A DNA stretch of 64,000 nt from Chitinophagales bacterium (GTDB lineage Bacteria > Bacteroidota > Bacteroidia > Chitinophagales > UBA10324). Positions within the stretch are counted from its first letter, which is position 1; each line of letters opens with the position of its first letter. This document shows, one piece after another, positions 1-64,000 of the stretch. The position numbers were made by a program, and so were the translations under genes. The notes beneath the pieces are model-generated. The model was not told where the DNA came from and ran no database searches. It was given only the letters and a program-made list of their open reading frames with translations. Location: the NCBI GenBank assembly GCA_019694975.1, contig JAIBAY010000007.1, positions 137,720 through 201,719 of the forward strand. The letters run 5' to 3'.

Positions 1-369
1 GACAAATATCACATCAGTAACACATGAAGTTTACTTTAAGCCCTTTCATCAAAAATCCTTTTATTGTTGAATTGCTAAAATCACTTTGCAAGATTTCTTC
101 TCCAGATCTACGTTGCTTTGATCTGTAAAGAAGCAAGCCGGTTCTGCAAAATGTTAAGTGGAGAATCTTGAATGAATTTTCGCTGTATAAAGGTGAGTCC
201 ATTAACTCCGGAAAGCATTACACAATTTCAGAAAAGAGTTGCATAATTCACACATTATCAAGTGTGAAGCTTTCCCTTTTCATAGGATTTTTGGAATAAG
301 ATGTGTCAAGCAGCAGTTAGAATCTTTCAGAATTTCGGGGTGAGGTTTGGTTTTATTCCATTCAAAAAA
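1..369. other. Left-edge stretch without a convincing gene
   Basis: The only open frame here is a 62-codon minus-strand frame (14-202) with no recognisable motif, signal peptide or coding bias. It is more likely chance than a gene. The AT-rich sequence lies downstream of the minus-strand M43 protease gene and probably holds its transcription end, but no clear U-tailed hairpin was seen. Confidence 0.4.
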
Positions 370-2415
370 TTATTTCTGTCGCACCAGTTTTTCTGTGCAA
401 AAAAATTCATCACTTTTTATCTCAAATATCAGTAAACCCGATGGCGAATTCAACGCTGGTTTCCAGTGAATGAATCGTTCGCTTCCCGATGTGAGAATAG
501 TTTTGGTGTCAATCTTTCTTCCCAATTCATCGTACAAACTCAACTGCAAAGTTTTTGCTGCTGCAGCAGGAAGTTCAACTACAATTTCATCAGTGAAAGG
601 ATTGGGATAAACCTTTGGAGAACCCACATTAAGTTCTTCTATGATCGTAAGTGATGGTGAACCGATATGCAAACTATCAATATACAGGTTGTTGCCACCA
701 TCTGTAACATTTACAATTTTGATGATCACCCTGCTGAATGAAACGTAATTATTCAAATTGATTTTGGCCTGCTTCCAAATAGTAGTACTATCGGGAATAT
801 AGGGCGTTACCTGAGTAGGACCTGTGGTTAGCGAACTTCCGGATTTATAAAATACCTGCGTGAAATTCAAGCCGCAATCTGTACTTAACAACACGATCAG
901 CTCATCAGAGTAATTCACATCACTCTTTGCATAGGCCCATCGAAAAGTGAGATACGGCGATCCGGCAAAAGATGTTAAATCATAAGCCGGCAGGATAAGT
1001 GCATCAGCTTGTCCGTAGTTGGTGTTGATGAGGTTGTTGATCTTCGCCGAAGCAACTCCTTCAAATTGTGTGGCAACGGTGTCGCGTTCCCAAGTAATTC
1101 CATTATCCGAATTGTCAATCACAATTCCGTAGGGAGGAAAAATTGCCTGCTCAAAAGTTTCATCGTAAGGAATAGCTTGTCCTGGTTGTGGTGGCGATAC
1201 CATGATGTAATTCACAAGTGTGAGTGTATCGCTCCCGTTTGCGCCTGTTGTAATGAGCGTAACATCAAAACTCCCGACTGAACTATAAGTTACCTGTGGA
1301 TTCAAAACAGTGGAAGTGGATGGATCTCCTCCTGCAAAAATCCATTCGAAAGAAGTGGGATCGTTCAAAGTTTTATTCGTAAAAGAAACGGTATTACCAA
1401 GGCAAACCTGCTGGCCATTTGAAATGAAATCAGCCACTACAATGCAGGCAGGCGAAGCATAATTGCTGTCGCAACCGGTAGCGGAAATATTTGCCGGCTG
1501 CCAAATATCGAATCGCATGGAATTCAGTGTGGCATGCATGCGATCACTCTGCCCCTCAGTGAGCATGCTTTTACAGGCATCATTGGTGTAATCCATATAA
1601 TTTTCAATCTGATCATACACATCGGGAAAATCATTGCTGCACGTGTTGACATTGGGGCATCCGAAATTGGGATTAACAACAGGTGGTGTATCACACACCA
1701 AATCACCATCATTACAAAGGTCAATTCCGCAACCCCCGTTAAAGGTGTGGTACAATCCAAACCAATGTCCTGCTTCATGAGAGCAGGTTCTGCCAAGGTT
1801 GTATGGTGCAGTTACTGTACCGATGGTTCCGAAAGCATTGTGTACCATCACTACTCCATCCTGATCAACGGGTCCTCCGGGAAAGGAAGCATATCCCAAA
1901 ACACTCCCTCCAATTGTTTTCACCACATAAATATTTAGGTATCGCGATGGATCCCAGCTACTCAGTTGCGACAATTGCGCTCGCTCATAGCTGTCATGAT
2001 TGGTAAGCAGTGACTGAATCCGCACAATTCCTTCTGTACAATCACCGTCGGGATCAAGCTTAGCGAGACAAAATTGAATATATGTATCCACCCCGTTGCC
2101 GTCGCCATTGCTGAAAGGAATTTTTCTATAATCCTCGTTGAGCACGTCAATCTGGCTTTGCACCTGAGCATCGGAAATATTTTCTATGCCGCCATTATGA
2201 ATCACATGAACCACCACCGGGATGGTATATATAGTATCTAAATTTCTCAATGAACCTTCGCTATTCTGCAAATGATTTTGAATGACTGATTCAGCGGCAT
2301 TCACAAAAGCAAGATGTTCGGCCTTCCATTGATCGAATCCGCAAACCGGTTGCTGGCTCTTTGCTGAAAATGAAAATAAAAGCGCAATGAAAGAGAGTAG
2401 AATTTTATTTCTCAT
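370..2415 (-). CDS. Secreted M43-type zinc metalloprotease with PKD and type IX sorting domains
   Basis: A 681-aa exported protein with an N-terminal signal peptide (about residues 1-20). The extended zinc motif HEAGHWFGLYH (H213, E214, H217, H223) and a Met-turn-like YMDY near residue 273 are those of pappalysin/cytophagalysin metalloproteases (MEROPS M43). A PKD-like domain lies near 325-405, then a beta-rich region. A C-terminal Por secretion domain (about 605-681, VYPNPF...) marks it as type IX cargo released at or from the cell surface. It probably degrades extracellular protein. Its 5' end overlaps the 3' end of the upstream Reeler-like gene by 11 bp, so the two are likely co-transcribed. 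Substrate unknown. Confidence 0.88.
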   Translation of the reverse strand: MRNKILLSFIALLFSFSAKSQQPVCGFDQWKAEHLAFVNAAESVIQNHLQNSEGSLRNLDTIYTIPVVVHVIHNGGIENISDAQVQSQIDVLNEDYRKIPFSNGDGNGVDTYIQFCLAKLDPDGDCTEGIVRIQSLLTNHDSYERAQLSQLSSWDPSRYLNIYVVKTIGGSVLGYASFPGGPVDQDGVVMVHNAFGTIGTVTAPYNLGRTCSHEAGHWFGLYHTFNGGCGIDLCNDGDLVCDTPPVVNPNFGCPNVNTCSNDFPDVYDQIENYMDYTNDACKSMLTEGQSDRMHATLNSMRFDIWQPANISATGCDSNYASPACIVVADFISNGQQVCLGNTVSFTNKTLNDPTSFEWIFAGGDPSTSTVLNPQVTYSSVGSFDVTLITTGANGSDTLTLVNYIMVSPPQPGQAIPYDETFEQAIFPPYGIVIDNSDNGITWERDTVATQFEGVASAKINNLINTNYGQADALILPAYDLTSFAGSPYLTFRWAYAKSDVNYSDELIVLLSTDCGLNFTQVFYKSGSSLTTGPTQVTPYIPDSTTIWKQAKINLNNYVSFSRVIIKIVNVTDGGNNLYIDSLHIGSPSLTIIEELNVGSPKVYPNPFTDEIVVELPAAAAKTLQLSLYDELGRKIDTKTILTSGSERFIHWKPALNSPSGLLIFEIKSDEFFCTEKLVRQK

Positions 2416-3259
2416 TGAAAATTATTTTTTGGTAGTAGTAATTTTCTAAGTTGCTGATTTCAGCGATATAAATCCCGTCTGATAGATTTGCTTCTTTCAA
2501 ATCAACTGTAGTTTCCTTGCTATGAATTACTTTTTGTATCAGCAATTTTCCCTGTAAAGAGTACAGGTCGAAATTCCATTCTCTGATTTCTGCATTTCCA
2601 TTTTTCAGCCGGATGAAAATTTTATCTGTAGCCGGATTCGGAAATAATTCCATTGCAACCGCACTTGCTGTTTCAATTACAGAAGTAGCCACATCAAGCA
2701 CCTTTGTTAGTGCATAAACAGAATCACCTGTAAGATCATGGTCGTGATTGGCAGCGAGTGAAGAGAGATAAAAGGTGATGGCACCTTCATCTATTGATGG
2801 TGCTGTCCATTGAAAATTCCAGGTAATGGTTCCAATCACATCTGCATCAGCACCGCAGGGTGTGTGGCTGAAATATTCTTTTGTTGCCTCCGTAAATTTT
2901 CTGGTTCTGAATGTATCAACCACGATAAAGTCGCCGACGGATGCATTGGTGCTCTTTCTTGCCGTAACCGCAAATCCGAATTTATCAATACCGGATTGCT
3001 GCGTCGTAACTGTTGCATCGTATGTCGTTCCGGGCACATATTGATTAATGCCATTACCCAGGTCGAGGATAACCGATCCTGGTCCGGTATTCGGCGTGCC
3101 GCCATGGCAATACTCGCAGCCGGGTGAACCTGGTGCGCCCGCATGCCCGCCAACAGTGGGTGAATCACAAGGTCCGTTTAAGTCTGTTGCTCCATTGGTA
3201 AACAGCAGCCAGGTGGCGGCGATTGAAATGATGATGAGAGTAGATTTTATTTGTGTCAT
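2405..3259 (-). CDS. Choice-of-anchor V / Reeler-like secreted protein with one haem-type CxxCH motif
   Basis: A 284-aa protein with a signal peptide, then a Gly/Pro-rich segment carrying one CEYCH motif (C48-C51-H52), as in 'choice-of-anchor V' proteins, where a single c-type haem site precedes a Reeler-like beta-sandwich. Residues about 60-185 form that beta domain, and 195-284 match the type IX C-terminal sorting domain (LFPNPATDKI). Exported to the surface, with a possible redox or metal role suggested by the neighbouring multicopper oxidase. It starts 54 bp after that oxidase and overlaps the downstream protease by 11 bp. Haem attachment is inferred from the motif only. Confidence 0.75.
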   Translation of the reverse strand: MTQIKSTLIIISIAATWLLFTNGATDLNGPCDSPTVGGHAGAPGSPGCEYCHGGTPNTGPGSVILDLGNGINQYVPGTTYDATVTTQQSGIDKFGFAVTARKSTNASVGDFIVVDTFRTRKFTEATKEYFSHTPCGADADVIGTITWNFQWTAPSIDEGAITFYLSSLAANHDHDLTGDSVYALTKVLDVATSVIETASAVAMELFPNPATDKIFIRLKNGNAEIREWNFDLYSLQGKLLIQKVIHSKETTVDLKEANLSDGIYIAEISNLENYYYQKIIFNEK

Positions 3260-3313
3260 GGTAAGATTGTTTTTTCATGTTGTTTTTGGACGATCTGGAA
3301 TTTTAACTGCTCA

Positions 3314-4807
3314 TTAACTCATTTGGTATTGCAACATCATTCCATCATCTTCATGCTCCAGATTATGGCAATGAAAAACAAATGTTCCCAATAGTGACCC
3401 AAAAGGAACGATCACTCTGACGATCTCTTTCGGCATCACATTCACGGTGTCTTTCAATCCTTTTTCGTGCGGCTGAATGGTTCCGCTTCCATTGGTGCGA
3501 TCAAGAATTTGAAATGGCTGCCCGTGCAAATGCATCGGATGTGGCTCTCCACCCATGCTGTTATCAAATGTCCACACTTCAATGTCACCGGCAGTAATGT
3601 ATTCATCAATGCGGGTTGCATCAAAAGTTTTCCCTCCAATGTTATGCCCTGATCCTGTAATGTGACCGCCATGTCCCATCCCATGTGGATTGGAAATATC
3701 GAAGCTACGTGTTTTTGTGGCTGCTGATTCATTGAGAAAAGTAATGAACGAGAGTGTTGAGGGTAAAACAAAGGAATCACTTTCCTGCAACGTCACCACA
3801 AACTTCATGATCTTAAATTCCTGTGTTCCCTGTACATCGCCACCATCAAATGTCTTACTGATCAGGAATACTTCATCATTCACAGTATTATTTCTGAAGT
3901 CAACGATCAAATCAACACGCTCACCGGGACCTAATAAAACTGAGTTGACTGTTTCGGATGAAGGAAGCAATCCGCCATCAGAACCTATAATTGAAAATGC
4001 AGCTCCATTGCTCAATGCAAGATTATAAACTCGTGCATTGCTTCCATTCAGCATTCTAACACGGTACTGTTTTGTTGAAACGGTATGAAAAGGGGCATAC
4101 ACGCCATTTACAAAAACAAATTCACCCATATAGCCGGTCATAATCTCACTATCCGTGGGTGAATAGTTAATGCTGTCTGCCATAATTCTCTTATCCTGTA
4201 TCACCAATAAAATTTCATCCGATCCGGACGGCAGATTCAGTGCGGCTTCTTCCGGATCATTCACCACCATCAGTCCGGCCAACCCTTTAAAAACATGCTC
4301 ACCGGTTTTCTTATCAGGATGCGGATGATACCAATAAAGGGAAGCACGTTGATTGACGGGAAAAAAGTAATTGAATGATGCACCGCTTTGTATTAAAGCC
4401 GTTGGGTGTCCATCCATATCTGCCGGAGCAGCCAGCCCATGCCAGTGAATGTTTGTTGCTTCAGGGAGATTATTCTGAACATTAACAGATAGTGATTCAC
4501 CCGAATTAAATTTTAAAGTGGGGCCAAGAATGCCATTACTTTGATAGCCGTAACCGGCCAGTTTGTTTCCATTGTACAAACCACCGGAAGTTGGCTGTGC
4601 CACTAACGACGCATTGTTAGATTGAATGCCAGGAAATGATAGTGCGTCGGTAAAACTTCCTTCAGTAACAGGGACAGGCTCACCCATCATCATGTCTTCC
4701 ATACTATCGTGATTTTTCATGCAACCCGTAAGCATTGGTAAGGAGCCTCCGAAGAAAACTCCGGCAGCTCCTAATGATGAGATTCTGATAAATCTTCTTC
4801 TGATCAT
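3314..4807 (-). CDS. Multicopper oxidase, twin-arginine exported, possible lipoprotein
   Basis: A 497-aa three-cupredoxin multicopper oxidase (CotA/FtsP/bilirubin-oxidase type). It begins with a twin-arginine run (MIRRRFIRISS) and a hydrophobic stretch ending LTGC, so it is probably Tat-exported and possibly lipid-anchored at C29. Copper ligands are visible: HWH (121-123), HPH (161-163), HPMHLHG near 420 and HCHNLEHEDDGMM near 480, whose final Met is the type 1 axial ligand. A Met-rich patch follows the signal (MEDMMMGEP). It likely oxidises Cu(I) or phenolics in the periplasm. It is preceded by a PKD lipoprotein gene, with an 11-bp gap. Confidence 0.9.
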   Translation of the reverse strand: MIRRRFIRISSLGAAGVFFGGSLPMLTGCMKNHDSMEDMMMGEPVPVTEGSFTDALSFPGIQSNNASLVAQPTSGGLYNGNKLAGYGYQSNGILGPTLKFNSGESLSVNVQNNLPEATNIHWHGLAAPADMDGHPTALIQSGASFNYFFPVNQRASLYWYHPHPDKKTGEHVFKGLAGLMVVNDPEEAALNLPSGSDEILLVIQDKRIMADSINYSPTDSEIMTGYMGEFVFVNGVYAPFHTVSTKQYRVRMLNGSNARVYNLALSNGAAFSIIGSDGGLLPSSETVNSVLLGPGERVDLIVDFRNNTVNDEVFLISKTFDGGDVQGTQEFKIMKFVVTLQESDSFVLPSTLSFITFLNESAATKTRSFDISNPHGMGHGGHITGSGHNIGGKTFDATRIDEYITAGDIEVWTFDNSMGGEPHPMHLHGQPFQILDRTNGSGTIQPHEKGLKDTVNVMPKEIVRVIVPFGSLLGTFVFHCHNLEHEDDGMMLQYQMS

Positions 4808-4818
4808 TGGTTACAATT

Positions 4819-5139
4819 TTAGTTGACGGTGATTGTTTGCATGGCATCATCCATCATTGTCATATCTTCATTGTGTGCAGCCAGCATTACTGTGTAAGTA
4901 CCGGCATTGTTGTATGTATGGCTTAAAGTTGTTCCCTCACCATTGGCGCCATCTCCGAAATCCCACTCCCAATGAAACGTATCGGTGGAACAGTTAGCAT
5001 TGAAATTGATTGTTTCGCCTGCATTGATGGTTGTTTTGTCTACTGTAAAGCAGGCGACAGGGTTACTGTCCTTTTTGCATGAAGCAAAAGCAAGAGTGAG
5101 CAGCACAATTACTGCAATTGACTTAATCCTCTTTTTCAT
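4819..5139 (-). CDS. Small PKD-domain lipoprotein
   Basis: A 106-aa protein with a lipoprotein signal (lipobox LAFASC, Cys near residue 20) followed by a single PKD domain (WEWDFGDG motif, about residues 58-66, then SHTYNNAGTYTV). PKD domains are Ig-like folds used for protein or carbohydrate contacts. The C-terminal strand carries a Met run (EDMTMMDDAM) that might bind Cu(I), like the Met-rich patches of its neighbours. The gene lies directly upstream of the Tat multicopper oxidase in the same operon, so it may anchor or escort that enzyme. That role is inference. Confidence 0.75.
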   Translation of the reverse strand: MKKRIKSIAVIVLLTLAFASCKKDSNPVACFTVDKTTINAGETINFNANCSTDTFHWEWDFGDGANGEGTTLSHTYNNAGTYTVMLAAHNEDMTMMDDAMQTITVN

Positions 5140-5236
5140 TATTATCTGATTTTCGTTTTAGGAATTGATTAGAAAAGTATTGATTTAAGTGTTTTAATTT
5201 TTCAAGTTTAAAAACCAACTATTTGAATGAATAATT

Positions 5237-7537
5237 TTAGTAAGTTAAAGTAAGACCAACTCCGAACCCCATGTCACTATCGTAGTGAGTTGAAGCAGAA
5301 ATGTATTTCGTTAAGATATAGCGGAATCCAGCCATGTATTCTTTATCAGTGTTTATCATGATATTAAAACGTAGCCGTTGTGAGATTGGCACATCTTCTC
5401 TACTCAACTGAACGCGGAATTTACCATCTCCGTCAATTCGTGCATCTGCAACAAAGAGCATCGGTAAGGTATACGCAATACCAGCTACTACTGTTTGACG
5501 ATCATTTTTATTACTCGTTTGCCCGAACATATTTTTGTCTTCGTTACCGAAGATATTTTTCGGGCTACCCTGCAGGCTAAAAAAATTATCATGTGGGTGG
5601 CCTTCTTCTTTATAGTGGAAATCAAAACCGATATAGGGATACCACCACTGCATCCGACCTAAATAGCGACCTAACATTGTTTCGCTCTCATAACCATGTT
5701 CATCATGATAACCAAGGTGCCACATCGTACTTGCTTCCCATCTGGTTTGAGAAAGCATTACTTCTCCATCACTGCCATTCGTTTCAATACCAACCCTCCC
5801 CATCAGATGAAATCTTTTGTCATCGGAATTTAATCCACGTCTGGCAACCTTAGCGTTGGCTATATCAGTCTTGGCGGGTGTTTCATAACTAAACACTCTT
5901 CCCATCCCACTCATCATGTGATACAAAATGTGGCAATGAAAAAACCAGTCTCCTCCTGGCTCGCTTGCTGCAAATTCTATGGTGTCGAGCTCCATCGGCA
6001 TAATGTCAATAATATTTTTCATCGGTGCATATTCACCCTGTCCGTTTAATACTCTAAAATCATGGCCATGGAGGTGCATGGGATGTCGCATCATACTATT
6101 GTTAAAGAGAATGATGCGAATGTTTTCTCCTTTTTTTATTAATATTTTATCTGATTCAGAAACAACCTTATTATCGAGACTCCACACGTAGCGGTTCATA
6201 TTGCCCGTTAAATCAAACCGTAATTCTTTTAAAGGACCTTCTGGTAAAGTGGTTTTTTTGGTGGCCCGGAGCATTGCATAGTTGAGAGTAACTATTTCTC
6301 CAGATTCACTTTCCATATTCATTCCCGGCATGGTTTCATGCTTTTGCATGTTATGCATATCATGTCCCTCTGGTGTCTCTTTTTCCGTTGTCTCTTTTTT
6401 GTTTTTCTTTTTTGATTTCGCTTCTCCAGTTATTTCAGGATACATAACCACATTCATATCCATCTCCTGATTCTGCATTTTCATACCCTCCATTTCAACC
6501 ATATTTCCTTTCATGTCCATCATATCGTTCATCATTTTCATTCCCGGAAAATATTTTAGACGTGGAAGTTTTACTGCGGTTACTTTTTCACCTCTGCCTA
6601 ACCATAATGACGCTGAAGCGGTACGGTCTTCTGGTGTCACTAAAAATTCGTATTGCTTATTCTCTGGAATTGTAACAATGACATCGTAGGTTTCAGAGAC
6701 AGCAATAATGAGACGGTCAACTTCGACAGGTTCGACATCGTTACCATCAGTAGCTACCACAGTAATTTTACCGCCCGAGTAAGTCAGCCAGAAATAATCA
6801 GAAGCTCCACCATTGGCTATTCGTAACCGAACCTTATCTCCGGCTTTGAATTGTGTGTACTCACTTTGGTTTTTTCCGTTAATTAAAAAAGTGTTATACC
6901 AAACATCACTCACATCCATTGCATTCATGCGCTTCCATTCATTCGTCACTTTTACTCCGAAATGCCCGGATGCAATAGCTTCTGTGTAACTCTGCGTAGT
7001 TCCTTTTTTAATAGCAAACCAATCCGTAGCACCTTTAAGGCTGCGATGTACTTCTTCAGGTTTCATATTAGTCCATTCGCTCAATACAACCGGTATCGTA
7101 GGGATTTCGGATTCATTCCGTTTGTTCATAATAAACATACCATACATACCAATTTGCTCTTGTAATTTGCTGTGACTATGATACCAGTGGGTACCATGCT
7201 GAATTATGGGAAATTTGTATAAATACGTAGCGTGCGGTTTAATAGGCATTTGTGTAAGGAATGGAACACCGTCCATTTCATTAGGCAAAAACAATCCATG
7301 CCAATGAAGTGATGTTTCTTCCTTCAATTCATTGTGTACCCATATCTCTGCTGTATCACCCTCTGTGAATGTCAGTGTCGGCATAGGTATCTGCCCATTC
7401 ACTGCAATCGCACGAACATCTTTTCCAGAAAAATTCACGATAGTATCGCGCACATACAAATCGTATCGTACAGTTCGCTGAGCGAAAACTGGTGCAGTAA
7501 ACAAAGGGAGCAAAAGGGTCAATATAAATTTCTGCAT
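5237..7537 (-). CDS. copA: CopA-like multicopper oxidase with Met-rich loop and CopB-like C-terminal barrel
   Basis: A 766-aa protein. I start it at the ATG at 7537 rather than the in-frame upstream codon at 7591, because this puts a normal signal peptide (MQKFILTLLLPLF...FAQ) at the N-terminus. Copper ligand motifs HWHG, HSH, HPMHLHG and HCHILYHMMSGMG identify a CopA/PcoA-type multicopper oxidase. Between cupredoxin domains 2 and 3 lies a Met/His-rich loop (about residues 335-415, MMNDMMDMKG..., HDMHNMQKHE) like the copper-binding repeats of PcoA. The last ~170 residues form amphipathic strands ending in GVGLTLTY and resemble the CopB outer-membrane barrel, so this looks like a CopA-CopB fusion. 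DUF3347 gene immediately upstream. Confidence 0.88.
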   Translation of the reverse strand: MQKFILTLLLPLFTAPVFAQRTVRYDLYVRDTIVNFSGKDVRAIAVNGQIPMPTLTFTEGDTAEIWVHNELKEETSLHWHGLFLPNEMDGVPFLTQMPIKPHATYLYKFPIIQHGTHWYHSHSKLQEQIGMYGMFIMNKRNESEIPTIPVVLSEWTNMKPEEVHRSLKGATDWFAIKKGTTQSYTEAIASGHFGVKVTNEWKRMNAMDVSDVWYNTFLINGKNQSEYTQFKAGDKVRLRIANGGASDYFWLTYSGGKITVVATDGNDVEPVEVDRLIIAVSETYDVIVTIPENKQYEFLVTPEDRTASASLWLGRGEKVTAVKLPRLKYFPGMKMMNDMMDMKGNMVEMEGMKMQNQEMDMNVVMYPEITGEAKSKKKNKKETTEKETPEGHDMHNMQKHETMPGMNMESESGEIVTLNYAMLRATKKTTLPEGPLKELRFDLTGNMNRYVWSLDNKVVSESDKILIKKGENIRIILFNNSMMRHPMHLHGHDFRVLNGQGEYAPMKNIIDIMPMELDTIEFAASEPGGDWFFHCHILYHMMSGMGRVFSYETPAKTDIANAKVARRGLNSDDKRFHLMGRVGIETNGSDGEVMLSQTRWEASTMWHLGYHDEHGYESETMLGRYLGRMQWWYPYIGFDFHYKEEGHPHDNFFSLQGSPKNIFGNEDKNMFGQTSNKNDRQTVVAGIAYTLPMLFVADARIDGDGKFRVQLSREDVPISQRLRFNIMINTDKEYMAGFRYILTKYISASTHYDSDMGFGVGLTLTY

Positions 7538-7598
7538 GGTGTATGAAAGGTTAAAACAAGGAGTCACCAATGAAGGCGACTCCTTGATCATTAATTAA

Positions 7599-8138
7599 TT
7601 ACTGCTTTGCCTTCAAAGTTTCTTTAGTTGACCCGCAGGAAAGCATTTTTTTACCCATGTAAGGATTTACAATTTTCGATTGCTGACTTATCCAGTAGGC
7701 TCCTTTGTTATCATTTGCCATTGGGCAATACTGATAGTAGAGGTCTGCAGTATGGACGTTAAGCTCTTTGAGGAGCTTATACATATTTGAGGAGAGGGAT
7801 ATAAAATGTTCCCTCTGGTGATCAATTTCATCTGTACCTTTGATGTGTTCTGCATCATAGCTCAGCTTCTCATTGTATTTCATCCAGACTTCGTGCTGAT
7901 CAGAAGGCATTTTATCCATGGGCACGTTGCCTATGGCGTCATACAATGATTTCGCTGCAATACGAGCGTTATTGGCCTGATCCTTTGCCAAGTTATCCTT
8001 GAGCTCCATGTAACTATTAACAACCGAACTAAACACTGAAGTACTATCAATGACTACGGGATTACTTACTGTTTGCGCACATGAAGGATGTACAATGGCA
8101 GTTGTTAAAATTACCATTGTGATAATTAGATTTTTCAT
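7599..8138 (-). CDS. DUF3347 copper-associated periplasmic protein
   Basis: A 179-aa exported protein (signal peptide ending near HPSCAQ). The core, about residues 35-165, matches DUF3347: SYMELKDNLAKDQANNARIAAKSLY near the N-terminus and YYQYCPMANDNKGAYW near the C-terminus. This domain is repeatedly found next to copper oxidases and CusB-type adaptors in Bacteroidota and is thought to bind copper or a copper protein in the periplasm. The CPMA motif and a further Cys near the end (MLSCGS) could be metal ligands. It lies 61 bp upstream of the CopA-like oxidase, on the same strand. Confidence 0.8.
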   Translation of the reverse strand: MKNLIITMVILTTAIVHPSCAQTVSNPVVIDSTSVFSSVVNSYMELKDNLAKDQANNARIAAKSLYDAIGNVPMDKMPSDQHEVWMKYNEKLSYDAEHIKGTDEIDHQREHFISLSSNMYKLLKELNVHTADLYYQYCPMANDNKGAYWISQQSKIVNPYMGKKMLSCGSTKETLKAKQ

Positions 8139-8244
8139 TCTTAAGAAATTTTGATTATTGATTGAAATGAATTAACAGATTCACAGATATTTTTTGCTAA
8201 AAAATACCGTAGCTCGCCCTAATGACGAGAAGATGCGCAGAAGA

Positions 8245-8652
8245 TCAAATTTGAAAACTCTTGATTAGAGTTCGAATACCCGCTTTAGGAGGTGGTGGAT
8301 GAAAGACATTGTATTCAGCTAACGTTTCATGCACTTCTGTAAAGAATACGATAAGCTCAGGTTTAAGAAAAACCTGTATAAAAGAAAATGCCTTTGTAAA
8401 ATCTGAGTTAAAGCCGACAAAATATTGCCCGGTGCTTGTGAAGAATGTTAAATGACCTTCCTGACAATCTTGAGCATCCTCTGTATTATCATTCGTATTA
8501 CAGCAAGAGTGCGATTGTTGACGTTGTTGGTTAACTTGATTGTGGTTGCAATCACTTCCTAAACTGCACCACACTGAACAGACATGCATGTACAGTATGA
8601 TTGCAAGAAGTGCTGTTGCACCTAATTTTGATATGTAATTTAGAGAACTCAA
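8245..8652 (-). CDS. Small Cys/His-rich exported protein (DUF6660-like)
   Basis: A 135-aa protein. A hydrophobic N-terminal helix (residues 10-25) is followed by a Cys/His cluster (CSVWCSLGSDC, HSCCN, DCQEGH), then a hydrophobic/aromatic segment and the C-terminal sequence FHPPPPKAG...SFQI. A paralogue at 17114-17551 has the same architecture and almost the same tail. A third, more distant one at 30646-30969 heads the Cus efflux region. Arrangement and context suggest a small membrane-tethered periplasmic protein in metal handling. The family resembles DUF6660; biochemical function unknown to me. Confidence 0.65.
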   Translation of the reverse strand: MSSLNYISKLGATALLAIILYMHVCSVWCSLGSDCNHNQVNQQRQQSHSCCNTNDNTEDAQDCQEGHLTFFTSTGQYFVGFNSDFTKAFSFIQVFLKPELIVFFTEVHETLAEYNVFHPPPPKAGIRTLIKSFQI

Positions 8653-8746
8653 TTTATTACTTATTCACAACATTTTTTCTTTCGTATGAAAATTGCCTTC
8701 AACATACGAAGTGAAAAATCTCCAATCTTCTGAAAAATCATTCTTA

Positions 8747-9475
8747 TCATATGAGTATCAGCATCAAAAGGGCCATGCTCACCATCAGTAAATCTTCAAT
8801 TAGAGTTACAGTGCCCAAAGGTACTCTAAAAATAGTGCCAAGGCATGCGCACTCAATGATTTGTTTATTTCTCAGGCTATTGATTACCCCGAGGGTACTA
8901 AAACCCATTACAATGACTACTACCAGATAAATCCACTCCAGATTTCCACCAATCAGAAGTGATACACCGAACAACAACTCTATAAAGGGGTATATAAACC
9001 CGTAAGCCCTCCATTTCTTTGCTAACAAATCGTATGTGGCATAGCCATTAGCGAAACCATGCAAATCAAGCAACTTGAAAAAAGAGAAGGTAAGAAAAAA
9101 GCCAGCCATAAAATTATTCATCCACGAAGTCCAATTGATTACCGGATTATTGTAAGCTGCAATAAAGCTCACAAAAGTGATGTATCCGAATATCAGTAAT
9201 AATGGTTTATAGGTTCCAATCCACGTTTTTTCCTGTACGGTCTCCATTGAATGGATTACATCGCTTATGTCTTCGGAGATGACATATTTCTTGTCAGGGC
9301 TAATCGCGTATTGTAATGATGGTAGAGCAAGGTGGCTATTCATTTCAATAATAGCTTTACCCGGGTTAAGTGAGACTTCAGCCGATAGAACTTCAGGTAG
9401 TTTGAGAAGCAGACTTTTCACTTTACTGCTGCAACCATTACAAGTCATTCCAGTGATGTTATATGTATGTGTCAT
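8747..9475 (-). CDS. HMA domain fused to MauE/DoxX-like membrane domain
   Basis: A 242-aa protein. Residues 1-70 are a heavy-metal-associated ferredoxin-like domain with GMTCNGC (C12, C15), the Cu(I)-binding loop of CopZ/ATX1 chaperones. Residues 88-242 hold four transmembrane helices of the MauE/DoxX type with a CACLG pair (C209, C211) and the conserved stretch ECACLGTIFRVPLGTVTLIED. The same membrane domain occurs in the 429-aa protein at 19388-20677. MauE-type domains handle periplasmic disulphides, so the fusion suggests coupling of copper binding to thiol redox. It follows the HMA-AraC regulator gene, which may control it. Confidence 0.8.
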   Translation of the reverse strand: MTHTYNITGMTCNGCSSKVKSLLLKLPEVLSAEVSLNPGKAIIEMNSHLALPSLQYAISPDKKYVISEDISDVIHSMETVQEKTWIGTYKPLLLIFGYITFVSFIAAYNNPVINWTSWMNNFMAGFFLTFSFFKLLDLHGFANGYATYDLLAKKWRAYGFIYPFIELLFGVSLLIGGNLEWIYLVVVIVMGFSTLGVINSLRNKQIIECACLGTIFRVPLGTVTLIEDLLMVSMALLMLILI

Positions 9476-9596
9476 AATGGGTACAAAATTATATAGTCTT
9501 CCCGTAGAGGAGTTATGGAATTTTGGAAAAGAAATTCAAGATTTACAGGTTAGTTGCCATATACATACAATCAGCAACACACTTATGGCAAGCTGA

Positions 9597-10178
9597 TCAC
9601 GGCTTGCGGTTCAATTTATCAAGAGGGGTTCTTGCTGGATTCAAAACTTTGAACCGGCTAGGAGTCATTCCTGTCACTGACTTAAATTGGGAAGAGAGGT
9701 AGGCAGCTGTACTGTAGTTTAATTTGTCCGCTATTTCATTGAGGGATAATTCATCGTATTTGAGTAACTCCTTTACCTTTTCAATTTTCTGTGCAATGAA
9801 ATATTTTTCTATGGTGATACCCTCAATTTCAGAGAATAGATTACTGAGATAAGTATAGTCGTGTTGCAACTCTTGACTGAGATAGTGTGACAAGTTCTCT
9901 TTACGTTCTTCGTCAGAATAATGCACCAATTGAACAATAGCAGTTTTTATCTTTTCAATGAGGCGACTCTTTTTATCATCAATCAATTCAAATCCCAGGG
10001 GAATTAAGGAGGCTCTGATGTTGGATTTCTTCTCATCGTCAATCTCTTCTTTAATGGTCACCTCCCCAAGCTCTATTGATTCGGGATGTAAACCCTGACT
10101 AATAAGCTCCTTCTTTACTGCTGTTTTGCAGCGATCACAAACCATGTTTTTGATAAAGAGCTTCAATTTGCTTTGCAA
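9597..10178 (-). CDS. AraC-family regulator with N-terminal HMA-like metal-sensing domain
   Basis: A 193-aa protein. Residues 1-65 resemble an HMA-type ferredoxin-like domain with CxxC (NMVCDRC, C14 and C17). Residues about 90-185 are an AraC-type double helix-turn-helix (YFIAQKIEKVKELLKYDE..., ending in GMTPSRFK). Such one-chain regulators occur beside metal-resistance genes in Bacteroidota and probably sense Cu(I) or a similar ion through the Cys pair. It is the last gene of the block that starts with the 575-aa multicopper oxidase: its start overlaps the end of the sialidase-like gene by 16 bp. The HMA-MauE gene follows. Confidence 0.82.
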   Translation of the reverse strand: MQSKLKLFIKNMVCDRCKTAVKKELISQGLHPESIELGEVTIKEEIDDEKKSNIRASLIPLGFELIDDKKSRLIEKIKTAIVQLVHYSDEERKENLSHYLSQELQHDYTYLSNLFSEIEGITIEKYFIAQKIEKVKELLKYDELSLNEIADKLNYSTAAYLSSQFKSVTGMTPSRFKVLNPARTPLDKLNRKP

Positions 10179-11629
10179 ATTTTATGAGTAGTAGAATTAT
10201 TTCCTGATTGAACAGTGAGAAAATAGATTCCGTTCTCCCAATTCGCTATATCAAAGCGAATACGATGAGAGGTTGCCGGTACGGCAGTTGAAAAAATGTT
10301 TCGCCCGGTAAGGTCAGTTATCGTAATGGTTACCTCATCAAGAATGTCAAGAGACAAATCAAGAGTAATTTCGCGAGAAGCAGGATTCGGAAAAACTGAA
10401 TTGAAATTACCAATTTGAGCACTTGGAAGTCCAGTAGCTAAGGAAAACGTTCCCTGCCGAAATTGCACCGTACCAGCATTATCATCTTGCCAAACGATAA
10501 ATATATTTCCAGTAGTAAGCGCTACGTCAGTATTAGTGATATCATTCACATCTACGGTGTCAAATCCTTCCGGCAAGCCATTGTGAAGCTCATTGGTGAA
10601 GCGGAGTGCTAACTGATCACCTCCATTGACATGTTGCTTCCATGCAATAGCGTAGGCATTTCCCGCACTTGCAATTCGGGGATAATTTTGTGATGAAACT
10701 CCTGCAATATTTCCAATGAGAGCTATACCTACTGCACCTGTGAGTGAAGAAAGAGAAGTTTTACTAAAATAATTTAAGTTCATCCCTCCAGCACCATTCA
10801 TAAAAGTGGAATAAAGGGTATCACCGATAATAACTCCATCAGGTCCTGTCGAAGGGCAAATATTTATTATCCAGTTATTCTGATCAATGGGTAATCCTAG
10901 AGTGAACGTGTTTCCGCTATCATTTGAAATGCCGACCCATGAATCACGAAGATTATCGAGATTATCACGGTAGAGCATAGCGACCGTACTTCCTGAAGTA
11001 GTAATACTTCCAGGGCAACAATCACATACGGTGGCTCCTACCCCTGACCATCCGCTCGCCAATACGTCCGGAGAAAAAGTATTTCCAAAGTCATTTGATC
11101 TTGTTACCACCCATCGCGCATTTGCGAATCCAGGATCAAATTTCATAAACCCTATAATGGGATGGCCAAACACATCCACTGTTACGGTTGGAAACCTTGA
11201 GATACTATCAGCGATAAAATCTATTTGTACCGGATCTGAAAATGTCATGCCTCCATCAAATGAACTTACAATGTAAATGTGGCTGGTTATATCCGCTTCG
11301 GGTGTTTGTTTCATTACAACATATACGGTGTCGCCTTTAGCTGCTATATCAGGACCCATCCAACTTGCAGTCGCAATTGTTAACCATGAGGGATTAAGCT
11401 TTACAGGCATTGTAAACGATGATCCATCCCACCGGGAAATAAAAATCGATTCATCAGAAGCCCTACCCCAAATAACTATTGCATCACCACTTCCATTCGT
11501 TACAATACGGGGATGAAGATTTTCATAGCTATTCATTGCAACTTCAGTTTCTATCGTCCAGGTAATAGTATTCTGTGCAGAAGTGAAAATGCTTGATGCA
11601 AGAAACATGATCAGTAAAAACTTTTTCAT
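10163..11629 (-). CDS. Secreted BNR/sialidase-like beta-propeller protein with type IX sorting domain
   Basis: A 488-aa exported protein with a signal peptide (residues 1-19). The middle region is rich in Asp-box-like turns (SFDGGMTFSDP, SNDFGNTFSPD, SNDSGNTFTLG), the hallmark of BNR repeats in six-bladed sialidase-fold propellers. The C-terminal ~80 residues are a Por secretion domain (VFPNPASREITL). A CDCCPG motif near residue 200 is an unusual Cys cluster that might bind metal. Catalytic sialidase residues were not verified, so the call is structural. The gene overlaps the upstream oxidase by 4 bp and the downstream regulator by 16 bp, indicating a tight operon. Confidence 0.7.
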   Translation of the reverse strand: MKKFLLIMFLASSIFTSAQNTITWTIETEVAMNSYENLHPRIVTNGSGDAIVIWGRASDESIFISRWDGSSFTMPVKLNPSWLTIATASWMGPDIAAKGDTVYVVMKQTPEADITSHIYIVSSFDGGMTFSDPVQIDFIADSISRFPTVTVDVFGHPIIGFMKFDPGFANARWVVTRSNDFGNTFSPDVLASGWSGVGATVCDCCPGSITTSGSTVAMLYRDNLDNLRDSWVGISNDSGNTFTLGLPIDQNNWIINICPSTGPDGVIIGDTLYSTFMNGAGGMNLNYFSKTSLSSLTGAVGIALIGNIAGVSSQNYPRIASAGNAYAIAWKQHVNGGDQLALRFTNELHNGLPEGFDTVDVNDITNTDVALTTGNIFIVWQDDNAGTVQFRQGTFSLATGLPSAQIGNFNSVFPNPASREITLDLSLDILDEVTITITDLTGRNIFSTAVPATSHRIRFDIANWENGIYFLTVQSGNNSTTHKICKAN

Positions 11630-13353
11630 TGCTTGACGAGTTTTCCAGTAAGAATTTTCTTGCCAGTGTTCACGGTAATAAAATATATCCCTGCACTGAG
11701 TGATGAAACATCAAGCTGTATGTTTTGCGCGAAGGTTTGCTGTTGGATTTTACATTCCTTACCCAATATATCGATGACTTTCAACGATACTTCCTCGTCA
11801 TGTACTTCTGCCAAAGTAATGGTTGTAAAATCGTGAACCGGGTTAGGAAATATTGATATTGGATACTGTTCTTTAATTTCTAAAATTGATGTATTGCTGC
11901 TATCCATAACCAGAAATGATCCCATCATGCCGTCATCTTCATGATGAAGCATGTGGCAATGAAACATATAGGGTATAGAATCATCAACATAATCTTCGAA
12001 CTTCATGATTACACGTGCGTTTTGCATTGGCATTACGAGCACCATATCTTTCTTTCCTTGTTCGTTTGGTGGAGGTATACTTCCATTTGAATCCAGTATA
12101 AAAAATTGCACATCGTGAATGTGAAAGGGGTGAGCAATCATGGTCTGATTGTCAAATTTCCAAATCTCAGTCGTGTTTTTGTAGGTGACTACATTGATGC
12201 TATCCATTTGAAACTGCACACCATTGATAGTAAATGGTCCTTCAACCATTTCCTGCTCATCAATAGTATCCTGGGGTGCCAGAAGAAATGTTCGAGTTAT
12301 GCTTGCATCGCTTTCATTCAGTGGAGTTATTGTATTGAGCGAAGATGGAATAGTAGTAACCGGTGTTGCTGTTGGTGTTACAACGTTGATACGAAGAATG
12401 TTAAAGTCAGCACCATTGAGAGGATTCAAATGATATTCCGGAATTGCAATGAATTCATTACCTACCGTATCAGCACCATATATTCCTGTGGGTAATTCGC
12501 TTCCGAAGTTTTTTAAATAAATTGATTGGTCTTGCAGTGATCCTAAGTCTACCAGAATTTCAGCACGTTCACCTGGCGCTAACCTCACTCTCGCAAGAGA
12601 CACAGGGGCATTCAACAATCCGCCATCTGTCGCGATTTGATGAAATGTAAGATTATTGGAGAATCCAAAATTATAATTACGTAAAGACGAAGCATTAAGC
12701 AATCGCAGACGTACTACCTGCGCAGGTGCATCCAGATACGGATTCATTGTGCCATTCACCATCATGACCGTGTCGAGTTCTGAGGCTATAGCAATCTGAT
12801 AGAGTACATCGAATGCTTTGCTTTGAACAATGAAAGGAAAATCATCGATCCCGTATGTCCGTGGCAAAATCTGTGAAGCTTCATTACTGTCTTTCACAAT
12901 GATTAATCCTGCTAAGCCTTTTGAAACCTGTATGTCTGTCTTACCCACACCATGCGGATGATACCAATAGGTAGCGGCATCATTCATTACCGTAAAGGTT
13001 GCATCCCAGGTTTCACCTTCCTCAATAATTTGATGGGGACCTCCATCCTCCTTTGCAGGTACATGCAACCCATGCCAATGCATCGTAGTGGTTGTATTGA
13101 TCCCATTATGCACATGTAGCGAAACTGTCTCCCCCTTGGTAAATATCAACGTTGGAGAAAGAAAACTTTGGTTGATTCCGTATGTTGGAGTGTTCCATCC
13201 ACTGAAAAAGGTTTTGGTTCCTGCCTGCACATTTAATTGGAAATCCGTTCCGGTCAGAGTAGGTGGAATAAATAGAGGATTCTGTGCAGTAGTCTTTTCA
13301 ATAGAAAAAACCAGTACGATAATCAACCATGAGATTGAAACAGGCAATTTCAT
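11626..13353 (-). CDS. Secreted multicopper oxidase with type IX sorting domain
   Basis: A 575-aa three-cupredoxin multicopper oxidase with a signal peptide (residues 1-23). Copper ligand motifs HWHGLH, YWYHPHG, HPFHIHD and HCHMLHHEDDGMMG are complete, including the axial Met. Unlike the Tat-exported oxidase at 3314-4807, it carries a C-terminal Por domain (about 495-575, IFPNPVHDFTTITL), so it should cross the outer membrane through the type IX system and act at the cell surface. Related HEDDGMM motifs suggest the two are paralogues. It overlaps both neighbours by 4 bp. Confidence 0.88.
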   Translation of the reverse strand: MKLPVSISWLIIVLVFSIEKTTAQNPLFIPPTLTGTDFQLNVQAGTKTFFSGWNTPTYGINQSFLSPTLIFTKGETVSLHVHNGINTTTTMHWHGLHVPAKEDGGPHQIIEEGETWDATFTVMNDAATYWYHPHGVGKTDIQVSKGLAGLIIVKDSNEASQILPRTYGIDDFPFIVQSKAFDVLYQIAIASELDTVMMVNGTMNPYLDAPAQVVRLRLLNASSLRNYNFGFSNNLTFHQIATDGGLLNAPVSLARVRLAPGERAEILVDLGSLQDQSIYLKNFGSELPTGIYGADTVGNEFIAIPEYHLNPLNGADFNILRINVVTPTATPVTTIPSSLNTITPLNESDASITRTFLLAPQDTIDEQEMVEGPFTINGVQFQMDSINVVTYKNTTEIWKFDNQTMIAHPFHIHDVQFFILDSNGSIPPPNEQGKKDMVLVMPMQNARVIMKFEDYVDDSIPYMFHCHMLHHEDDGMMGSFLVMDSSNTSILEIKEQYPISIFPNPVHDFTTITLAEVHDEEVSLKVIDILGKECKIQQQTFAQNIQLDVSSLSAGIYFITVNTGKKILTGKLVKQ

Positions 13354-14027
13354 TGCACGAAAATCTTTTGCGTATGATGAAAATTCTCACCTCTTGCAAC
13401 AATGAGATATATTCCAGTAGAAAATTGAGACAAGTCTATTACTGAATTGAGAGATTGACCTTTTCCTTCGAAAAGAATTTTGCCTTCTGCGCTAAGAATA
13501 GAAATCTCCTCAATCATGCTTGTATGAAGAATGAACAATTGATCTCCGATAACTTGTAGACTTAATGGAAGACTGGTTTGATTCTCAACTCCAGTGATTC
13601 CTGAACTGATGATCCAGGTCAAAGTATCTCTCGATAGAGGATTATCTGTTTCCCAAACTACATAGCGAATAATTGCAGTTCCTGCATTAGTATGTGGGGT
13701 GAGATGCACACTGAGGAAAGCATATTCACCAGGAATTACGGGATGCATTACCCCGCTTTCTTTCAGGTCAGCGTAGCAATTATTGTTATCACAAATGAGT
13801 GCTTCCCAAGTTGGCGGGACATCCGAGCTCACTTTTTGCCAACTCATGAAAAGAGAATCGCCGGAAACGTTATTCTGCAAAATGTTATACACCGTGAGAT
13901 CATCGAACTCTGCCACTTCAACAATACTGTCGCCAGGAGACAATGCATAATTCTGTGCAAGCAAAACATTAGCAGCAGCAAACGTAATTGCGACTGCTAA
14001 TGCAAGCGTATTTAGGATGCCCTTCAT
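13350..14027 (-). CDS. Secreted protein of unknown function with type IX sorting domain
   Basis: A 225-aa protein with a signal peptide (cleavage near LLAQ, residue 25), a beta-rich domain at about 26-140 and a type IX sorting domain in the last ~75 residues. The central domain contains a CDNNNC pair (C79 region) and reads like an Ig-like fold. I do not recognise the family. It lies between a thioredoxin-like secreted protein (1-bp gap) and a multicopper oxidase (4-bp overlap), so it may be an accessory of that surface copper/redox set. Confidence 0.7.
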   Translation of the reverse strand: MKGILNTLALAVAITFAAANVLLAQNYALSPGDSIVEVAEFDDLTVYNILQNNVSGDSLFMSWQKVSSDVPPTWEALICDNNNCYADLKESGVMHPVIPGEYAFLSVHLTPHTNAGTAIIRYVVWETDNPLSRDTLTWIISSGITGVENQTSLPLSLQVIGDQLFILHTSMIEEISILSAEGKILFEGKGQSLNSVIDLSQFSTGIYLIVARGENFHHTQKIFVQ

Positions 14028-14028
14028 G

Positions 14029-14808
14029 TTAGTGTGAAATATTCAGTTTGTTGAAAGAAGAGTTTCCATTGATGGTGGTCTTCACTAAGTAAAGACCAGG
14101 GGCAAATGAAGAAGCAGCGAACGCTTTTTGCACGAAACCTGCTTTCATTTTTTCAGTGCTCAGCATTGAAACTTTGTCGCCGTGCAGTGTAAACAATTCA
14201 ATGGATACCTCAGCTGCTTCTTTGAGGTTAAATTGAACGTTAAACTGAGTATTCACAGGATTTGGAAATATGGTGAGTGCGCCTTCCACTGCCGGAAGTT
14301 CGTTAACAACTGTAGTATTAAAAAATCCATGAATGGACGTTGCAATGTCTGCGGTGTCGCCACTACTGTAACCCACTGTGGTATATAACACTTCATGAGA
14401 ACTGCCGGCTACTACAGCAAGAGTTGGCATTCCAAATCCACCGTAATACGCCACTAATGCAGCGCCGGAATCAAATGGTACACTGTTGAATCCATTATTA
14501 TTGATCCAGTTCTCGACAGTTGTACAAGAATAACTGTTTGTGTAACCCATTTGATAAAAATGAATTTTACCCGGATACTGCACATCTAATTGCTCTTTCA
14601 TGGCTTCTACCTCTTTGCCTGCGGTAATACACATATTGCATGTCATGAAAAACTCCATGATAATTACATCTCCTGCATCAAGTGTCGTAAAGCAATTGTG
14701 CATTACTCCATTACAGTCATTCATGGTGAAATCCATGGCGGTTTGCTGCGCTTTGGAGATCTGGAAAGACATAAGAAGAGTAAAAACGAGAGTGAAAAGA
14801 GGTTTCAT
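14029..14808 (-). CDS. Secreted thioredoxin-like protein with type IX sorting domain
   Basis: A 259-aa protein with a signal peptide (residues 1-20), a thioredoxin-fold domain (about 22-165) and a Por domain at the end (TIFPNPVNTQFNVQF). The active-site-like pair is CNMC (C58, C61 region) after the strand DVIIMEFFMT, with a cis-Pro candidate in GFGMPTLAVV. This matches extracellular TlpA/ResA-like disulphide proteins. The second loop (CNGVMHNC) adds another Cys pair. It probably keeps thiols or copper ligands of surface proteins in the right redox state. First gene of the run that continues through the 575-aa oxidase. Confidence 0.75.
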   Translation of the reverse strand: MKPLFTLVFTLLMSFQISKAQQTAMDFTMNDCNGVMHNCFTTLDAGDVIIMEFFMTCNMCITAGKEVEAMKEQLDVQYPGKIHFYQMGYTNSYSCTTVENWINNNGFNSVPFDSGAALVAYYGGFGMPTLAVVAGSSHEVLYTTVGYSSGDTADIATSIHGFFNTTVVNELPAVEGALTIFPNPVNTQFNVQFNLKEAAEVSIELFTLHGDKVSMLSTEKMKAGFVQKAFAASSFAPGLYLVKTTINGNSSFNKLNISH

Positions 14809-14895
14809 TTGTTTTGGTTTTTGATTTTGTAATTGAAATTATTTTTGAATTAATGGTAAAGTTGTGAATGATTATTGTTCTAGGAGTACAATTAA

Positions 14896-16995
14896 TTATT
14901 CTTTGACAAATTTTTTCATCAATGCCGGATTTTCACCATCGTCAATCCGAACGACGTATACTCCTGCCGGCCACTGCTGCGTATTCACCTCTAACATAGC
15001 TTGTTCATCGTCATTGAGTTGATTTACATACATGATAGATCCCAGCATATTTAATATGCTGATATCTGCATTAACCGGTTCAGCTATTTCAATGGTCAAT
15101 TTATCCGTAGCAGGCACCGGATAAAGTGAAAGCAAATCATCAGATAGAACGTCTTCATTCAGCAATTTTTGAGGCGGCGTGGTAAATGTATCGAGAATGG
15201 AAAAGTTGGATACTATGAGCGGTGAGGTTTTACATAGAGTTTGAACGTGCCATTCATAGGATGTTGAAGACAGCAGTCCTGTTAATTGCACCTTGGTTTT
15301 GTTACTAGAAGGCAAGGTGATCCAGTTCGTGGAACCCAGTTGGCGGTATTGCACTTTATATTTTTTTACTCCTGATGCCGGCCCCCATGCAAGGGTAGTC
15401 TTTAAAGGTTTAGGTGTTGCTTTCATCGTGAAACCGGTAATCCTGCTGCACGGGTCCCATGGATATTTGTAAATCCGGTAGCTTTTTTGCCCGATAGTAT
15501 CAAAACTCATTTCCCAAACAATGTTTTTATTGTGATCCACTTCAGTATGATTGGGTAAACCCCATGGAACAAGACCCCAATCGATCATCGTATTTCCGTT
15601 GGGCAGGCGCTGTGCGTTACCTGTCGCAGGACCATAAACCTTTATACCGTTTACATCCGGATGCTCATAATCCCAGACAAGCGTGGCTATTTTATTTACT
15701 TCGTCAAGAGAATATTCTTTCACACTTGAGACTTGCGGCACCATGTGATTCCCATTATTAAAAATAGTGATGTTGCCATTGGGAATGCGTCGCAGATCGT
15801 GTTGAGATGCAAAGTGTTTTATATTGTTATCGTTCACAAATGTGAATTGATTGTTTTCTCCTCCCATTCTCCAGATGATATTCCCTGTCTCCCTGTTGAT
15901 CTTAGTGAGTTCATCCATGTTTCTACTGGAGATCAGGATATTGCCATCCAAATCGCGTTCTATTGAGTTCCCATGTACATAATCCACTGTTAAATTAGTA
16001 AGCGGAGTGTACTGATTGGCATCTGTAAACTGAAAGTGGTCATCACTTCTCCATTCAAATACTACATCCCTGTTTACATCCAGCTCCTGAAGCACAAGAT
16101 ATTGAACCATGGCATTGGGCAAACCTCCATAGGCGGTCATATCGGTAGATAAAATATCATAGGCAAACATGAAAATATGGCCGTCGGGATACATCACCAC
16201 ATCATGGGAATTGGTTGACAATTCATATCCGTTTTTACATTGCACAGAATCAATGACATAGTAATTTGAATCGAGGATCATCCAAATGCCCCGCGCAAAT
16301 ACAAAATAGGAGAGATATCCGTTTTTATTCACCTTAAAATCACGGCCATCCATACCCACATCACGCGCCCATACCATGGTTCCATCATTTTCAATGATCG
16401 TTGTAAATGAATTGGTTCCAGGCTTCGGGCCAGTCTGATCTTCATGATTGGTATAAAAAATACGACCTGGTGCAGGATTATTATTTACATTAATAGTGTA
16501 GGGTGGCATGGAATCCAGCGGGTAAGTAATTTTTTCACCGGTTTTCTCTGTTGGGTCGTAACCATATTCTTCAATGAAAAATTGAAGTTTTGCCTGGCGT
16601 ATCAGTTCATCTTCTTCAGGAGTAGTTTTATTGCGAATTCCAAAGTTAGAAGTAACTCCCTCAATCTTTTCACCCGTTGCTTTGCGAAGTTTGGAATTTA
16701 CGGTTACGTTCACTGTTTCACCATACTCAAAAACATGGTCAGGTTTAATAATTACAGTCTTATTATCGTCTGATAACCGGGCTGTCCAGCTGTGTTTACC
16801 GCTGACAGAACCATTAATTTCCACCAGGCCTTTTTCCTTCAGGGATTCGTGGTCTATGAAATTCCCATTTTTAAGAGCAAAGGTTACTTGGGGATGATGG
16901 TCCTTAGAGCCGGGTCGGGGGTTGATGTAATTGAATTGTGCCAGTGTTTCTTTTACAATGAAGGCTGAAAAAAGTATAGTAAGAAGAAATTTCAT
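14896..16995 (-). CDS. Secreted arylsulfotransferase-like protein (ASST) with FnIII and type IX sorting domains
   Basis: A 699-aa exported protein. Residues about 180-520 form the beta-propeller of ASST (aryl-sulfate sulfotransferase) proteins, with NSHDVVMYPDGH, VHGNSIERDLDGNILISSRNMDELTKI and ASQHDLRRIPNGN, which contain the family's conserved His residues. The N-terminal ~120 residues form a beta domain, a fibronectin III-like domain spans about 525-610, and the last ~80 residues are a Por domain (YPVPATDKLTIEI). ASST moves sulfate between phenolic compounds without PAPS. Bacteroidota homologues are mostly unstudied, so the substrate is unknown. An 87-bp gap separates it from the thioredoxin-like gene downstream. 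Confidence 0.78.
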   Translation of the reverse strand: MKFLLTILFSAFIVKETLAQFNYINPRPGSKDHHPQVTFALKNGNFIDHESLKEKGLVEINGSVSGKHSWTARLSDDNKTVIIKPDHVFEYGETVNVTVNSKLRKATGEKIEGVTSNFGIRNKTTPEEDELIRQAKLQFFIEEYGYDPTEKTGEKITYPLDSMPPYTINVNNNPAPGRIFYTNHEDQTGPKPGTNSFTTIIENDGTMVWARDVGMDGRDFKVNKNGYLSYFVFARGIWMILDSNYYVIDSVQCKNGYELSTNSHDVVMYPDGHIFMFAYDILSTDMTAYGGLPNAMVQYLVLQELDVNRDVVFEWRSDDHFQFTDANQYTPLTNLTVDYVHGNSIERDLDGNILISSRNMDELTKINRETGNIIWRMGGENNQFTFVNDNNIKHFASQHDLRRIPNGNITIFNNGNHMVPQVSSVKEYSLDEVNKIATLVWDYEHPDVNGIKVYGPATGNAQRLPNGNTMIDWGLVPWGLPNHTEVDHNKNIVWEMSFDTIGQKSYRIYKYPWDPCSRITGFTMKATPKPLKTTLAWGPASGVKKYKVQYRQLGSTNWITLPSSNKTKVQLTGLLSSTSYEWHVQTLCKTSPLIVSNFSILDTFTTPPQKLLNEDVLSDDLLSLYPVPATDKLTIEIAEPVNADISILNMLGSIMYVNQLNDDEQAMLEVNTQQWPAGVYVVRIDDGENPALMKKFVKE

Positions 16996-17113
16996 GTGGG
17001 CTTTTTTTGTAAATAATTGAAAATTAGTATGAGGTGGAAATGAGTTGACAAGTGTTTATTGCAATAGCAATAAACTAGAAAGCCCTGTCATAAAAATGAC
17101 AAGGTGAAGATGC

Positions 17114-17551
17114 TCAAATTTGGAAGCTCTGAATAATAATGCGTGTACCAGCTTTGGGAGGTGGTGGATGAAAGCCTGTGTAGATTTCTGCAGTATGAAA
17201 AATGTCTTTCGGATAAAATATTTGATCCGAAAAAAGCACTGCAATAAGAGATTGTAAATCGGTAACTGTATCAGCTTGAAGGAAATGATACTGACCAATG
17301 GTTTTAAAAAATGCTAGATGATTACCTTGACAGTTACCGCTACTGTCCTCGTGATGACAGGAACCAGATTTCTGAACAGGCTCCTCAGTATCTCCTTCGT
17401 TGCAGCACGCAAAAAGACCGATAGAACAGCGGAAAGAGCATAGGTGAGTGTGCAGTATTACCAGCACAACTACCCATGAAAGACTTTTGACTATCTGATT
17501 AGGCTTCTCCACTTTGTATACCAAAGATATAAAAAAGTGAATGATGCTCAA
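17114..17551 (-). CDS. Small Cys/His-rich exported protein, paralogue of 8245-8652
   Basis: A 145-aa protein with a hydrophobic helix (about 22-37), then HLCSFRCSIGLFACC, a second Cys/His group (GSCHHEDSSGNCQGNH), a hydrophobic segment and the tail FHPPPPKAG...SFQI, nearly identical to the protein at 8245-8652. The true start may be the in-frame GTG at 17515, which would give a shorter n-region. It lies 26 bp after the His-motif copper protein of the CsoR operon and probably shares its transcript. Likely a small periplasmic metal-handling protein (DUF6660-like). Confidence 0.65.
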   Translation of the reverse strand: MSIIHFFISLVYKVEKPNQIVKSLSWVVVLVILHTHLCSFRCSIGLFACCNEGDTEEPVQKSGSCHHEDSSGNCQGNHLAFFKTIGQYHFLQADTVTDLQSLIAVLFSDQIFYPKDIFHTAEIYTGFHPPPPKAGTRIIIQSFQI

Positions 17552-17577
17552 ATTTAATAGTTCATCTAAGGTGATCG

Positions 17578-18468
17578 TTAATGCATCCCGTGCATATCCA
17601 TTACCGTTGAATCAGAACTTGCTCCTTCGGCAACTGTCACTACAAAGTCGCTTGTTATAACTTTGCCATTGCGTTGGAACTGCGTGAAAAGCTTGTAGCG
17701 ACCTGGCTCTGGAAAATCCACCATAAAGTCCACATTTCCCGTTTGGCTTGAACTCAGATTCTCCATCGGATGTGCGTGAATAAAGTCCAGACTGCCTTCC
17801 CGGAGTATTACTGAATGTCCCAGAGCCCCAAGGTATTGTTCAAGATCAATCACCGGATTTCCATTTTGGGATAGATAGAACATAAGCATTGACTCAGCTC
17901 GGGTTTTTAATAGTCCATGGGTATTGAGAACAATCTGTAACCCTTCAAAACTCTTATTCCTTTCTTCATTACCAAGTTCCTGTGGCTCATAATTTGCCAT
18001 GCTACCTACTGAAACATCTTGACTTAGAGTAATGGCAAGCGGCATACCCATGTTATCCATCTCTCCACCTTCAACAGCAAAGTCAGCGAAGATCCGATAG
18101 TCTCCATCAGCTGGGAACATCAGGTCTTCCAGTGTAAATGTGCCACTTGATGAATTGTATAGGGGATGGATGTGTTGAAAATACGCCAGGTCTTTTCGGA
18201 CCACAATCACGTGCATCGGTTTGGTGTGTGTAATTGCGAAATCTTTCAGTGTATTGCCTTCTTCGTCTACGATTGAGAATGTGTATTCGTTCGGAGCGTT
18301 TACTGCATACATCTTGCCCTGCGAATCTGACTTTACAGTGTATGATAGGTGGCTTTGAATTGGAGTGCCAGAAGACGTTTCTGTCGCTGAATTATTTTTT
18401 GTTGCAATAAAGAAAATACTGCTTAGGACAATAATGCTAATTATGATAACGAGATATTTGTTTTTCAT
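17578..18468 (-). CDS. Membrane-anchored periplasmic protein with duplicated HxH-P copper-site-like domains
   Basis: A 296-aa protein. I start it at the ATG at 18468, where a signal-anchor helix follows at once (MKNKYLVIIISIIVL). It contains two related beta domains: one has H81, M85-H86 and FQHIHP (H99, H101), the other LGHSV (H218) and FIHAHP (H231, H233). The spacing M/H-V-x7-F-x-H-x-H-P repeats, so the protein looks like an internal duplication. The His/Met pattern and membership in the CsoR operon suggest periplasmic copper binding. A Met/His tail (VMDMHGMH) ends the protein. I do not know a named family for it. Starts 12 bp after its upstream neighbour. Confidence 0.7.
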   Translation of the reverse strand: MKNKYLVIIISIIVLSSIFFIATKNNSATETSSGTPIQSHLSYTVKSDSQGKMYAVNAPNEYTFSIVDEEGNTLKDFAITHTKPMHVIVVRKDLAYFQHIHPLYNSSSGTFTLEDLMFPADGDYRIFADFAVEGGEMDNMGMPLAITLSQDVSVGSMANYEPQELGNEERNKSFEGLQIVLNTHGLLKTRAESMLMFYLSQNGNPVIDLEQYLGALGHSVILREGSLDFIHAHPMENLSSSQTGNVDFMVDFPEPGRYKLFTQFQRNGKVITSDFVVTVAEGASSDSTVMDMHGMH

Positions 18469-18479
18469 AAATTTTAAAA

Positions 18480-19385
18480 TTAGAGAATTTGGATCCATGT
18501 ATCGCCCGTATCACTGCTTTTGTAAAGCTTATTTTCATGAGTGAGCGCATAGACAACACTTGGATTGCTTCGACTAAAGGCAATATGGAGTAGTGTTTCT
18601 CTGTTAAATGCTTCGTTTACTTTCTTCCACATCTTACCACTATCCGTGCTCTTTCCTAAGCCTCCTAATTTTTCACTGAAACTTAGAAAGGTTTTTGGAT
18701 CTTGGGGATGGATTACAAGGACTGATACGGCACCTCCTTCTAATTCTGGCGATAAAGACGCCCAGGTTACACCTTTATCTCGACTGACCATTGCGCCTTG
18801 TTTGGTTGCGGCATACACCACATTCGCATCCTGTGTATCAGCCGCAAGATATACCGGTAGCAGTTCGTGATTTACAATCTCCCATGTTTTGCCCTGATCA
18901 ATGCTTCGCTGGATGTTGCCTTGATACCAACCATAAATAAGATTTGGATCTACCGGACTAACTGCCATTGCATGGAAGTCAACCGGCCCGTTAACTCCGC
19001 TAGAAATTTTCTGCCATGTAACTCCGCCGTCTTCTGACTTCTGAAATCCAATATTACCTCCCGTACTTGGATGACCACTTGAAAAGGCAATATTTGCCTC
19101 TGTAGGATGAATTGAGAACCCCATATAGTCATCCTTGCTTTTACCCACTCGGTAAAGGTCTTTTTCATTTATGAGAACTAAGAGGCCGTGGTGCGTTGCA
19201 ATGTAGAGTTTGTTCGAATCTGCTACATCGACTGCTAACCCGTGACCATGAGTAATAGATTGTTCTTGGTATAGATCGTTCGCTAATGAGCTGTTTGCTG
19301 TATTATTGTTCCCGCGCGAAAGCAATATGATGCCTCCGACTATAATTACAGCGATTATCACAAATAAAAGTGGTTTCTTTTTCAT
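18480..19385 (-). CDS. F510_1955-like beta-propeller (BNR/sortilin-type) glycosylhydrolase-like protein
   Basis: A 301-aa protein started at the ATG at 19385, giving a signal-anchor (MKKKPLLFVIIAVIIVGGIILLS). The rest is a beta-propeller with Asp-box repeats (SEDGGVTWQ, SIDQGKTWE, SRDKGVTWA, STDSGKMWK, SSDTGDTWI). The opening THGHGLAVD and HGLLVL match the F510_1955 family, named 'glycosylhydrolase' by fold but commonly found in copper and redox operons. The start is 2 bp after the preceding MauE-like gene, so translation is probably coupled. Enzymatic activity is unproven. Confidence 0.8.
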   Translation of the reverse strand: MKKKPLLFVIIAVIIVGGIILLSRGNNNTANSSLANDLYQEQSITHGHGLAVDVADSNKLYIATHHGLLVLINEKDLYRVGKSKDDYMGFSIHPTEANIAFSSGHPSTGGNIGFQKSEDGGVTWQKISSGVNGPVDFHAMAVSPVDPNLIYGWYQGNIQRSIDQGKTWEIVNHELLPVYLAADTQDANVVYAATKQGAMVSRDKGVTWASLSPELEGGAVSVLVIHPQDPKTFLSFSEKLGGLGKSTDSGKMWKKVNEAFNRETLLHIAFSRSNPSVVYALTHENKLYKSSDTGDTWIQIL

Positions 19386-19387
19386 AA

Positions 19388-20677
19388 TTAAAAAATAATT
19401 GTTGATAATTGATACGCTCCAACCGGTTCCTGATAAGTCGCCATCATGACAGCGCCGATCAGAAGCACGATGACCCACACAGCGAGGAATCCTTTCTTTT
19501 CTTCTCCAAGTAAAAGATCAATGACCTTGATCGCACCGCCGATAATGAGACATGCACCGAAGAGCAAATGCCAGTTCATCGAAGCAATGACTGATTGAGT
19601 AATCCCAAGCTGCTGATGAAAAAAGAAAATTGAACCCGTAAGAAAGATGACGATTGAAGTGACAAAAGCCAGCCATGGGATATTTTTTCTTTGGCGTATC
19701 CATTCGGCGACTCCGGCAGTAGTAAATAAAATTCCGCCCATAAAGTGCTGCAAAAATTGAGACCAGTGTGTGAGCAAGTATCCTACTGCGTACGGATTGT
19801 CATAAATAGAGTGATAAATAACATCGACAAATGAAAGAGATAGACCGAGGATTAAGAAAAGAATTGGTACAAGATATTTCGATACAAACCTTCTGATTGG
19901 GAGCTTGAAATGCTCGATGATACCTCCTGCAATAACAATTAAAAGGAAGACTCCAATGATTCTATGTCCGAGTACCGAATACTTCACCCATTCTGCTGTC
20001 GTATGAATTTTGAGCGTTTCCGCAAGGATAGTTGTCGTGTCGGCATAGGCAATCGGCTGGCCAAGGGTCATCAGCACCATTATTAATGCCTCGAGAGCCA
20101 TGACCACATCTTCTATAAGTGTTACCGATGTCATGGGAATCTTGAACACCATACCAAGGCACGCGCACGGGATTTCTTCTTTCTCTCTGATCTTTTGGAT
20201 CACACCAATGGTGCTGACTGTCATTAAGGCGAAGGTGAAGACATCACGATAAATGCCACCTATGTCAGCAAGGTAAAATGCAGCGATTGAAAGTTCCAGG
20301 AATGGATATATGAATGCATATGCTCGGGAACGCTTGGCAAGGATGTCATACGTGCTGTAAGCATCAGTAAATGCTCGCAGATTGAATATTTTAAACAATC
20401 CAAAGATAGCAAAGAATGACCCCATCATCATTCGCATTGAAAATGCGATATCCAATGAATTATGAAGGACGCTTGGGATTAGCGTAAAAAAGAAAATTGA
20501 AGAGAAAATAACAATTAACGGGAGAAACTTTTTAAAGTTGGACTGTTGCTTCGGCGCTTTACCAATACAAGTCGCCCCCTCTGGTGCGTGGTGATCGCAG
20601 TAATAGTGAACAAGGCCGTCTTTGTCGGCTTTTAGAAACGTCCCGTCCATAGAGCATTTTTCACAGGTATGCTTCAT
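19388..20677 (-). CDS. Large membrane protein: Cys/His N-terminal metal site plus MauE/DoxX-like domain
   Basis: A 429-aa protein. The first ~35 residues hold CEKCSM...YYCDHH, a compact Cys/His site like those of metal-sensing or YHS-type domains. After one helix comes a MauE/DoxX-like four-helix domain (about 75-210) with the same IPCACLGMVFKIPMTSVTLIED signature as the HMA-MauE protein at 8747-9475. The last ~200 residues contain 5-6 further helices. The start is 1 bp after the CsoR stop codon, so it is the first structural gene of the CsoR operon. Likely an inner-membrane copper or thiol-redox protein. Confidence 0.75.
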   Translation of the reverse strand: MKHTCEKCSMDGTFLKADKDGLVHYYCDHHAPEGATCIGKAPKQQSNFKKFLPLIVIFSSIFFFTLIPSVLHNSLDIAFSMRMMMGSFFAIFGLFKIFNLRAFTDAYSTYDILAKRSRAYAFIYPFLELSIAAFYLADIGGIYRDVFTFALMTVSTIGVIQKIREKEEIPCACLGMVFKIPMTSVTLIEDVVMALEALIMVLMTLGQPIAYADTTTILAETLKIHTTAEWVKYSVLGHRIIGVFLLIVIAGGIIEHFKLPIRRFVSKYLVPILFLILGLSLSFVDVIYHSIYDNPYAVGYLLTHWSQFLQHFMGGILFTTAGVAEWIRQRKNIPWLAFVTSIVIFLTGSIFFFHQQLGITQSVIASMNWHLLFGACLIIGGAIKVIDLLLGEEKKGFLAVWVIVLLIGAVMMATYQEPVGAYQLSTIIF

Positions 20678-20678
20678 A

Positions 20679-20945
20679 CTATTTTCGCTTTAAACGATAG
20701 ACTTTTAATATCTCACTCTTTGCTTTGTCTGTTTGTCCTTTTTTAATTTGATTTACAAGACAGTGGCCGAGATGACTTTCTAGCAATTCGTCCTCGACTC
20801 GTGACAGGGCTTGCTTAATAGCAGAAGTTTGAGTAATAATATCGATACAGTACGCATCATTCGATACCATTTTATGCGCACCTCGTATTTGGCCTTCAAT
20901 AATTTTTAGCCTTTTGAGGACTTTAGGCTTATCTACTCTTTGCAT
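20679..20945 (-). CDS. csoR: CsoR-family copper-sensing repressor
   Basis: An 88-aa all-helical DUF156/CsoR repressor. The Cu(I) triad has the family spacing: C33, H58 and C62 (offsets +25 and +29, as in Mycobacterium CsoR C36-H61-C65). The signature RLKIIEGQIRGAHKMV is present. Such repressors bind GC-containing palindromes without copper and release on Cu(I) binding. A palindrome of that type lies 11 bp upstream of this start (20956-20974), so it should repress its own operon, which continues through the MauE-like, F510-like and His-motif copper proteins. Confidence 0.92.
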   Translation of the reverse strand: MQRVDKPKVLKRLKIIEGQIRGAHKMVSNDAYCIDIITQTSAIKQALSRVEDELLESHLGHCLVNQIKKGQTDKAKSEILKVYRLKRK

Positions 20946-20955
20946 AGTTTTAATA

Positions 20956-20974
20956 TATACCCGTAGGGGGTATA
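20956..20974 (-). promoter_or_regulatory. CsoR-type operator palindrome
   Basis: Perfect 7-bp inverted repeat TATACCC / GGGTATA around GTAGG, immediately upstream of csoR. Known CsoR/RcnR-type operators have this form (AT-rich arms flanking a G/C tract). It is the only such palindrome seen in the window and lies where it can block the promoter of the 20945-17114 operon. Confidence 0.75.
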
Positions 20975-21045
20975 AGTCAACACACTATAAAACTGATCTA
21001 TACCTTTATCAAGAAAACGTAACTCGGGTTTTATTTAATGCATCA

Positions 21046-22257
21046 CTAACCAATTGAAATATCCTGATTGTTAACTTCTGAACTCCCTTTTAATGATAAA
21101 GAGTTAGCACTGAATGGTTGACTTGTAGTTCCATCAATCATTAATTTCAAGTACATATTGTATCTGGGCAGATTAATGAAATCTTCTTTATTAAAAATAG
21201 GATAGAACTCCTTTTCCAAGATTTCAGCGTCCATTGCTCCTACTCGAAATGAGATAATAGTTCCCACGTTTCCGAAAATAGCTCCTCGAATACGTTCATC
21301 AATTTGCTCAATGTATTGGTGCGTGAGGAAAAGAGAAAGTCCGTACTTTCTTGCTTCAGCCAGTACATCAACGAAGGAAAGCGAAATGAAAGAATGCATT
21401 TCATCCACATAGAGATAAAAGGGTTTCCGGATATGTTCTAGTTGCGTTGCTCGATGCATTGCCGCAAGCTGAATCGAGGTCAGCAGAATGCTTCCAAGCA
21501 GCGAAGACGCATCTTCGCCAATCTCTCCTTTTGATAAGTTTACTATCAAAATCTTACCCTCATCCAATACCTGCTGAATTCGAATCCCCTTGGTCTTTTG
21601 ACCTACAATGTTTCGTAATGGAATGGAAGTAAGGAATAAACCAACTTTATTCAAAATTGGAGAAATAGCTTCTGAGCGAAACTGAGGTGAATATTTTTCA
21701 AATTCCTTGCTCCAAAACGATTTTGAAGCTGCGTTTTGAACATACAACAGCACATGGTTTCTGAAACCCATGTCGGTAAGTAAAGGCTGAATATCAAGAA
21801 GCGTAGCATCAGGGTATTCCATAAGTGTGAGCAAACAATAACGCAGGATATATTCAAGTCTTGGTCCCCACGATTCAGCCCATATCTTTTTGAAGGTTGA
21901 AATAAGGCCAGACGCAACCAAGTGATGATACTTTGGATGTACAGCATGCAAAGGGTTGAATGCAATTGGATGCTCTGAATCTGTGGCATTAAAGTATATG
22001 AGATCGCTCTTTCTTTCTTCGGGAATGTAGTTAAGTATGTCTCGCGCAATGTCTCCATGGGGGTCAATTATTCCGCAACCAATTCCTCGCTCAATATCAG
22101 AAATAGCCATATTCTCAAGGAGTGTTGACTTACCGGTTCCGCTCTTTCCGATAACATAAATATGCTGTAAGCGATCCTTGTCTTTAATACCAAAGCACTG
22201 CTTTTGACTGCGATAATTGGTGACGCCAATGGGTGTAATTTTAGAATGTTCATCCAT
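21046..22257 (-). CDS. VirD4/TraD-like conjugation ATPase (DUF87/TraM-recognition type)
   Basis: A 403-aa P-loop ATPase started at the ATG at 22257, which lies 33 bp downstream of a copy of the element's promoter motif. Walker A is IGKSGTGKST (about 36-45). GIIDPHGD follows, then LYVDEMHSFISLSFVDVLAEARKYG (Walker B) and LFLTHQYIEQID, typical of type IV coupling proteins and HerA-type helicases. Unlike full VirD4 it has no N-terminal membrane helices, so it may be a cytosolic DNA-pumping ATPase. A second coupling protein lies at 45728-47149. It diverges from the 70-aa protein/serine recombinase unit. Confidence 0.8.
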   Translation of the reverse strand: MDEHSKITPIGVTNYRSQKQCFGIKDKDRLQHIYVIGKSGTGKSTLLENMAISDIERGIGCGIIDPHGDIARDILNYIPEERKSDLIYFNATDSEHPIAFNPLHAVHPKYHHLVASGLISTFKKIWAESWGPRLEYILRYCLLTLMEYPDATLLDIQPLLTDMGFRNHVLLYVQNAASKSFWSKEFEKYSPQFRSEAISPILNKVGLFLTSIPLRNIVGQKTKGIRIQQVLDEGKILIVNLSKGEIGEDASSLLGSILLTSIQLAAMHRATQLEHIRKPFYLYVDEMHSFISLSFVDVLAEARKYGLSLFLTHQYIEQIDERIRGAIFGNVGTIISFRVGAMDAEILEKEFYPIFNKEDFINLPRYNMYLKLMIDGTTSQPFSANSLSLKGSSEVNNQDISIG

Positions 22258-22290
22258 ATAAAAACAATAGAGGTTTTTCTGATACAAAAC

Positions 22291-22318
22291 AGGAGGGAGA
22301 AAGGATGCTTTGTGGCAA
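22291..22318 (-). promoter_or_regulatory. Element promoter motif, copy 1 (minus strand)
   Basis: Reading the minus strand: TTGCCA, 12 nt, then TCTCCCTCCT, followed 22 nt from its end by a TATTGTTTT -7-like element near 22269. It lies 33 bp upstream of the VirD4-like start. It shares spacing with four other copies in the element and is divergent from copy 2. Confidence 0.6.
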
Positions 22319-22323
22319 ATAAG

Positions 22324-22351
22324 TGGCCTCCACCGGCAATTTTTCCCTCCT
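22324..22351 (+). promoter_or_regulatory. Element promoter motif, copy 2
   Basis: TGGCCT, 12 nt containing GGCAATT, then TTTCCCTCCT, 26 bp upstream of the 70-aa protein gene at 22378. The left half is less conserved than in the other copies, and the -7-like element is weak. Confidence 0.5.
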
Positions 22352-22377
22352 TCCACACAATGATTTTTTAAGTAAGA

Positions 22378-22590
22378 ATGAAAGAAGCTGAGAAGATTTT
22401 CAGCTTTCTTATGAACTTACAAGAAGACAACCCGAAATCAAAATTCATCTATACTGAGGAGCAATTGCAAAACATTTCCGAGCTCTGTGATGTGTTGCGA
22501 ACTATAAGAGCTCGCCTTATCCGGGAAGGAATTTCAATAGAGGAGGTAAGGAACGAGATTGCCAAGAAAAGAGGTGATGATACAATATAA
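22378..22590 (+). CDS. 70-aa protein preceding the serine recombinase; founder of a small two-member family
   Basis: A 70-aa, mostly helical, charged protein of unknown function. Its core EEQLQNISELCDVLRTIRARL aligns without gaps to a second short gene on the opposite strand at 24600-24779 (DKDLENVQDLCEVVVTIRARL). It is preceded by a promoter-motif copy and overlaps the start of the serine recombinase gene by 14 bp, so the two are co-transcribed and probably translationally coupled. It could be a recombination directionality or DNA-binding accessory, which is inference from position only. Confidence 0.6.
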   Translation: MKEAEKIFSFLMNLQEDNPKSKFIYTEEQLQNISELCDVLRTIRARLIREGISIEEVRNEIAKKRGDDTI

Positions 22591-24307
22591 GTGTATGTCA
22601 ATCGCTCTTGATAAAACATTTAAAAACCATTACCTACTCTACGCCAGAAAAAGTACAGATGACAAAGAGAATCAGAAAAACTCCTTGAGTTATCAAATCT
22701 CTGAAGGTTTAAAGTATGCAAAGGCAAATAAACTATCTATTGCCCAAATTACTATTCCTGGGTTTTCAACTATGGGCGAAATTAAAGAGAGGCACACCGG
22801 TTTTAAAGAGGATGAAGATTTCAGTATCAATGAAAACGGAACAGTGAGTTATAGAATTGAAAGACCAAAGTTTCACTGGCTTGTCAAATACTTAAAAGAA
22901 GGTTCTTTCAAAGGAGTAATATTTCTCTGCTGGGACAGAGCGAGCCGCAACAAGAATGATGATAGCCTGCTCAGAAAGCTCATGAATCAGTGCGACATTC
23001 ATTTTGTGCAAACTCAATATGATTATAAAAGTAGTTCCGGCCAACTACACATGGATATTGATGGAACGTTTGCGCAGCACTACTCCAGGGTAATGAGTGA
23101 AAAGATTCGAAACCAAAATAGAAAACTACGTGAGGAGGGAGCTTGTCTTTATAAGGCTCCTATTGGCTATTTGAATGAGGGTAACTCCCAACACAAACCA
23201 TTCGATCCTACAAGGGCACCTATTGTTAAGAACATTTTTGAAATGTATGCAGAAGGCACCTGGACCCTAAGAGAATTATCACAATGGGCTATCAAACAAG
23301 GTCTGACCATGCCACCGATTCGGAGAAAGCGTACTTCTGAGGAAATGCTTTCGGATGAGGAAATAGAAATAGAACCCAGTTGCCACCTCGCGACATACAA
23401 AAACATTCAATTTATTCTTACAAATCGTTTTTACATTGGTAAGATTCGAGATAAAGAAAACAATTGGCGGGATAGTATAAGCCATGAGCCTCTTATCTCC
23501 ACAGAACTGTTTTATCGCGTCCAGGACGTTCTCAAATCAAAAAAAGTGAGCGTGCACTACATAGAGAAGGCTTACTTCCCTTATCGCGGTATTGTGCGCT
23601 GTATGCACTGTAAACGCGTTTATACCCCATATGAGCAAAAAGGTATTCACTATTATGGTGTAAGGTGTGATAAACCATGCGAAAATCAAAAACGTAACAT
23701 ATCATCAAGGTTTATTGAAGAAATGGTAGGCCAAGCTCTGTGTGAATTGTCTTTTACCGAAGAAGAACTCGAGGAAATCAATTCTCGAAAAAACACAGAT
23801 CTACCAAGACTTGAAGAGAAACGTTTGAAAGAGTTGGACCAAAAAGAGTATCAAAAAAGGAAGTTAAGAGAAGACCTTGCCTATTTACACACAAATAAGT
23901 TGTCATTACTCAGAAGTTCTGTTTATACAACCGATGATTTCCTGGAAGAGGAAATTAAGTTAAATAAGGCCCTTGAGAATCTACAAATGGAAGAACAAGC
24001 TTCCGACATCGCAATGCACGAAGTAATCAATGATATCCTATTGCTTTCCGAACTACTAAAAGATGCTTATACTTTCTATTATAAAGCTAATTCAAATGAA
24101 AAACGGCTTCTAATTCAAAAAGTCTTTTCCGAACTTTTATTTGACGGAAATACGTTACAGTACAAGGCTAAAAATGGATTTAAGCTCCTTGAATCCCATT
24201 CTGTGTCATTGGGTGGAGACTATACCTGGATTTCCGAAGCTGTTAGATGTCACCAACTCATAAAGTGTAGCATAGAAGATTTAAAAAGTTTGTCACCACC
24301 AGACTAA
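22577..24307 (+). CDS. Large serine recombinase (site-specific integrase)
   Basis: About 576 aa. The resolvase-type catalytic domain begins with YLLYARKSTDD (catalytic Ser in YARKS) and continues with FLCWDRASRNKNDD and DGTFAQHYSRVMSEKI. A recombinase DNA-binding domain follows (about 190-330). A zinc-ribbon shows as CMHCKRVY...CDKPC (about residues 345-372), then a long coiled coil (about 390-500), the usual layout of large serine integrases. Start: ATG at 22577 behind GAGG, or ATG at 22595; an in-frame TTG at 22559 is less likely. This is the only clear integrase in the window and so the best candidate for moving the 21-49 kb element. Confidence 0.9.
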   Translation: MIQYKCMSIALDKTFKNHYLLYARKSTDDKENQKNSLSYQISEGLKYAKANKLSIAQITIPGFSTMGEIKERHTGFKEDEDFSINENGTVSYRIERPKFHWLVKYLKEGSFKGVIFLCWDRASRNKNDDSLLRKLMNQCDIHFVQTQYDYKSSSGQLHMDIDGTFAQHYSRVMSEKIRNQNRKLREEGACLYKAPIGYLNEGNSQHKPFDPTRAPIVKNIFEMYAEGTWTLRELSQWAIKQGLTMPPIRRKRTSEEMLSDEEIEIEPSCHLATYKNIQFILTNRFYIGKIRDKENNWRDSISHEPLISTELFYRVQDVLKSKKVSVHYIEKAYFPYRGIVRCMHCKRVYTPYEQKGIHYYGVRCDKPCENQKRNISSRFIEEMVGQALCELSFTEEELEEINSRKNTDLPRLEEKRLKELDQKEYQKRKLREDLAYLHTNKLSLLRSSVYTTDDFLEEEIKLNKALENLQMEEQASDIAMHEVINDILLLSELLKDAYTFYYKANSNEKRLLIQKVFSELLFDGNTLQYKAKNGFKLLESHSVSLGGDYTWISEAVRCHQLIKCSIEDLKSLSPPD

Positions 24308-24312
24308 TATAA

Positions 24313-24340
24313 TTGCCCTCTCTGGCAATTTCTCCTCCGT
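24313..24340 (+). promoter_or_regulatory. Element promoter motif, copy 3
   Basis: TTGCCC, 12 nt ending TGGCAATT, then TCTCCTCCGT. A TACACTTC -7-like element follows at 24363-24370, 22 nt downstream, only 6 bp before the ATG of the first XRE gene. This geometry would give a leaderless or nearly leaderless mRNA. Confidence 0.6.
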
Positions 24341-24376
24341 TCAAGTGATTACAAATTTTATTTACACTTCATTCAT

Positions 24377-24697
24377 ATGATCCCAAATAATTTAAAAGCA
24401 ATTCGAAAAGCATGTGGTCTAACACAAGTAGCAGTTGCTAAGAGATTAGGATTTCATAGTACGGATCGTATCTCCAAATGGGAGTACGGAACGATGTACC
24501 CGCACATGGTCAATCTTCTGAAGCTTTCAATCATCTATGACAAAAGACCAGAAGAGCTGTATCCAGAACTTCTGTTTAACCTCCGGCTTGAAATGACTCC
24601 TAAGCCTGTCTATTCTCCTGTTCCATCCTCTTCTCCTGAAGATACTTATCCAAAGCCTCTGCAGTCCCAAACTCTTCACAAATCAGACGTGCTCTGA
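24377..24697 (+). CDS. XRE-family HTH regulator (paralogue A)
   Basis: A 106-aa protein. Residues 1-65 are a Cro/CI-type HTH (LKAIRKACGLTQVAVAKRLGFHSTDRISKWEYGTMYP, quoted in part by its key turn TQVAVAKRLGF). It is paralogous to the 79-aa regulator at 26144-26383. The extra C-terminal ~35 residues are Pro/Ser-rich, low in complexity and read antisense through the minus-strand gene at 24600-24779, so the functional protein may be only the HTH part. Preceded by promoter-motif copy 3. The two XRE proteins are the natural candidates to bind the shared motif. Confidence 0.8.
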   Translation: MIPNNLKAIRKACGLTQVAVAKRLGFHSTDRISKWEYGTMYPHMVNLLKLSIIYDKRPEELYPELLFNLRLEMTPKPVYSPVPSSSPEDTYPKPLQSQTLHKSDVL

Positions 24698-24779
24698 TTG
24701 TAACTACGACTTCGCATAGATCCTGAACGTTCTCAAGGTCTTTGTCGGAGAAGAATCGACGTTCTTCTGGTATAAGCAA
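24600..24779 (-). CDS. Short paralogue of the 70-aa protein, non-ATG start or 5'-truncated
   Basis: A 59-codon minus-strand frame beginning at TTG (24779) just after an in-frame TAA at 24795-24797. Its product contains FFSDKDLENVQDLCEVVVTIRARL, clearly homologous to residues ~25-48 of the 70-aa protein at 22378-22590, including LC, TIRARL and an acidic tail. It overlaps the 3' end of the XRE A gene by 98 bp, tail to tail. No ATG is available in frame, so it is either TTG-initiated or an N-terminally truncated relic. Confidence 0.5.
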   Translation of the reverse strand: MLIPEERRFFSDKDLENVQDLCEVVVTIRARLICEEFGTAEALDKYLQEKRMEQENRQA

Positions 24780-24847
24780 ATGAATATTCTTTGCTTAGGA
24801 AAAAGCTTTGAATTGTAAGCCTCTCCTTAATTCTAACTATGTGGCAA

Positions 24848-25021
24848 TTAGATAATGCCTCTTCGTTTTACTACTTCATAGACACTAAGTCCCTGGTTCA
24901 ATTCTTCTGGTCCAATTATTCCTCTCCTAACGAGAATCTCACCTATAGACATAGTCTGTAATTCCTGGGCCGAGATAATTCCTCTTCGAACTAATTCGGC
25001 AGCAACTTGTTGATCGTTCAT
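24848..25021 (-). CDS. 57-aa protein with three tandem RRGII-type repeats
   Basis: A minus-strand ATG frame encoding 57 aa. Three near-repeats are visible: LVRRGIISAQEL, LVRRGIIGPEEL and VVKRRGII (end). Such short helix-turn units resemble the 'RGxITxEEL' segments at the N-termini of GspE/PilB-type proteins and of SHOCT-like tails, but this is a free-standing mini-protein. Codon use looks coding and the repeats argue against chance. Function unknown. It diverges from the 196-aa gene at 25084. Confidence 0.55.
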   Translation of the reverse strand: MNDQQVAAELVRRGIISAQELQTMSIGEILVRRGIIGPEELNQGLSVYEVVKRRGII

Positions 25022-25083
25022 AGTTTTTTTGCTAAAAATAGTTTAATAATTTGCATTTTACTATATAAAAAAGATACATACAA

Positions 25084-25674
25084 ATGTTAAAAAAGAATGG
25101 ATCCCTTGTTTTCAACGCGTCCCAGCATATTGAAAAACATAATGAAAACATGCGAGCAAGAAATATTGTTTGGAATAATCAAGCCATAAATTTTCAAGCT
25201 GATTATGTTAAAGGATGGTTAATTACAGATAAAAGAAATCGTGTAGATGCCTTTAAAATAAAACCTGAAACAATAAAAAGAACAGTGGTAGAATTTAGAT
25301 TAGGTAAATACGCTCCCATTTCCTCTCCGACTGAAAAGACAATAAACCAATTCCCCTTGGAGCCCATGTATAATTGTTTTGGATATTGCTTTGGGGATAG
25401 TGAGTACTTTATTCCTAATCCAACTCCGATAATACAAGATGAATATGAAATAGTACCAGAAATTGAGAAAGCAGAAATGATCATGCACGTCAATCACAAC
25501 GGCTTCAATGATCAGGGAGATGATATCTGGCAATATACTCACGGAATGATTCTAAATCTCAATGGGACTGTTTCTTTCAAACCAGGGTTCTGTAAATTGG
25601 AATCGGAAATTGCTTTTACACAGAGAAATACAATTTATAACTTTAACCATGAAGAATATCTTCGGAGAAGATGA
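25084..25674 (+). CDS. 196-aa protein, possible papain-like fold
   Basis: No signal peptide. I do not recognise the family with confidence. Sequence features: a YNCFGYCFGD motif (about residues 95-104) and a distal HGMILNLNGTVSFKPG (about 153-168). A Cys in an N-C-x-G-x-C-F context followed by H-G and an Asn/Asp strand is the order seen in papain/NlpC-like Cys-His folds (for example DUF7689-type proteins). A small intracellular Cys protease or inactive relative is therefore one possibility. It lies in the accessory part of the element, with no promoter-motif copy upstream. Confidence 0.5.
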   Translation: MLKKNGSLVFNASQHIEKHNENMRARNIVWNNQAINFQADYVKGWLITDKRNRVDAFKIKPETIKRTVVEFRLGKYAPISSPTEKTINQFPLEPMYNCFGYCFGDSEYFIPNPTPIIQDEYEIVPEIEKAEMIMHVNHNGFNDQGDDIWQYTHGMILNLNGTVSFKPGFCKLESEIAFTQRNTIYNFNHEEYLRRR

Positions 25675-25720
25675 TCTTTAGTTTCATTAAATTTATTGCA
25701 TGGCTTAAATTTGCCGACGC

Positions 25721-25927
25721 CTAATTTTTAGGATGTTTCTTTGAATGTACTCTCCTTCTCTTCAAGTACTTCTTTATCAGAAATTCGGTCAACTGAACTT
25801 TGTTAAGTTGTTCAAATTCTTCGAGCTCTTTTTCAGAGAGGTTATCAATCCATTTTAGTGCTTCTTTTCTTTTTTTTAAAGAAAGCTGCTTCATTGAATC
25901 TCTTAAGTCTTGTTTACGTGATGGCAT
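25721..25927 (-). CDS. 68-aa basic helical protein
   Basis: A minus-strand ATG frame with a strongly biased Lys/Glu/Leu composition (SLKKRKEALKWIDNLSEKELEEFEQL) and a basic tail (KKYLKRRRVHSKKHPKN). It reads as a helical, possibly nucleic-acid-binding mini-protein. No known family. Convergent with the 196-aa gene, with a 46-bp gap. Confidence 0.45.
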   Translation of the reverse strand: MPSRKQDLRDSMKQLSLKKRKEALKWIDNLSEKELEEFEQLNKVQLTEFLIKKYLKRRRVHSKKHPKN

Positions 25928-26082
25928 AAGAAAATACCTATAAATGATATGAGTAAAAACAAATAGCCCTCACCATCTAAGGTGGCTCGTAGAAAGACCT
26001 ATACGATATTTTAAGCTACTTGAATACAGCTTTGTAGCATGATCGCAAACTCGTGTCAATGATTATAAATACAATCAGAAGA

Positions 26083-26110
26083 TTGCCATATCTGTCAAAT
26101 TCTACCTCCT
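26083..26110 (+). promoter_or_regulatory. Element promoter motif, copy 4
   Basis: TTGCCA, 12 nt (TATCTGTCAAAT), then TCTACCTCCT. A perfect Bacteroidota -7 element TACGTTTG lies at 26132-26139, 21 nt beyond the motif and 4 bp before the ATG of XRE B, which again suggests a leaderless transcript. Confidence 0.65.
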
Positions 26111-26143
26111 TTCTTCTTTTCACCGCTATGCTACGTTTGATGT

Positions 26144-26383
26144 ATGGCAGATATTCCCAACAGTCTCAAAAAATATCGGCGAATTACCGGCTACACACAA
26201 AAGGAAGTTGCAAAGATTTTGGAATTTAAAAGTACCAGCCGAATTTCCAGATGGGAAAAAGGAGAAAGTATGCCTTCAGTAAAGAATCTTCTCAAACTCA
26301 GTTTTCTATATGCAACACTTCCTAATGACCTTTATTACGACCTATGGATGGAGGTTAGAAATAATCTGCGAAAGAAGAAATAA
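26144..26383 (+). CDS. XRE-family HTH regulator (paralogue B)
   Basis: A 79-aa Cro/CI-type HTH protein: SLKKYRRITGYTQKEVAKIL, then SRISRWEKGESMPSVKNLLKL. It is collinear with XRE A (24377-24697) through residue ~65 and ends in a short basic tail. Controlled from the clearest promoter-motif copy (number 4). It probably represses or activates motif-bearing promoters, perhaps including its own. Confidence 0.85.
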   Translation: MADIPNSLKKYRRITGYTQKEVAKILEFKSTSRISRWEKGESMPSVKNLLKLSFLYATLPNDLYYDLWMEVRNNLRKKK

Positions 26384-26573
26384 AATGGCATTCATAAAAT
26401 TACCATAACGATACATCACTGATCTTCTACCCTCAAAGCATTGATGCAGGAATGAAGAACAGAAAACTGAAAAGTTTTTTTACAGGGTAACAAACCTTGT
26501 GCGTGTTCCCCGTACTTCACGTTTTTCGGCGCAAAAAAATGAAAAAGCAACTCGCTCGCTCTAATCGAATCGA

Positions 26574-26595
26574 ATAATTTCTTTAAAGAAATTAT
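26574..26595. repeat. Perfect 22-bp palindrome
   Basis: ATAATTTCTTT / AAAGAAATTAT with no spacer, flanked by ATCGA-rich sequence that extends the symmetry imperfectly. It lies 49 bp upstream of the 80-aa gene at 26645. It may be a dimeric regulator operator. Confidence 0.5.
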
Positions 26596-26644
26596 ATCGA
26601 TCGAGTGAAAAGTTATTAACACAATTAACCATATTTATCAAATT

Positions 26645-26887
26645 ATGAGCACAGAATCAAATGCAGAAAATTATGAAAGCAAGTTTGCCTATGAACTGGC
26701 TAACGTATTAAATGATCATCAGTCCATCCAAGTCTATGTAAAATTTACTCAAAAATACAAGGAAGAGTTTTTACGGAAGATTCTACTTCGGGTAATGTCG
26801 ATACCGGATAACAAGATAAAGCGGACTCGGGGTGCCTTATTCACCTATCTTGTCAATCAACATGGCTTCGACCATTCTCGGAATTAG
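26645..26887 (+). CDS. 80-aa helical protein coupled to the RuvC-like gene
   Basis: An 80-aa protein with a good ATG start; no family recognised. Predicted helical (FAYELANVLNDHQSIQVYVKFTQKYKEEFLRKILLRVM) with a basic C-terminal half. Its 3' end overlaps the start of the RuvC-like gene by 26 bp, so the two are translated as a pair, suggesting joint function (for example, a DNA-binding partner). Confidence 0.6.
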   Translation: MSTESNAENYESKFAYELANVLNDHQSIQVYVKFTQKYKEEFLRKILLRVMSIPDNKIKRTRGALFTYLVNQHGFDHSRN

Positions 26888-27341
26888 CCCTGGAACGCGT
26901 ATAATGGGCCTTGGAGTGATTCAAAATGGTGAACTGGTGGAATGGCAGGTGAAGACCTTTAAAGGTTCCTGGTCGAAAGAAAAGCTGCGTCTCATTATAG
27001 ACAATATTCAAAGTATTAGTGATCATTTCAAAGTATCTGTCATAGCGTTAAAAGTCGTATCTCCACTTCGCACTTCGAAGAATTTATTGAATTTGACTAA
27101 AGGAATTATGGAAACAGCAGAGAAGAATAAAATCCGTCTTTCCAGGTTCACCGGTCAAGATCTAAAACTCAGGGCAGAACCTGCGGAAAAACATTCTAGC
27201 AGTGATTTGATGGAATTTGTATTAGACAAATATCCGGTACTGAAACGGGAATATTTAAAGGAAAGAAACAACCTGAATCCGTACTACTTCAAAATGTTTG
27301 AAGCGATTGCTGCGGCTCTGATTGCAGAAAGAACACGATAA
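26862..27341 (+). CDS. RuvC-like protein lacking catalytic residues
   Basis: A 159-aa protein started at the ATG at 26862. The N-terminus ILGISPGTRIMGLGVI is the RuvC signature I-L-G-I-D-P-G-x-R-x-x-G-x-G-V, with the first catalytic Asp replaced by Ser. The second block reads VIALKVVSPLRTSKNLLNLTKG, where RuvC has Glu (AIExVF) but this has Lys. The C-terminal helix (FKMFEAIAAAL) lacks the paired Asp residues of RuvC (DAxDALAVA). The Holliday-junction resolvase fold seems kept, but metal-dependent cleavage should be lost. It may bind branched DNA for the element. Confidence 0.75.
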   Translation: MASTILGISPGTRIMGLGVIQNGELVEWQVKTFKGSWSKEKLRLIIDNIQSISDHFKVSVIALKVVSPLRTSKNLLNLTKGIMETAEKNKIRLSRFTGQDLKLRAEPAEKHSSSDLMEFVLDKYPVLKREYLKERNNLNPYYFKMFEAIAAALIAERTR

Positions 27342-27351
27342 CTTATTTTTT

Positions 27352-27369
27352 TTGCCATAAGTGGCAAAT
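27352..27369 (+). promoter_or_regulatory. Half copy of the element motif (palindrome only)
   Basis: TTGCCATAAGTGGCAAAT matches the first 18 positions of the shared motif and is itself a near-perfect palindrome (TTGCCA / TGGCAA), but the CTCCCTCC tract is absent. It lies 73 bp upstream of the methyltransferase-like gene. Confidence 0.5.
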
Positions 27370-27442
27370 TTAGTAAGGGTATTCAACAGAAAAAATTTCA
27401 TGGGATCATGATAAAATTTTCATAAAGAAAAAACTGCTCTTT

Positions 27443-28165
27443 ATGAAAACAAAACAAACCTTCGAATCTCTCATGGATGAGTTTCAGGATCATTTTGATC
27501 TGCTCACTGTCTTTGATGATTTTTTAACTATCGCTATTGCACTCTGTGGAAGAAATCCACACACCGGGCGCTCATTTGATGAAACCCTATATCTATGTGT
27601 GATGGATAAGTACAAACATCATGACCTCCGATCTAACTTTCCTAAAATGCTTTCTACTCTTACCTTACAAGTGACTCAACGGATTGAAAGCAAGCAAGGA
27701 TGCGATATTCTGGGAGAGTATTATGAATCCAGATTGGCAAAGGAGAAACCATCTGAACTTTTTATTCCTTATCCAATTTCCAGATTCATGGCACGCAGTG
27801 CCATTAGAGATGCAGAAAAAGTGTTTCCTAAAACACGCTTTCAGATGCTTGATCCTGAATGTGGAAGTGGACGCATGTTACTTTCGATGGCTTTCGAAAG
27901 TCAAAAGAAGCATCACTACTTCGGCATTGACAGCAATCTCACATTTGTAAAAATGACGGTACTCAGTTTGTTTTTAAGCGGGGTTGTGAGTGCTGAAATC
28001 ATGTGCGCAGATGCCGATATTCCACATGACTTTAAGGGCAGTTACAAAATCAGTCTATGGCCGTACGGAATATTTCGACAAGAGGTTAAAGAGAAATCAC
28101 AATTGTGGCGGGTAGCAAATAGTACTGTTGTGCCTACTGAGATTAATAAGGTGTATCAAAATTGA
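27443..28165 (+). CDS. Degenerate N6-adenine methyltransferase-like protein
   Basis: A 240-aa protein. Residues ~100-200 form the start of a Rossmann methyltransferase: FIPYPISRFMARSAI, then motif I as LDPECGSGRMLLSMA (D-P-x-C-G-S-G, AdoMet-binding) and YFGIDSNLTFVKM. Where gamma-class adenine methyltransferases have the catalytic NPPY/F, this reads ISLWPYGIF. The chain ends soon after, so target recognition and catalytic motifs seem missing. It may be a pseudo-enzyme that binds AdoMet, or a regulator. Similar truncated methyltransferases occur in Bacteroidota conjugative elements next to ArdC genes. Confidence 0.7.
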   Translation: MKTKQTFESLMDEFQDHFDLLTVFDDFLTIAIALCGRNPHTGRSFDETLYLCVMDKYKHHDLRSNFPKMLSTLTLQVTQRIESKQGCDILGEYYESRLAKEKPSELFIPYPISRFMARSAIRDAEKVFPKTRFQMLDPECGSGRMLLSMAFESQKKHHYFGIDSNLTFVKMTVLSLFLSGVVSAEIMCADADIPHDFKGSYKISLWPYGIFRQEVKEKSQLWRVANSTVVPTEINKVYQN

Positions 28166-28246
28166 GTTTTCAATTTCCGAAGAATTTTAAAGCAATCGTC
28201 AACAACTGAGATTGCTTTTTTCTTTTTCAAATACCTCAACGAATAG

Positions 28247-28274
28247 TTTCCATATCTGGCAAATTCTCCCTCCT
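28247..28274 (+). promoter_or_regulatory. Element promoter motif, copy 5
   Basis: TTTCCA, 12 nt (TATCTGGCAAAT), then TCTCCCTCCT, with a TACTCTTTG -7-like element at 28297-28305, 22 nt from its end. It is 66 bp upstream of the ArdC-like gene. Confidence 0.6.
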
Positions 28275-28340
28275 TACTTATCGGGCTCTGAATCGATACT
28301 CTTTGAGTAGAACATTCTTTCACAATTAAATCTTTTACTC

Positions 28341-29243
28341 ATGAACAACACAACCACAGAAAAGCGGGATGTGTACACCATTGTAACCGACCGCATCATT
28401 GAACTACTTAAACAAGGCACCATCCCCTGGAAGAAACCATGGGCAGAAGCCGGCATCCCACAAAATCTTATTTCCCGCAGAGTGTATCGCGGCCTCAATG
28501 TCATGCTCTTAGCATCACTCGGGTATGAACAGAACTATTTTCTCACCTACTCCCAAATCAAAGAATTAGGAGCATCGGTTAAGAAGGATGAAAAGTCCTA
28601 TCCAGTAGTCTATTGGAATTGGGTAGAACCAAAGCAAGAAGAGGGAGAAATATTGAACAGTAAGAAGTACCCATTTCTCCGGTATTACAACGTTTATAAC
28701 GTTGCTCAATGCACCGGGATTCCGCCTGAAAAAATTCCTGTAGTAACTCGGCAAGCATATCCGATTCAGGCCTGCGAACATATTATCGAGAATATGCCAT
28801 CAAAGCCGAAAATAACCCAGAAAGAGGCTAAGGCATATTACAATCCGCTTCTGGACTTCATTAACATGCCCAAGATGGGCACATTCTCAAGTAATGAAAG
28901 TTACTATGCTACACTCTTTCATGAACTGGTCCATAGCACAGGTCACTTAACAAGACTTAATCGCAAAGGGCTGTTGGAGATGACTGAGTTTGGTTCACCA
29001 CCATATTCATTTGAAGAGTTGGTGGCTGAAATAGGTGCCTGCTATCTGGAATCGCTGACCGGAATTGCTGAGAAGCAAATCGATAACAATGTTGCTTACA
29101 TCAGTGGGTGGTTAGACAAACTGGAAAATGATGATCACTTCATTGTACTTGCCAGTTCTCAAGCGCAAAAGGCAGTGGATTATATTCTTGGGCAACAGTT
29201 TGAAGTGAAAGAAGAAATGGCCGAGCAAAATGGTGTGGAGTAA
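28341..29243 (+). CDS. ArdC-like antirestriction protein (ssDNA-binding domain plus zincin-like peptidase)
   Basis: A 300-aa protein. The N-terminal ~125 residues match the ArdC/DUF1738 ssDNA-binding domain (IIELLKQGTIPWKKPWAEAGIPQNLISRRVYRGLN in outline). The C-terminal half contains the zincin motif HELVHSTGH (about residues 194-202) and FEELVAEIGACYL. ArdC proteins protect incoming single-stranded plasmid DNA and are carried by conjugative elements. It is the last gene of the motif-controlled group and is followed by a terminator at 29264-29290. Confidence 0.88.
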   Translation: MNNTTTEKRDVYTIVTDRIIELLKQGTIPWKKPWAEAGIPQNLISRRVYRGLNVMLLASLGYEQNYFLTYSQIKELGASVKKDEKSYPVVYWNWVEPKQEEGEILNSKKYPFLRYYNVYNVAQCTGIPPEKIPVVTRQAYPIQACEHIIENMPSKPKITQKEAKAYYNPLLDFINMPKMGTFSSNESYYATLFHELVHSTGHLTRLNRKGLLEMTEFGSPPYSFEELVAEIGACYLESLTGIAEKQIDNNVAYISGWLDKLENDDHFIVLASSQAQKAVDYILGQQFEVKEEMAEQNGVE

Positions 29244-29263
29244 AGTAGTGTATTTATGATATC

Positions 29264-29290
29264 AAAGCCCCGATTTTTATCTGGGGCTTT
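29264..29290 (+). terminator. Intrinsic terminator after ArdC-like gene
   Basis: AAAGCCCC / GGGGCTTT stem with an 11-nt loop, partly T-rich downstream. It lies 20 bp after the ArdC-like stop codon. Confidence 0.75.
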
Positions 29291-29437
29291 ACTTTATTTG
29301 CATCAAATAACTATGTGCTAAGCATTTTCTAAGTATATACTGAAACTTCCTAGTTTTTATGCGACTGCTACAAGCTGATCAATACTATATTCTTATTACA
29401 GGAAGACATACCTTTGGAGCAAACAAACACCATTTGG

Positions 29438-29884
29438 ATGATCACGCTAAATCAAATTGTAAGTAGTAATCTTGAAATACTGAGAGAGCAAGAAGTATCT
29501 CTATTAAAATCTCTCGACTTTATACGTAAAGCACGAAAACTTTTTGAATCTGAAAGTGAAACGCAGGTAAGTGGGAGAGCAGGAAGGAACCAAAGCACTC
29601 TCAACAAGAAAATTACGAGTAAAAGAGAGAAACAATCACCTGCAAAATCAAAGGGTAAAATTGTCAAGCAAACCAGAACAAACCGCTTGGAATCTATTAT
29701 TGCTGTTTTGAAAAACAAGAAGGAACCTATAAGTTCTGGTGAATTATTGGAAGAACTATTCAAACAACAGACAGCTACGAAGGACAAAAAATATTTTGGG
29801 ACTTTAATTTATCCGGTACTCACTAAAGCATGCAGAAGCGGTAAACTTAAATTGAAGGGAGGTAAGATTCATTTGATATCTTAG
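29438..29884 (+). CDS. 148-aa protein with probable C-terminal winged helix
   Basis: Start chosen at the ATG at 29438; a TTG at 29414 would add 8 residues. The N-terminal half is a coiled-coil-like helix (LEILREQEVSLLKSLDFI), followed by a basic, low-complexity linker (KKITSKREKQSPAKSKGKIVK). The C-terminal ~55 residues (RLESIIAVLKNKKEPISSGELLEELF ... LKLKGGKIHLIS) have the helix-helix-wing pattern of winged-helix DNA-binding domains. Probably a DNA-binding accessory of the element. Confidence 0.6.
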   Translation: MITLNQIVSSNLEILREQEVSLLKSLDFIRKARKLFESESETQVSGRAGRNQSTLNKKITSKREKQSPAKSKGKIVKQTRTNRLESIIAVLKNKKEPISSGELLEELFKQQTATKDKKYFGTLIYPVLTKACRSGKLKLKGGKIHLIS

Positions 29885-29938
29885 AAATATCATTCGAGAT
29901 ATTATAATCTGTCCAAAGAAGATTAAATCATTGAAAGG

Positions 29939-30106
29939 CTTAAATCCTTTGTAAGCCGCAATAAAGCTTGAGCATAAGCTTTCTGTCAAGGTTTTTTGAA
30001 GAAATATTTTTGCGCTTTTACTGGCAACAAGAAAATATTTCTTCAAAAATTCACTTTAACCTTGACAGTGCAAGCGATGCTTACATTCGCGGAAAAAGGA
30101 TTTAAG
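29939..30106. repeat. Long imperfect inverted repeat (~168 bp)
   Basis: Three matched blocks pair symmetrically: CTTAAATCCTTT (29939-29950) with 30095-30106, CTGTCAAGG (29983-29991) with 30060-30068, and an 18-bp T-rich block (29992-30010) with 30032-30049. The central loop is ~21 nt. It could form a long cruciform or RNA hairpin. It lies in a non-coding gap between the mobile-element genes and the metal-efflux operon, so it may be a MITE-like insertion, a recombination site or a processed RNA. Confidence 0.7.
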
Positions 30107-30119
30107 TCAAAGCGGTAGG

Positions 30120-30537
30120 CATTAGAAATTAAAACTATTGCTTGGTCCAAGTTCGGTCCAATGCATGCCACCATAATAGCTATATTCAACATTAATGTTC
30201 TTTCCATCCTCGCTTAAGCTTCCGGAACTCTCGTAGGATACAAATTGACCAGATACTTGAAGAGGAACTGAAGATTAACCTTCATCTGCTACGGCTTTAT
30301 TGATCAGGGCGATTCTATCGTCCGGTTCGAAAGTGATAAATTCTTGAGCCAGGTAAGGTTGCTTTCTGAATTTCATTAAATGAGCTCGAGAATTAAAAAT
30401 CACCTTAACTGTCTTGAAATGATGAAACGTTCTCCAATAGCTAACTGCTTTCCGCTTCGATGACCATTTCTGCTAACCGAAACGGACACGCTCCGAAAGT
30501 CGACGAAGCCGTTTGGCTATCGCTTCTGTAAAATAAA
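30120..30537. other. Degenerate intergenic stretch with a coding-like relic
   Basis: No intact gene. On the minus strand (30275-30472) a 65-codon frame without ATG reads QKWSSKRKAVSYWRTFHHF... and ends in KAVADEG. The same frame continues upstream through one in-frame TAG as EAIAKRLRRLSERVRFG. This looks like the decayed 3' part of a gene. I could not identify the parent family. Confidence 0.4.
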
Positions 30538-30645
30538 ATGAGAGGCAACCCAACTGCACAAAAAGCCAACCCTTCATCACCTCACATTTATTTTACCCCA
30601 CCGTCCAAATACCGCTTCGTAGAAACTTTTTTCTATATTCGCACA

Positions 30646-30969
30646 GTGAACAAGGCAAAAAAAATATTTTCATTCCTGTTAGCACTTCATGTGCTCTTTC
30701 TGACTTCATTCACCTGTCTTGAAAATTACGACACCTTTTCTCCAACCGCTGCAACCACTATTTCTGTTGCCCATGACTGCAATCAAGAGGGAAATAATAT
30801 TTGCGACCCCTTTTGCCAATGCAGTTGTTGCCCTGGTTTCGTAGTGATGCCATTCTGCAAGTTTCTTTCGACTCAATACATTTCATCCGGCAAGCAGTTT
30901 ATACTTTACTCCGCTAATTTTTCCTCTGCCTTTTTTGGCAGCCACTGGCAGCCACCCAAAATCAGTTAA
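30646..30969 (+). CDS. Small Cys-rich exported protein (DUF6660-like) heading the metal-efflux region
   Basis: About 107 aa from the GTG at 30646. The longer frame from 30538 would place a promoter-like TATATTCG inside the coding region. The N-terminus is a signal/TM helix (VNKAKKIFSFLLALHVLFLTSFTC), followed by HDCNQEGNNICDPFCQCSCCPGF and an aromatic C-terminal half ending in QPPKIS. Layout and Cys/His content resemble the two proteins at 8245 and 17114. Such genes often stand first in CusA/CzcA operons of Bacteroidota. Confidence 0.65.
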   Translation: MNKAKKIFSFLLALHVLFLTSFTCLENYDTFSPTAATTISVAHDCNQEGNNICDPFCQCSCCPGFVVMPFCKFLSTQYISSGKQFILYSANFSSAFFGSHWQPPKIS

Positions 30970-31242
30970 TGTTTGGTAAGTGCGCAATATTGCGCACTGA
31001 ATTTTCTTTTATGCTGTCTGCATAAAAGAGAGTTCCCACGTTAACTCGTTTAATAAAAAGTTCCTGCTAAAACAAAAAAAAAGAAAAAGCCAATTAAAAT
31101 CACTTGGCTGCTGATAGTCAAATACACTATTATCGGTTTGATATGTGTCATTGTGATAATCGGAATTATAGCAAAAATCAGCCACTACTTTAAAATTCAT
31201 TTATAACAATTCAATTCACAAATAATTAAAATAGAAAACAAA

Positions 31243-31461
31243 ATGAAAAAATTAATCTTCTCTTTCATTGCATTGTCAATGATAACTGTTGCATGTAACA
31301 ACAAGCCGGACACCACCATGTGTAAAGAGCACGACAAGAATTGCCCGGTATCAGAAAATTGCCCTGAACATCCTGAGTGCGAAGCGCACGAAAATTGCGA
31401 AAATGGTAAAGCCTGTTCTCATGAGGCATGTATGGCTCACGATAAAGAAAAAGCATCATAG
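31243..31461 (+). CDS. Cys/His/Glu-rich metal-binding lipoprotein
   Basis: A 72-aa lipoprotein (lipobox TVAC, Cys18). The mature part is almost entirely ligand residues: MCKEHDKNC, NCPEHPECEAHENC and CSHEACMAH, i.e. 9 Cys and 6 His in ~50 residues. The same C-x-E-H-P-x-C-x-A-H-E-x-C repeat recurs inside the CusB-like adaptor at ~36955-37105. It is probably a periplasmic metal buffer or chaperone passing ions to the pump. The CusA gene follows 78 bp downstream. Confidence 0.8.
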   Translation: MKKLIFSFIALSMITVACNNKPDTTMCKEHDKNCPVSENCPEHPECEAHENCENGKACSHEACMAHDKEKAS

Positions 31462-31539
31462 TAATCCTCACATTTACTAAAGGTGTTACCTGCATTTAAA
31501 ATGTACATGAAAAACTATGTCCTTTAATAAAAATAAAAT

Positions 31540-34500
31540 ATGCTTGACAAAATCATAAAATTCTCCATTTACAATAAAGGAGTAATCGGGTTCTTTACCG
31601 CCTTGCTCGTTATTGCGGGCATTTACTCAGCAACTCAATTGCCTATTGATGCCGTTCCCGACATAACAAATAACCAGGTGCAGGTAATGACACTTGCACC
31701 CACGCTTGGCGCACAGGAAGTGGAGCAATTCATTACCGTACCCATCGAACTGTCATTAGGAAACATTCCTCACGTTATTGAAAAACGCTCAATATCCCGT
31801 TCAGGTATTTCTGTAATTACTATCGTGTTCAAAGATGCTACTGATATATTCTGGGCGCGGCAGCAGATTTCAGAACGATTAAAGGAAGCCGAGGAACAAA
31901 TTCCCAAAGGCATGGCAACACCCATGCTTGCGCCTATAACAACAGGGCTTGGAGAAATTTATCATTATGTGATTCATGCAAAACCCGGCTTTGAAAATAA
32001 ATACAGCGCTACCGACCTGCGTACAATGCAGGACTGGATTGTAAAACGCCAGCTTTCAGGCACAGAAGGTCTTGCAGAAGTGAGCGGTTGGGGAGGTTTT
32101 GTAAAAACGTATGAGATAGCCATTGACAATGATAAAATAAATGCGCTCAACATAACCATTCCCGAAATATATCATGCGCTTGAAGTCAACAATGAAAACA
32201 CAGGCGGTTCTTATATTGAGCAATACGGCAATGCATATTTTATCCGCGGATTGGGCTTGGTAAAATCATTGGAGGACATTGAAAAAATTGTTGTTAAAAC
32301 TGTAAATGATGTTCCTCTTTTGATTCGTGACATAGCTATTGTACAGTTTGGCGCTACAACCCGGATGGGAGCCATAACCCGCAATGGCGAAGGTGAAGCG
32401 GTTGCCGGAGTTACGCTTATGCTCAAAGGTGAAAATTTCAGTAAAGTGATTAGTCACGTAAAAGAACGGATGGTGCAGATTCAAAAATCCCTGCCCGAAG
32501 GAGTAATAATTGAGCCTTTCATTGACCGCACAGAATTAGTTGGAAGAGCGATGGGCACAGTTGAAAAAAATCTTATTGAAGGGGCACTGATTGTAATATT
32601 TATTCTTGTGCTTTTACTTGGAAATTTAAGAGCAGGTTTATTAGTGGCATCAGTAATTCCTTTGTCCATGCTCTTTGCCATTTCAATGATGAAGCTTTTT
32701 GGGGTATCTGGTAACCTTATGAGTTTAGGTGCAATTGATTTCGGGTTGATAGTGGATGGAGCCGTAATAATTGTAGAAAGTGTTGTGCATCGTTTGCATA
32801 CTTCACGGCAAGCAGGGAAAGATATAATTACCCAAAAAGAAATGAACGAAACCGTATTTCATTCTGCATCCGGCATGATGAACAGCGCCACATTCGGTCA
32901 AATAATTATCATCATTGTTTATCTTCCTATTCTTACACTGGTTGGCATTGAAGGAAAAATGTTTCGCCCGATGGCAGAAACGGTTGCCTTTGCAATTATA
33001 GGGGCGCTGCTCCTTTCACTTACCTATGTTCCCATGATGGCATCGCTGGTATTAAGTAAAAGCAAAAAAGCAGAACACAAAAAAAACATCAGCGATAAAA
33101 TAATGGACTTTTTGCACCGCATATATGCGCCTTTGCTTGGTTTTGCAATGCGACAAAAAATTGCAGTAGTGATTGTTTCAGTCGCCTTATTTATTGCAAC
33201 CATTTTCACATTCACACGGTTAGGCGGTGAATTTATTCCCACCCTTGATGAAGGAGACCTTACCGTAGAAATAAGCATGATGCAGGGAGCTTCATTAACT
33301 CAGGTAGTAGAAACATTTGGTAAGGCTGAAAAAATTCTGAAAGCAAAATTTCCGGAAATAAAACAAATCGTTACACGAATCGGAAGCGCAGAAATTCCAA
33401 CCGATCCCATGCCAATCGAAAGAGGCGATATGATGGTTTCCATGAAGCCAAAAGAAGAATGGACAAGTGCTGAAACGCGGGAAGAAATGATGGAAAAAAT
33501 GGAAGAAGAATTATCTGTCCTTCCCGGAATCAATAAAGAAATTACGCAACCCATGCAAATGCGTTTTAATGAATTAATGACAGGAATAAGGCAGGACGTA
33601 GCGATTAAAATATTCGGTGATGATTTAGATACGCTTGTACAACGGGCAAATTTAATTGCACAATGGATAACGCCTGTGGAAGGTGTGAGCGAAGCCATTG
33701 TTGAAAAGGTAACGGGCTTACCGCAGATTGTTGTAGAGTACGACCGTGACAGGATAGCACAATATGGCTTAAATATAGAGGATATAAACATGATTCTGAA
33801 AACAGCATTTGCAGGGAACGTTGCCGGAGTTGTATTTGAAGGTGAAAAAAGATTTGACATGGTGGTTAGGTTACAGCAGGATTTGCGGAAGGATATATCG
33901 GACATTGAAAACCTGTATGTGCCTTTGCCAAATGGTAAAAAAATTCCATTAAACCAGGTTGCACATATTGAATATAAAACTGCACCGGGACAAATCTCAC
34001 ATGAAGATGCAAGACGAAGGATTTATGTCGGCTTCAATGTAAGAGGCAGAGATGTGGAAACTGTAGTGGAAGATATTCAAAAAATTCTATCAGAAAAATT
34101 AAAACTACCTGCCGGATATTATGTTACCTATGGAGGTCAGTTTCAAAATCTCAAAGAAGCTGAAAAACGATTGTCATTAGCCGTGCCTGCTGCATTGGCA
34201 CTTATTTTAGTTTTGCTTTATTTAACCTTTCGCTCTGTAAAGGAAATGTTAATCATATTTACTGCAGTACCGCTTTCTGCTATCGGTGGAGTATATGCAT
34301 TATGGTTGCGCGATATGCACTTCAGCATTTCCGCAGGAGTAGGTTTTATCGCCTTGTTTGGTGTAGCTGTATTAAATGGAATCGTATTAATTGCGTACTT
34401 CAATCAGTTGGAAAAGGAAGGAGTTACAGATATTTATGAGCGAGTAAAAAAAGGAACGCAGGTAAGGTTGCGACCCGTTATTATGACCGCAGCAGTTGCA

Positions 34501-35916
34501 TCACTTGGTTTTTTACCAATGGCTCTTTCAAGCGGTGCAGGTGCCGAAGTTCAAAAGCCACTTGCTACAGTTGTAATTGGTGGTCTCATATCAGCAACAT
34601 TGCTTACACTAATAGTCATTCCGGTTTTATACATTTTGTTTTCAAGAAGAAAAAAACTAAAACCTTCACTTGCCTCTGCTCATATTCTCTTTCTTGCTTT
34701 AGCTGTTTTCTTTAGTACCGGAAAAGCAAATGCACAGGACCATCAGGCTCTTTCCCTAGATGATTGCATAAAGATTGCAGTGGAAAACAATTCTGAAATG
34801 AAAATTGCAACATTGGAAACGAAGCAATTTAAAGCACTGCAAAAAACTGCATTTGATATTGAAAAAACAGACATTACAATAATGCAGGATGCCACCGATG
34901 GAGGAAGTTCTGATAATAGTTGGGTTATATCGCAGCGTTTTGAATTTCCAACGGTATATACTGCGCAAAAGAAATTGGCTAAAGCAGAAACAAAACTCAG
35001 TGAGCAATCGGCAGAGGTAAAACATAATTATTTAATAAAGGAAGTAAAGATTGTTTATTACGCACAACTATATTTGATTGAAAAATTACGCATACTCCAG
35101 GCGCAGGATAGTTTGTACAGTGACTTTTCACGCATAGCAAATGTGAGATTTGCAACAGGCGAATCTTCTAATCTCGAAAAAATAGTTGCATCCAACAGGT
35201 ATCGGGAAATTCAATTACAAAAACAGCAGGCAGAAGTTGAAGCATTGATAAATAATAAAAAATTACAGCAACTACTCAATGTAAATTATACGATCACTAT
35301 TGCTGAAACCAAGCTCCCTAAATTAATCGAAAACTTTTCGCCAGATAGCAGCGCATTAGCTTCTTATCCGCTTCTTAATTTTTACAGGCAACAGGTAACA
35401 GTCCAATCAGTTAAAGCAAATGTTGAGAAAAATAAATTCCTTCCTGATATTTTTGGGAGCTACTACCATCAGTATATCCTTTCATCTTTTAATCCTGCAA
35501 GTATTGAACGGAATTATTTTCCCGGCACACGCGTAGGAGGTTTTGAGTTGGGAATATCAATACCATTGTTTTTTAATACGCAGAGAGGCATGGTTCAGCA
35601 CGCAGAATTAGGTGGGCAAATAGCACAGGAGCAGCTAAAGCAGGCTGAACTTCAATTGCAAACCAATTATTATGCTCAGTATCAAAATTATTTACGGCTG
35701 TTCGATGCAATTAACTATTATCAGGGTAGCGGCTTGCCGGAATCGCAGGAATTACTCAGAACATCACAGGTAGCATATATTAATGGCGAAATAGGATATG
35801 TGGAGTTTATACAAAACACTTCTCAGGCTGCCGAAACACAATTACGCTATTTTGAATTACTCAATCAATACAATGAATCTGTAATTACTCTTACCCATTT
35901 TACACCATCAAAATAA
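31540..35916 (+). CDS. cusA: CusA/CzcA heavy-metal RND pump fused to a TolC-like outer-membrane domain
   Basis: A 1458-aa fusion. Residues ~1-1035 are a heavy-metal-efflux RND permease: DFGLIVDGAVIIVESVVHR in TM4 holds the proton-relay acidic residues, GGEFIPTLDEGDLTVE opens the second porter half, and LNGIVLIAYFNQLEKEG lies in TM10-11. After a second signal-like helix (ILFLALAVFFSTGKANAQ, ~1048-1065), residues ~1070-1458 form a TolC-type efflux domain rich in coiled coils (SLDDCIKIAVENNSEM). The fusion is common in Bacteroidota. It exports Cu/Ag or Zn/Co/Cd; the exact ion is not decidable from sequence. Ends 2 bp before cusB. Confidence 0.93.
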   Translation: MLDKIIKFSIYNKGVIGFFTALLVIAGIYSATQLPIDAVPDITNNQVQVMTLAPTLGAQEVEQFITVPIELSLGNIPHVIEKRSISRSGISVITIVFKDATDIFWARQQISERLKEAEEQIPKGMATPMLAPITTGLGEIYHYVIHAKPGFENKYSATDLRTMQDWIVKRQLSGTEGLAEVSGWGGFVKTYEIAIDNDKINALNITIPEIYHALEVNNENTGGSYIEQYGNAYFIRGLGLVKSLEDIEKIVVKTVNDVPLLIRDIAIVQFGATTRMGAITRNGEGEAVAGVTLMLKGENFSKVISHVKERMVQIQKSLPEGVIIEPFIDRTELVGRAMGTVEKNLIEGALIVIFILVLLLGNLRAGLLVASVIPLSMLFAISMMKLFGVSGNLMSLGAIDFGLIVDGAVIIVESVVHRLHTSRQAGKDIITQKEMNETVFHSASGMMNSATFGQIIIIIVYLPILTLVGIEGKMFRPMAETVAFAIIGALLLSLTYVPMMASLVLSKSKKAEHKKNISDKIMDFLHRIYAPLLGFAMRQKIAVVIVSVALFIATIFTFTRLGGEFIPTLDEGDLTVEISMMQGASLTQVVETFGKAEKILKAKFPEIKQIVTRIGSAEIPTDPMPIERGDMMVSMKPKEEWTSAETREEMMEKMEEELSVLPGINKEITQPMQMRFNELMTGIRQDVAIKIFGDDLDTLVQRANLIAQWITPVEGVSEAIVEKVTGLPQIVVEYDRDRIAQYGLNIEDINMILKTAFAGNVAGVVFEGEKRFDMVVRLQQDLRKDISDIENLYVPLPNGKKIPLNQVAHIEYKTAPGQISHEDARRRIYVGFNVRGRDVETVVEDIQKILSEKLKLPAGYYVTYGGQFQNLKEAEKRLSLAVPAALALILVLLYLTFRSVKEMLIIFTAVPLSAIGGVYALWLRDMHFSISAGVGFIALFGVAVLNGIVLIAYFNQLEKEGVTDIYERVKKGTQVRLRPVIMTAAVASLGFLPMALSSGAGAEVQKPLATVVIGGLISATLLTLIVIPVLYILFSRRKKLKPSLASAHILFLALAVFFSTGKANAQDHQALSLDDCIKIAVENNSEMKIATLETKQFKALQKTAFDIEKTDITIMQDATDGGSSDNSWVISQRFEFPTVYTAQKKLAKAETKLSEQSAEVKHNYLIKEVKIVYYAQLYLIEKLRILQAQDSLYSDFSRIANVRFATGESSNLEKIVASNRYREIQLQKQQAEVEALINNKKLQQLLNVNYTITIAETKLPKLIENFSPDSSALASYPLLNFYRQQVTVQSVKANVEKNKFLPDIFGSYYHQYILSSFNPASIERNYFPGTRVGGFELGISIPLFFNTQRGMVQHAELGGQIAQEQLKQAELQLQTNYYAQYQNYLRLFDAINYYQGSGLPESQELLRTSQVAYINGEIGYVEFIQNTSQAAETQLRYFELLNQYNESVITLTHFTPSK

Positions 35917-35918
35917 TT

Positions 35919-37325
35919 ATGAATAAAATAAAACAGGCAATGAAAAAAATAAAATTAAACATCATGCTTATCGCAGCAATCTTTGCTGCTTTAACGATAA
36001 CCTCTTGTGGCGAAAAAGGTGACAAAGCAAAAGGCAGTTCAGAAGAAGCCGCTGAAGAAGGTGCTGCGGGTGATGGAGCATCCTTTTTAGAATTAAAAGA
36101 TGAACAAATAAAAGCTGCCGAAATAGAGATGGACAGCATTAAGACAAGAAGCATCAGTGCCATTCTTAAAGTAAATGGTGTGCTCGATGTACCGCCACAA
36201 AATTTATATTCCATCAATGCTCCTTACGGAGGATTTTTAAAAAGCACTGATTTGCTCGAAGGGTCAAGAGTTCAAAAAGGTCAAGTCATTGCAACGCTTC
36301 AACATCCAGATTACATACAAATGCAGCAGGATTACATGAACAGCGTAAGCCAGCTTGTGTTCCTCGAAAAAGATTACCAGCGGCAGGTAACCTTGCAAAA
36401 TGAAAATGCTTCCGCTGCAAAAACATTGCAAAAAGCAGAATCGGAATACAACAGCTTGCTTGCCACCGTTAAAGGGCTCGAAGCAAAGTTTGAGATGATA
36501 GGAATTAACAAAGATGAAGTTAAAGAGGGAAAAATAACTTCAACCATTTCACTTCGCTCGCCCATCAGTGGCTACGTTACAAAAGTAAATGCCAACATTG
36601 GTAAGTATGTTAGCTCACAAGATGTAATTTTTGAAATCGTAAATACCGAACACCTCCATGTGGAGCTTACAGTTTTTGAAAAAGACATTGATAAAATTCG
36701 TGTAGGTCAGAAAATACGGTTCACCCTTGCCAATGAGCCGGGCAAAGAACGCACCGCTCATATTTATCTTATAGGCAGATTGTTTGACGAATCACGAACA
36801 GTTCGCATTCACGGGCATCTCGATAAAGAAGACCCACACCTGTTGCCGGGCATGTACATCAATGCTACAATAGATTTAGGTGAAAAAGTTGAAGCAACTG
36901 TGCCGCGTCAATCCGTAGTGATGGATAACGGAAAGAAATATGTCTTTGTACAAAATACAATATGTGCTGAACATCCCGAATGCAGCGCACATGAAAGTTG
37001 TCCTAAAGAGGAAAACTGCAAAGAGCATCCCGATTGCGAAGCCCATGAAAAATTGACAATCACACAAGTTGATACCCAACACAAACAATGCGAAGCGCAT
37101 GAATCCTGCAAAAACAAATCACCCGAAATAAAAGCCATAGAACAGAAGGAAGCAGGGTATTTCACATTCTCCAAAGTGGAAGTAGAAACGGGTACAGCAA
37201 ACGAAAACTTTGTAGCAATAAATTTTAAAGAACCTCTTGATGCTCATAAAAAAATCGTAACAAAAGGAGCTTTCTTTTTACTATCTCAAAGCAAAACAGG
37301 TGGCATGGATGCATGTGCGCAATAA
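35919..37325 (+). CDS. cusB: CusB-like periplasmic adaptor lipoprotein with a Cys/His-rich insertion
   Basis: A 468-aa membrane-fusion protein. Signal with lipobox (LTITSC, Cys ~30); an alternative start at 35940 gives a tighter signal. The barrel-sandwich/lipoyl halves (SINAPYGGFLKSTDLLEGSRVQKGQVIATLQHPDY and SPISGYVTKVNANIGKYV) flank a coiled coil, followed by a beta-barrel. About residues 345-395 insert a metal-ligand stretch: CAEHPECSAHESC, NCKEHPDCEAHE and QCEAHESC. This repeats the motif of the small lipoprotein at 31243 and is not part of ordinary CusB. It connects the pump to the metal donor. Confidence 0.9.
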   Translation: MNKIKQAMKKIKLNIMLIAAIFAALTITSCGEKGDKAKGSSEEAAEEGAAGDGASFLELKDEQIKAAEIEMDSIKTRSISAILKVNGVLDVPPQNLYSINAPYGGFLKSTDLLEGSRVQKGQVIATLQHPDYIQMQQDYMNSVSQLVFLEKDYQRQVTLQNENASAAKTLQKAESEYNSLLATVKGLEAKFEMIGINKDEVKEGKITSTISLRSPISGYVTKVNANIGKYVSSQDVIFEIVNTEHLHVELTVFEKDIDKIRVGQKIRFTLANEPGKERTAHIYLIGRLFDESRTVRIHGHLDKEDPHLLPGMYINATIDLGEKVEATVPRQSVVMDNGKKYVFVQNTICAEHPECSAHESCPKEENCKEHPDCEAHEKLTITQVDTQHKQCEAHESCKNKSPEIKAIEQKEAGYFTFSKVEVETGTANENFVAINFKEPLDAHKKIVTKGAFFLLSQSKTGGMDACAQ

Positions 37326-37342
37326 GGAATGGTAAAATAAAA

Positions 37343-38746
37343 ATGAAAACCTCAATTATGAATAAGCAAAACGAGCCGAAAAAAATGTCTCTCAGATTCT
37401 TCCAAATTTTAAAAATGTTATGGAATGCTAAGAAATTGCATTCGCATGAAAAATGGAGCAGAGACAAAATAAAACAGCATCAGGAAAAAGAGGTTCAAAA
37501 GCTTCGTGACTTTGCTTATGCAAATTCTCCTTTTTATAAAAAGTTCCACCAGGGACTAGAAAATCGTCCATTGCATGAGTTGCCTGTTCTGACCAAGCAG
37601 GAGTTGATGCGCTCCTGGGATGAAATTGTTACAGACAGGTCGTTACACTTAAAGGATGTTGAGCATTTCCTGAATAATGTAAAAGGTCTTGAGGCTTATC
37701 AAAATAAATACTTTGCTTTTGCAACAGGCGGAACAACGGGCGTAAAAGGAATTACCATTTATACCAAGAAGGAGTGGCTGAATATATTTTCACAATCAGC
37801 CCGGCTAACGAAATGGACAGGTATTAAATTTAGTCTTACAAAAAAGCTGCGTATGTCCACGGTTCAATCAAAGTTACCCTGGCACATAGCCGGAGCCGCC
37901 AGTTTTATCACGTTTCCGTTTTCTAAATCACTTCCCCTTGATGTAACCGAGCCAATGGACCAACAAATAAATGAGCTAAACGGCTTTCAACCCGATGTCT
38001 TTGCAGGATTTGCCGGAAATATTCATCTGCTCGCACAAGAGCAAATAAACGGGCGGTTAAAAATATCACCTAAAACTGTTTTAACCACAGCGGAAACGCT
38101 TAAGAAAGAAGGGAGAGAAGCTATTGAGCAAGCTTGGAAGACGAAACCATTCGAAGCTTACGGCTCAACGGAAATTGGCGAGGCAGCCGCTGAATGCGAA
38201 CAACATAAAGGCCTGCATATTTTTGAAGATGTGATCATTCTTGAAATAGTGGATAATAATAATAAGCCAGTACAACTCGGCATAACTGGCAGCAAGGTAT
38301 TGGCTACCGTGTTATGGAATTATACGCTTCCTTTCATTCGTTATGAATTGAGTGACCATATCAAACTCTCACCTGAACCGTGTCCGTGCGGCAGACCATT
38401 TCAACTTATAGAAGAAATTCAGGGACGCGAAGAAAATGTGATTTATTTACCTGGTAGATCTGGCGAAAAAGTTAGAATAGAGCCTGAAATTTTCTTTGAT
38501 AATATGGTTTTGCTTCCCATAGGCGGATGGCAGGTAGTGCAGGAGGCAGAAGATGCTGTAACCTTTTTGATTTTAGGGCCACATCAGGATTTTAATGAAG
38601 CGGAATTCCTGAAAAGGATGGAGCATGAATTTGTACAGCGCGGTGCAAAAGTACCTGCACTTAAGATTGAATACATTAAGGAGTTACGGCACACAAAACT
38701 GGGAAAGACGATCACAATACAATCATTTAAGAAAGATAAAAGTTAA
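37343..38746 (+). CDS. PaaK/CoF-synthetase-like adenylate-forming enzyme
   Basis: About 467 aa from the ATG at 37343 (a start at 37313 would overlap cusB more). The P-loop-like FATGGTTGVKGI (about residues 128-139), AYGSTEIGEAAAECEQH and PCPCGRPFQLIEEIQGREENVI are conserved in the phenylacetate-CoA ligase/coenzyme F390 synthetase (CapK-PaaK) family, which adenylates carboxylates. No signal peptide, so cytosolic. Its place inside a metal-efflux operon is unexpected; the substrate is unknown. It follows cusB almost without a gap. Confidence 0.8.
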   Translation: MKTSIMNKQNEPKKMSLRFFQILKMLWNAKKLHSHEKWSRDKIKQHQEKEVQKLRDFAYANSPFYKKFHQGLENRPLHELPVLTKQELMRSWDEIVTDRSLHLKDVEHFLNNVKGLEAYQNKYFAFATGGTTGVKGITIYTKKEWLNIFSQSARLTKWTGIKFSLTKKLRMSTVQSKLPWHIAGAASFITFPFSKSLPLDVTEPMDQQINELNGFQPDVFAGFAGNIHLLAQEQINGRLKISPKTVLTTAETLKKEGREAIEQAWKTKPFEAYGSTEIGEAAAECEQHKGLHIFEDVIILEIVDNNNKPVQLGITGSKVLATVLWNYTLPFIRYELSDHIKLSPEPCPCGRPFQLIEEIQGREENVIYLPGRSGEKVRIEPEIFFDNMVLLPIGGWQVVQEAEDAVTFLILGPHQDFNEAEFLKRMEHEFVQRGAKVPALKIEYIKELRHTKLGKTITIQSFKKDKS

Positions 38747-38807
38747 ATTGACAGCATAGCTTACGGATTAAGAAAGAAGAATCAAATAGCCTGAAAAAAT
38801 TAAAGCA

Positions 38808-39611
38808 ATGTCAGTCCGGAAAACAATATTCAATATTTCCAAAATGGATTGCGCCTCAGAGGAGCAATTAATAAGAATGAAACTGGAAGGAGATAAATCC
38901 ATTCAGCAACTACAGTTCGATTTGCCAAACAGGAAATTATTTGCATACCACACCGGAAGCGCAGAACCACTGGCAGAAAAAATTAATCAACTCAATCTCG
39001 GTTCAAAATTAATTTCAACGGAAGTTGTTAGTGATTCAGTAATCACAAATGAAACAACCATAGAGCGAAAGCTGCTTTGGATAGTATTCACAATCAACTT
39101 TGCATTCTTCATTATAGAAATAATTGCTGGATTTCTTGCCGGTTCGATGGGATTGGCAGCCGACAGTTTAGATATGATGGCAGATGCAATTGTCTATGGA
39201 ATGAGTTTATATGCAGTCGGAAAACTTGCATCAACCAAAAAAAATATTGCCAAAGCAGGAGGCATTTTTCAGATGACTTTAGCCATATTAGGATTCATAG
39301 AAGTAATCAGGCGGTTTTTAGGATTCGGTGAACTCCCCGTTTTTCAAACCATGATTATTGTTTCAACATTCGCACTTATCGGAAATGCCGTCACGCTCTA
39401 TCTCCTTCAAAAATCAAAAAGCAAAGAAGCCCATATGCAAGCAAGCATGATTTTCACCAGCAACGATGTCATTGCAAACATCGGAGTCATCACAGCAGGA
39501 ATAATTGTTTACATCACCCACTCACCCTATCCCGATTTAATCGCAGGAACAATCATATTTCTCATAGTAGCAAAAGGAGCAGTCAGAATTTTAAAACTCT
39601 CCCAAAAATAA
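38808..39611 (+). CDS. CDF-family cation efflux protein with N-terminal HMA-like domain
   Basis: A 267-aa protein. Residues ~1-70 resemble a ferredoxin-like metal domain whose usual CxxC is reduced to one Cys (FNISKMDCASEEQL). Residues ~85-265 have six predicted transmembrane helices and CDF signatures: LAADSLDMMADAIVYG (H/D-xxx-D site in TM2) and FTSNDVIANIGV (TM5, N-D). There is no large cytosolic C-terminal domain. Probably exports Zn(II) or a similar ion from the cytosol and supplies the Cus/Czc pump. Confidence 0.82.
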   Translation: MSVRKTIFNISKMDCASEEQLIRMKLEGDKSIQQLQFDLPNRKLFAYHTGSAEPLAEKINQLNLGSKLISTEVVSDSVITNETTIERKLLWIVFTINFAFFIIEIIAGFLAGSMGLAADSLDMMADAIVYGMSLYAVGKLASTKKNIAKAGGIFQMTLAILGFIEVIRRFLGFGELPVFQTMIIVSTFALIGNAVTLYLLQKSKSKEAHMQASMIFTSNDVIANIGVITAGIIVYITHSPYPDLIAGTIIFLIVAKGAVRILKLSQK

Positions 39612-39621
39612 TTTGGGCATT

Positions 39622-39652
39622 CCCCCAAGCCCGCGAAAAGCGGGCAAGGGGG
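39622..39652. repeat. GC-rich hairpin downstream of CDF gene
   Basis: CCCCC..GCCCGC / GCGGGC..GGGGG with an AAA-type loop; very stable in either strand, without a U-tract. It lies 10 bp after the CDF stop codon and may stop or stabilise the efflux-operon mRNA, or be a small interspersed hairpin. Confidence 0.55.
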
Positions 39653-39695
39653 TCAGGCTTTCAGCTGCAATCCTTTTTCCCCCACTGCACCAACC

Positions 39696-39791
39696 CAACT
39701 GAATTTCGGGAGTATCAACTTACTAATGACTATTGCAGTGATTGCAGCATCTTATCTCGGTGAATATCCTGAAGCAGCAGTAGTAATAGAT
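39696..39791 (+). pseudogene. Remnant of a P1B-type heavy-metal ATPase
   Basis: A short in-frame stretch reads TQLNFGSINLLMTIAVIAAS followed by YLGEYPEAAVVI, the conserved TM1-TM2 region of CadA/ZntA/CopA ATPases (usually ..INxLMTIAVIGA..GEwpEAAxVV..). Reading stays open to a TAG near 39851 but loses homology after ~39791. No other ATPase part is visible, so the gene was cut by the insertion that brought the structured RNA region and the 829-aa gene. Confidence 0.6.
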
Positions 39792-39839
39792 TCCAAAATA
39801 TCATTTAAAACAAATGATGTTAATTGTCTAGGTAAAGGA

Positions 39840-40540
39840 GCCTTCAGCTAGCGTAAGCAAAAGCGGATGCAATGAACGAAGTGGTTTGCAGACGCAGTGC
39901 TGCGAGCCGTCTGCGAGTACGAGCTAGGTGCTGTACACAATAGCCCGAAGTATGAGGGCGGTGTACAGCTATGTTTACACGAGTGCCTGGTGTGTGTTTT
40001 TGTCTTGAGTTAAGGCAAGTGCTTTAGCAATAGCTATGCGGGTAGGAAAGCACGCGGGAGGCACAAAAACCATGACAGGCACGAAGCCGAGTGAGTGTCG
40101 CAGGCGAGCCAGACGCAGCAGCCGAATGGACTATCAGAGTGCTGAAGGAATGATGACGAAAATGAAACGGAATGGCGCGCAATGAGCCTGAGAGGGGGGC
40201 AACTGAGAGTTCGTGGTTGTTGGAGTAAGGAGAAGGCGAAAGCCTATAAACAACCCGAACCGAAAGGAGCTACTGTCAAAGATAGCGAATGGAGCGCATG
40301 CAGTGGAATGAAGGATTCATGACTGAAGCTCTCTGTAGGACATAGTAGGCTGCTGTGACGATGACGAGTGAACTGCAGGAATCATGACAGGCTTGCAGAG
40401 CAACCCGAAGGGCGTGAAGTGGCTGTTATGCCATTAGAAATAGACGCGACATAACAGCTACTGAAACGGGCTGGTATGATTTCCTGCGGAACGAGGAAGA
40501 GGAACTCCGCTTTACCTGTGGGGATTGAGGGATTGCTTAA
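39840..40540 (+). ncRNA. Large structured RNA region, possible group II intron 5' part without its protein
   Basis: About 700 nt with no good reading frame, raised GC and many stable hairpins: GCAGACG/CGTCTGC (39888-39914), CTGTACAC/GTGTACAG (39931-39968) and GCTGTTATG/CATAACAGC (40422-40458), plus GAAA-type tetraloops (GGCGAAAGCC). The purine-rich, hairpin-dense style resembles domains I-III of bacterial group II introns just upstream of the maturase gene. No reverse transcriptase and no domain V hairpin were found, so this would be a truncated intron. Another large ribozyme-like RNA is possible. Strand inferred. Confidence 0.45.
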
Positions 40541-40571
40541 TTATAATCCTAGGCAATCGTTCAAATACAAT

Positions 40572-43061
40572 TTAATTTTTTCGTTCAGAATGCATCCCTT
40601 TTTCAGTATTGTCCGCAACTTCATCTGCATAATTCAACCAATCCATAAAAAAATCTATTGGATCGTGGGTACACTTTACCTTTTCTAAGATGTTCTTTAA
40701 TTCAAAATGTATTTGCTGAGCTGTATTCAGTTGCAATCCATGCTCACGAGAAAGCATAAGATATCTGAAGGTTACAACTTCTTTTCTCAGCCTGTTGAAG
40801 AGATCATTTTTGCTATTCGAATACTTCGAGCACAGCCTATCTATTTCCGATTTGTCGGAATCGTAATTATAACAGGCCATTACGAGCCAAATTTTCCAAA
40901 ACTCCTCTCGGTATAATAGCCTCGATTCATTGAATTTAGCTGGAGTCACTATAAGATTATATTCTCTACCCAGTAAGGATTCAGATACCGATCCCGTCAA
41001 CCCTCTAAAATCTACTGAAACCCTCCCAAGCTCAATGAATTCAGAAGACCTGGGTGAAATGTATTTAAATTCCAATTCCTCAAACTTAGATTTAGCCTTC
41101 ATCAATCCATCTAAATTATCCTTGACAAACACCATTACAGGTACCAAAATCTCCCTTTTTGCTTGTGGTTGCTCTGCGTGGTTTATTCGAGTTGAAACCC
41201 CAGATGCAATCCTTAAAAAGTCGAAATCCTCAGATCCAACGTATAGGATGTATATGCCTTTATTTCCCTCACCAAATACCAGACTAAAATCCAATACTAA
41301 GTAGGATGAATAATATTTTGCAACTCCCGTTTTGGGCTGATTAAGTTTCGGAATTTTAATCAATACTTTTCCATCATTATCAATAAAGATCGGATAACCT
41401 ACTATACCAGTTTTATAGCTGGAAAAACTATAGAGATAGAAAACTCCTGTAGGTCCTCCATATTTTTTACCTTGGTAGATAGAATTTTGTTTTTCATAAA
41501 TTTCTGGATGGATACTCTTTCTCAAAGAATCAAAATAGTTTCCCAAATCACCTCGGAAAAACCGGATAAAATTCGGTTTTAATAAATGTTCTTTCACTTG
41601 AGTATTTGTTAACTGACTTTCTTTACTAAAATTTTTAGGGAATATATTTTTATCGATTCTTTCATCATCCAAAGAGGTAATACCATGTAACATTTTAAAA
41701 CTTACTAAGCCAGCCTTTGGGAAGTCCACATCTTCTCTGAATCCAGAGTAAACACCATTCAAATATGTACCTTCCTTTCTCAAGGGAATCTGTAGCACAA
41801 AATGGAGACGCGAAACGTCTTTAATCTGCGATTTATTTACAGATTTATTACTGAATGTTCCATGTAAAAGTTTTGAGTTGTGAGATTTCAACATTCCAAC
41901 TAACTCTTTAACTTCGTTGTTTATCAAGTATCTAATTATTGATTGTCCAGTGCTCTTAATTTGCAAGAGAATCGTTCTATAAGCTCCTGCGTCAGTTATA
42001 TTTTCTTCATCAATATCATCGTATGCAGAATCTAAGTGCCTACCAACATATATGCCTACATAAGGAAAAATAGAGTTGATATTTTCTACAGAAGGAAGAT
42101 AATGGATGCTATCGAAAACTCTTTCAATTTCAGTATCTAACCTTTTTTCATAGAGGAAACTAAAAATACTATCGTCAATATTTCCACTATCAATAATGGA
42201 TTTTGCCTCGGCAATACTTTCAATCATTTCAAGTACCGCTACTCCACATGCAGGAATGGTTTGACTCCTACTTGAACTACAATAAGTTGCAAGCAATATT
42301 TTCCAATCCTTCGCTAATGATCCACCAACGTAGATTGTCAAAAAAGTATGCTTCTTTTCTCCTTTAATAATGGATAGTTTTTCATTATTGTTACTGTGAG
42401 GCTTACCTTTACAATCAACAAATAATAAATTCATTGCCACAGGACTTCTTGAAAATAATTGTGGCGAACCTTTGTCATAATAAAATTTCTTTTGATTTGC
42501 ATTCCATTTCTTGTGATAATAAGACAATGAACCTTTAACCCATGTATCAGCATCATAATTCTCAACTTCGAGAATTGCAAAATTGATTTCTTCATCCTTC
42601 CAGTAGTAATACAAATAGAAAAGCGGCTTTCCTTCTACCCTTTTCTTTTTTCTTTTTTCTCCAATTTCTTTGGAGTATTTCTTGAAATAGAAAGCAACCT
42701 CTGTTTGATTCTTTGTGAAATCATCATATGCAGTTGTTATATGAAATATATTTGCTATTAAATTTAAAGTGTCTGAATTACTGTTAGTTTTTAACTTTTT
42801 CTTTAGGGTATTAAGTACGGCTTTTGGAGTTATCTTAACTGCAGCTTGATTTATTTTATTGGATTGATTAATATTCTTTAGGCGCTCCTTTATGTAAGCT
42901 GTTAAATTTGAATCCTTAGAATTTATACCATTGAATTGTTCGCTTTTTGTTGCGCTAAACCAATCCGTAGGCATTCTGCGCGAAAAAATAGAGATAATAT
43001 ACATTTTATACGCTTGAAGTGAATCCTTATTGTCACTTGTACGTTTTCGTTGATTTTTCAT
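40572..43061 (-). CDS. Unrecognised 829-aa protein with its own palindromic operator
   Basis: A large soluble, Lys/Ser-rich protein; no signal peptide or membrane helices. I recognise no catalytic motif. Residues ~65-115 (KITPKAVLNTLKKKL...SDTLNLIANIFHITTAYDDF) resemble the small N-terminal HTH-like module of some Bacteroidota proteins (ending 'xLGYxSWxDF'). The rest is mixed alpha/beta, with repeated motifs such as YKTGIVGYPIFIDNDGKVLI. It is inserted between a truncated metal ATPase and the mobilisation genes, so it is cargo. A defence or regulatory role is speculation. A 21-bp palindrome with an extra half-site lies 20 bp upstream of the start. Confidence 0.7.
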   Translation of the reverse strand: MKNQRKRTSDNKDSLQAYKMYIISIFSRRMPTDWFSATKSEQFNGINSKDSNLTAYIKERLKNINQSNKINQAAVKITPKAVLNTLKKKLKTNSNSDTLNLIANIFHITTAYDDFTKNQTEVAFYFKKYSKEIGEKRKKKRVEGKPLFYLYYYWKDEEINFAILEVENYDADTWVKGSLSYYHKKWNANQKKFYYDKGSPQLFSRSPVAMNLLFVDCKGKPHSNNNEKLSIIKGEKKHTFLTIYVGGSLAKDWKILLATYCSSSRSQTIPACGVAVLEMIESIAEAKSIIDSGNIDDSIFSFLYEKRLDTEIERVFDSIHYLPSVENINSIFPYVGIYVGRHLDSAYDDIDEENITDAGAYRTILLQIKSTGQSIIRYLINNEVKELVGMLKSHNSKLLHGTFSNKSVNKSQIKDVSRLHFVLQIPLRKEGTYLNGVYSGFREDVDFPKAGLVSFKMLHGITSLDDERIDKNIFPKNFSKESQLTNTQVKEHLLKPNFIRFFRGDLGNYFDSLRKSIHPEIYEKQNSIYQGKKYGGPTGVFYLYSFSSYKTGIVGYPIFIDNDGKVLIKIPKLNQPKTGVAKYYSSYLVLDFSLVFGEGNKGIYILYVGSEDFDFLRIASGVSTRINHAEQPQAKREILVPVMVFVKDNLDGLMKAKSKFEELEFKYISPRSSEFIELGRVSVDFRGLTGSVSESLLGREYNLIVTPAKFNESRLLYREEFWKIWLVMACYNYDSDKSEIDRLCSKYSNSKNDLFNRLRKEVVTFRYLMLSREHGLQLNTAQQIHFELKNILEKVKCTHDPIDFFMDWLNYADEVADNTEKGMHSERKN

Positions 43062-43080
43062 TTCACTGTATCATTTTTGA

Positions 43081-43112
43081 TTCTCAGGAAGTTCCCGAGA
43101 AGTTCCAGAGAA
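43081..43112 (-). promoter_or_regulatory. Three half-site operator upstream of the 829-aa gene
   Basis: TTCTCAGGAA-G-TTCCCGAGAA is a near-perfect palindrome (one mismatch) and is followed directly by a third half-site, GTTCCAGAGAA. Half-site consensus TTCY-GAGAA. It is placed to regulate the 829-aa gene, whose start is at 43061. Confidence 0.6.
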
Positions 43113-43228
43113 TTTTATGAAACCAATATTTGAAGCTCCTAACTATGCCTTTGCCAATCAATTTTTAAATGTATTAAAAAAGAACAAAATACAGATTAAT
43201 CAGGGTAGATAATACTATTGGGCACTGA

Positions 43229-43433
43229 GCAGGTTTTTCAAAGAAAAACTCTGCAAGCCACGGGGGTGGCCTACAGAGCTTGATAGACGGATTCGAGCTT
43301 GAAGATTCATCCGTCAGTAGTAATATGACATATCATACCTACTGAGTAAAGAGTGTTGTTGTGAATAGGGGAAGGTAAGCTATCAGGATGAATAACGAGG
43401 ACCGAATCCACACTGTGGAACTCGGTCTTTTTT
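43229..43433 (+). ncRNA. Compact structured RNA with intrinsic terminator upstream of the mobilisation operon
   Basis: Ordered hairpins: GCAG-GTTTTTC/GAAAAAC-CTGC (43229-43254), GCCAC/GTGGC (43257-43270), GACGGAT/ATCCGTC (43286-43315) and AGTAG/CTACT (43316-43343). A single-stranded purine-rich segment (43344-43395) follows, then a 12-bp terminator (43400-43427) and T6. No coding frame. The structure reads as a ~205-nt small RNA, or a leader that terminates before the operon starting at 43458. No known Rfam family recognised. Confidence 0.6.
43400..43433 (+). terminator. Intrinsic terminator of the structured RNA
   Basis: GACCGA-A-TCCACA / TGTGGA-AC-TCGGTC followed by TTTTTT: a 12-bp stem with a one-base loop, typical rho-independent form, 25 bp before the next gene. 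Confidence 0.85.
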
Positions 43434-43457
43434 GTTTAACCTTAAAATAGCCAGCTT

Positions 43458-43685
43458 ATGAAAAACTTCCCAACAGAAAAATGTCCTTCCGAAGATTCTC
43501 AATCTCCATCTCCTGCAGCATGGTGGGAAAGTCTAACCATTGATCAATGTTTCGAAGCAGCTTCCTACTGCTCATCTGAAGAATGGTTATTTATCCAAAA
43601 CTCATCGGATTTAACCAGTAATGCTGAGCTTAAAAACAATTCAATCACATCCAACGAACAAGTTTACACAGTGATAATTCAATAA
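43458..43685 (+). CDS. 75-aa protein at the head of the mobilisation operon
   Basis: A short acidic, Ser/Asn-rich soluble protein (WWESLTIDQCFEAASYCSSEEWLFIQNSS); family not recognised. ATG start in good position 25 bp after the terminator, and 30 bp before the next gene on the same strand. Possibly a small regulator of transfer. Confidence 0.5.
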   Translation: MKNFPTEKCPSEDSQSPSPAAWWESLTIDQCFEAASYCSSEEWLFIQNSSDLTSNAELKNNSITSNEQVYTVIIQ

Positions 43686-43715
43686 ACTCTCCTTAAAAAA
43701 TTAAAACCAAAACAC

Positions 43716-44822
43716 ATGAAAACAACCACACTTCAATCCCGCTTTTCAGATCCAGAGATCGAAAAGGCTATCAGCGACCTTAAAATTCAATTGCAATCAA
43801 TTCAGCTGATGGGTAGGTATGACGCTGAGACATCCTTACCCCTCACCGAAGCACAATGGCGTGCTCGAATCTTCAATTTCATTCAGACTAAAGTTCAAAC
43901 TGTCATTAACCTGGTTCAACAAAAGCTTCAACCGTTAGCTGGTATGGTTGTACGGGAACGTATTCTTAAAGCTGCTGGTGAAAAAACCTCTTCATTACAA
44001 AATGAAATAAACTATGAAAAGCTACAAGTACAACAGCTAAAAAATGAAGTCAACCAGTTTCACCCCAATCACGAAAAATGGACACAGCAAAAGATTGTGA
44101 AGGTCTTTATTATTGCAGGATCAGCAGCGGATGCATATCTGACCTATGACTCACTTCGAGCAGGCGGTTTACCGTTCATGCCCTCATTAGTATATGGCAT
44201 TCTGGTAGGTGGTGCACTGGCTCTTGGTTCCTACCACTTGGCAGATTGGATTATGAAGACCAGGAACGTAATCAAGCGAAGAATAAAGGCGACCATAGGA
44301 TTAACTGTTGGGGCCGTCTTTTTTACGCTTATGGGCCACGCCAGAGCTCTGTACTATAACAGCCATATTGATCTATCGCTTCAAACCAGTGAGATCGTGG
44401 CGCAGAATCCATCGGCAATATCAGGTTGGGTTTTAGCCGGAATCAGCTATTTACTTTTTGCTGCCGCTGTACTCTTTTCTGCGCTGGTTTGGGAAACGGA
44501 GGAAGAATCACTCAGCAAACAGGATTACGAACGTAAAAAGAAAGAGCTAACTGATTTAGAAGAAAAAATTGAATCCAAAAAACATGAAATAGTAACTGTT
44601 GATCAAAAAGCCAATGAAGAGAGTGCACTTGCGCTTCACCGGTTTGAATATGGATTTGGCTGTGAAAAGCGATCCATGGGAGAAGCTGAAGAAGCGGTAG
44701 CCACTTATGCAAACACGTATCTCAGCTTCAAAAAAAATGGAGAATGCCCTCAGTTTTTAACACATCCTCCGAAATTCAATTTCACCGTCTTTTTTGTTAA
44801 CCGTAAAACTGAAGAGTCATGA
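43716..44822 (+). CDS. Membrane protein of the mobilisation operon (coiled coil - 4 TM - coiled coil)
   Basis: A 368-aa protein. The N-terminal ~125 residues are helical with a coiled coil (KTSSLQNEINYEKLQVQQLKNEV). Four hydrophobic helices follow (about 128-145, 150-172, 195-210 and 235-258), then a second coiled coil (KQDYERKKKELTDLEEKIESKKHEI, ~265-295) and a C-terminal domain. I know no named family, but position ahead of a coupling protein and relaxase suggests a membrane adaptor of the transfer machinery. It overlaps the next gene by 4 bp. Confidence 0.65.
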   Translation: MKTTTLQSRFSDPEIEKAISDLKIQLQSIQLMGRYDAETSLPLTEAQWRARIFNFIQTKVQTVINLVQQKLQPLAGMVVRERILKAAGEKTSSLQNEINYEKLQVQQLKNEVNQFHPNHEKWTQQKIVKVFIIAGSAADAYLTYDSLRAGGLPFMPSLVYGILVGGALALGSYHLADWIMKTRNVIKRRIKATIGLTVGAVFFTLMGHARALYYNSHIDLSLQTSEIVAQNPSAISGWVLAGISYLLFAAAVLFSALVWETEEESLSKQDYERKKKELTDLEEKIESKKHEIVTVDQKANEESALALHRFEYGFGCEKRSMGEAEEAVATYANTYLSFKKNGECPQFLTHPPKFNFTVFFVNRKTEES

Positions 44823-45568
44823 AACATCTGTTAAAATTCCTTTTATTAGTTACACTGCTTTTTTCCTGCCGGAAAGTGCAAGATGCTAAAATTACTTCCT
44901 CGACCTGTGGATCAATATTAATTGATGTCACAGATCCTCATCTCGTCAAACCTGCAGCAGATGACGTCCTGGCGCTGTATAAGCTTTCAGGGGATATAAA
45001 TAAGGAGGCATCGTTTCGCCTCTCCGTAATTTCTGATCAGAAATTAAACCCTGTGGTTGAATACCATTTGGCTGATGGTGCAACAACCGAACAGAAGAAC
45101 AGGACTGGAGATTCTCATAATCGTGAAAACCTGGTATTAGCATTCTATGAAAGCGTTAGAAGTTCTCTTTTAAATTTTTGGGCCACGCATGATTCTGTAC
45201 AATCGCTCAGTCATTCTGAATGCATCAGCAGTATTTTAAATGAAATTACCCGTTTATCACAATCCAGCTGCACAGATAAATTCCTAATAGTTTTCAGCGA
45301 TCTCCAGGAAAACGCTGCATTCAAATCGTACACAGAGGAAAATATAAATCTACTTAATCGTAACCCTGAAGGTTTAGCCACGCATTTGCTTGAGCAGTAT
45401 ACCATTCCTGAAAATCTCTCCGGAATGACAGTGTACTTCATTAATCTGCCTAGGAATCGTGAAGAAGAAGAGGTATTTCTAAAATGGGTAGAGGTGTACA
45501 AACTCCTGCTTGAACCTCGTGGAGCTCAGATAATCGTGCAGGCACACAATAAATTTTTTATTCCATGA
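44819..45568 (+). CDS. vWA-like lipoprotein of the mobilisation operon
   Basis: A 249-aa lipoprotein (lipobox LLFSC, Cys ~17). The mature part has the strand order of a von Willebrand A-like Rossmann domain: GSILIDVTDPHLV near the start (D-x-T/S position), a central helix pair, and KFLIVFSDLQEN near 155. A full MIDAS (DxSxS) is not obvious. Probably an envelope component of the mobilisation system. Overlaps the upstream gene by 4 bp and the next small gene by 4 bp (ATGA). Confidence 0.6.
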   Translation: MKHLLKFLLLVTLLFSCRKVQDAKITSSTCGSILIDVTDPHLVKPAADDVLALYKLSGDINKEASFRLSVISDQKLNPVVEYHLADGATTEQKNRTGDSHNRENLVLAFYESVRSSLLNFWATHDSVQSLSHSECISSILNEITRLSQSSCTDKFLIVFSDLQENAAFKSYTEENINLLNRNPEGLATHLLEQYTIPENLSGMTVYFINLPRNREEEEVFLKWVEVYKLLLEPRGAQIIVQAHNKFFIP

Positions 45569-45726
45569 GTGGACGTACCCTGGGTGGAAGTTTATTGGCA
45601 GTACTCCGATCCCTTTTCATCGGAGTCCTTAAACTTATCGCCATTCTTCTGGCATGGGCTGCCAAACTGAGCGGCACCATATTGTTAAAATTCGGGGAAG
45701 CGATAGAAAAAATTGTAACGAGGTAA
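45565..45726 (+). CDS. 53-aa single-helix membrane protein
   Basis: A short gene whose ATG overlaps the TGA of the vWA-like lipoprotein and which ends 1 bp before the coupling-protein ATG. The product MSGRTLGGSLLAVLRSLFIG... has one strong transmembrane or amphipathic helix (LLAVLRSLFIGVLKLIAIL) and a charged tail. The tight coupling argues that it is real, perhaps a membrane partner of the TraG-like ATPase. Confidence 0.6.
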   Translation: MSGRTLGGSLLAVLRSLFIGVLKLIAILLAWAAKLSGTILLKFGEAIEKIVTR

Positions 45727-45727
45727 C

Positions 45728-47149
45728 ATGATGCAATTCCTTATAGAGCTGTTTAACATCGTCACCCTGGTTATTGCAGAAATATCACAGGGCATATTTG
45801 ATGGTATCATCTCACTTTTTCCGGAAGAGCGAAAGACCCGGTATGACGCTGATTTCGGATCAGTAAGCGACACACTCTTCAAATCAGGAAACGGATTTTC
45901 AGTAACTGGAAGCAGATTCCTGTCTCTGGAAGACAGTTTTTCTCACATGGTGTGCTTTGGTGGCAGTGGATCCCGAAAATCAAACTCCATTATCATCCCA
46001 ACAGTTCTGAATGCGCGAAATGTTTCGATGGTGATACATGATCCATCTAAGGAGGTATTTTTCAAAACAGCTTTGGCGAAAAGTAGAGAAGGATTCAAGA
46101 TTAAAGTGTTGGATTATAACACGCCCGAAAAATCTGAAGGTTTCAATGCGTTGGCCAAGTGTCAAACGTATTCAGATGTGCACAAGCTGGCCAGTGTGCT
46201 TGTGAGAAATACCATCGAACATTCATCAGACCCATTCTGGAATAAAAGCGCAGAAACCTTGATTGCTCTCTTTGCAACCTATTTGATCAAATACGCTAAA
46301 CCTGAACACAAAAATTTTTCGAGTGTTCTTGCGATGGTTCAAAAGTTTAGTTATGACGCAAAAAAGTTAGATGTGTTAATGGTGAAAACACATGATCAAC
46401 AATTAATTGATCAGTATAAAACCTTTGTTGCGTATCCGGATAAAACTTTAATGAGTGTCGTGGCCACTGCAATTACCGCTTTATCAATTTTTGTTAGTGA
46501 AAGTTTGGCAAAGGTTACTTCTTTTAATACCATTGAGTTTGACGAATTCAGAACGCATCCTACCATTCTTTACATCTGCAACTCAGCAAAAGACGCAGAA
46601 TTCTATCGTGGTATGAGTGCTATTTTCTTTGAATCCTTTTGGGGTTCAATTTTGAATACTATACCAAGTAAAAATGAATACCCAATTCTCTTTCTCATAG
46701 ATGAAGCATCGTCAATGAAGATTGGATCATTGGCTTCATCGGTAGCCCTACTTCGGAAGCATGCTAGTGCCATTCTTCTTATCTACCAAGATTATAGGCA
46801 ACTGGAAAATCTTTACGGCTCGTACCAGGCATCCAACATAGTAGCCAACTGCGCTACCAGGTTATATATGCCAAACCAACCTATTGAAATTTGTAAAATG
46901 CTCGAAACAGTTTTAGGAAAATATCAATATGAAGATGAGAAGATACTTCGGACACGAGAGTTGCTCACTGCCTCTGAAATAAGGCAATTGAATGAGTCTA
47001 TCATTTTGTTTAAGAATACAGCACCACTCCGAGCTAAGATGCGGCCATACTACGAAACCCTGCGGTTTAAAAGGCTCACGGAACTTGGTGCATACCAAGT
47101 TGAGAATAAGATTCCATTTACATCTCTTCCAGTAATTCAATTTGATTAA
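45728..47149 (+). CDS. traG: TraG/VirD4-type coupling protein
   Basis: A 473-aa P-loop ATPase. The N-terminus is a membrane-facing helix (LIELFNIVTLVIAEISQGI). Walker A region CFGGSGSRKSNSIIIPTVL (about residues 77-96) has Arg where the second Gly of GxxxxGKS is expected. MVIHDPSKEVFFKTA follows, then Walker B LFLIDEASSMKIG and ILLIYQDYRQLENLYG, typical of type IV coupling proteins that bring relaxase-bound DNA to a secretion channel. It is followed by the MobC-like gene after 3 bp. Confidence 0.85.
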   Translation: MMQFLIELFNIVTLVIAEISQGIFDGIISLFPEERKTRYDADFGSVSDTLFKSGNGFSVTGSRFLSLEDSFSHMVCFGGSGSRKSNSIIIPTVLNARNVSMVIHDPSKEVFFKTALAKSREGFKIKVLDYNTPEKSEGFNALAKCQTYSDVHKLASVLVRNTIEHSSDPFWNKSAETLIALFATYLIKYAKPEHKNFSSVLAMVQKFSYDAKKLDVLMVKTHDQQLIDQYKTFVAYPDKTLMSVVATAITALSIFVSESLAKVTSFNTIEFDEFRTHPTILYICNSAKDAEFYRGMSAIFFESFWGSILNTIPSKNEYPILFLIDEASSMKIGSLASSVALLRKHASAILLIYQDYRQLENLYGSYQASNIVANCATRLYMPNQPIEICKMLETVLGKYQYEDEKILRTRELLTASEIRQLNESIILFKNTAPLRAKMRPYYETLRFKRLTELGAYQVENKIPFTSLPVIQFD

Positions 47150-47152
47150 TCG

Positions 47153-47719
47153 ATGCGGGCTGTTAAAAAGAAGAGTTCCCTCTACTCCTTTCTTGACGCT
47201 TCAGGTGTCCTGGCAACCGGCAGTGAAGAAGAAATTCTTAAAAGCAAAAAACTATACTACAAAGAATACAAACGAATCTGGCGTAAAGAGAAACGGAAAA
47301 CTGAAAAGGAGTTTACATTGTCTTTTACAAATGCTGAGTTCAAACTGATTACGGAGGCAGCCAGAAAGCATAAAATGAGTCGTACAAAATATATAAAACG
47401 AACGACGATTTGGCATATGTCGCAGGTCTACATAGTGCCAGATATAGTTGAAGTACGACGAATCAGTCAGTGGCTGGGAATGCATTACAATCTAATAGCT
47501 CAAATGATTGATGATGAAAAAATATCATCTCAATTAGGAAATTCATTACTCAGAAAAATAGAAGAAATCGAGCACCAAGTGCTCATCCACTTATGTAATC
47601 CAGACACTTTAGAAGACTGGATTAATCGAGAAGTGAAGAAGAATCCAGATTTGAAAGAAAAAATTCTTCGATTGCTTACTACAATCTCATCCGATGGTGC
47701 TCAAAAGCCTCACACGTAA
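47153..47719 (+). CDS. mobC: MobC-like relaxosome accessory protein (ribbon-helix-helix)
   Basis: A 188-aa protein with a basic N-terminus and a ribbon-helix-helix-like core, FTLSFTNAEFKLITEAARKH followed by KMSRTKYIKRTT (about 60-92). The HYNLIAQMIDDEK element is typical of MobC proteins (usual 'xxNLNQIARxxN'). MobC binds oriT and helps the relaxase. It overlaps the relaxase gene by 26 bp, a standard mobC-mobA arrangement. Confidence 0.8.
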   Translation: MRAVKKKSSLYSFLDASGVLATGSEEEILKSKKLYYKEYKRIWRKEKRKTEKEFTLSFTNAEFKLITEAARKHKMSRTKYIKRTTIWHMSQVYIVPDIVEVRRISQWLGMHYNLIAQMIDDEKISSQLGNSLLRKIEEIEHQVLIHLCNPDTLEDWINREVKKNPDLKEKILRLLTTISSDGAQKPHT

Positions 47720-48722
47720 ATCACCAAGCACTCGACAGTTATTAAGTTATCTCACTGAGAAAAAAGAAAAACTGATTGGAGACAAGCAAACTCCAATCCT
47801 TATTCGACATAATATTCGATCCAGAAGTCTGGATAAGATTGTCAAAGAATTTGACCACAACGAAACCTTCAGATTACACCGGCGTAAGGATAACGTCCGG
47901 GTATACCATACGATACTTTCCTTCTCAAACAGGGACCGTCAGCATATCAATGAGAAAATGCTTCGTGATATTGCGAAGCAACACATGAAATTGCGAGGCA
48001 ATAACAATATGTACCTCGGCGTGGCACATTACGACAAATCTCATGTTCACCTACACCTCGTGATGTCCGGTACTAAATATCTCACCGGCGAATCCAATAG
48101 GCTATCCCGAAAGGAATTTCACGAACTAAAACTGGCAATGGATTTATACCAGAAACAGCGGTACCCGGAACTCATCCACAGTTTACCTCGGCATGGTAGA
48201 TCACAAAAATTGAAGGAAGCGCAACGTGAGCCGGAACCAACTAGAGGTAATTCCCGTGAATCTCAAAAGGACACCTTACAGCAAATTCTTGAAGAAGCCT
48301 ACGCCAAATCAAAGTCGCGGGACGACTTTATAAACCACTTGAAATCGCATAACCATGTGGTCTATTTCCGAAATGGCCGATTACAAGGGGTGAAATTTGA
48401 AGGTGACAGAAAATTTAGATTCAGTAGGCTCGGGTATGATAAAGATAAACTAGAGAAGCTTGATGCCCTTCGCATCAATGAAGAAAAGAACCTGGAAGAC
48501 TTACGGGAGCTTAGAGCCTCTCGGACTTTAGAGCGTGACCAGGAGAAAGAAAAAAGCGACCAAGATGATGACAGGTTCGATTTAGAAAAGGATATTGATT
48601 CCGATGAAGAGGAAGTTAAAAATGAAGAAGCCCCCGAAGTAGAGGAGGAAACTGATGACACTGGTTCAGATGATGACTCCGTTGAGGAGCTATCAGATGA
48701 AGCAGATGACATCTATCAGTAA
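47694..48722 (+). CDS. mobA: Relaxase (MobA/VirD2-type, MOBP-like) with acidic C-terminal tail
   Basis: A 342-aa protein. The three-His metal motif is AHYDKSHVHLHLV (H112, D114, H117, H119, H121). A candidate catalytic Tyr is Y19 in LLSYLTEKK. A basic linker (~165-200) is followed by a domain (~205-265, EEAYAKSKSRDDFINHLKSHN) also seen in Bacteroides MobA proteins. The last ~65 residues are extremely Glu/Asp-rich (EEEVKNEEAPEVEEETDD). It nicks oriT and pilots the single strand through a type IV system. No transfer-channel genes are in the window, so the element is mobilisable rather than self-transmissible as seen here. Confidence 0.88.
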   Translation: MVLKSLTRKSPSTRQLLSYLTEKKEKLIGDKQTPILIRHNIRSRSLDKIVKEFDHNETFRLHRRKDNVRVYHTILSFSNRDRQHINEKMLRDIAKQHMKLRGNNNMYLGVAHYDKSHVHLHLVMSGTKYLTGESNRLSRKEFHELKLAMDLYQKQRYPELIHSLPRHGRSQKLKEAQREPEPTRGNSRESQKDTLQQILEEAYAKSKSRDDFINHLKSHNHVVYFRNGRLQGVKFEGDRKFRFSRLGYDKDKLEKLDALRINEEKNLEDLRELRASRTLERDQEKEKSDQDDDRFDLEKDIDSDEEEVKNEEAPEVEEETDDTGSDDDSVEELSDEADDIYQ

Positions 48723-48838
48723 CGATGCAATCGTTACCGCTCAAGTATAAATGCATTGAGGGGTTTGGGGAGGTACTCCTCCCCAACAAGATTGCATCTC
48801 GCCATGATTACGCATCTTCATGGCGAGATGCAATCTTG
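48721..48838. repeat. Cluster of three inverted repeats after the relaxase gene
   Basis: AACGAT-GCA-ATCGTT (48721-48735), TTGGGGAGG-tact-CCTCCCCAA (48765-48786), then a perfect 21-bp inverted repeat (48787-48807 with 48818-48838, arms beginning CAAGATTGCATCTC, loop TTACGCATCT). GATGCAAT occurs in both the first and third repeats. Such density of perfect symmetry suggests a recombination/attachment or oriT-like site, or a strong bidirectional terminator between convergent operons. Confidence 0.75.
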
Positions 48839-48879
48839 CAATTCTTCGCATTAATTTTTCCCTTAATTTAACTTGTAAG

Positions 48880-48910
48880 GTTCTGCCCTTTATTCCCTGG
48901 CAGAACTTTT
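48880..48910 (+). terminator. Intrinsic terminator of the mobilisation operon
   Basis: GTTCTGCC / GGCAGAAC with an 11-nt loop, then TTTT on the plus strand. It lies 158 bp after the relaxase stop codon, beyond the inverted-repeat cluster. Confidence 0.65.
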
Positions 48911-49002
48911 CCTTATGGCATTCACCAAAACTGAAAAGTTTTGAATATTTGCATGTAGAAAACAGCCGGAATTTTTGAGGCAACCTTGCGAAGCAAGAGG
49001 AA

Positions 49003-49242
49003 TTATAAATCCTTTTCTACATTCCGCTCGCGGTCCTCGGCCCGGTCTCTTATCTGCCCCAGCACCTCTAATTCATTTTTCGCTTTTTCCATTTCATATT
49101 CCTGTTTGCCGGCAAAGAAACCGGAGAAATATTCATTGGTTGACTTCAGGCTCCCAATAAGGTTCGAGACCAGAGACGGTAAATACTTGGTTAATATATA
49201 CCCGTGGTTGAAACCCTTAATAAATTTTTTTTCGTCACTCAT
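49003..49242 (-). CDS. 79-aa protein ending the E2-E1-JAB operon
   Basis: A small protein with a possible helical hairpin (KKFIKGFNHGYILTKYLPSLVSNLIGSL) and a charged coiled-coil C-terminus (EYEMEKAKNELEVLGQIRDRAEDRERNVEKDL). Family unknown. Its start overlaps the HTH gene's stop by 4 bp, so they are translationally coupled. It may belong with the HTH protein rather than the conjugation system. Confidence 0.55.
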   Translation of the reverse strand: MSDEKKFIKGFNHGYILTKYLPSLVSNLIGSLKSTNEYFSGFFAGKQEYEMEKAKNELEVLGQIRDRAEDRERNVEKDL

Positions 49243-49514
49243 AATCCAAAAGGTTCTTTTGCATGTTTTTCAAGATACTCATTGAGTGAGTCAGTGTCGT
49301 ACAAAATGAGCTTTTTTTCTGGTTGGGCAAACCTGATTTTACCTTGGTCTCTGAGCTTCTGAAGAGTTGTTTTGCTTTTGATCCTCAGCTTTTTCATGGC
49401 CTCTTCGTCTGAAATCCATTTATCCTCCTTTTCGCCTGCTTTTTCTTTGAGACGTTCAACGACTTCTTCGATAAGGGCGTATAGAGCTTTATCTTCTAGG
49501 CAAATGACTTCCAT
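49239..49514 (-). CDS. HTH (excisionase/MerR-like) DNA-binding protein
   Basis: A 91-aa protein. Residues ~32-85 (DKWISDEEAMKKLRIKSKTTLQKLRDQGKIRF, then LILYDTDSLNEYLEKH) are a winged-helix HTH_17/excisionase-type domain, preceded by an N-terminal helix. In Bacteroidota such proteins are frequent in mobile elements as excisionase or regulator. Starts 1 bp after the membrane-protein gene. Confidence 0.75.
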   Translation of the reverse strand: MEVICLEDKALYALIEEVVERLKEKAGEKEDKWISDEEAMKKLRIKSKTTLQKLRDQGKIRFAQPEKKLILYDTDSLNEYLEKHAKEPFGL

Positions 49515-49515
49515 G

Positions 49516-50238
49516 CTAGTTTAGAATTTCAGTAGTTTCCAACAATCGGTCAGCATATGCGAACGCTATTATCTTGATCCATGCTTTGGTAACCACTACG
49601 ATCCAGAAAAGGAGAATGGCAATTAAAACTATGGTGGAAAAGTGAAAAGTATATGGGAATACAACTGGATTCCACGTCTTAGTGAGAGCCAGCCATAGTA
49701 CATAATTAAAGATAAGAACCACCAAACAAATGGTTATTCCATACAACTTTAAGCCCCAAAGATTTCTTCTAAACCCATAGCTCGTATTTTCCTTAAGCAA
49801 TAATGGAAAAGACTTTGAATCACGCGTTCTCGATAGCAGATATCTTGTCCAAGCGGCATACGCTTCATCTGAAACCTGTGGTGTTGTTGTTTCTATTTGT
49901 AGCGAAGGAATGGGAATTACTGGGCATAAAGAGAGTAGTTTAGTGTGGTACCTTTTTTTAGTAACTGAATCTATTGTGCTATCCGATAATCTAAGAATGA
50001 TCGTGGTCGGTGGGCCTCCCCAGGACTGCCATAAGCCTTTTTCCTTCAATTTTCCCATGTCCCTACCAAGTTGAGAGAAAAGATATGTCAGCACACCTCC
50101 AATTCCCAAGGAAGATATGCTGTAAAAAATATTTTCAACTTCGATTGAGTATGCAATGCCGATAACAATTATTGGAAGAAATAAAATTGCAATTGGATAA
50201 ATCCGGGCTTTGAGGGTGTAGTTATCGAACAGGGTCAT
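49516..50238 (-). CDS. Four-helix membrane protein, candidate effector of the E2-E1-JAB operon
   Basis: A 240-aa protein with two N-terminal helices (about 12-31 and 37-55), a ~100-aa soluble loop with LWQSWGGPPTTIILRLSD, and two C-terminal helices (about 165-185 and 198-220), followed by a short tail. No catalytic motif seen. Its place 9 bp after the E2-E1-JAB gene suggests it is a target or a membrane-damaging effector, as in abortive-infection operons with TM effectors. This role is inference. Family not recognised. Confidence 0.6.
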   Translation of the reverse strand: MTLFDNYTLKARIYPIAILFLPIIVIGIAYSIEVENIFYSISSLGIGGVLTYLFSQLGRDMGKLKEKGLWQSWGGPPTTIILRLSDSTIDSVTKKRYHTKLLSLCPVIPIPSLQIETTTPQVSDEAYAAWTRYLLSRTRDSKSFPLLLKENTSYGFRRNLWGLKLYGITICLVVLIFNYVLWLALTKTWNPVVFPYTFHFSTIVLIAILLFWIVVVTKAWIKIIAFAYADRLLETTEILN

Positions 50239-50247
50239 GTAGGTAGA

Positions 50248-52536
50248 TTAGAATACAAAAGGCAAAATACCACTTGGGGTTAAGATAGTTAAGAAAACAG
50301 GGAGAGGTGTTGTTAATGACGAAAATTCCTTTTTGAATGCTTTAGCCGTAGCTCTATCTACTCCGCTCATGCCATTTGGTCCAAATGGATGCGTATGCCA
50401 TTCTCCAATATAACCAAGTTGATTGCCTGTCTGATTAGTTATTGATTCAATCTCCTCCGACAACCCTTGCACTCCACGAAAAAAACACACTGGATTGGCT
50501 GAGCTATCTGGTGGAGCCTTTATCAGATCAACTACGTGTAACGTTTTGGTTTTATAGTTAGCTGAACCAATAAATACCCCTCCAGTTTCGTGTGGCATGG
50601 CTAAACCCATTTCTTTTTTCATTTCCACTAATACATGTTGACTCATCCTGACTTGCCACGAAGAATCATTGACGCATGGGAGAATTAACATTGGTTGGAT
50701 TTCTATTGCTGATGTTCCAATAGAAATACTTTGATCTGAATTAACACTACAGATAAAAATTCTCCCTAGTTCCGATTGTGCTTGCTGGCTTTCTTTTTTT
50801 ATTACCTGAGAGAAGTAAGAAGCATGGGTGCTAATTATATCATCCGAAAGAACTATTGTTTCCGAGTTACAACCAACACCTACATGTAAATTAAGGTTAC
50901 CATTATTATCAACACTTTCCCTTCTCAGCCAATCAGAAATTAATGGTACCTTCTTATATTGTGCATACGACATTAGTTTGAGATCATCAATTCTAGGATT
51001 ACGACTCTTTCCTTCGACATACAGCACACCTAATTTACCATGATCTGAAATTGATCCGCTACAAATTCGAATGCCGTCTTCGCCTCCATGTTCGGAAACT
51101 AAACTATTAAAGAAGTTTTCTGATGCGGTAAAATCTAATAACCATTCTCCATTCTTCAATACTACCTCTAAAGAATTAACTGCAAATGTTGGTGAGGTAG
51201 GGATGGCTAAAATCGGAAAATCTTCATTTCGAAACATGGATTTGGCCGCGTTCCGCAATGCCGTAGCTTTATTCATCCCTTCATACTCAGGAAGTAACGC
51301 ATGTCTAACCAGATTGTGTGGAGATAAATAATCGTTATCAAAAATTGTCAAATCCTTTACCCCATTTCTAATAAAATGCATAATTACTTTAGAACCAAGT
51401 GCACCGCAACCCACCACTGATGCATTGTGTAGATGAATTGGTGTTCCCGAAATAAGTGCAGCTTTCTCTGAGGTTAGGGGCTCACTATGGGATTGAAAAA
51501 ACACAGGAATATTATTGATTGCTTTTCCCGTTTTATCATCATCAGAAAGTTCAATGTAGTAGTTGATAAATTCAAGTTTTCCTGAAAAACCAATTATTGG
51601 TTTGGTTCTTCTTATTGCTGTAATTACGGGAATCTCATGAAAAAAATTTACCGATTCAGCAATGAATTCTTCAAGCCCGGAAATGTCTATGGAATAACCG
51701 TCACAAAACGCTTTCAAAGTATTCCAGTCACTTGGTAGGTTCGTGTCATAATTTGAAAATTCTCTATTATCATTTGACCAGATCAAATACCCAATCTGAT
51801 ACTTCTTTACCTTGAAAGTTTTTTGTTCAAGCAATTTTTTTATAGATTCAACATATAATGTCAAAGCAGTACTATACTCAGTATTGTTAACTAACCATAG
51901 TAGTTTGAAAGAAGGAGGGTCATCATCGTTCGCAATGTTTTCAAAGAAGATGACTGCAAAATTCGATTTATCCTTAAAAGATAGATTTTGTTCAACAATG
52001 GAATGCAGTTTATCGTAGGGATAGATTACTTCACCTCGGTATCCCTCTAATCGTATCGGTTCAAATTGTTGTGAATCCTCGGTTAATTCCCCACAGGCAG
52101 CATCACGCAACCAATTACTGGTTCGTGTTAGCAAATCTTTTATTTGCTTATTTGCAAACCATTCATCGATATTGCCTCTGATAAGGCAAAATCCGGGAGG
52201 TCGATTTTTCTTGGCTACATATAGGTGAGCGAGTTGGTTTTTAGGAAAATTGGTACGATCAGGAAAAACTTTTGGAGCTTTAGAAGGATAATTGTTTTTA
52301 TCAAAAGCAATTATTACTGGCTCATTTGGGCGAATATCAATATTACCAGCGTTGCCAAGAGGCGGGAGTTCAACTGGAATTTTGACACAAATAGCAATGT
52401 GATTATCATCCCATATCAGTTTTTTCAGACTCTTATGGAGAGAAGAACTTAATTCAGCTATTGAATCATTGAGTTTCTTATTCTCAATCTCCCCTTCGAA
52501 TGGAGTGAGTGTTGAACTAAAAAGTAATGGAGCCAT
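50248..52536 (-). CDS. Single-chain E2-E1-JAB ubiquitin-like conjugation protein
   Basis: A 762-aa protein joining three activities. Residues ~1-155: prokaryotic E2-like fold with NQLAHLYVAKKNRPPGFCLI (candidate conjugating Cys117) and the trailing helix TSNWLRDAACGEL. Residues ~345-600: ThiF/E1 adenylation domain with VVGCGALGSK (375-383), TIFDND (acidic ribose-binding D400) and a GVGCNSET segment (candidate E1 Cys556). Residues ~630-762: JAB/JAMM peptidase with E650, GEWHTHP (H714, H716), S724 and D727, a complete zinc motif. It overlaps the MBL-hydrolase gene by 20 bp. The E2+E1 part is like CBASS Cap2 and the JAB like Cap3, but no CD-NTase is present. Confidence 0.88.
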   Translation of the reverse strand: MAPLLFSSTLTPFEGEIENKKLNDSIAELSSSLHKSLKKLIWDDNHIAICVKIPVELPPLGNAGNIDIRPNEPVIIAFDKNNYPSKAPKVFPDRTNFPKNQLAHLYVAKKNRPPGFCLIRGNIDEWFANKQIKDLLTRTSNWLRDAACGELTEDSQQFEPIRLEGYRGEVIYPYDKLHSIVEQNLSFKDKSNFAVIFFENIANDDDPPSFKLLWLVNNTEYSTALTLYVESIKKLLEQKTFKVKKYQIGYLIWSNDNREFSNYDTNLPSDWNTLKAFCDGYSIDISGLEEFIAESVNFFHEIPVITAIRRTKPIIGFSGKLEFINYYIELSDDDKTGKAINNIPVFFQSHSEPLTSEKAALISGTPIHLHNASVVGCGALGSKVIMHFIRNGVKDLTIFDNDYLSPHNLVRHALLPEYEGMNKATALRNAAKSMFRNEDFPILAIPTSPTFAVNSLEVVLKNGEWLLDFTASENFFNSLVSEHGGEDGIRICSGSISDHGKLGVLYVEGKSRNPRIDDLKLMSYAQYKKVPLISDWLRRESVDNNGNLNLHVGVGCNSETIVLSDDIISTHASYFSQVIKKESQQAQSELGRIFICSVNSDQSISIGTSAIEIQPMLILPCVNDSSWQVRMSQHVLVEMKKEMGLAMPHETGGVFIGSANYKTKTLHVVDLIKAPPDSSANPVCFFRGVQGLSEEIESITNQTGNQLGYIGEWHTHPFGPNGMSGVDRATAKAFKKEFSSLTTPLPVFLTILTPSGILPFVF

Positions 52537-53725
52537 ATCTAGAAGGAGTATTTACCGCTCCCAACCCTGCAGACCCAACTGATTGAGACGATCCTTCTGT
52601 CTTCTTAGGTGGCATAGGTCCTTGAGGTGTAATATCAAAAATGATTGGTTGAGGAGTTTTGCCAACCTTAATATGAACTTCTGTATTCAGAAAATTCTTC
52701 TCGGTAACCTTGTTGCAGTATTGCTTTTTCGCGGCATAATGCGGTGGATTATCCTCATTGTCCTTAATTTCCTTACTTGAGGCAATTACCTTCGCACTAT
52801 TCCTCTTGTAGTCTAATACTTCAAGCGACGTTGCAGTGGGAGTAGAATGCTCTTCTTGTGGCGTATCATTGAAGAATGACCATGAGCAATGGTGACATGC
52901 TAAGAATAAATCCCAATTAAGTGCCTTTTGGTTTACGTCATTTTTGTATTTCTTTGTTTTTTCCAAAATCACTTTCCAAGCATGGTGGTCGGCATCACCT
53001 CCAAACATTGCAAGTGCGCTAAAATCTGCGCTCGTATCAGTAGCTTTAAACCTTGCTTGGAAAACTAAGCTAACATGGTTTTTATCACTCTCCTCATCTG
53101 TTAATTGCTGCTGATAAGGTGAATGAATAAAAATAGAAAAGGTTTTTAGCTCTCTATCATTAAAACGGCTCACAATATCACCCGGCACTTTTCTTACAAT
53201 ATCCAACCCACTTAAATCCTCATTTGTATCTCTTCCTACTATTAAAATGCGATTGCCTGGCTTATCTTTATCAGGACTTTTATCTTGATGGAGCTTTATT
53301 CGTCTTTTGGCCTCTTTATTAAAGCATCTTTCATCATCGTTTGTAGCAGTACCCATTACCATGGGGGAAAACCACAGAACTTCGATTAAAATCTCACCAT
53401 CATCCTTATTTTTCTTTTTATAGTTTTTCGGATCTCCTTGGTAAAAATTGTTTTCGAAGCCAAGAAGATGATCTTCATCGCCGTGTGTAAGAATAAATAC
53501 ATCCACGAACGAAATGCCATCTACATCATTGACTTTTTTCTTCTTTAAAACATTTAAGAGATCTGCCTTTACATCATACTGTTCTTGGTTTGTGGTTCCC
53601 TTACTGGATTCTCGGATATTACAATCAACCAATATTTGAGTGTTGTAGCCGCTCTCATGGATGGAGATTAATGATTGGTCGCCGTTTCCAACGGGATAAT
53701 ATTTAATTGTCGAAGTAGAATTCAT
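52517..53725 (-). CDS. Metallo-beta-lactamase fold hydrolase (ComEC-like) heading the E2-E1-JAB operon
   Basis: A 402-aa protein with the MBL metal motif THGDEDH (H81, D83, D85, H86), then GGDADHHAW (D244, H247) and LACHHCSW (H278, H279). The HH-S/C and GDAD spacing is that of the ComEC/Rec2 C-terminal hydrolase. No membrane helices, so soluble. A Pro/Gly/Ser-rich tail (SSQSVGSAGLGAVNTPSRYGSITF in outline) follows the fold. MBL genes beside E2-E1-JAB fusions have been noted in comparative genomics of prokaryotic ubiquitin-like systems. It may be a nuclease or nucleotide-acting effector, or the modified target. Confidence 0.82.
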   Translation of the reverse strand: MNSTSTIKYYPVGNGDQSLISIHESGYNTQILVDCNIRESSKGTTNQEQYDVKADLLNVLKKKKVNDVDGISFVDVFILTHGDEDHLLGFENNFYQGDPKNYKKKNKDDGEILIEVLWFSPMVMGTATNDDERCFNKEAKRRIKLHQDKSPDKDKPGNRILIVGRDTNEDLSGLDIVRKVPGDIVSRFNDRELKTFSIFIHSPYQQQLTDEESDKNHVSLVFQARFKATDTSADFSALAMFGGDADHHAWKVILEKTKKYKNDVNQKALNWDLFLACHHCSWSFFNDTPQEEHSTPTATSLEVLDYKRNSAKVIASSKEIKDNEDNPPHYAAKKQYCNKVTEKNFLNTEVHIKVGKTPQPIIFDITPQGPMPPKKTEGSSQSVGSAGLGAVNTPSRYGSITF

Positions 53726-53781
53726 AATAATATTTTGGCGACATTACCCAAAACGGAGGCCGAAGTAGAATTCGTGCCAAA
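53711..53781. repeat. 13-bp direct repeat and TTTTGGC/GCCAAAA symmetry at the defence-operon start
   Basis: CGAAGTAGAATTC occurs at 53711-53723 (over the MBL start codon) and at 53761-53773, exactly 50 bp apart. TTTTGGC near 53739 and GCCAAAA near 53775 form an inverted pair between and beyond them. Possible operator pair or footprint of an insertion. Confidence 0.45.
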
Positions 53782-53928
53782 ATGTCTGTTAATAACTACG
53801 CTTGGTTATCCAACTCGCAGGAAATATTGAAGCCATGAGTATAACTTTGAGAGGATATGCAATTGCGTAGTATTATGAATAAGCAAAGTTTGGTGTGCAA
53901 ACTGTGTGCAAATAATTAATATTTCTAG
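53726..53928. other. Intergenic region between defence operon and tRNA-Lys
   Basis: No gene. It holds the repeats just described and a TGTGCAAA direct repeat (about 53893-53913, GTGTGCAAA-ctg-TGTGCAAA) 16 bp from the 3' end of the tRNA gene. This is the likeliest place for a right-hand boundary of the mobile element, but no matching second copy was found. Confidence 0.4.
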
Positions 53929-54001
<73 letters not shown>

Positions 54002-54115
54002 ATTTTATTCCACTTTCGTGAAAGCCCGCAAAGGTCAGCAAATTTCATGGAAAGAAAGAACTGATATCTGAAGTAATTGACTAATTTCGTTTCCCTAATC
54101 ATTCCTACAGCAACA

Positions 54116-54523
54116 ATGAAAACAAAAATCATAGTAGTGATCGCCTTCGCTCTTGCTGGACTGCAGTCAGCCAGCGCACAGCATGCCACCATTCAGCCGG
54201 ATGGAAAAAAATATAAGGTTGAACTCATCAGGCAGGGATCAGATGAAGCAGCCATTGTGCAAACGCTGATCTTCGACAACGGCATGTTGCAGACACCTGG
54301 TTTTAATTCGCTGGGTTTTAAAGAGGCCACTGCCTATCTGAAACAAACGGAAGATTATTTTACATGGGTATCAACCGTCAACAGTGCCGGGGAAGGTGCG
54401 ATGGGCTGGCAGGGAACCATTAAAGGCGATAAGATCGAGGGCACCTGTGTCTGGAGAAAACAGGGAGCACAACCGGTGCAATACAATTTTAAAGGAACAG
54501 AAATTACAGCCGGGGGAAAGTGA
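54116..54523 (+). CDS. Small secreted protein of unknown function
   Basis: A 135-aa protein started at the ATG at 54116 (signal peptide MKTKIIVVIAFALAGLQSASAQ). The mature ~113 residues form a beta-rich domain (LIFDNGMLQTPGFNSLGFKEATAYL, GAMGWQGTIKGDKIEGTCVWRKQG), reminiscent of lipocalin-like stress-secreted proteins, but no family is certain. A clear terminator follows. Chromosomal rather than element-like in base use. Confidence 0.75.
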   Translation: MKTKIIVVIAFALAGLQSASAQHATIQPDGKKYKVELIRQGSDEAAIVQTLIFDNGMLQTPGFNSLGFKEATAYLKQTEDYFTWVSTVNSAGEGAMGWQGTIKGDKIEGTCVWRKQGAQPVQYNFKGTEITAGGK

Positions 54524-54548
54524 TTTCCTATAAGGTGGAAGTCATAAT

Positions 54549-54581
54549 TCCGGGCAGTGCATCGCTGTCCGGATTTTTTTT
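54549..54581 (+). terminator. Intrinsic terminator after the 135-aa gene
   Basis: TCCGG-g-CAG / CTG-t-CCGGA stem with T8, 25 bp after the stop codon. Confidence 0.85.
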
Positions 54582-54590
54582 GCGGTTATA

Positions 54591-54743
54591 TCAGCCCTGT
54601 CCGTGGCCGGCATGTTCATCGTCGTGATGTTCGCCGTGTTTTATCTCCGGCGCGAAAGCTATCACGAAACAAAGGAGTGCGCCGGCACCGCCTACAACCA
54701 TCACTATTTGAGGAAACCAGATTTGAAGTAACATGAACGGCAT
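54591..54743 (-). CDS. 50-aa membrane peptide with His-rich tail
   Basis: A minus-strand ATG frame: one transmembrane helix (LLQIWFPQIVMVVGGAGALL...) and a cytosolic or periplasmic tail EIKHGEHHDDEHAGHGQG with 5 His and several acids, a probable metal site. Convergent with the gene at 54116, sharing the terminator region. Family unknown. Confidence 0.55.
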   Translation of the reverse strand: MPFMLLQIWFPQIVMVVGGAGALLCFVIAFAPEIKHGEHHDDEHAGHGQG

Positions 54744-54846
54744 TATTTTTTGTGCGGTGCGAAAATAGTACGTAAAGCGGATATTTTCTGACCGGATTTA
54801 CAACAGATCTTTTGAAGGCATCATTTGCTGAGCGGAACACCCTTCG

Positions 54847-57462
54847 TCAACTTTTTCCGCTCAGGTTGAAACCGATTCGTTTGCGCGCATCTGAACTTTG
54901 TGCTGTTAGCACAAATTCTTCAACATCGGCAGCGATAATTTTTCCCAGGAGCTCCGGCGTGCGCTGATCTTTCGGAATAGCGGCAAGACGCAGGTCGCGG
55001 TTTTTCACCGTTTCTTCTATGATCTTCCGCACACTGCGGCCGTTGCCAAAATACCGGTCGCGTGTATCATAAAGCAGCTGCAAATATTTCTGCAGGTGCA
55101 GGGCGGCATCTTCGCTGGCGACAAGGTTCTCGGCTTTCAGCATGCTCAGGGCGATCGCAAATAACTCCGCCGGTGTATAATCGTCGAACGTAAATGTTTT
55201 ATCAAATCTTGATTTAAGCCCCGGATTTGAATCGAGGAACTGCATCATATTATCAGTATAACCGGCAACGATGACCACAAGCCGGCCCCGCAGATCTTCC
55301 ATCCGCTTGAGCAGTGTTTCAACCGCTTCCTGGCCAAAATCACCTGCTGTTTTTGAGCCCAGCGCATAAGCCTCATCGATAAAAAGCACGCCTCCCTTAG
55401 CGCTGTCCACAACCTGTGCGGTTTTGATGGCTGTTTGCCCTACGTAACCTGCTACCAGTCCCTGCTTATCCACTTCTACCAGGTGTCCTCTCTCGAGCAG
55501 GCCAAGTGCTTTGTAGATGCGAGCAATGATCCTGGCAACCGTGGTCTTGCCGGTTCCGGGATTACCAATAAAAATGCTGTGCAGAGAAAACCGGTTCAGC
55601 ACATCCTTACCTTCTTCGCGGTAGAAACGCACGAGCTTCACCATTTCATTGATCTCCGTTTTGATAAGGCCCATACCTACGAGGCCATTCAGTTCCTGCA
55701 ATGCATCCTTCAGCAGGTATTCATCTATGGGAATATCCGGTAATTCCTTTTCACCCGCAGCGAATATCCGCAGGATGTCTTCCTTTTCAAGTGTGGTGAA
55801 ACTTTCCTTGTTGAGTGACCGCGGGTCGTGATGGCGCATGACACGCAACCCCATGTTCATCTTTGCTTCATCCATCCATCCGTTTACCAGCCGTGCATTA
55901 CCGAAGGTGCGGTCGCGGTTGCGGTAGGCTTCCACCAGTTTTTGCGACAGGTAAGCTTTTGCCTCCGGCGTGAAAATAAGGTTGCGTTCGGCGGCTGCAT
56001 ACGCCGCAATGGCATCCAGCTCCTGCGGCAGGTAGTCGGGAAACTCAAACACGCGGCTGAACCTTGATTTCAGTCCAGGGTTGGAGTCGAGAAATGTATT
56101 CATCTCCTCAGGGTAGCCCGCCACGATAATGGCAATATCTCCTTTCCCGTCGCTGAGTTCTTTAAGCAGTATCTCGATTACTTCCTTACCGAAATCCCTG
56201 TTGTCATCTGCCTTCCGGGCCAGGGCATAGGCCTCGTCGATAAACAGCATACCGCCGCGTGCCCTGTTAATCACCTCTTTCGTACGCGGTGCTGTCTGAC
56301 CGATATATTCTGCCACCAGATCAGCTCGATCCACCTCCACCAAATGTCCTTTGCTGAGCAAACCCATCCTTGCATAGATGCGGCTCAGCAGGCGGGCCAC
56401 CGTAGTTTTTCCGGTGCCGGGATTGCCGGTGAAGACAGCATGCAGGTTGAGTTTGTCGCCATCTGCCAGCCCTTTTTCCGCACGCAGCCTGGTAAATTCC
56501 AGGTATTGGAGATATTCATGAATTTTTGTTTTGATTGCAGAAAGGCCAATCAGGCTGTCGAGCTCGCGTAATGCATCGTTCAGTGTTTCCTGCGTCTCCG
56601 AAGATTGTTGCTGTGCAGGGAGTTTGTACTGCGGTGTATTGAGGATGGCCACCTCCCCTTCTTCTGCCTCATCACCCACCGCAAAAGGCACGACGCCGAT
56701 AAGGTGATCCATGAAAATTATTTCCAGTGTAAAGCTGCCGGGATACCACGTGCCTTTCATATCTGAGCCCCAGCCAGTCGTGAGCGTAAAAAGCCCGTCA
56801 CTGTCAGGATTCATGAAAAAGAATTCAATACATTCTCCCTTAAGCTGCCGTGCATCGTTGTAGAAATCAAACTTCATTTCGCAGGGCCAGTTAACATCCG
56901 GCATCAGGTTCTTCAGAACCAGCTCAGCCCAAACGAAACGGGTTTCATCCTTATTGAACTTTGAAAGATACCTTCGTTCCGCCAGGGGCAATCCGGTATT
57001 CGGTCCTTCATATAACCTGACCGATTCGATTCCCAGGTACGGATTACTGTTATTAGTGACTTTTCCGCCATTGATGATATAAAATTTCCTGGAACCGACG
57101 AGCACGCCATCCACCCATGCTTCCCAATAGTACTGTTCTTTTTTCCAGAATGAGCCGGGTGAAGGATTGCCCCATCCTTCCCGGAAATAGATGATGTTTT
57201 CATCCGCTTTAACGATGCGCTCTACCTTGAGATCACAGATTTCCTTACCGCTGGCATGATAGGCTTTGAGGTTCACCTTCACATTCCAGTCTTCCTCGTC
57301 AAACCGCTTATTGAACAAAGAAAGTTCTGCATAAATGTAGGTGGTGCCTGACTCCTCCAGCACCTGCTGATACCTGCGTTTGCTTTCCGCCAGCGGATCT
57401 GCCGGTCCGAATACTTTCAGGTCGCGGAATTTATAATTTACAGCAGCAGAATTTTTCGGCAT
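54847..57462 (-). CDS. Tandem CbxX/CfqX-type AAA+ ATPase
   Basis: An 871-aa protein. Residues ~1-290 are a beta-rich N-terminal region with two similar segments (each with Y-Y-W-E-A-W or G-W-G-S motifs). Two AAA+ modules of the CbxX/SpoVK type follow: AAA1 (~300-545) and AAA2 (~575-825). Each has GNPGTGKTTVAR (Walker A), an LVEVDR/KQ...YIGQTA or YVGQTA sensor loop, GG[MV]LFIDEAYAL (Walker B), and an Arg-finger region LKSRFxxxF. CbxX proteins remodel partner complexes. The N-terminal domain probably chooses the partner, which is unknown here. Confidence 0.88.
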   Translation of the reverse strand: MPKNSAAVNYKFRDLKVFGPADPLAESKRRYQQVLEESGTTYIYAELSLFNKRFDEEDWNVKVNLKAYHASGKEICDLKVERIVKADENIIYFREGWGNPSPGSFWKKEQYYWEAWVDGVLVGSRKFYIINGGKVTNNSNPYLGIESVRLYEGPNTGLPLAERRYLSKFNKDETRFVWAELVLKNLMPDVNWPCEMKFDFYNDARQLKGECIEFFFMNPDSDGLFTLTTGWGSDMKGTWYPGSFTLEIIFMDHLIGVVPFAVGDEAEEGEVAILNTPQYKLPAQQQSSETQETLNDALRELDSLIGLSAIKTKIHEYLQYLEFTRLRAEKGLADGDKLNLHAVFTGNPGTGKTTVARLLSRIYARMGLLSKGHLVEVDRADLVAEYIGQTAPRTKEVINRARGGMLFIDEAYALARKADDNRDFGKEVIEILLKELSDGKGDIAIIVAGYPEEMNTFLDSNPGLKSRFSRVFEFPDYLPQELDAIAAYAAAERNLIFTPEAKAYLSQKLVEAYRNRDRTFGNARLVNGWMDEAKMNMGLRVMRHHDPRSLNKESFTTLEKEDILRIFAAGEKELPDIPIDEYLLKDALQELNGLVGMGLIKTEINEMVKLVRFYREEGKDVLNRFSLHSIFIGNPGTGKTTVARIIARIYKALGLLERGHLVEVDKQGLVAGYVGQTAIKTAQVVDSAKGGVLFIDEAYALGSKTAGDFGQEAVETLLKRMEDLRGRLVVIVAGYTDNMMQFLDSNPGLKSRFDKTFTFDDYTPAELFAIALSMLKAENLVASEDAALHLQKYLQLLYDTRDRYFGNGRSVRKIIEETVKNRDLRLAAIPKDQRTPELLGKIIAADVEEFVLTAQSSDARKRIGFNLSGKS

Positions 57463-57929
57463 GGTGTTTACTGCTAATCAGACTGGTAAATATTTAATAC
57501 GGTTGGCAATGGCCAACTATTATTATGCTGCTCCCCAACAGCAGTTAAATTTATTCAACAGTTTTCAATCAAAGAAATAACGAAAGCAATAGCCTGTTGA
57601 TCGTTTGACGCATGCACAATTTTCCACTATGATTGATCAATACAAGGAAGGCATCTTTCACTCCATACGGATGGTTGCCTTCCCGTTTGCTGACCCAACA
57701 GTTCCGCAGCTGCAAACAGCTTTGGCATTGCTTCCTTCTACCGGCAAAATAAATCACTCACCAACCATTCTGATTTTGATGCAACGGTTCAACCCAATCC
57801 ATTACAGCAATGTAAACTAAAATGGAAGAATGTGTGATCCGCACTTCATTCAATCCAAAAAAAATACCGCAACAATGCTGTCGCGGTATTTCAGGCGGCA
57901 GTTGGTTTACTGCCACCTAGTATTTGATT
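57463..57929. other. Intergenic region between AAA+ ATPase and glycosidase-like genes
   Basis: Only short, unconvincing frames. It contains the promoter side of the AAA+ gene and the terminator of the downstream secreted protein (57857-57891). Confidence 0.5.
57857..57891 (-). terminator. Intrinsic terminator of the GH-like gene
   Basis: On the minus strand, AAATACCGC / GCGGTATTT with a 12-nt loop followed by a T8 run, 38 bp after the stop codon of the 987-aa gene. Confidence 0.8.
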
Positions 57930-60893
57930 TTACCGTTTTCCTGTGATAACAAATTTTGACATCACCACCTGTTCACCGCTGCTTACGGTGACGAGATAGA
58001 TACCATTCGTGAACCGTCCGGCCAATTCAATATCTGCCGACAGCTGCATGCCGTCAAGCTGTTGCCTGGATGCATAAACTTCCTCACCCAGTAAATTACT
58101 GATGCTGATTGTTGCCGCATCAGCCATTCCTGAAAAAGCTGCATCAATATGAATGAAGCTGTTGGCAGGGTTGGGGAAGATTTGCACGGTTGCATCTTTG
58201 GCGGATGTGATCGCATCAGATCCTGATTCTTTACAATTGCTGGTGACAGTTATCTCTTTGGTATTTGCATTACAACCGTTGGCATCGGTAACCTTGCATT
58301 TATAAACGCCGGGCTGTGTTACGGTATAAGATATTTGCGTTGCACCGGGAATGCCTGCCGAATTCAGCATCCACTGATACGTAAATCCGCTTCCTATGTT
58401 TGCGGTCAGCACACAGGTTTCGCCTTCGCAGATATTGGTTGGGCCGCCGACGGTAATCTGCGCTTTCGGTTTTTTCAGCACGGTAATCACTGTACCGTCA
58501 GACTGGTTGGTACAGTTGTTATTGTCTTTCACCGTCACCTTGTATGTGCCGTTGCTGACCGGGTAATATTTTTTTGTTGTGGCGCCGGCGATGTTCGATC
58601 CGCCTTTTAGCCATTGGTAAGAAGGATAACCCGAAGGTGCGGTGAGATACGTAGGTGATTTGCCGTCGCAGAAAGCCGTTGGCCCAAACACCGAGACAGT
58701 GGCTGATGGCAGTGGCAGTTCATTGACATTAATGGCATTCGTGGTATTCTCACAGTTATTATAATCGGTGATGGTTACACTATAGCTGCCGGAAGCTGAT
58801 GCAGTAAGGGTTTGTCCATACTTACCCGTAGACCATTTATAGGTTTTAAATCCTGCACCGGCATCGAGTACTACACTGCCTCCATCACAAAATACAAGCG
58901 GGCCGGAAGGTGTTATGTTTGTTTGCGGTAGCGGATACACTGAAATTTGTATCGCCGGTGAGATAGCGGCGCATCCTTGCTGATTGATCACTTTAACAGT
59001 ATAGTTGCCCGCAGCAGTAACGGTTAATGAAGTGCCGGTTGCACCGGTTGACCAGATATAGGTTGCATTGTCTTCAATCTTTTTCGGTTTCAGCTCCGTA
59101 CTCGATCCTGCACAAAAAGCATCCTTCCCGGTATTTTTGATGGTAGGCTGATCCGGTGATGGATTAACTGAAACAGTCACTGTATCAGACGCCCAGTATC
59201 CTGCCGCATCATCCCATACACGCACCCAATAATCACCGGAGTTCTTTGCCCAGATCTGTTTGGTTGTTGCTCCTGTTGACCAGAGATAGGCCAGGTGCCC
59301 ATCGCCGCCGCTCAGGCTCAGGCTGTCGCCTTCGCAAAAAGTAGTGCTACCATTAGTGGTAATTGCAGCTACTGGTGGCGCGGGCGGTGCGTAGTTGGAG
59401 GAAGTAATTTTTGTAATGCTATAGGCCGGCAATGTAAATGTAGCTGTTACGGTGCCGGTTTTGATAGTCACGTCGTTGGTCTTGGCTATATAACTGACTG
59501 GACTTGCGGAGATGCGTTTATAGCTTCCACCATTTTTGAAAACATCGGCAGTATTGATCTTGATGTCGTTGCCGGAAAGGTTCACCAAAATGGCAGAAGA
59601 GCTGGTATTGTTGGAAAACTCCCATCCGTACAAAGCAGGATAGTATACAGAGTCACCCTTATCCACGAGTCCGATAGTGGGAACACCTTCAAAAGTCAGC
59701 TGCGAAGCATACTTCATTCCATTAACCGCTTCGCTCACAATCTTGACAGCATTGCCAGCAGCCGTCAGGTTCCAGGGTGTTGTAGTAGGAGGATTGGGTG
59801 GTTCCTGGAAACTACCTTCGCTCTTGAACTTAAATCCTTTCGTGTCCGTGAAATAGCCACCATACCCGGCAGTGCCACAGATGGTATGAAAATTCACGTT
59901 CGTGATCTTCTCACTTTCCAGGTAATGCAGGGCCTGCGTTGTAACAAATAATGACTGGCCCCAGGATCCGTGAACCGGATAATTGAAGTCCTGCAGGTTG
60001 AATTCCGTTATCCAAACTTCTCTTCCCGGCCGAACCAAAGGCAGGTCTTCCGTAGCCATAATATTCCATGCTTTAAACGGGCGATAGAGGAATTCCGGTA
60101 CATCAGCCATCGTATACTTTCCATCACCTTCCCCGGAAGCTTCAGTACCCGAACCATTATAATACTGATGAAAAGAGATGGCATCTTCACCATCCAGCGT
60201 CGTCAGTAAATCATCATCCCATTGTACTCTGCGCGGTTGATTATTACGGTTAAAGGCGCCCTGTGCCGCCACTTCCGCATTGGGAAAATGTGCATGGATG
60301 GAATCAATCCAGAGTGATGCTACGGTGCCGTACACTTTTGCATCCGGGAAAATGGAATAGATGTAAGTAGAGTCTTCTTCTTCTGCCAGGTAGAATTCAT
60401 TACCTAATTCAAGATATTTCACCTCGAGACCGATGGAATCAGCATAGTGCAGCATTTCCAGCTGATAAGCAAGCGTTGAGCTGATCATATTCAGCACAAA
60501 CAAAGGAGTGGCTCCGGTTGCATCAATCAACACCTTAAAATTTTCAAGTGTATTATACACCGGTGCCTGATTGGGATTATGAGGCGGTACATTCGGGTCA
60601 TCCACAAACCAACCGGTTTTCCAATCCCACCAGTTAGCATTACCACCGGATGGAAAACGGATGACTTCCGGATTCATCGTTGGTGCTTTGTCGAGCAGGC
60701 TCGGATGGTCGATGTACATACCATCGCGTGTGGTATTCTGACTGCCGATACCAAACCAGTCAGGCTTAACATCCCTTCTGTTCGATAATTTCATTCCGAA
60801 GGTTTGCCCCTGTGCAGGCAGATCCTGCAGCAAAAGAACCGATATCAGCATCGGTAAAATTAACGTAGCGGGTAAAAATTTTTTTGCTCTCAT
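57930..60893 (-). CDS. Secreted glycoside-hydrolase-like protein with Ig-like repeats and type IX sorting
   Basis: A 987-aa protein with a signal peptide (1-29). Residues ~30-490 form a TIM-barrel of the GH-A clan type: RFPSGGNANWWDW, ELGNEF (N165-E166, acid/base) and WITEFNL (E297, nucleophile), close in form to GH51/GH79-like enzymes, plus a beta-sandwich. About five Ig-like repeats follow (xxFCDGxSVxLxAxxGxxxYxWSxG), then a Por domain (IFPNPANSFIHID). Likely a surface or released polysaccharide hydrolase; substrate unknown. Confidence 0.78.
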   Translation of the reverse strand: MRAKKFLPATLILPMLISVLLLQDLPAQGQTFGMKLSNRRDVKPDWFGIGSQNTTRDGMYIDHPSLLDKAPTMNPEVIRFPSGGNANWWDWKTGWFVDDPNVPPHNPNQAPVYNTLENFKVLIDATGATPLFVLNMISSTLAYQLEMLHYADSIGLEVKYLELGNEFYLAEEEDSTYIYSIFPDAKVYGTVASLWIDSIHAHFPNAEVAAQGAFNRNNQPRRVQWDDDLLTTLDGEDAISFHQYYNGSGTEASGEGDGKYTMADVPEFLYRPFKAWNIMATEDLPLVRPGREVWITEFNLQDFNYPVHGSWGQSLFVTTQALHYLESEKITNVNFHTICGTAGYGGYFTDTKGFKFKSEGSFQEPPNPPTTTPWNLTAAGNAVKIVSEAVNGMKYASQLTFEGVPTIGLVDKGDSVYYPALYGWEFSNNTSSSAILVNLSGNDIKINTADVFKNGGSYKRISASPVSYIAKTNDVTIKTGTVTATFTLPAYSITKITSSNYAPPAPPVAAITTNGSTTFCEGDSLSLSGGDGHLAYLWSTGATTKQIWAKNSGDYWVRVWDDAAGYWASDTVTVSVNPSPDQPTIKNTGKDAFCAGSSTELKPKKIEDNATYIWSTGATGTSLTVTAAGNYTVKVINQQGCAAISPAIQISVYPLPQTNITPSGPLVFCDGGSVVLDAGAGFKTYKWSTGKYGQTLTASASGSYSVTITDYNNCENTTNAINVNELPLPSATVSVFGPTAFCDGKSPTYLTAPSGYPSYQWLKGGSNIAGATTKKYYPVSNGTYKVTVKDNNNCTNQSDGTVITVLKKPKAQITVGGPTNICEGETCVLTANIGSGFTYQWMLNSAGIPGATQISYTVTQPGVYKCKVTDANGCNANTKEITVTSNCKESGSDAITSAKDATVQIFPNPANSFIHIDAAFSGMADAATISISNLLGEEVYASRQQLDGMQLSADIELAGRFTNGIYLVTVSSGEQVVMSKFVITGKR

Positions 60894-61322
60894 CAGTGGG
60901 TTAATTGATGTGGGTCAATTGTAAAAACGCTTTTGTTGAAATGTGGACTTTGAATTTTACCGCTTGGGTAGATGGTAAAGCAGCCAAAGATATTCAAATC
61001 TTTCTTTTCAGCGTATTCTTTTAAGGTGCATTTAACTTTTGTGTTAACCTGTTCATATTAACTTTAATCTCTCCGATGGCTGCTGCTCAGCATTATGGCT
61101 GAAAAACCATGCTTTTACACGGTAACCCTGCATTTTGAACCCGTGATCAGCACTCAAAAATGAGGTGATGCTATTTACCGGGATTTTACTGCATAGCGGG
61201 TGATGAAACAGGCTGCCGGCTGAGCGCTCTGCTGATCAGTGCTAACAGAAACCAACAGGCTGCTGAAAAAGGCAGTACAAGCTAAAAACGTACTGCCTGT
61301 ATTACATCCGTTCACTGCCTGC
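60894..61322. other. Intergenic region between two secreted-protein genes
   Basis: About 430 bp without a credible gene. The left part should contain the promoter of the GH-like gene (minus strand) and the right part the terminator of the Ig-repeat gene. Confidence 0.5.
61266..61297 (-). terminator. Intrinsic terminator of the Ig-repeat adhesin gene
   Basis: GGCAGTAC / GTACTGCC with an 11-nt loop and T5 on the minus strand, 26 bp after the stop codon. Confidence 0.7.
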
Positions 61323-64000
61323 TTATTCCTTTGTAAGAATAAGCGGCTGATGATAATTATGTTCTCCGATACGCATCACAACAAGGTAGTATCCCGCGGT
61401 GATCTCATCACCTAAATAAAGATCAATTTCCACCCGGTGATCTGTAAATGTTAACTGGCTGCTCCAGATGATGATGCCCGCAAGGTTTCTTATTTCAGCG
61501 ATGCAGGAACCGTTTTCCAATGCTCCTGTATTAAGCCGCATATGGACTTCACCCGTAGAAGGGTTTGGATAAATCAGCCATGAATCAAGTCCTTCATCCT
61601 TCAACTCTTCATCTTTGCAATTGCTGGTGATGGCAATGACATTGGAAGTAGATGAACATCCTGTTGAATTGGTCACCACGCATGAATAATTTCCTGCCAC
61701 AGCAGCAACATAGGAAGAGGCTGTTGCACCACTGATAGTTACTCCATCATTTTTCCAGGCATAGGTGAGCCCCGAACCGGTATTGGCAGATATAGTTTTT
61801 GTTTGTCCCGCACAGATGTTAGCACTTCCACTGATGCTGATTGTAGCAGCGGGCAACGGATTCACGGTCACTTTCAGGCCGCTGCTCGTCTTATTGCAGC
61901 CATGCACATCCGTAACTTTTACCTTGTATGTTCCGGATGATACAGGTGCATAATTCTGATTGGTTGCACCATTCTGCGTTGCGGTGCCCTTCAGCCATTG
62001 ATAGCTGTATGGCCCGCTGATGGTGGTCAGATAGGTGCCGGCATTGAGGCAATAAGTTGCAGGCCCTACAGCACTCACGGTGACGGCAGGCAGTGTCCAC
62101 ACCGTCACGGCCACCGGTACAGAAGTCCCCGTGCAGCCTGCTGAATTGGAAACTGTAACAGTATAATTTCCGGAAGCGGTTACAGATATGGTGGAGGTTG
62201 TTTTGCCGTTGGACCAGCTGTAACTGTTATAGCCACTGCCGGCATCAAGGGTCACACTTCCACCATCGCAAAACTGCGTGGCGCCAAGTGCGGAAATAAC
62301 CGGAACCGGCGGCTGGCTTTGCGTGATGGTTTTTTGTGCTGAAGTGCCGCTGCATCCATTGGCATCGGTGACGGTTACTGTATAAGAACCTGCTATGCCG
62401 GTACTGATGGATGCTGATTGCGCGCCGTTTGACCAGGCATAAACCGGGTATGTACCACAGCTTAAGGTGATAGAAGATCCTGCACATACCGTGGAAGGAC
62501 CAGTGATAACAGGCACCGGGCTGGTGTTTTGTGTGACCGACAAGCCGGAAGAAGTCTTTGAGCAGCCATGTATATCCGTGATCATCACCTTATAGCTGCC
62601 ACCGGAAACGGGAGCATAGTTCTGACCGGTTGCTCCGCTGATGTTCACACCCGATTTAAGCCATTGGTAAACATAGCCACCGATGGTGGTCAGGTAGAAC
62701 CCGCTGTTGGAACAATAGGTGACGGCACCACTGCTGGTGGAAATCACCGGCGTGGGAGGAATCCATTCATCCACATTTACCGCAGGAGAAGTGCCTGAAC
62801 AGCCACTTGTATTCGTAACAGTTACGGAAAAACTACCGGATGCAGTTATAGTATTCGTCTGTGTCGTTTTACCATTCGACCAGGAGTAAGTGGCATAACC
62901 ACTGCCTGCATCGAGCACTACGGAACCGCCATCGCAGAATTGCGTCGGACCCTGTGCCGTTATAACCGGAGATAGAGATTGGCTGACAGTAACATTTTTT
63001 GCCACTGAGGTGCCGCTGCATCCATTAGCATCCGTTACGGTAACCGAGAAGTTTCCCGCACTGCTTACGCTGATAGTGGAAGCCGTGGCGCCGGTTGACC
63101 AGCTATAACCTGCATAAGACCCGCAACTCAGCACAATGGATGATCCCTGGCATACGGTAGCAGGTCCGGTAATCACAGGCACGGGATTGCTGTTGATGGT
63201 GATGGAAAATGAAGCAGATGTTTTTTGACAGCCGTGAATATCAGTGATCACCACTTTATAGCTTCCTCCCAAGGATGGCAGATAGTTTTGCTGTGTGGCG
63301 CCGGCAATGTCTGCCCCGGACTTCAGCCATTGATAGCTGTAACCGGCAATCGTGGTGAGGTAAACGCCGGTATTGGCGCAGAATGTAGTAGCACCTGTAC
63401 TCGTGGAAATAACTGGCGTGGGTGGTATCCATTCTGTGACTGACATGGCCGGTGAGGCGGCACTGCATCCGTTTGCATCTGTTACGGTAACGGTAAAGCT
63501 TCCCGATGCCGTGATGCTTACGGTCTGCGTAGATTTTCCATTCGACCAGCTGTAACCATTGTATCCTGCACCGGCATCAAGTGTTACGCTGCCACCGTCA
63601 CAAAATGAAGTGGCACTGAGTGCTGTAATGACAGGCTGAGGCAATGCATTAACCACAATCATTTTAGGAGATGAAATGGCAGTGCAACCATTGGCATCGG
63701 TAGTGGTAACTGCATAGGTACCGGCAGCGGTAACATTAATGGATGACGTTGTCTGCCCTGATGACCACAGGTAAGAAACATAACCTGCCATGGCGGCGAT
63801 ATTGGTACTCTGGCCCTGGCAAATAGTGGTTCCGCCGGTGACGGTAAGTGATGCCGGCGTGCCGGAGTTCACCGTAACTGAAAAATTATCGGACGATTTA
63901 CTGCAACCATGAACATCAGTGATAACCACTTTATAGGTAGTGCTGCTTGACGTCGGCTGATAGGTCTGATTGGTTGCATTTACGAGCACCGTTGCTCCCT
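61323..64000 (-). CDS. Partial secreted Ig-repeat protein with type IX sorting domain (5' end beyond window)
   Basis: The frame is open to the right edge, so at least 891 residues are seen and the N-terminus is missing. It consists of repeating ~80-aa Ig-like units in two alternating types: one with xxFCDGGSVTLDAGxGYxxYSWSNG, the other with TTIxGYxYQWLKSGxxIxGAT. A type IX domain follows (LIYPNPSTGEVHM, ending LILTKE). Neighbouring units are very similar at both DNA and protein level. Likely a giant surface adhesin or filament. Confidence 0.8.
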   Translation of the reverse strand, partial: GATVLVNATNQTYQPTSSSTTYKVVITDVHGCSKSSDNFSVTVNSGTPASLTVTGGTTICQGQSTNIAAMAGYVSYLWSSGQTTSSINVTAAGTYAVTTTDANGCTAISSPKMIVVNALPQPVITALSATSFCDGGSVTLDAGAGYNGYSWSNGKSTQTVSITASGSFTVTVTDANGCSAASPAMSVTEWIPPTPVISTSTGATTFCANTGVYLTTIAGYSYQWLKSGADIAGATQQNYLPSLGGSYKVVITDIHGCQKTSASFSITINSNPVPVITGPATVCQGSSIVLSCGSYAGYSWSTGATASTISVSSAGNFSVTVTDANGCSGTSVAKNVTVSQSLSPVITAQGPTQFCDGGSVVLDAGSGYATYSWSNGKTTQTNTITASGSFSVTVTNTSGCSGTSPAVNVDEWIPPTPVISTSSGAVTYCSNSGFYLTTIGGYVYQWLKSGVNISGATGQNYAPVSGGSYKVMITDIHGCSKTSSGLSVTQNTSPVPVITGPSTVCAGSSITLSCGTYPVYAWSNGAQSASISTGIAGSYTVTVTDANGCSGTSAQKTITQSQPPVPVISALGATQFCDGGSVTLDAGSGYNSYSWSNGKTTSTISVTASGNYTVTVSNSAGCTGTSVPVAVTVWTLPAVTVSAVGPATYCLNAGTYLTTISGPYSYQWLKGTATQNGATNQNYAPVSSGTYKVKVTDVHGCNKTSSGLKVTVNPLPAATISISGSANICAGQTKTISANTGSGLTYAWKNDGVTISGATASSYVAAVAGNYSCVVTNSTGCSSTSNVIAITSNCKDEELKDEGLDSWLIYPNPSTGEVHMRLNTGALENGSCIAEIRNLAGIIIWSSQLTFTDHRVEIDLYLGDEITAGYYLVVMRIGEHNYHQPLILTKE

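Follow-up and report, generated by a model that had tools for sequence, protein, structure and literature searches.

A 28-bp motif recurs ahead of genes of a mobile element in the window, the 64,000-nucleotide stretch of Chitinophagales DNA analysed here, and raises the question of what it does and which protein reads it. The original prediction was an element-specific promoter in which a C-rich tract replaces the -33 box, or which overlaps an XRE operator.

Results

The composite motif is essentially confined to the element

The motif copies are real and lie in the sequence where they were first reported. The full pattern, TTGCCA-N12-TCTCCCTCCT with up to three mismatches, is present 4 times in the window, where chance predicts 0.34; none of 100 shuffles reached 4. 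The palindrome by itself has 17 matches in the window (12.8 expected, not significant) and was rejected as a signal on its own, its count not being above chance. Pattern searches of the whole 4.3 Mb genome, again with up to three mismatches, return 13 full matches, 4 of them inside the element. Both exact matches fall in the element, and those outside it are scattered singles with 2-3 mismatches. The full pattern is essentially confined to the element. An exact sub-motif, sought in 100 relatives, is present only in this element because operators differ between elements.

Promoters and genes in the window

By Pfam, the genes downstream of the copies encode the proteins that had been named for them: a TrwB/TraG-like ATPase, a serine recombinase, two HTH_3 (XRE) proteins and ArdC. 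Motif scans place the C tract of the VirD4 promoter, TTTCTCCCTCCT, at 22291..22302 (-); the palindrome upstream of it is degenerate, with a TTTGCCA half site only. Its -7/-10-like box, CTATTGTTT, lies at 22262..22270 (-) with the T of TA at 22269, and the ATG at 22257, 12 nt past the TA, is predicted to begin a leaderless mRNA. The promoter implies this ATG as the start of the VirD4/TrwB-like ATPase gene (21046..22257, -; Pfam PF10412, 2.8e-10), for which the ORF call ran from an upstream GTG to 22356. The copy at 22324..22351 (+), ahead of the recombinase unit, has a good tract (TTTTTCCCTCCT), an imperfect palindrome and no -7 box at the usual distance. The large serine recombinase itself (22559..24307, +; Pfam Resolvase and Recombinase) is a probable member of the regulon.

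The XRE-A promoter comprises a putative XRE operator palindrome with halves TTGCCCTC and TCTGGCAA (24313..24328, +), a C tract (24328..24339, +) and a TACACT box whose T, at 24363, is 14 nt ahead of the ATG at 24377. The regulator gene occupies 24377..24697 (+; Pfam HTH_3, 3.7e-10; profile A1). At XRE-B, the putative operator (halves TTGCCATA and TCTGTCAA; 26083..26098, +) is followed by the tract ATTCTACCTCCT (26099..26110, +) and the -7 box TACGTTTG (26132..26139, +); the ATG, 12 nt on at 26144, again predicts a leaderless mRNA for the regulator gene (26144..26383, +; Pfam HTH_3, 1.8e-11). The ArdC promoter has a putative operator with halves TTTCCATA and TCTGGCAA (28247..28262, +), the tract ATTCTCCCTCCT (28263..28274, +) and a TACTCT box with its T at 28297; here 44 nt separate the TA from the ATG of the anti-restriction gene (28341..29243, +; Pfam ArdcN and MPTase-PolyVal). 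A perfect palindrome, TTTTGCCATAAGTGGCAAAT, stands without a C tract at 27350..27369 (+), between the RuvC-like and methylase genes; in one related locus (L078) a full site is located after the RuvC-like gene.

The -7-like element that had been ascribed to four copies is present in all except 22324(+), with spacers of 20-22 nt between tract block and box. The degenerate palindromes of the 22291(-) and 22324(+) copies, which belong to VirD4 and the recombinase, and the lack of a properly spaced -7 box at the latter count against reading the set as an XRE regulon.

Related elements and their gene content

Relatives of XRE-B occur in 21 of 299 genomes of the order. A search of the class with profile A1, built from eleven XRE-B relatives, found further ones, and a VirD4 search adds hosts such as Flavipsychrobacter, Emticicia and Mucilaginibacter; plasmid and viral collections yielded no close relatives of XRE-B. 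Many loci repeat a neighbourhood of VirD4-like ATPase, recombinase, XRE-A, XRE-B, an 80-aa protein, RuvC-like nuclease, methylase and ArdC. The 80-aa protein (26645-26887, +) matches nothing in Pfam or NCBIfam. Many elements conserve it in the interval from XRE-B to the RuvC-like gene, and a single-sequence model of low confidence (pLDDT 60) makes it all-helical.

Relatives of the VirD4-like ATPase with 52-58% identity (loci L113-L182) are abundant in Patescibacteria (CPR) contigs, where no XRE of the present family was found adjoining. In the window, a second, canonical TraG/VirD4-type coupling protein is encoded downstream together with a MobA/VirD2-like relaxase (45728-48722, +), so the ATPase at 21046 may serve another role. 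The element may extend in the direction of the tRNA-Lys at 53928. A 1458-aa ORF (31540-35916, +), by its translation a heavy-metal RND pump apparently fused to an outer-membrane efflux protein, is probable cargo. At 50248-52536 (-), one protein combines Prok-E2_A, ThiF (E1) and JAB domains and resembles ubiquitin-like conjugation proteins of some anti-phage systems.

The promoter layout is conserved across elements

XRE-A and XRE-B homologues in other Bacteroidota elements show the same layout. A two-block model (tract and -7 box) was trained on 51 XRE upstream regions from Bacteroidota elements (profile E below 1e-12) and gives a mean score of 15.5, compared with 10.1-11.0 for eight shuffled sets fitted in the same way. 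Tract and -7 box stand 20-22 nt apart in 42 of the 51 regions. In 33 regions the ATG, which the model did not use, follows the TA by 12-14 nt; in about a third of the set the layout is unclear.

Alignment of 53 promoters (XRE, VirD4, ArdC and Rec genes) on the TA of the -10-like box places TACnnT at -12 to -7, its T, A and T invariant partly because the model selects them. A C-rich block spans -41 to -36, with C(-40) in 87% and C(-36) in 91%, and is followed by T(-35) in 85%, T(-34) in 79% and A(-33) in 55%; further upstream, A stands at -47 in 87%. The palindrome centre, where callable (27 of 32 cases), is 41.5-42 bp upstream of T(-12), at about -53.5. The C tract runs into CTTA at -36 to -33 and thus sits between the operator and the -33 box. 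It only abuts the -33 region from upstream and does not replace the -33 box, as had been proposed. On balance, much of the original interpretation is supported. The wider claim of an element-specific promoter is backed by the comparative evidence from the XRE upstream model, the sites of other elements and the alignment.

Genes beyond the training set carry the same sites. The ArdC promoter, absent from training, is the top model site of the whole window (score 23.9), followed by XRE-B, XRE-A and VirD4. In the element set, which includes the window, sites scoring at least 16 precede ArdC genes in 54% of cases (n = 24) and VirD4 genes in 27% (n = 22), compared with 2% of 193 control ORFs. In the same set, scores in the 220 nt directly ahead of recombinase, RuvC-like and 80-aa genes are near background; single strong sites are found ahead of Rec in loci L083 and L106.

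The tract is conserved near -35 and the -10-like box deviates from TAnnTTTG, as would suit an alternative sigma factor that reads the C tract and TACnnT, the palindrome being the site of a separate regulator. However, tract and -7 box without the operator are at chance, both in the element's own genome (7 matches compared with 4 control matches, a single one of the 7 falling inside the element) and in 395 genomes of the class (42 among the matches listed against about 75 in the reversed control, three of the 42 in these elements). There is no excess in either search of the kind that an ECF-type signature common to host genes would give, which makes a host alternative sigma factor unlikely. In addition, the tract lies mostly upstream of the position of sigma region 4, and XRE-B carries the full TACGTTTG box. 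We consider this explanation quite improbable.

The operator varies between elements and the C tract is kept

Palindromes are alike within an element: GTATC...GGATA in L118, TCTAC..GTAGA in L106, TTTACCAT..ATGGTAAA in L108 and L109, TTTG..CAAA in L083 and L078, and TTGCCA..TGGCAA in the window element. Within-element similarity is 9.55 against 8.08 of 18 (p = 0.0002). The spacers between tract and -7 box show no within-element similarity (p = 0.28). Sharing of palindromes but not of spacers excludes simple duplication. A short sequence that recurs by chance, or that was recently copied inside the element, could explain why palindromes alone do not exceed expectation in the window. For the composite motif this reading is barely credible: the motif exceeds all shuffles, its spacers differ within an element, and about 50 promoters belonging to other elements keep its geometry, so that only an artefact in the comparative set could rescue the idea.

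Every element retains the C tract, although the tract has some element-specific flavour (p = 0.0002), so an element-encoded protein may read the tract. The suggestion that the motif overlaps an XRE operator is borne out in part: comparison supports the operator, but operator and tract are separate parts, the palindrome varying between elements where the tract is kept. By sequence matches, the XRE proteins belong to the HTH class of ImmR, P22 C2 and C.AhdI, with C.BclI also among the matches. Distances between XRE recognition helices and between operators correlate weakly (r = 0.16, p = 0.02; partial p = 0.064), and this correlation, together with the element-specific palindromes, fits an operator that would be read by the cognate XRE.

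A single-stranded, Frpo-like hairpin promoter active on incoming conjugative DNA might also be expected where palindromes accompany transfer genes and an anti-restriction gene. The folds of five copies are mostly unremarkable, however (z from +1.2 to -2.7), and have no common structure that would place tract and -7 box in a stem; such a promoter is highly improbable.

Two further sequence features were observed. A DnaA-box-like TTWTCCMCA (up to one mismatch) adjoins the upstream side of the operator at 16 of 39 XRE promoters, against 1.5 expected (loci include L083, L092, L088, L118, L080, L078, L090 and L132). It is found mainly at XRE-B-type promoters (11 of 20), is absent from the XRE-B promoter of the window, and a link to replication or DnaA is possible. 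In other Bacteroidota (L026, L027, L028, L042, L036), genes of a different XRE family have TTGCCA-like palindromes upstream, followed by a conserved GTCTACGAT-like stretch and no C tract.

Leaders and start codons

Across elements, start codons lie 12-14 nt after the TA for VirD4 and 37-48 nt after it for ArdC, which points to two leader classes kept across elements. The sigma-A box of Flavobacterium spans -12 to -5 (PMC9723704); by this measure the ATGs of XRE and VirD4 genes would fall at +1 to +3 and their mRNAs, with the ATG 12-14 nt after the TA, are probably leaderless. The predicted ArdC leader is about 40 nt. Leaderless transcription, expected for several copies, is thus predicted for VirD4, XRE-A and XRE-B, is not predicted for ArdC and finds no support at the 22324 copy. 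Leaderless mRNAs make up 5.5% of mRNAs in F. psychrophilum (PMC9723704), and 5' UTRs shorter than 10 nt only about 3.7% in B. thetaiotaomicron (PMC7366714).

Discussion

At the level of sequence, these comparisons establish the promoter architecture, its conservation, the regulon membership of XRE, ArdC and VirD4 genes and the element-specific operator. With moderate confidence, we propose that the motif copies are promoters of an element-encoded XRE regulon, in which an XRE dimer on the palindrome probably activates its own gene and others. A dimer of XRE-A, XRE-B or both would bind the palindrome, whose centre lies about 53.5 bp ahead of the predicted start, and would probably help host RNA polymerase on a weak core promoter, which has no TTTG at -33 and only TACnnT at -12 to -7. 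The conserved C tract at -41 to -36 would be part of the docking surface. The XRE genes would thereby control themselves; the VirD4-like ATPase and ArdC, and probably the recombinase unit too, would be turned on together. We infer binding of the palindrome by XRE, activation in place of repression, the sites at which transcription starts and what the C tract does. Activation is favoured by where the operator lies (near -53.5), by the constant phase that it keeps with the -7 box and by the weakness of the core promoter; fixed phase and a position upstream of the core promoter fit a bacterial activator.

The same regulon and operator could instead serve a repressor, the promoters being active on entry into a cell without XRE and shut as XRE accumulates. 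XRE proteins of the ImmR, P22 C2 and C.AhdI HTH class are often repressors, the closest solved relatives of the XRE proteins include the repressors ImmR and P22 C2, and ArdC and the methylase would be useful on entering a new host. Yet the operator lies outside the core promoter, at a fixed distance from the -7 box that a repressor would not need, and the core promoter looks weak. Repression seems to us rather unlikely. For activation by XRE, we tentatively suggest a further step: the C tract (CCYYCC at -41 to -36, with TTA following) may represent a novel promoter element, functional only in concert with an XRE dimer next to it. This would create a two-part activation site driving leaderless mRNAs, with the operator half free to evolve and the tract fixed.

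The family of Bacteroidota mobile elements that uses this promoter block is widespread and apparently undescribed; among open papers, no description of the XRE regulon was found. The block provides a sequence signature for the control circuit of these elements and predicts which genes are turned on together as the element moves. Through this block, genes for transfer and for protection can probably be turned on jointly by the element. Variation of the operator against a fixed C tract makes operator-swap experiments possible. The promoters also offer a natural set of predicted leaderless mRNAs in a phylum where such mRNAs are rare and Shine-Dalgarno sites are absent.

Comparison with known systems

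The circuits of lambda cI, P22 C2 and ICEBs1 ImmR resemble the XRE promoters in HTH fold family (by sequence), in a palindromic operator of about 16-18 bp and in a regulator encoded on the element that it controls. The lambda cI mRNA is leaderless. Relative to the class II position of lambda cI, the XRE operator is shifted upstream by roughly one helical turn. Unlike these phage-type circuits, the XRE promoters have one operator each and a C tract, and nothing points to divergent switch regions with several operators.

Bacteroidota sigma-A promoters (TAnnTTTG at -7, TTTG at -33) share with the family the TA at -12/-11 and the T at -7. A full match to TAnnTTTG is found only at XRE-B (TACGTTTG), whereas the family consensus is TACnnT without TTTG. 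The TTTG near -33 is absent from the family, which instead has CTTA at -36 to -33 with the C tract and operator upstream; the -33 box is also missing in some members of the phylum (PMC7366714).

Promoters of the C proteins C.PvuII, C.Esp1396I and C.AhdI likewise combine a small HTH_3 regulator with an operator upstream of its own gene. The PvuII C protein activates its own synthesis from a leaderless regulator transcript (PMC2997769), and in Esp1396I the distal C-protein dimer recruits the sigma subunit (PMC4041747). C-protein promoters, however, have two adjacent operators, OL and OR, whereas the XRE promoters have one palindrome and a C tract in the place of the second operator. Among the element proteins scanned with Pfam there is no restriction endonuclease, only an N6-methylase-like protein, and the XRE regulon, unlike C-protein systems, is spread over several promoters of a mobile element. 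The missing second operator and restriction gene place the XRE circuit outside the C-protein class; by analogy, the C-protein circuit is nevertheless the closest working model for the XRE promoters.
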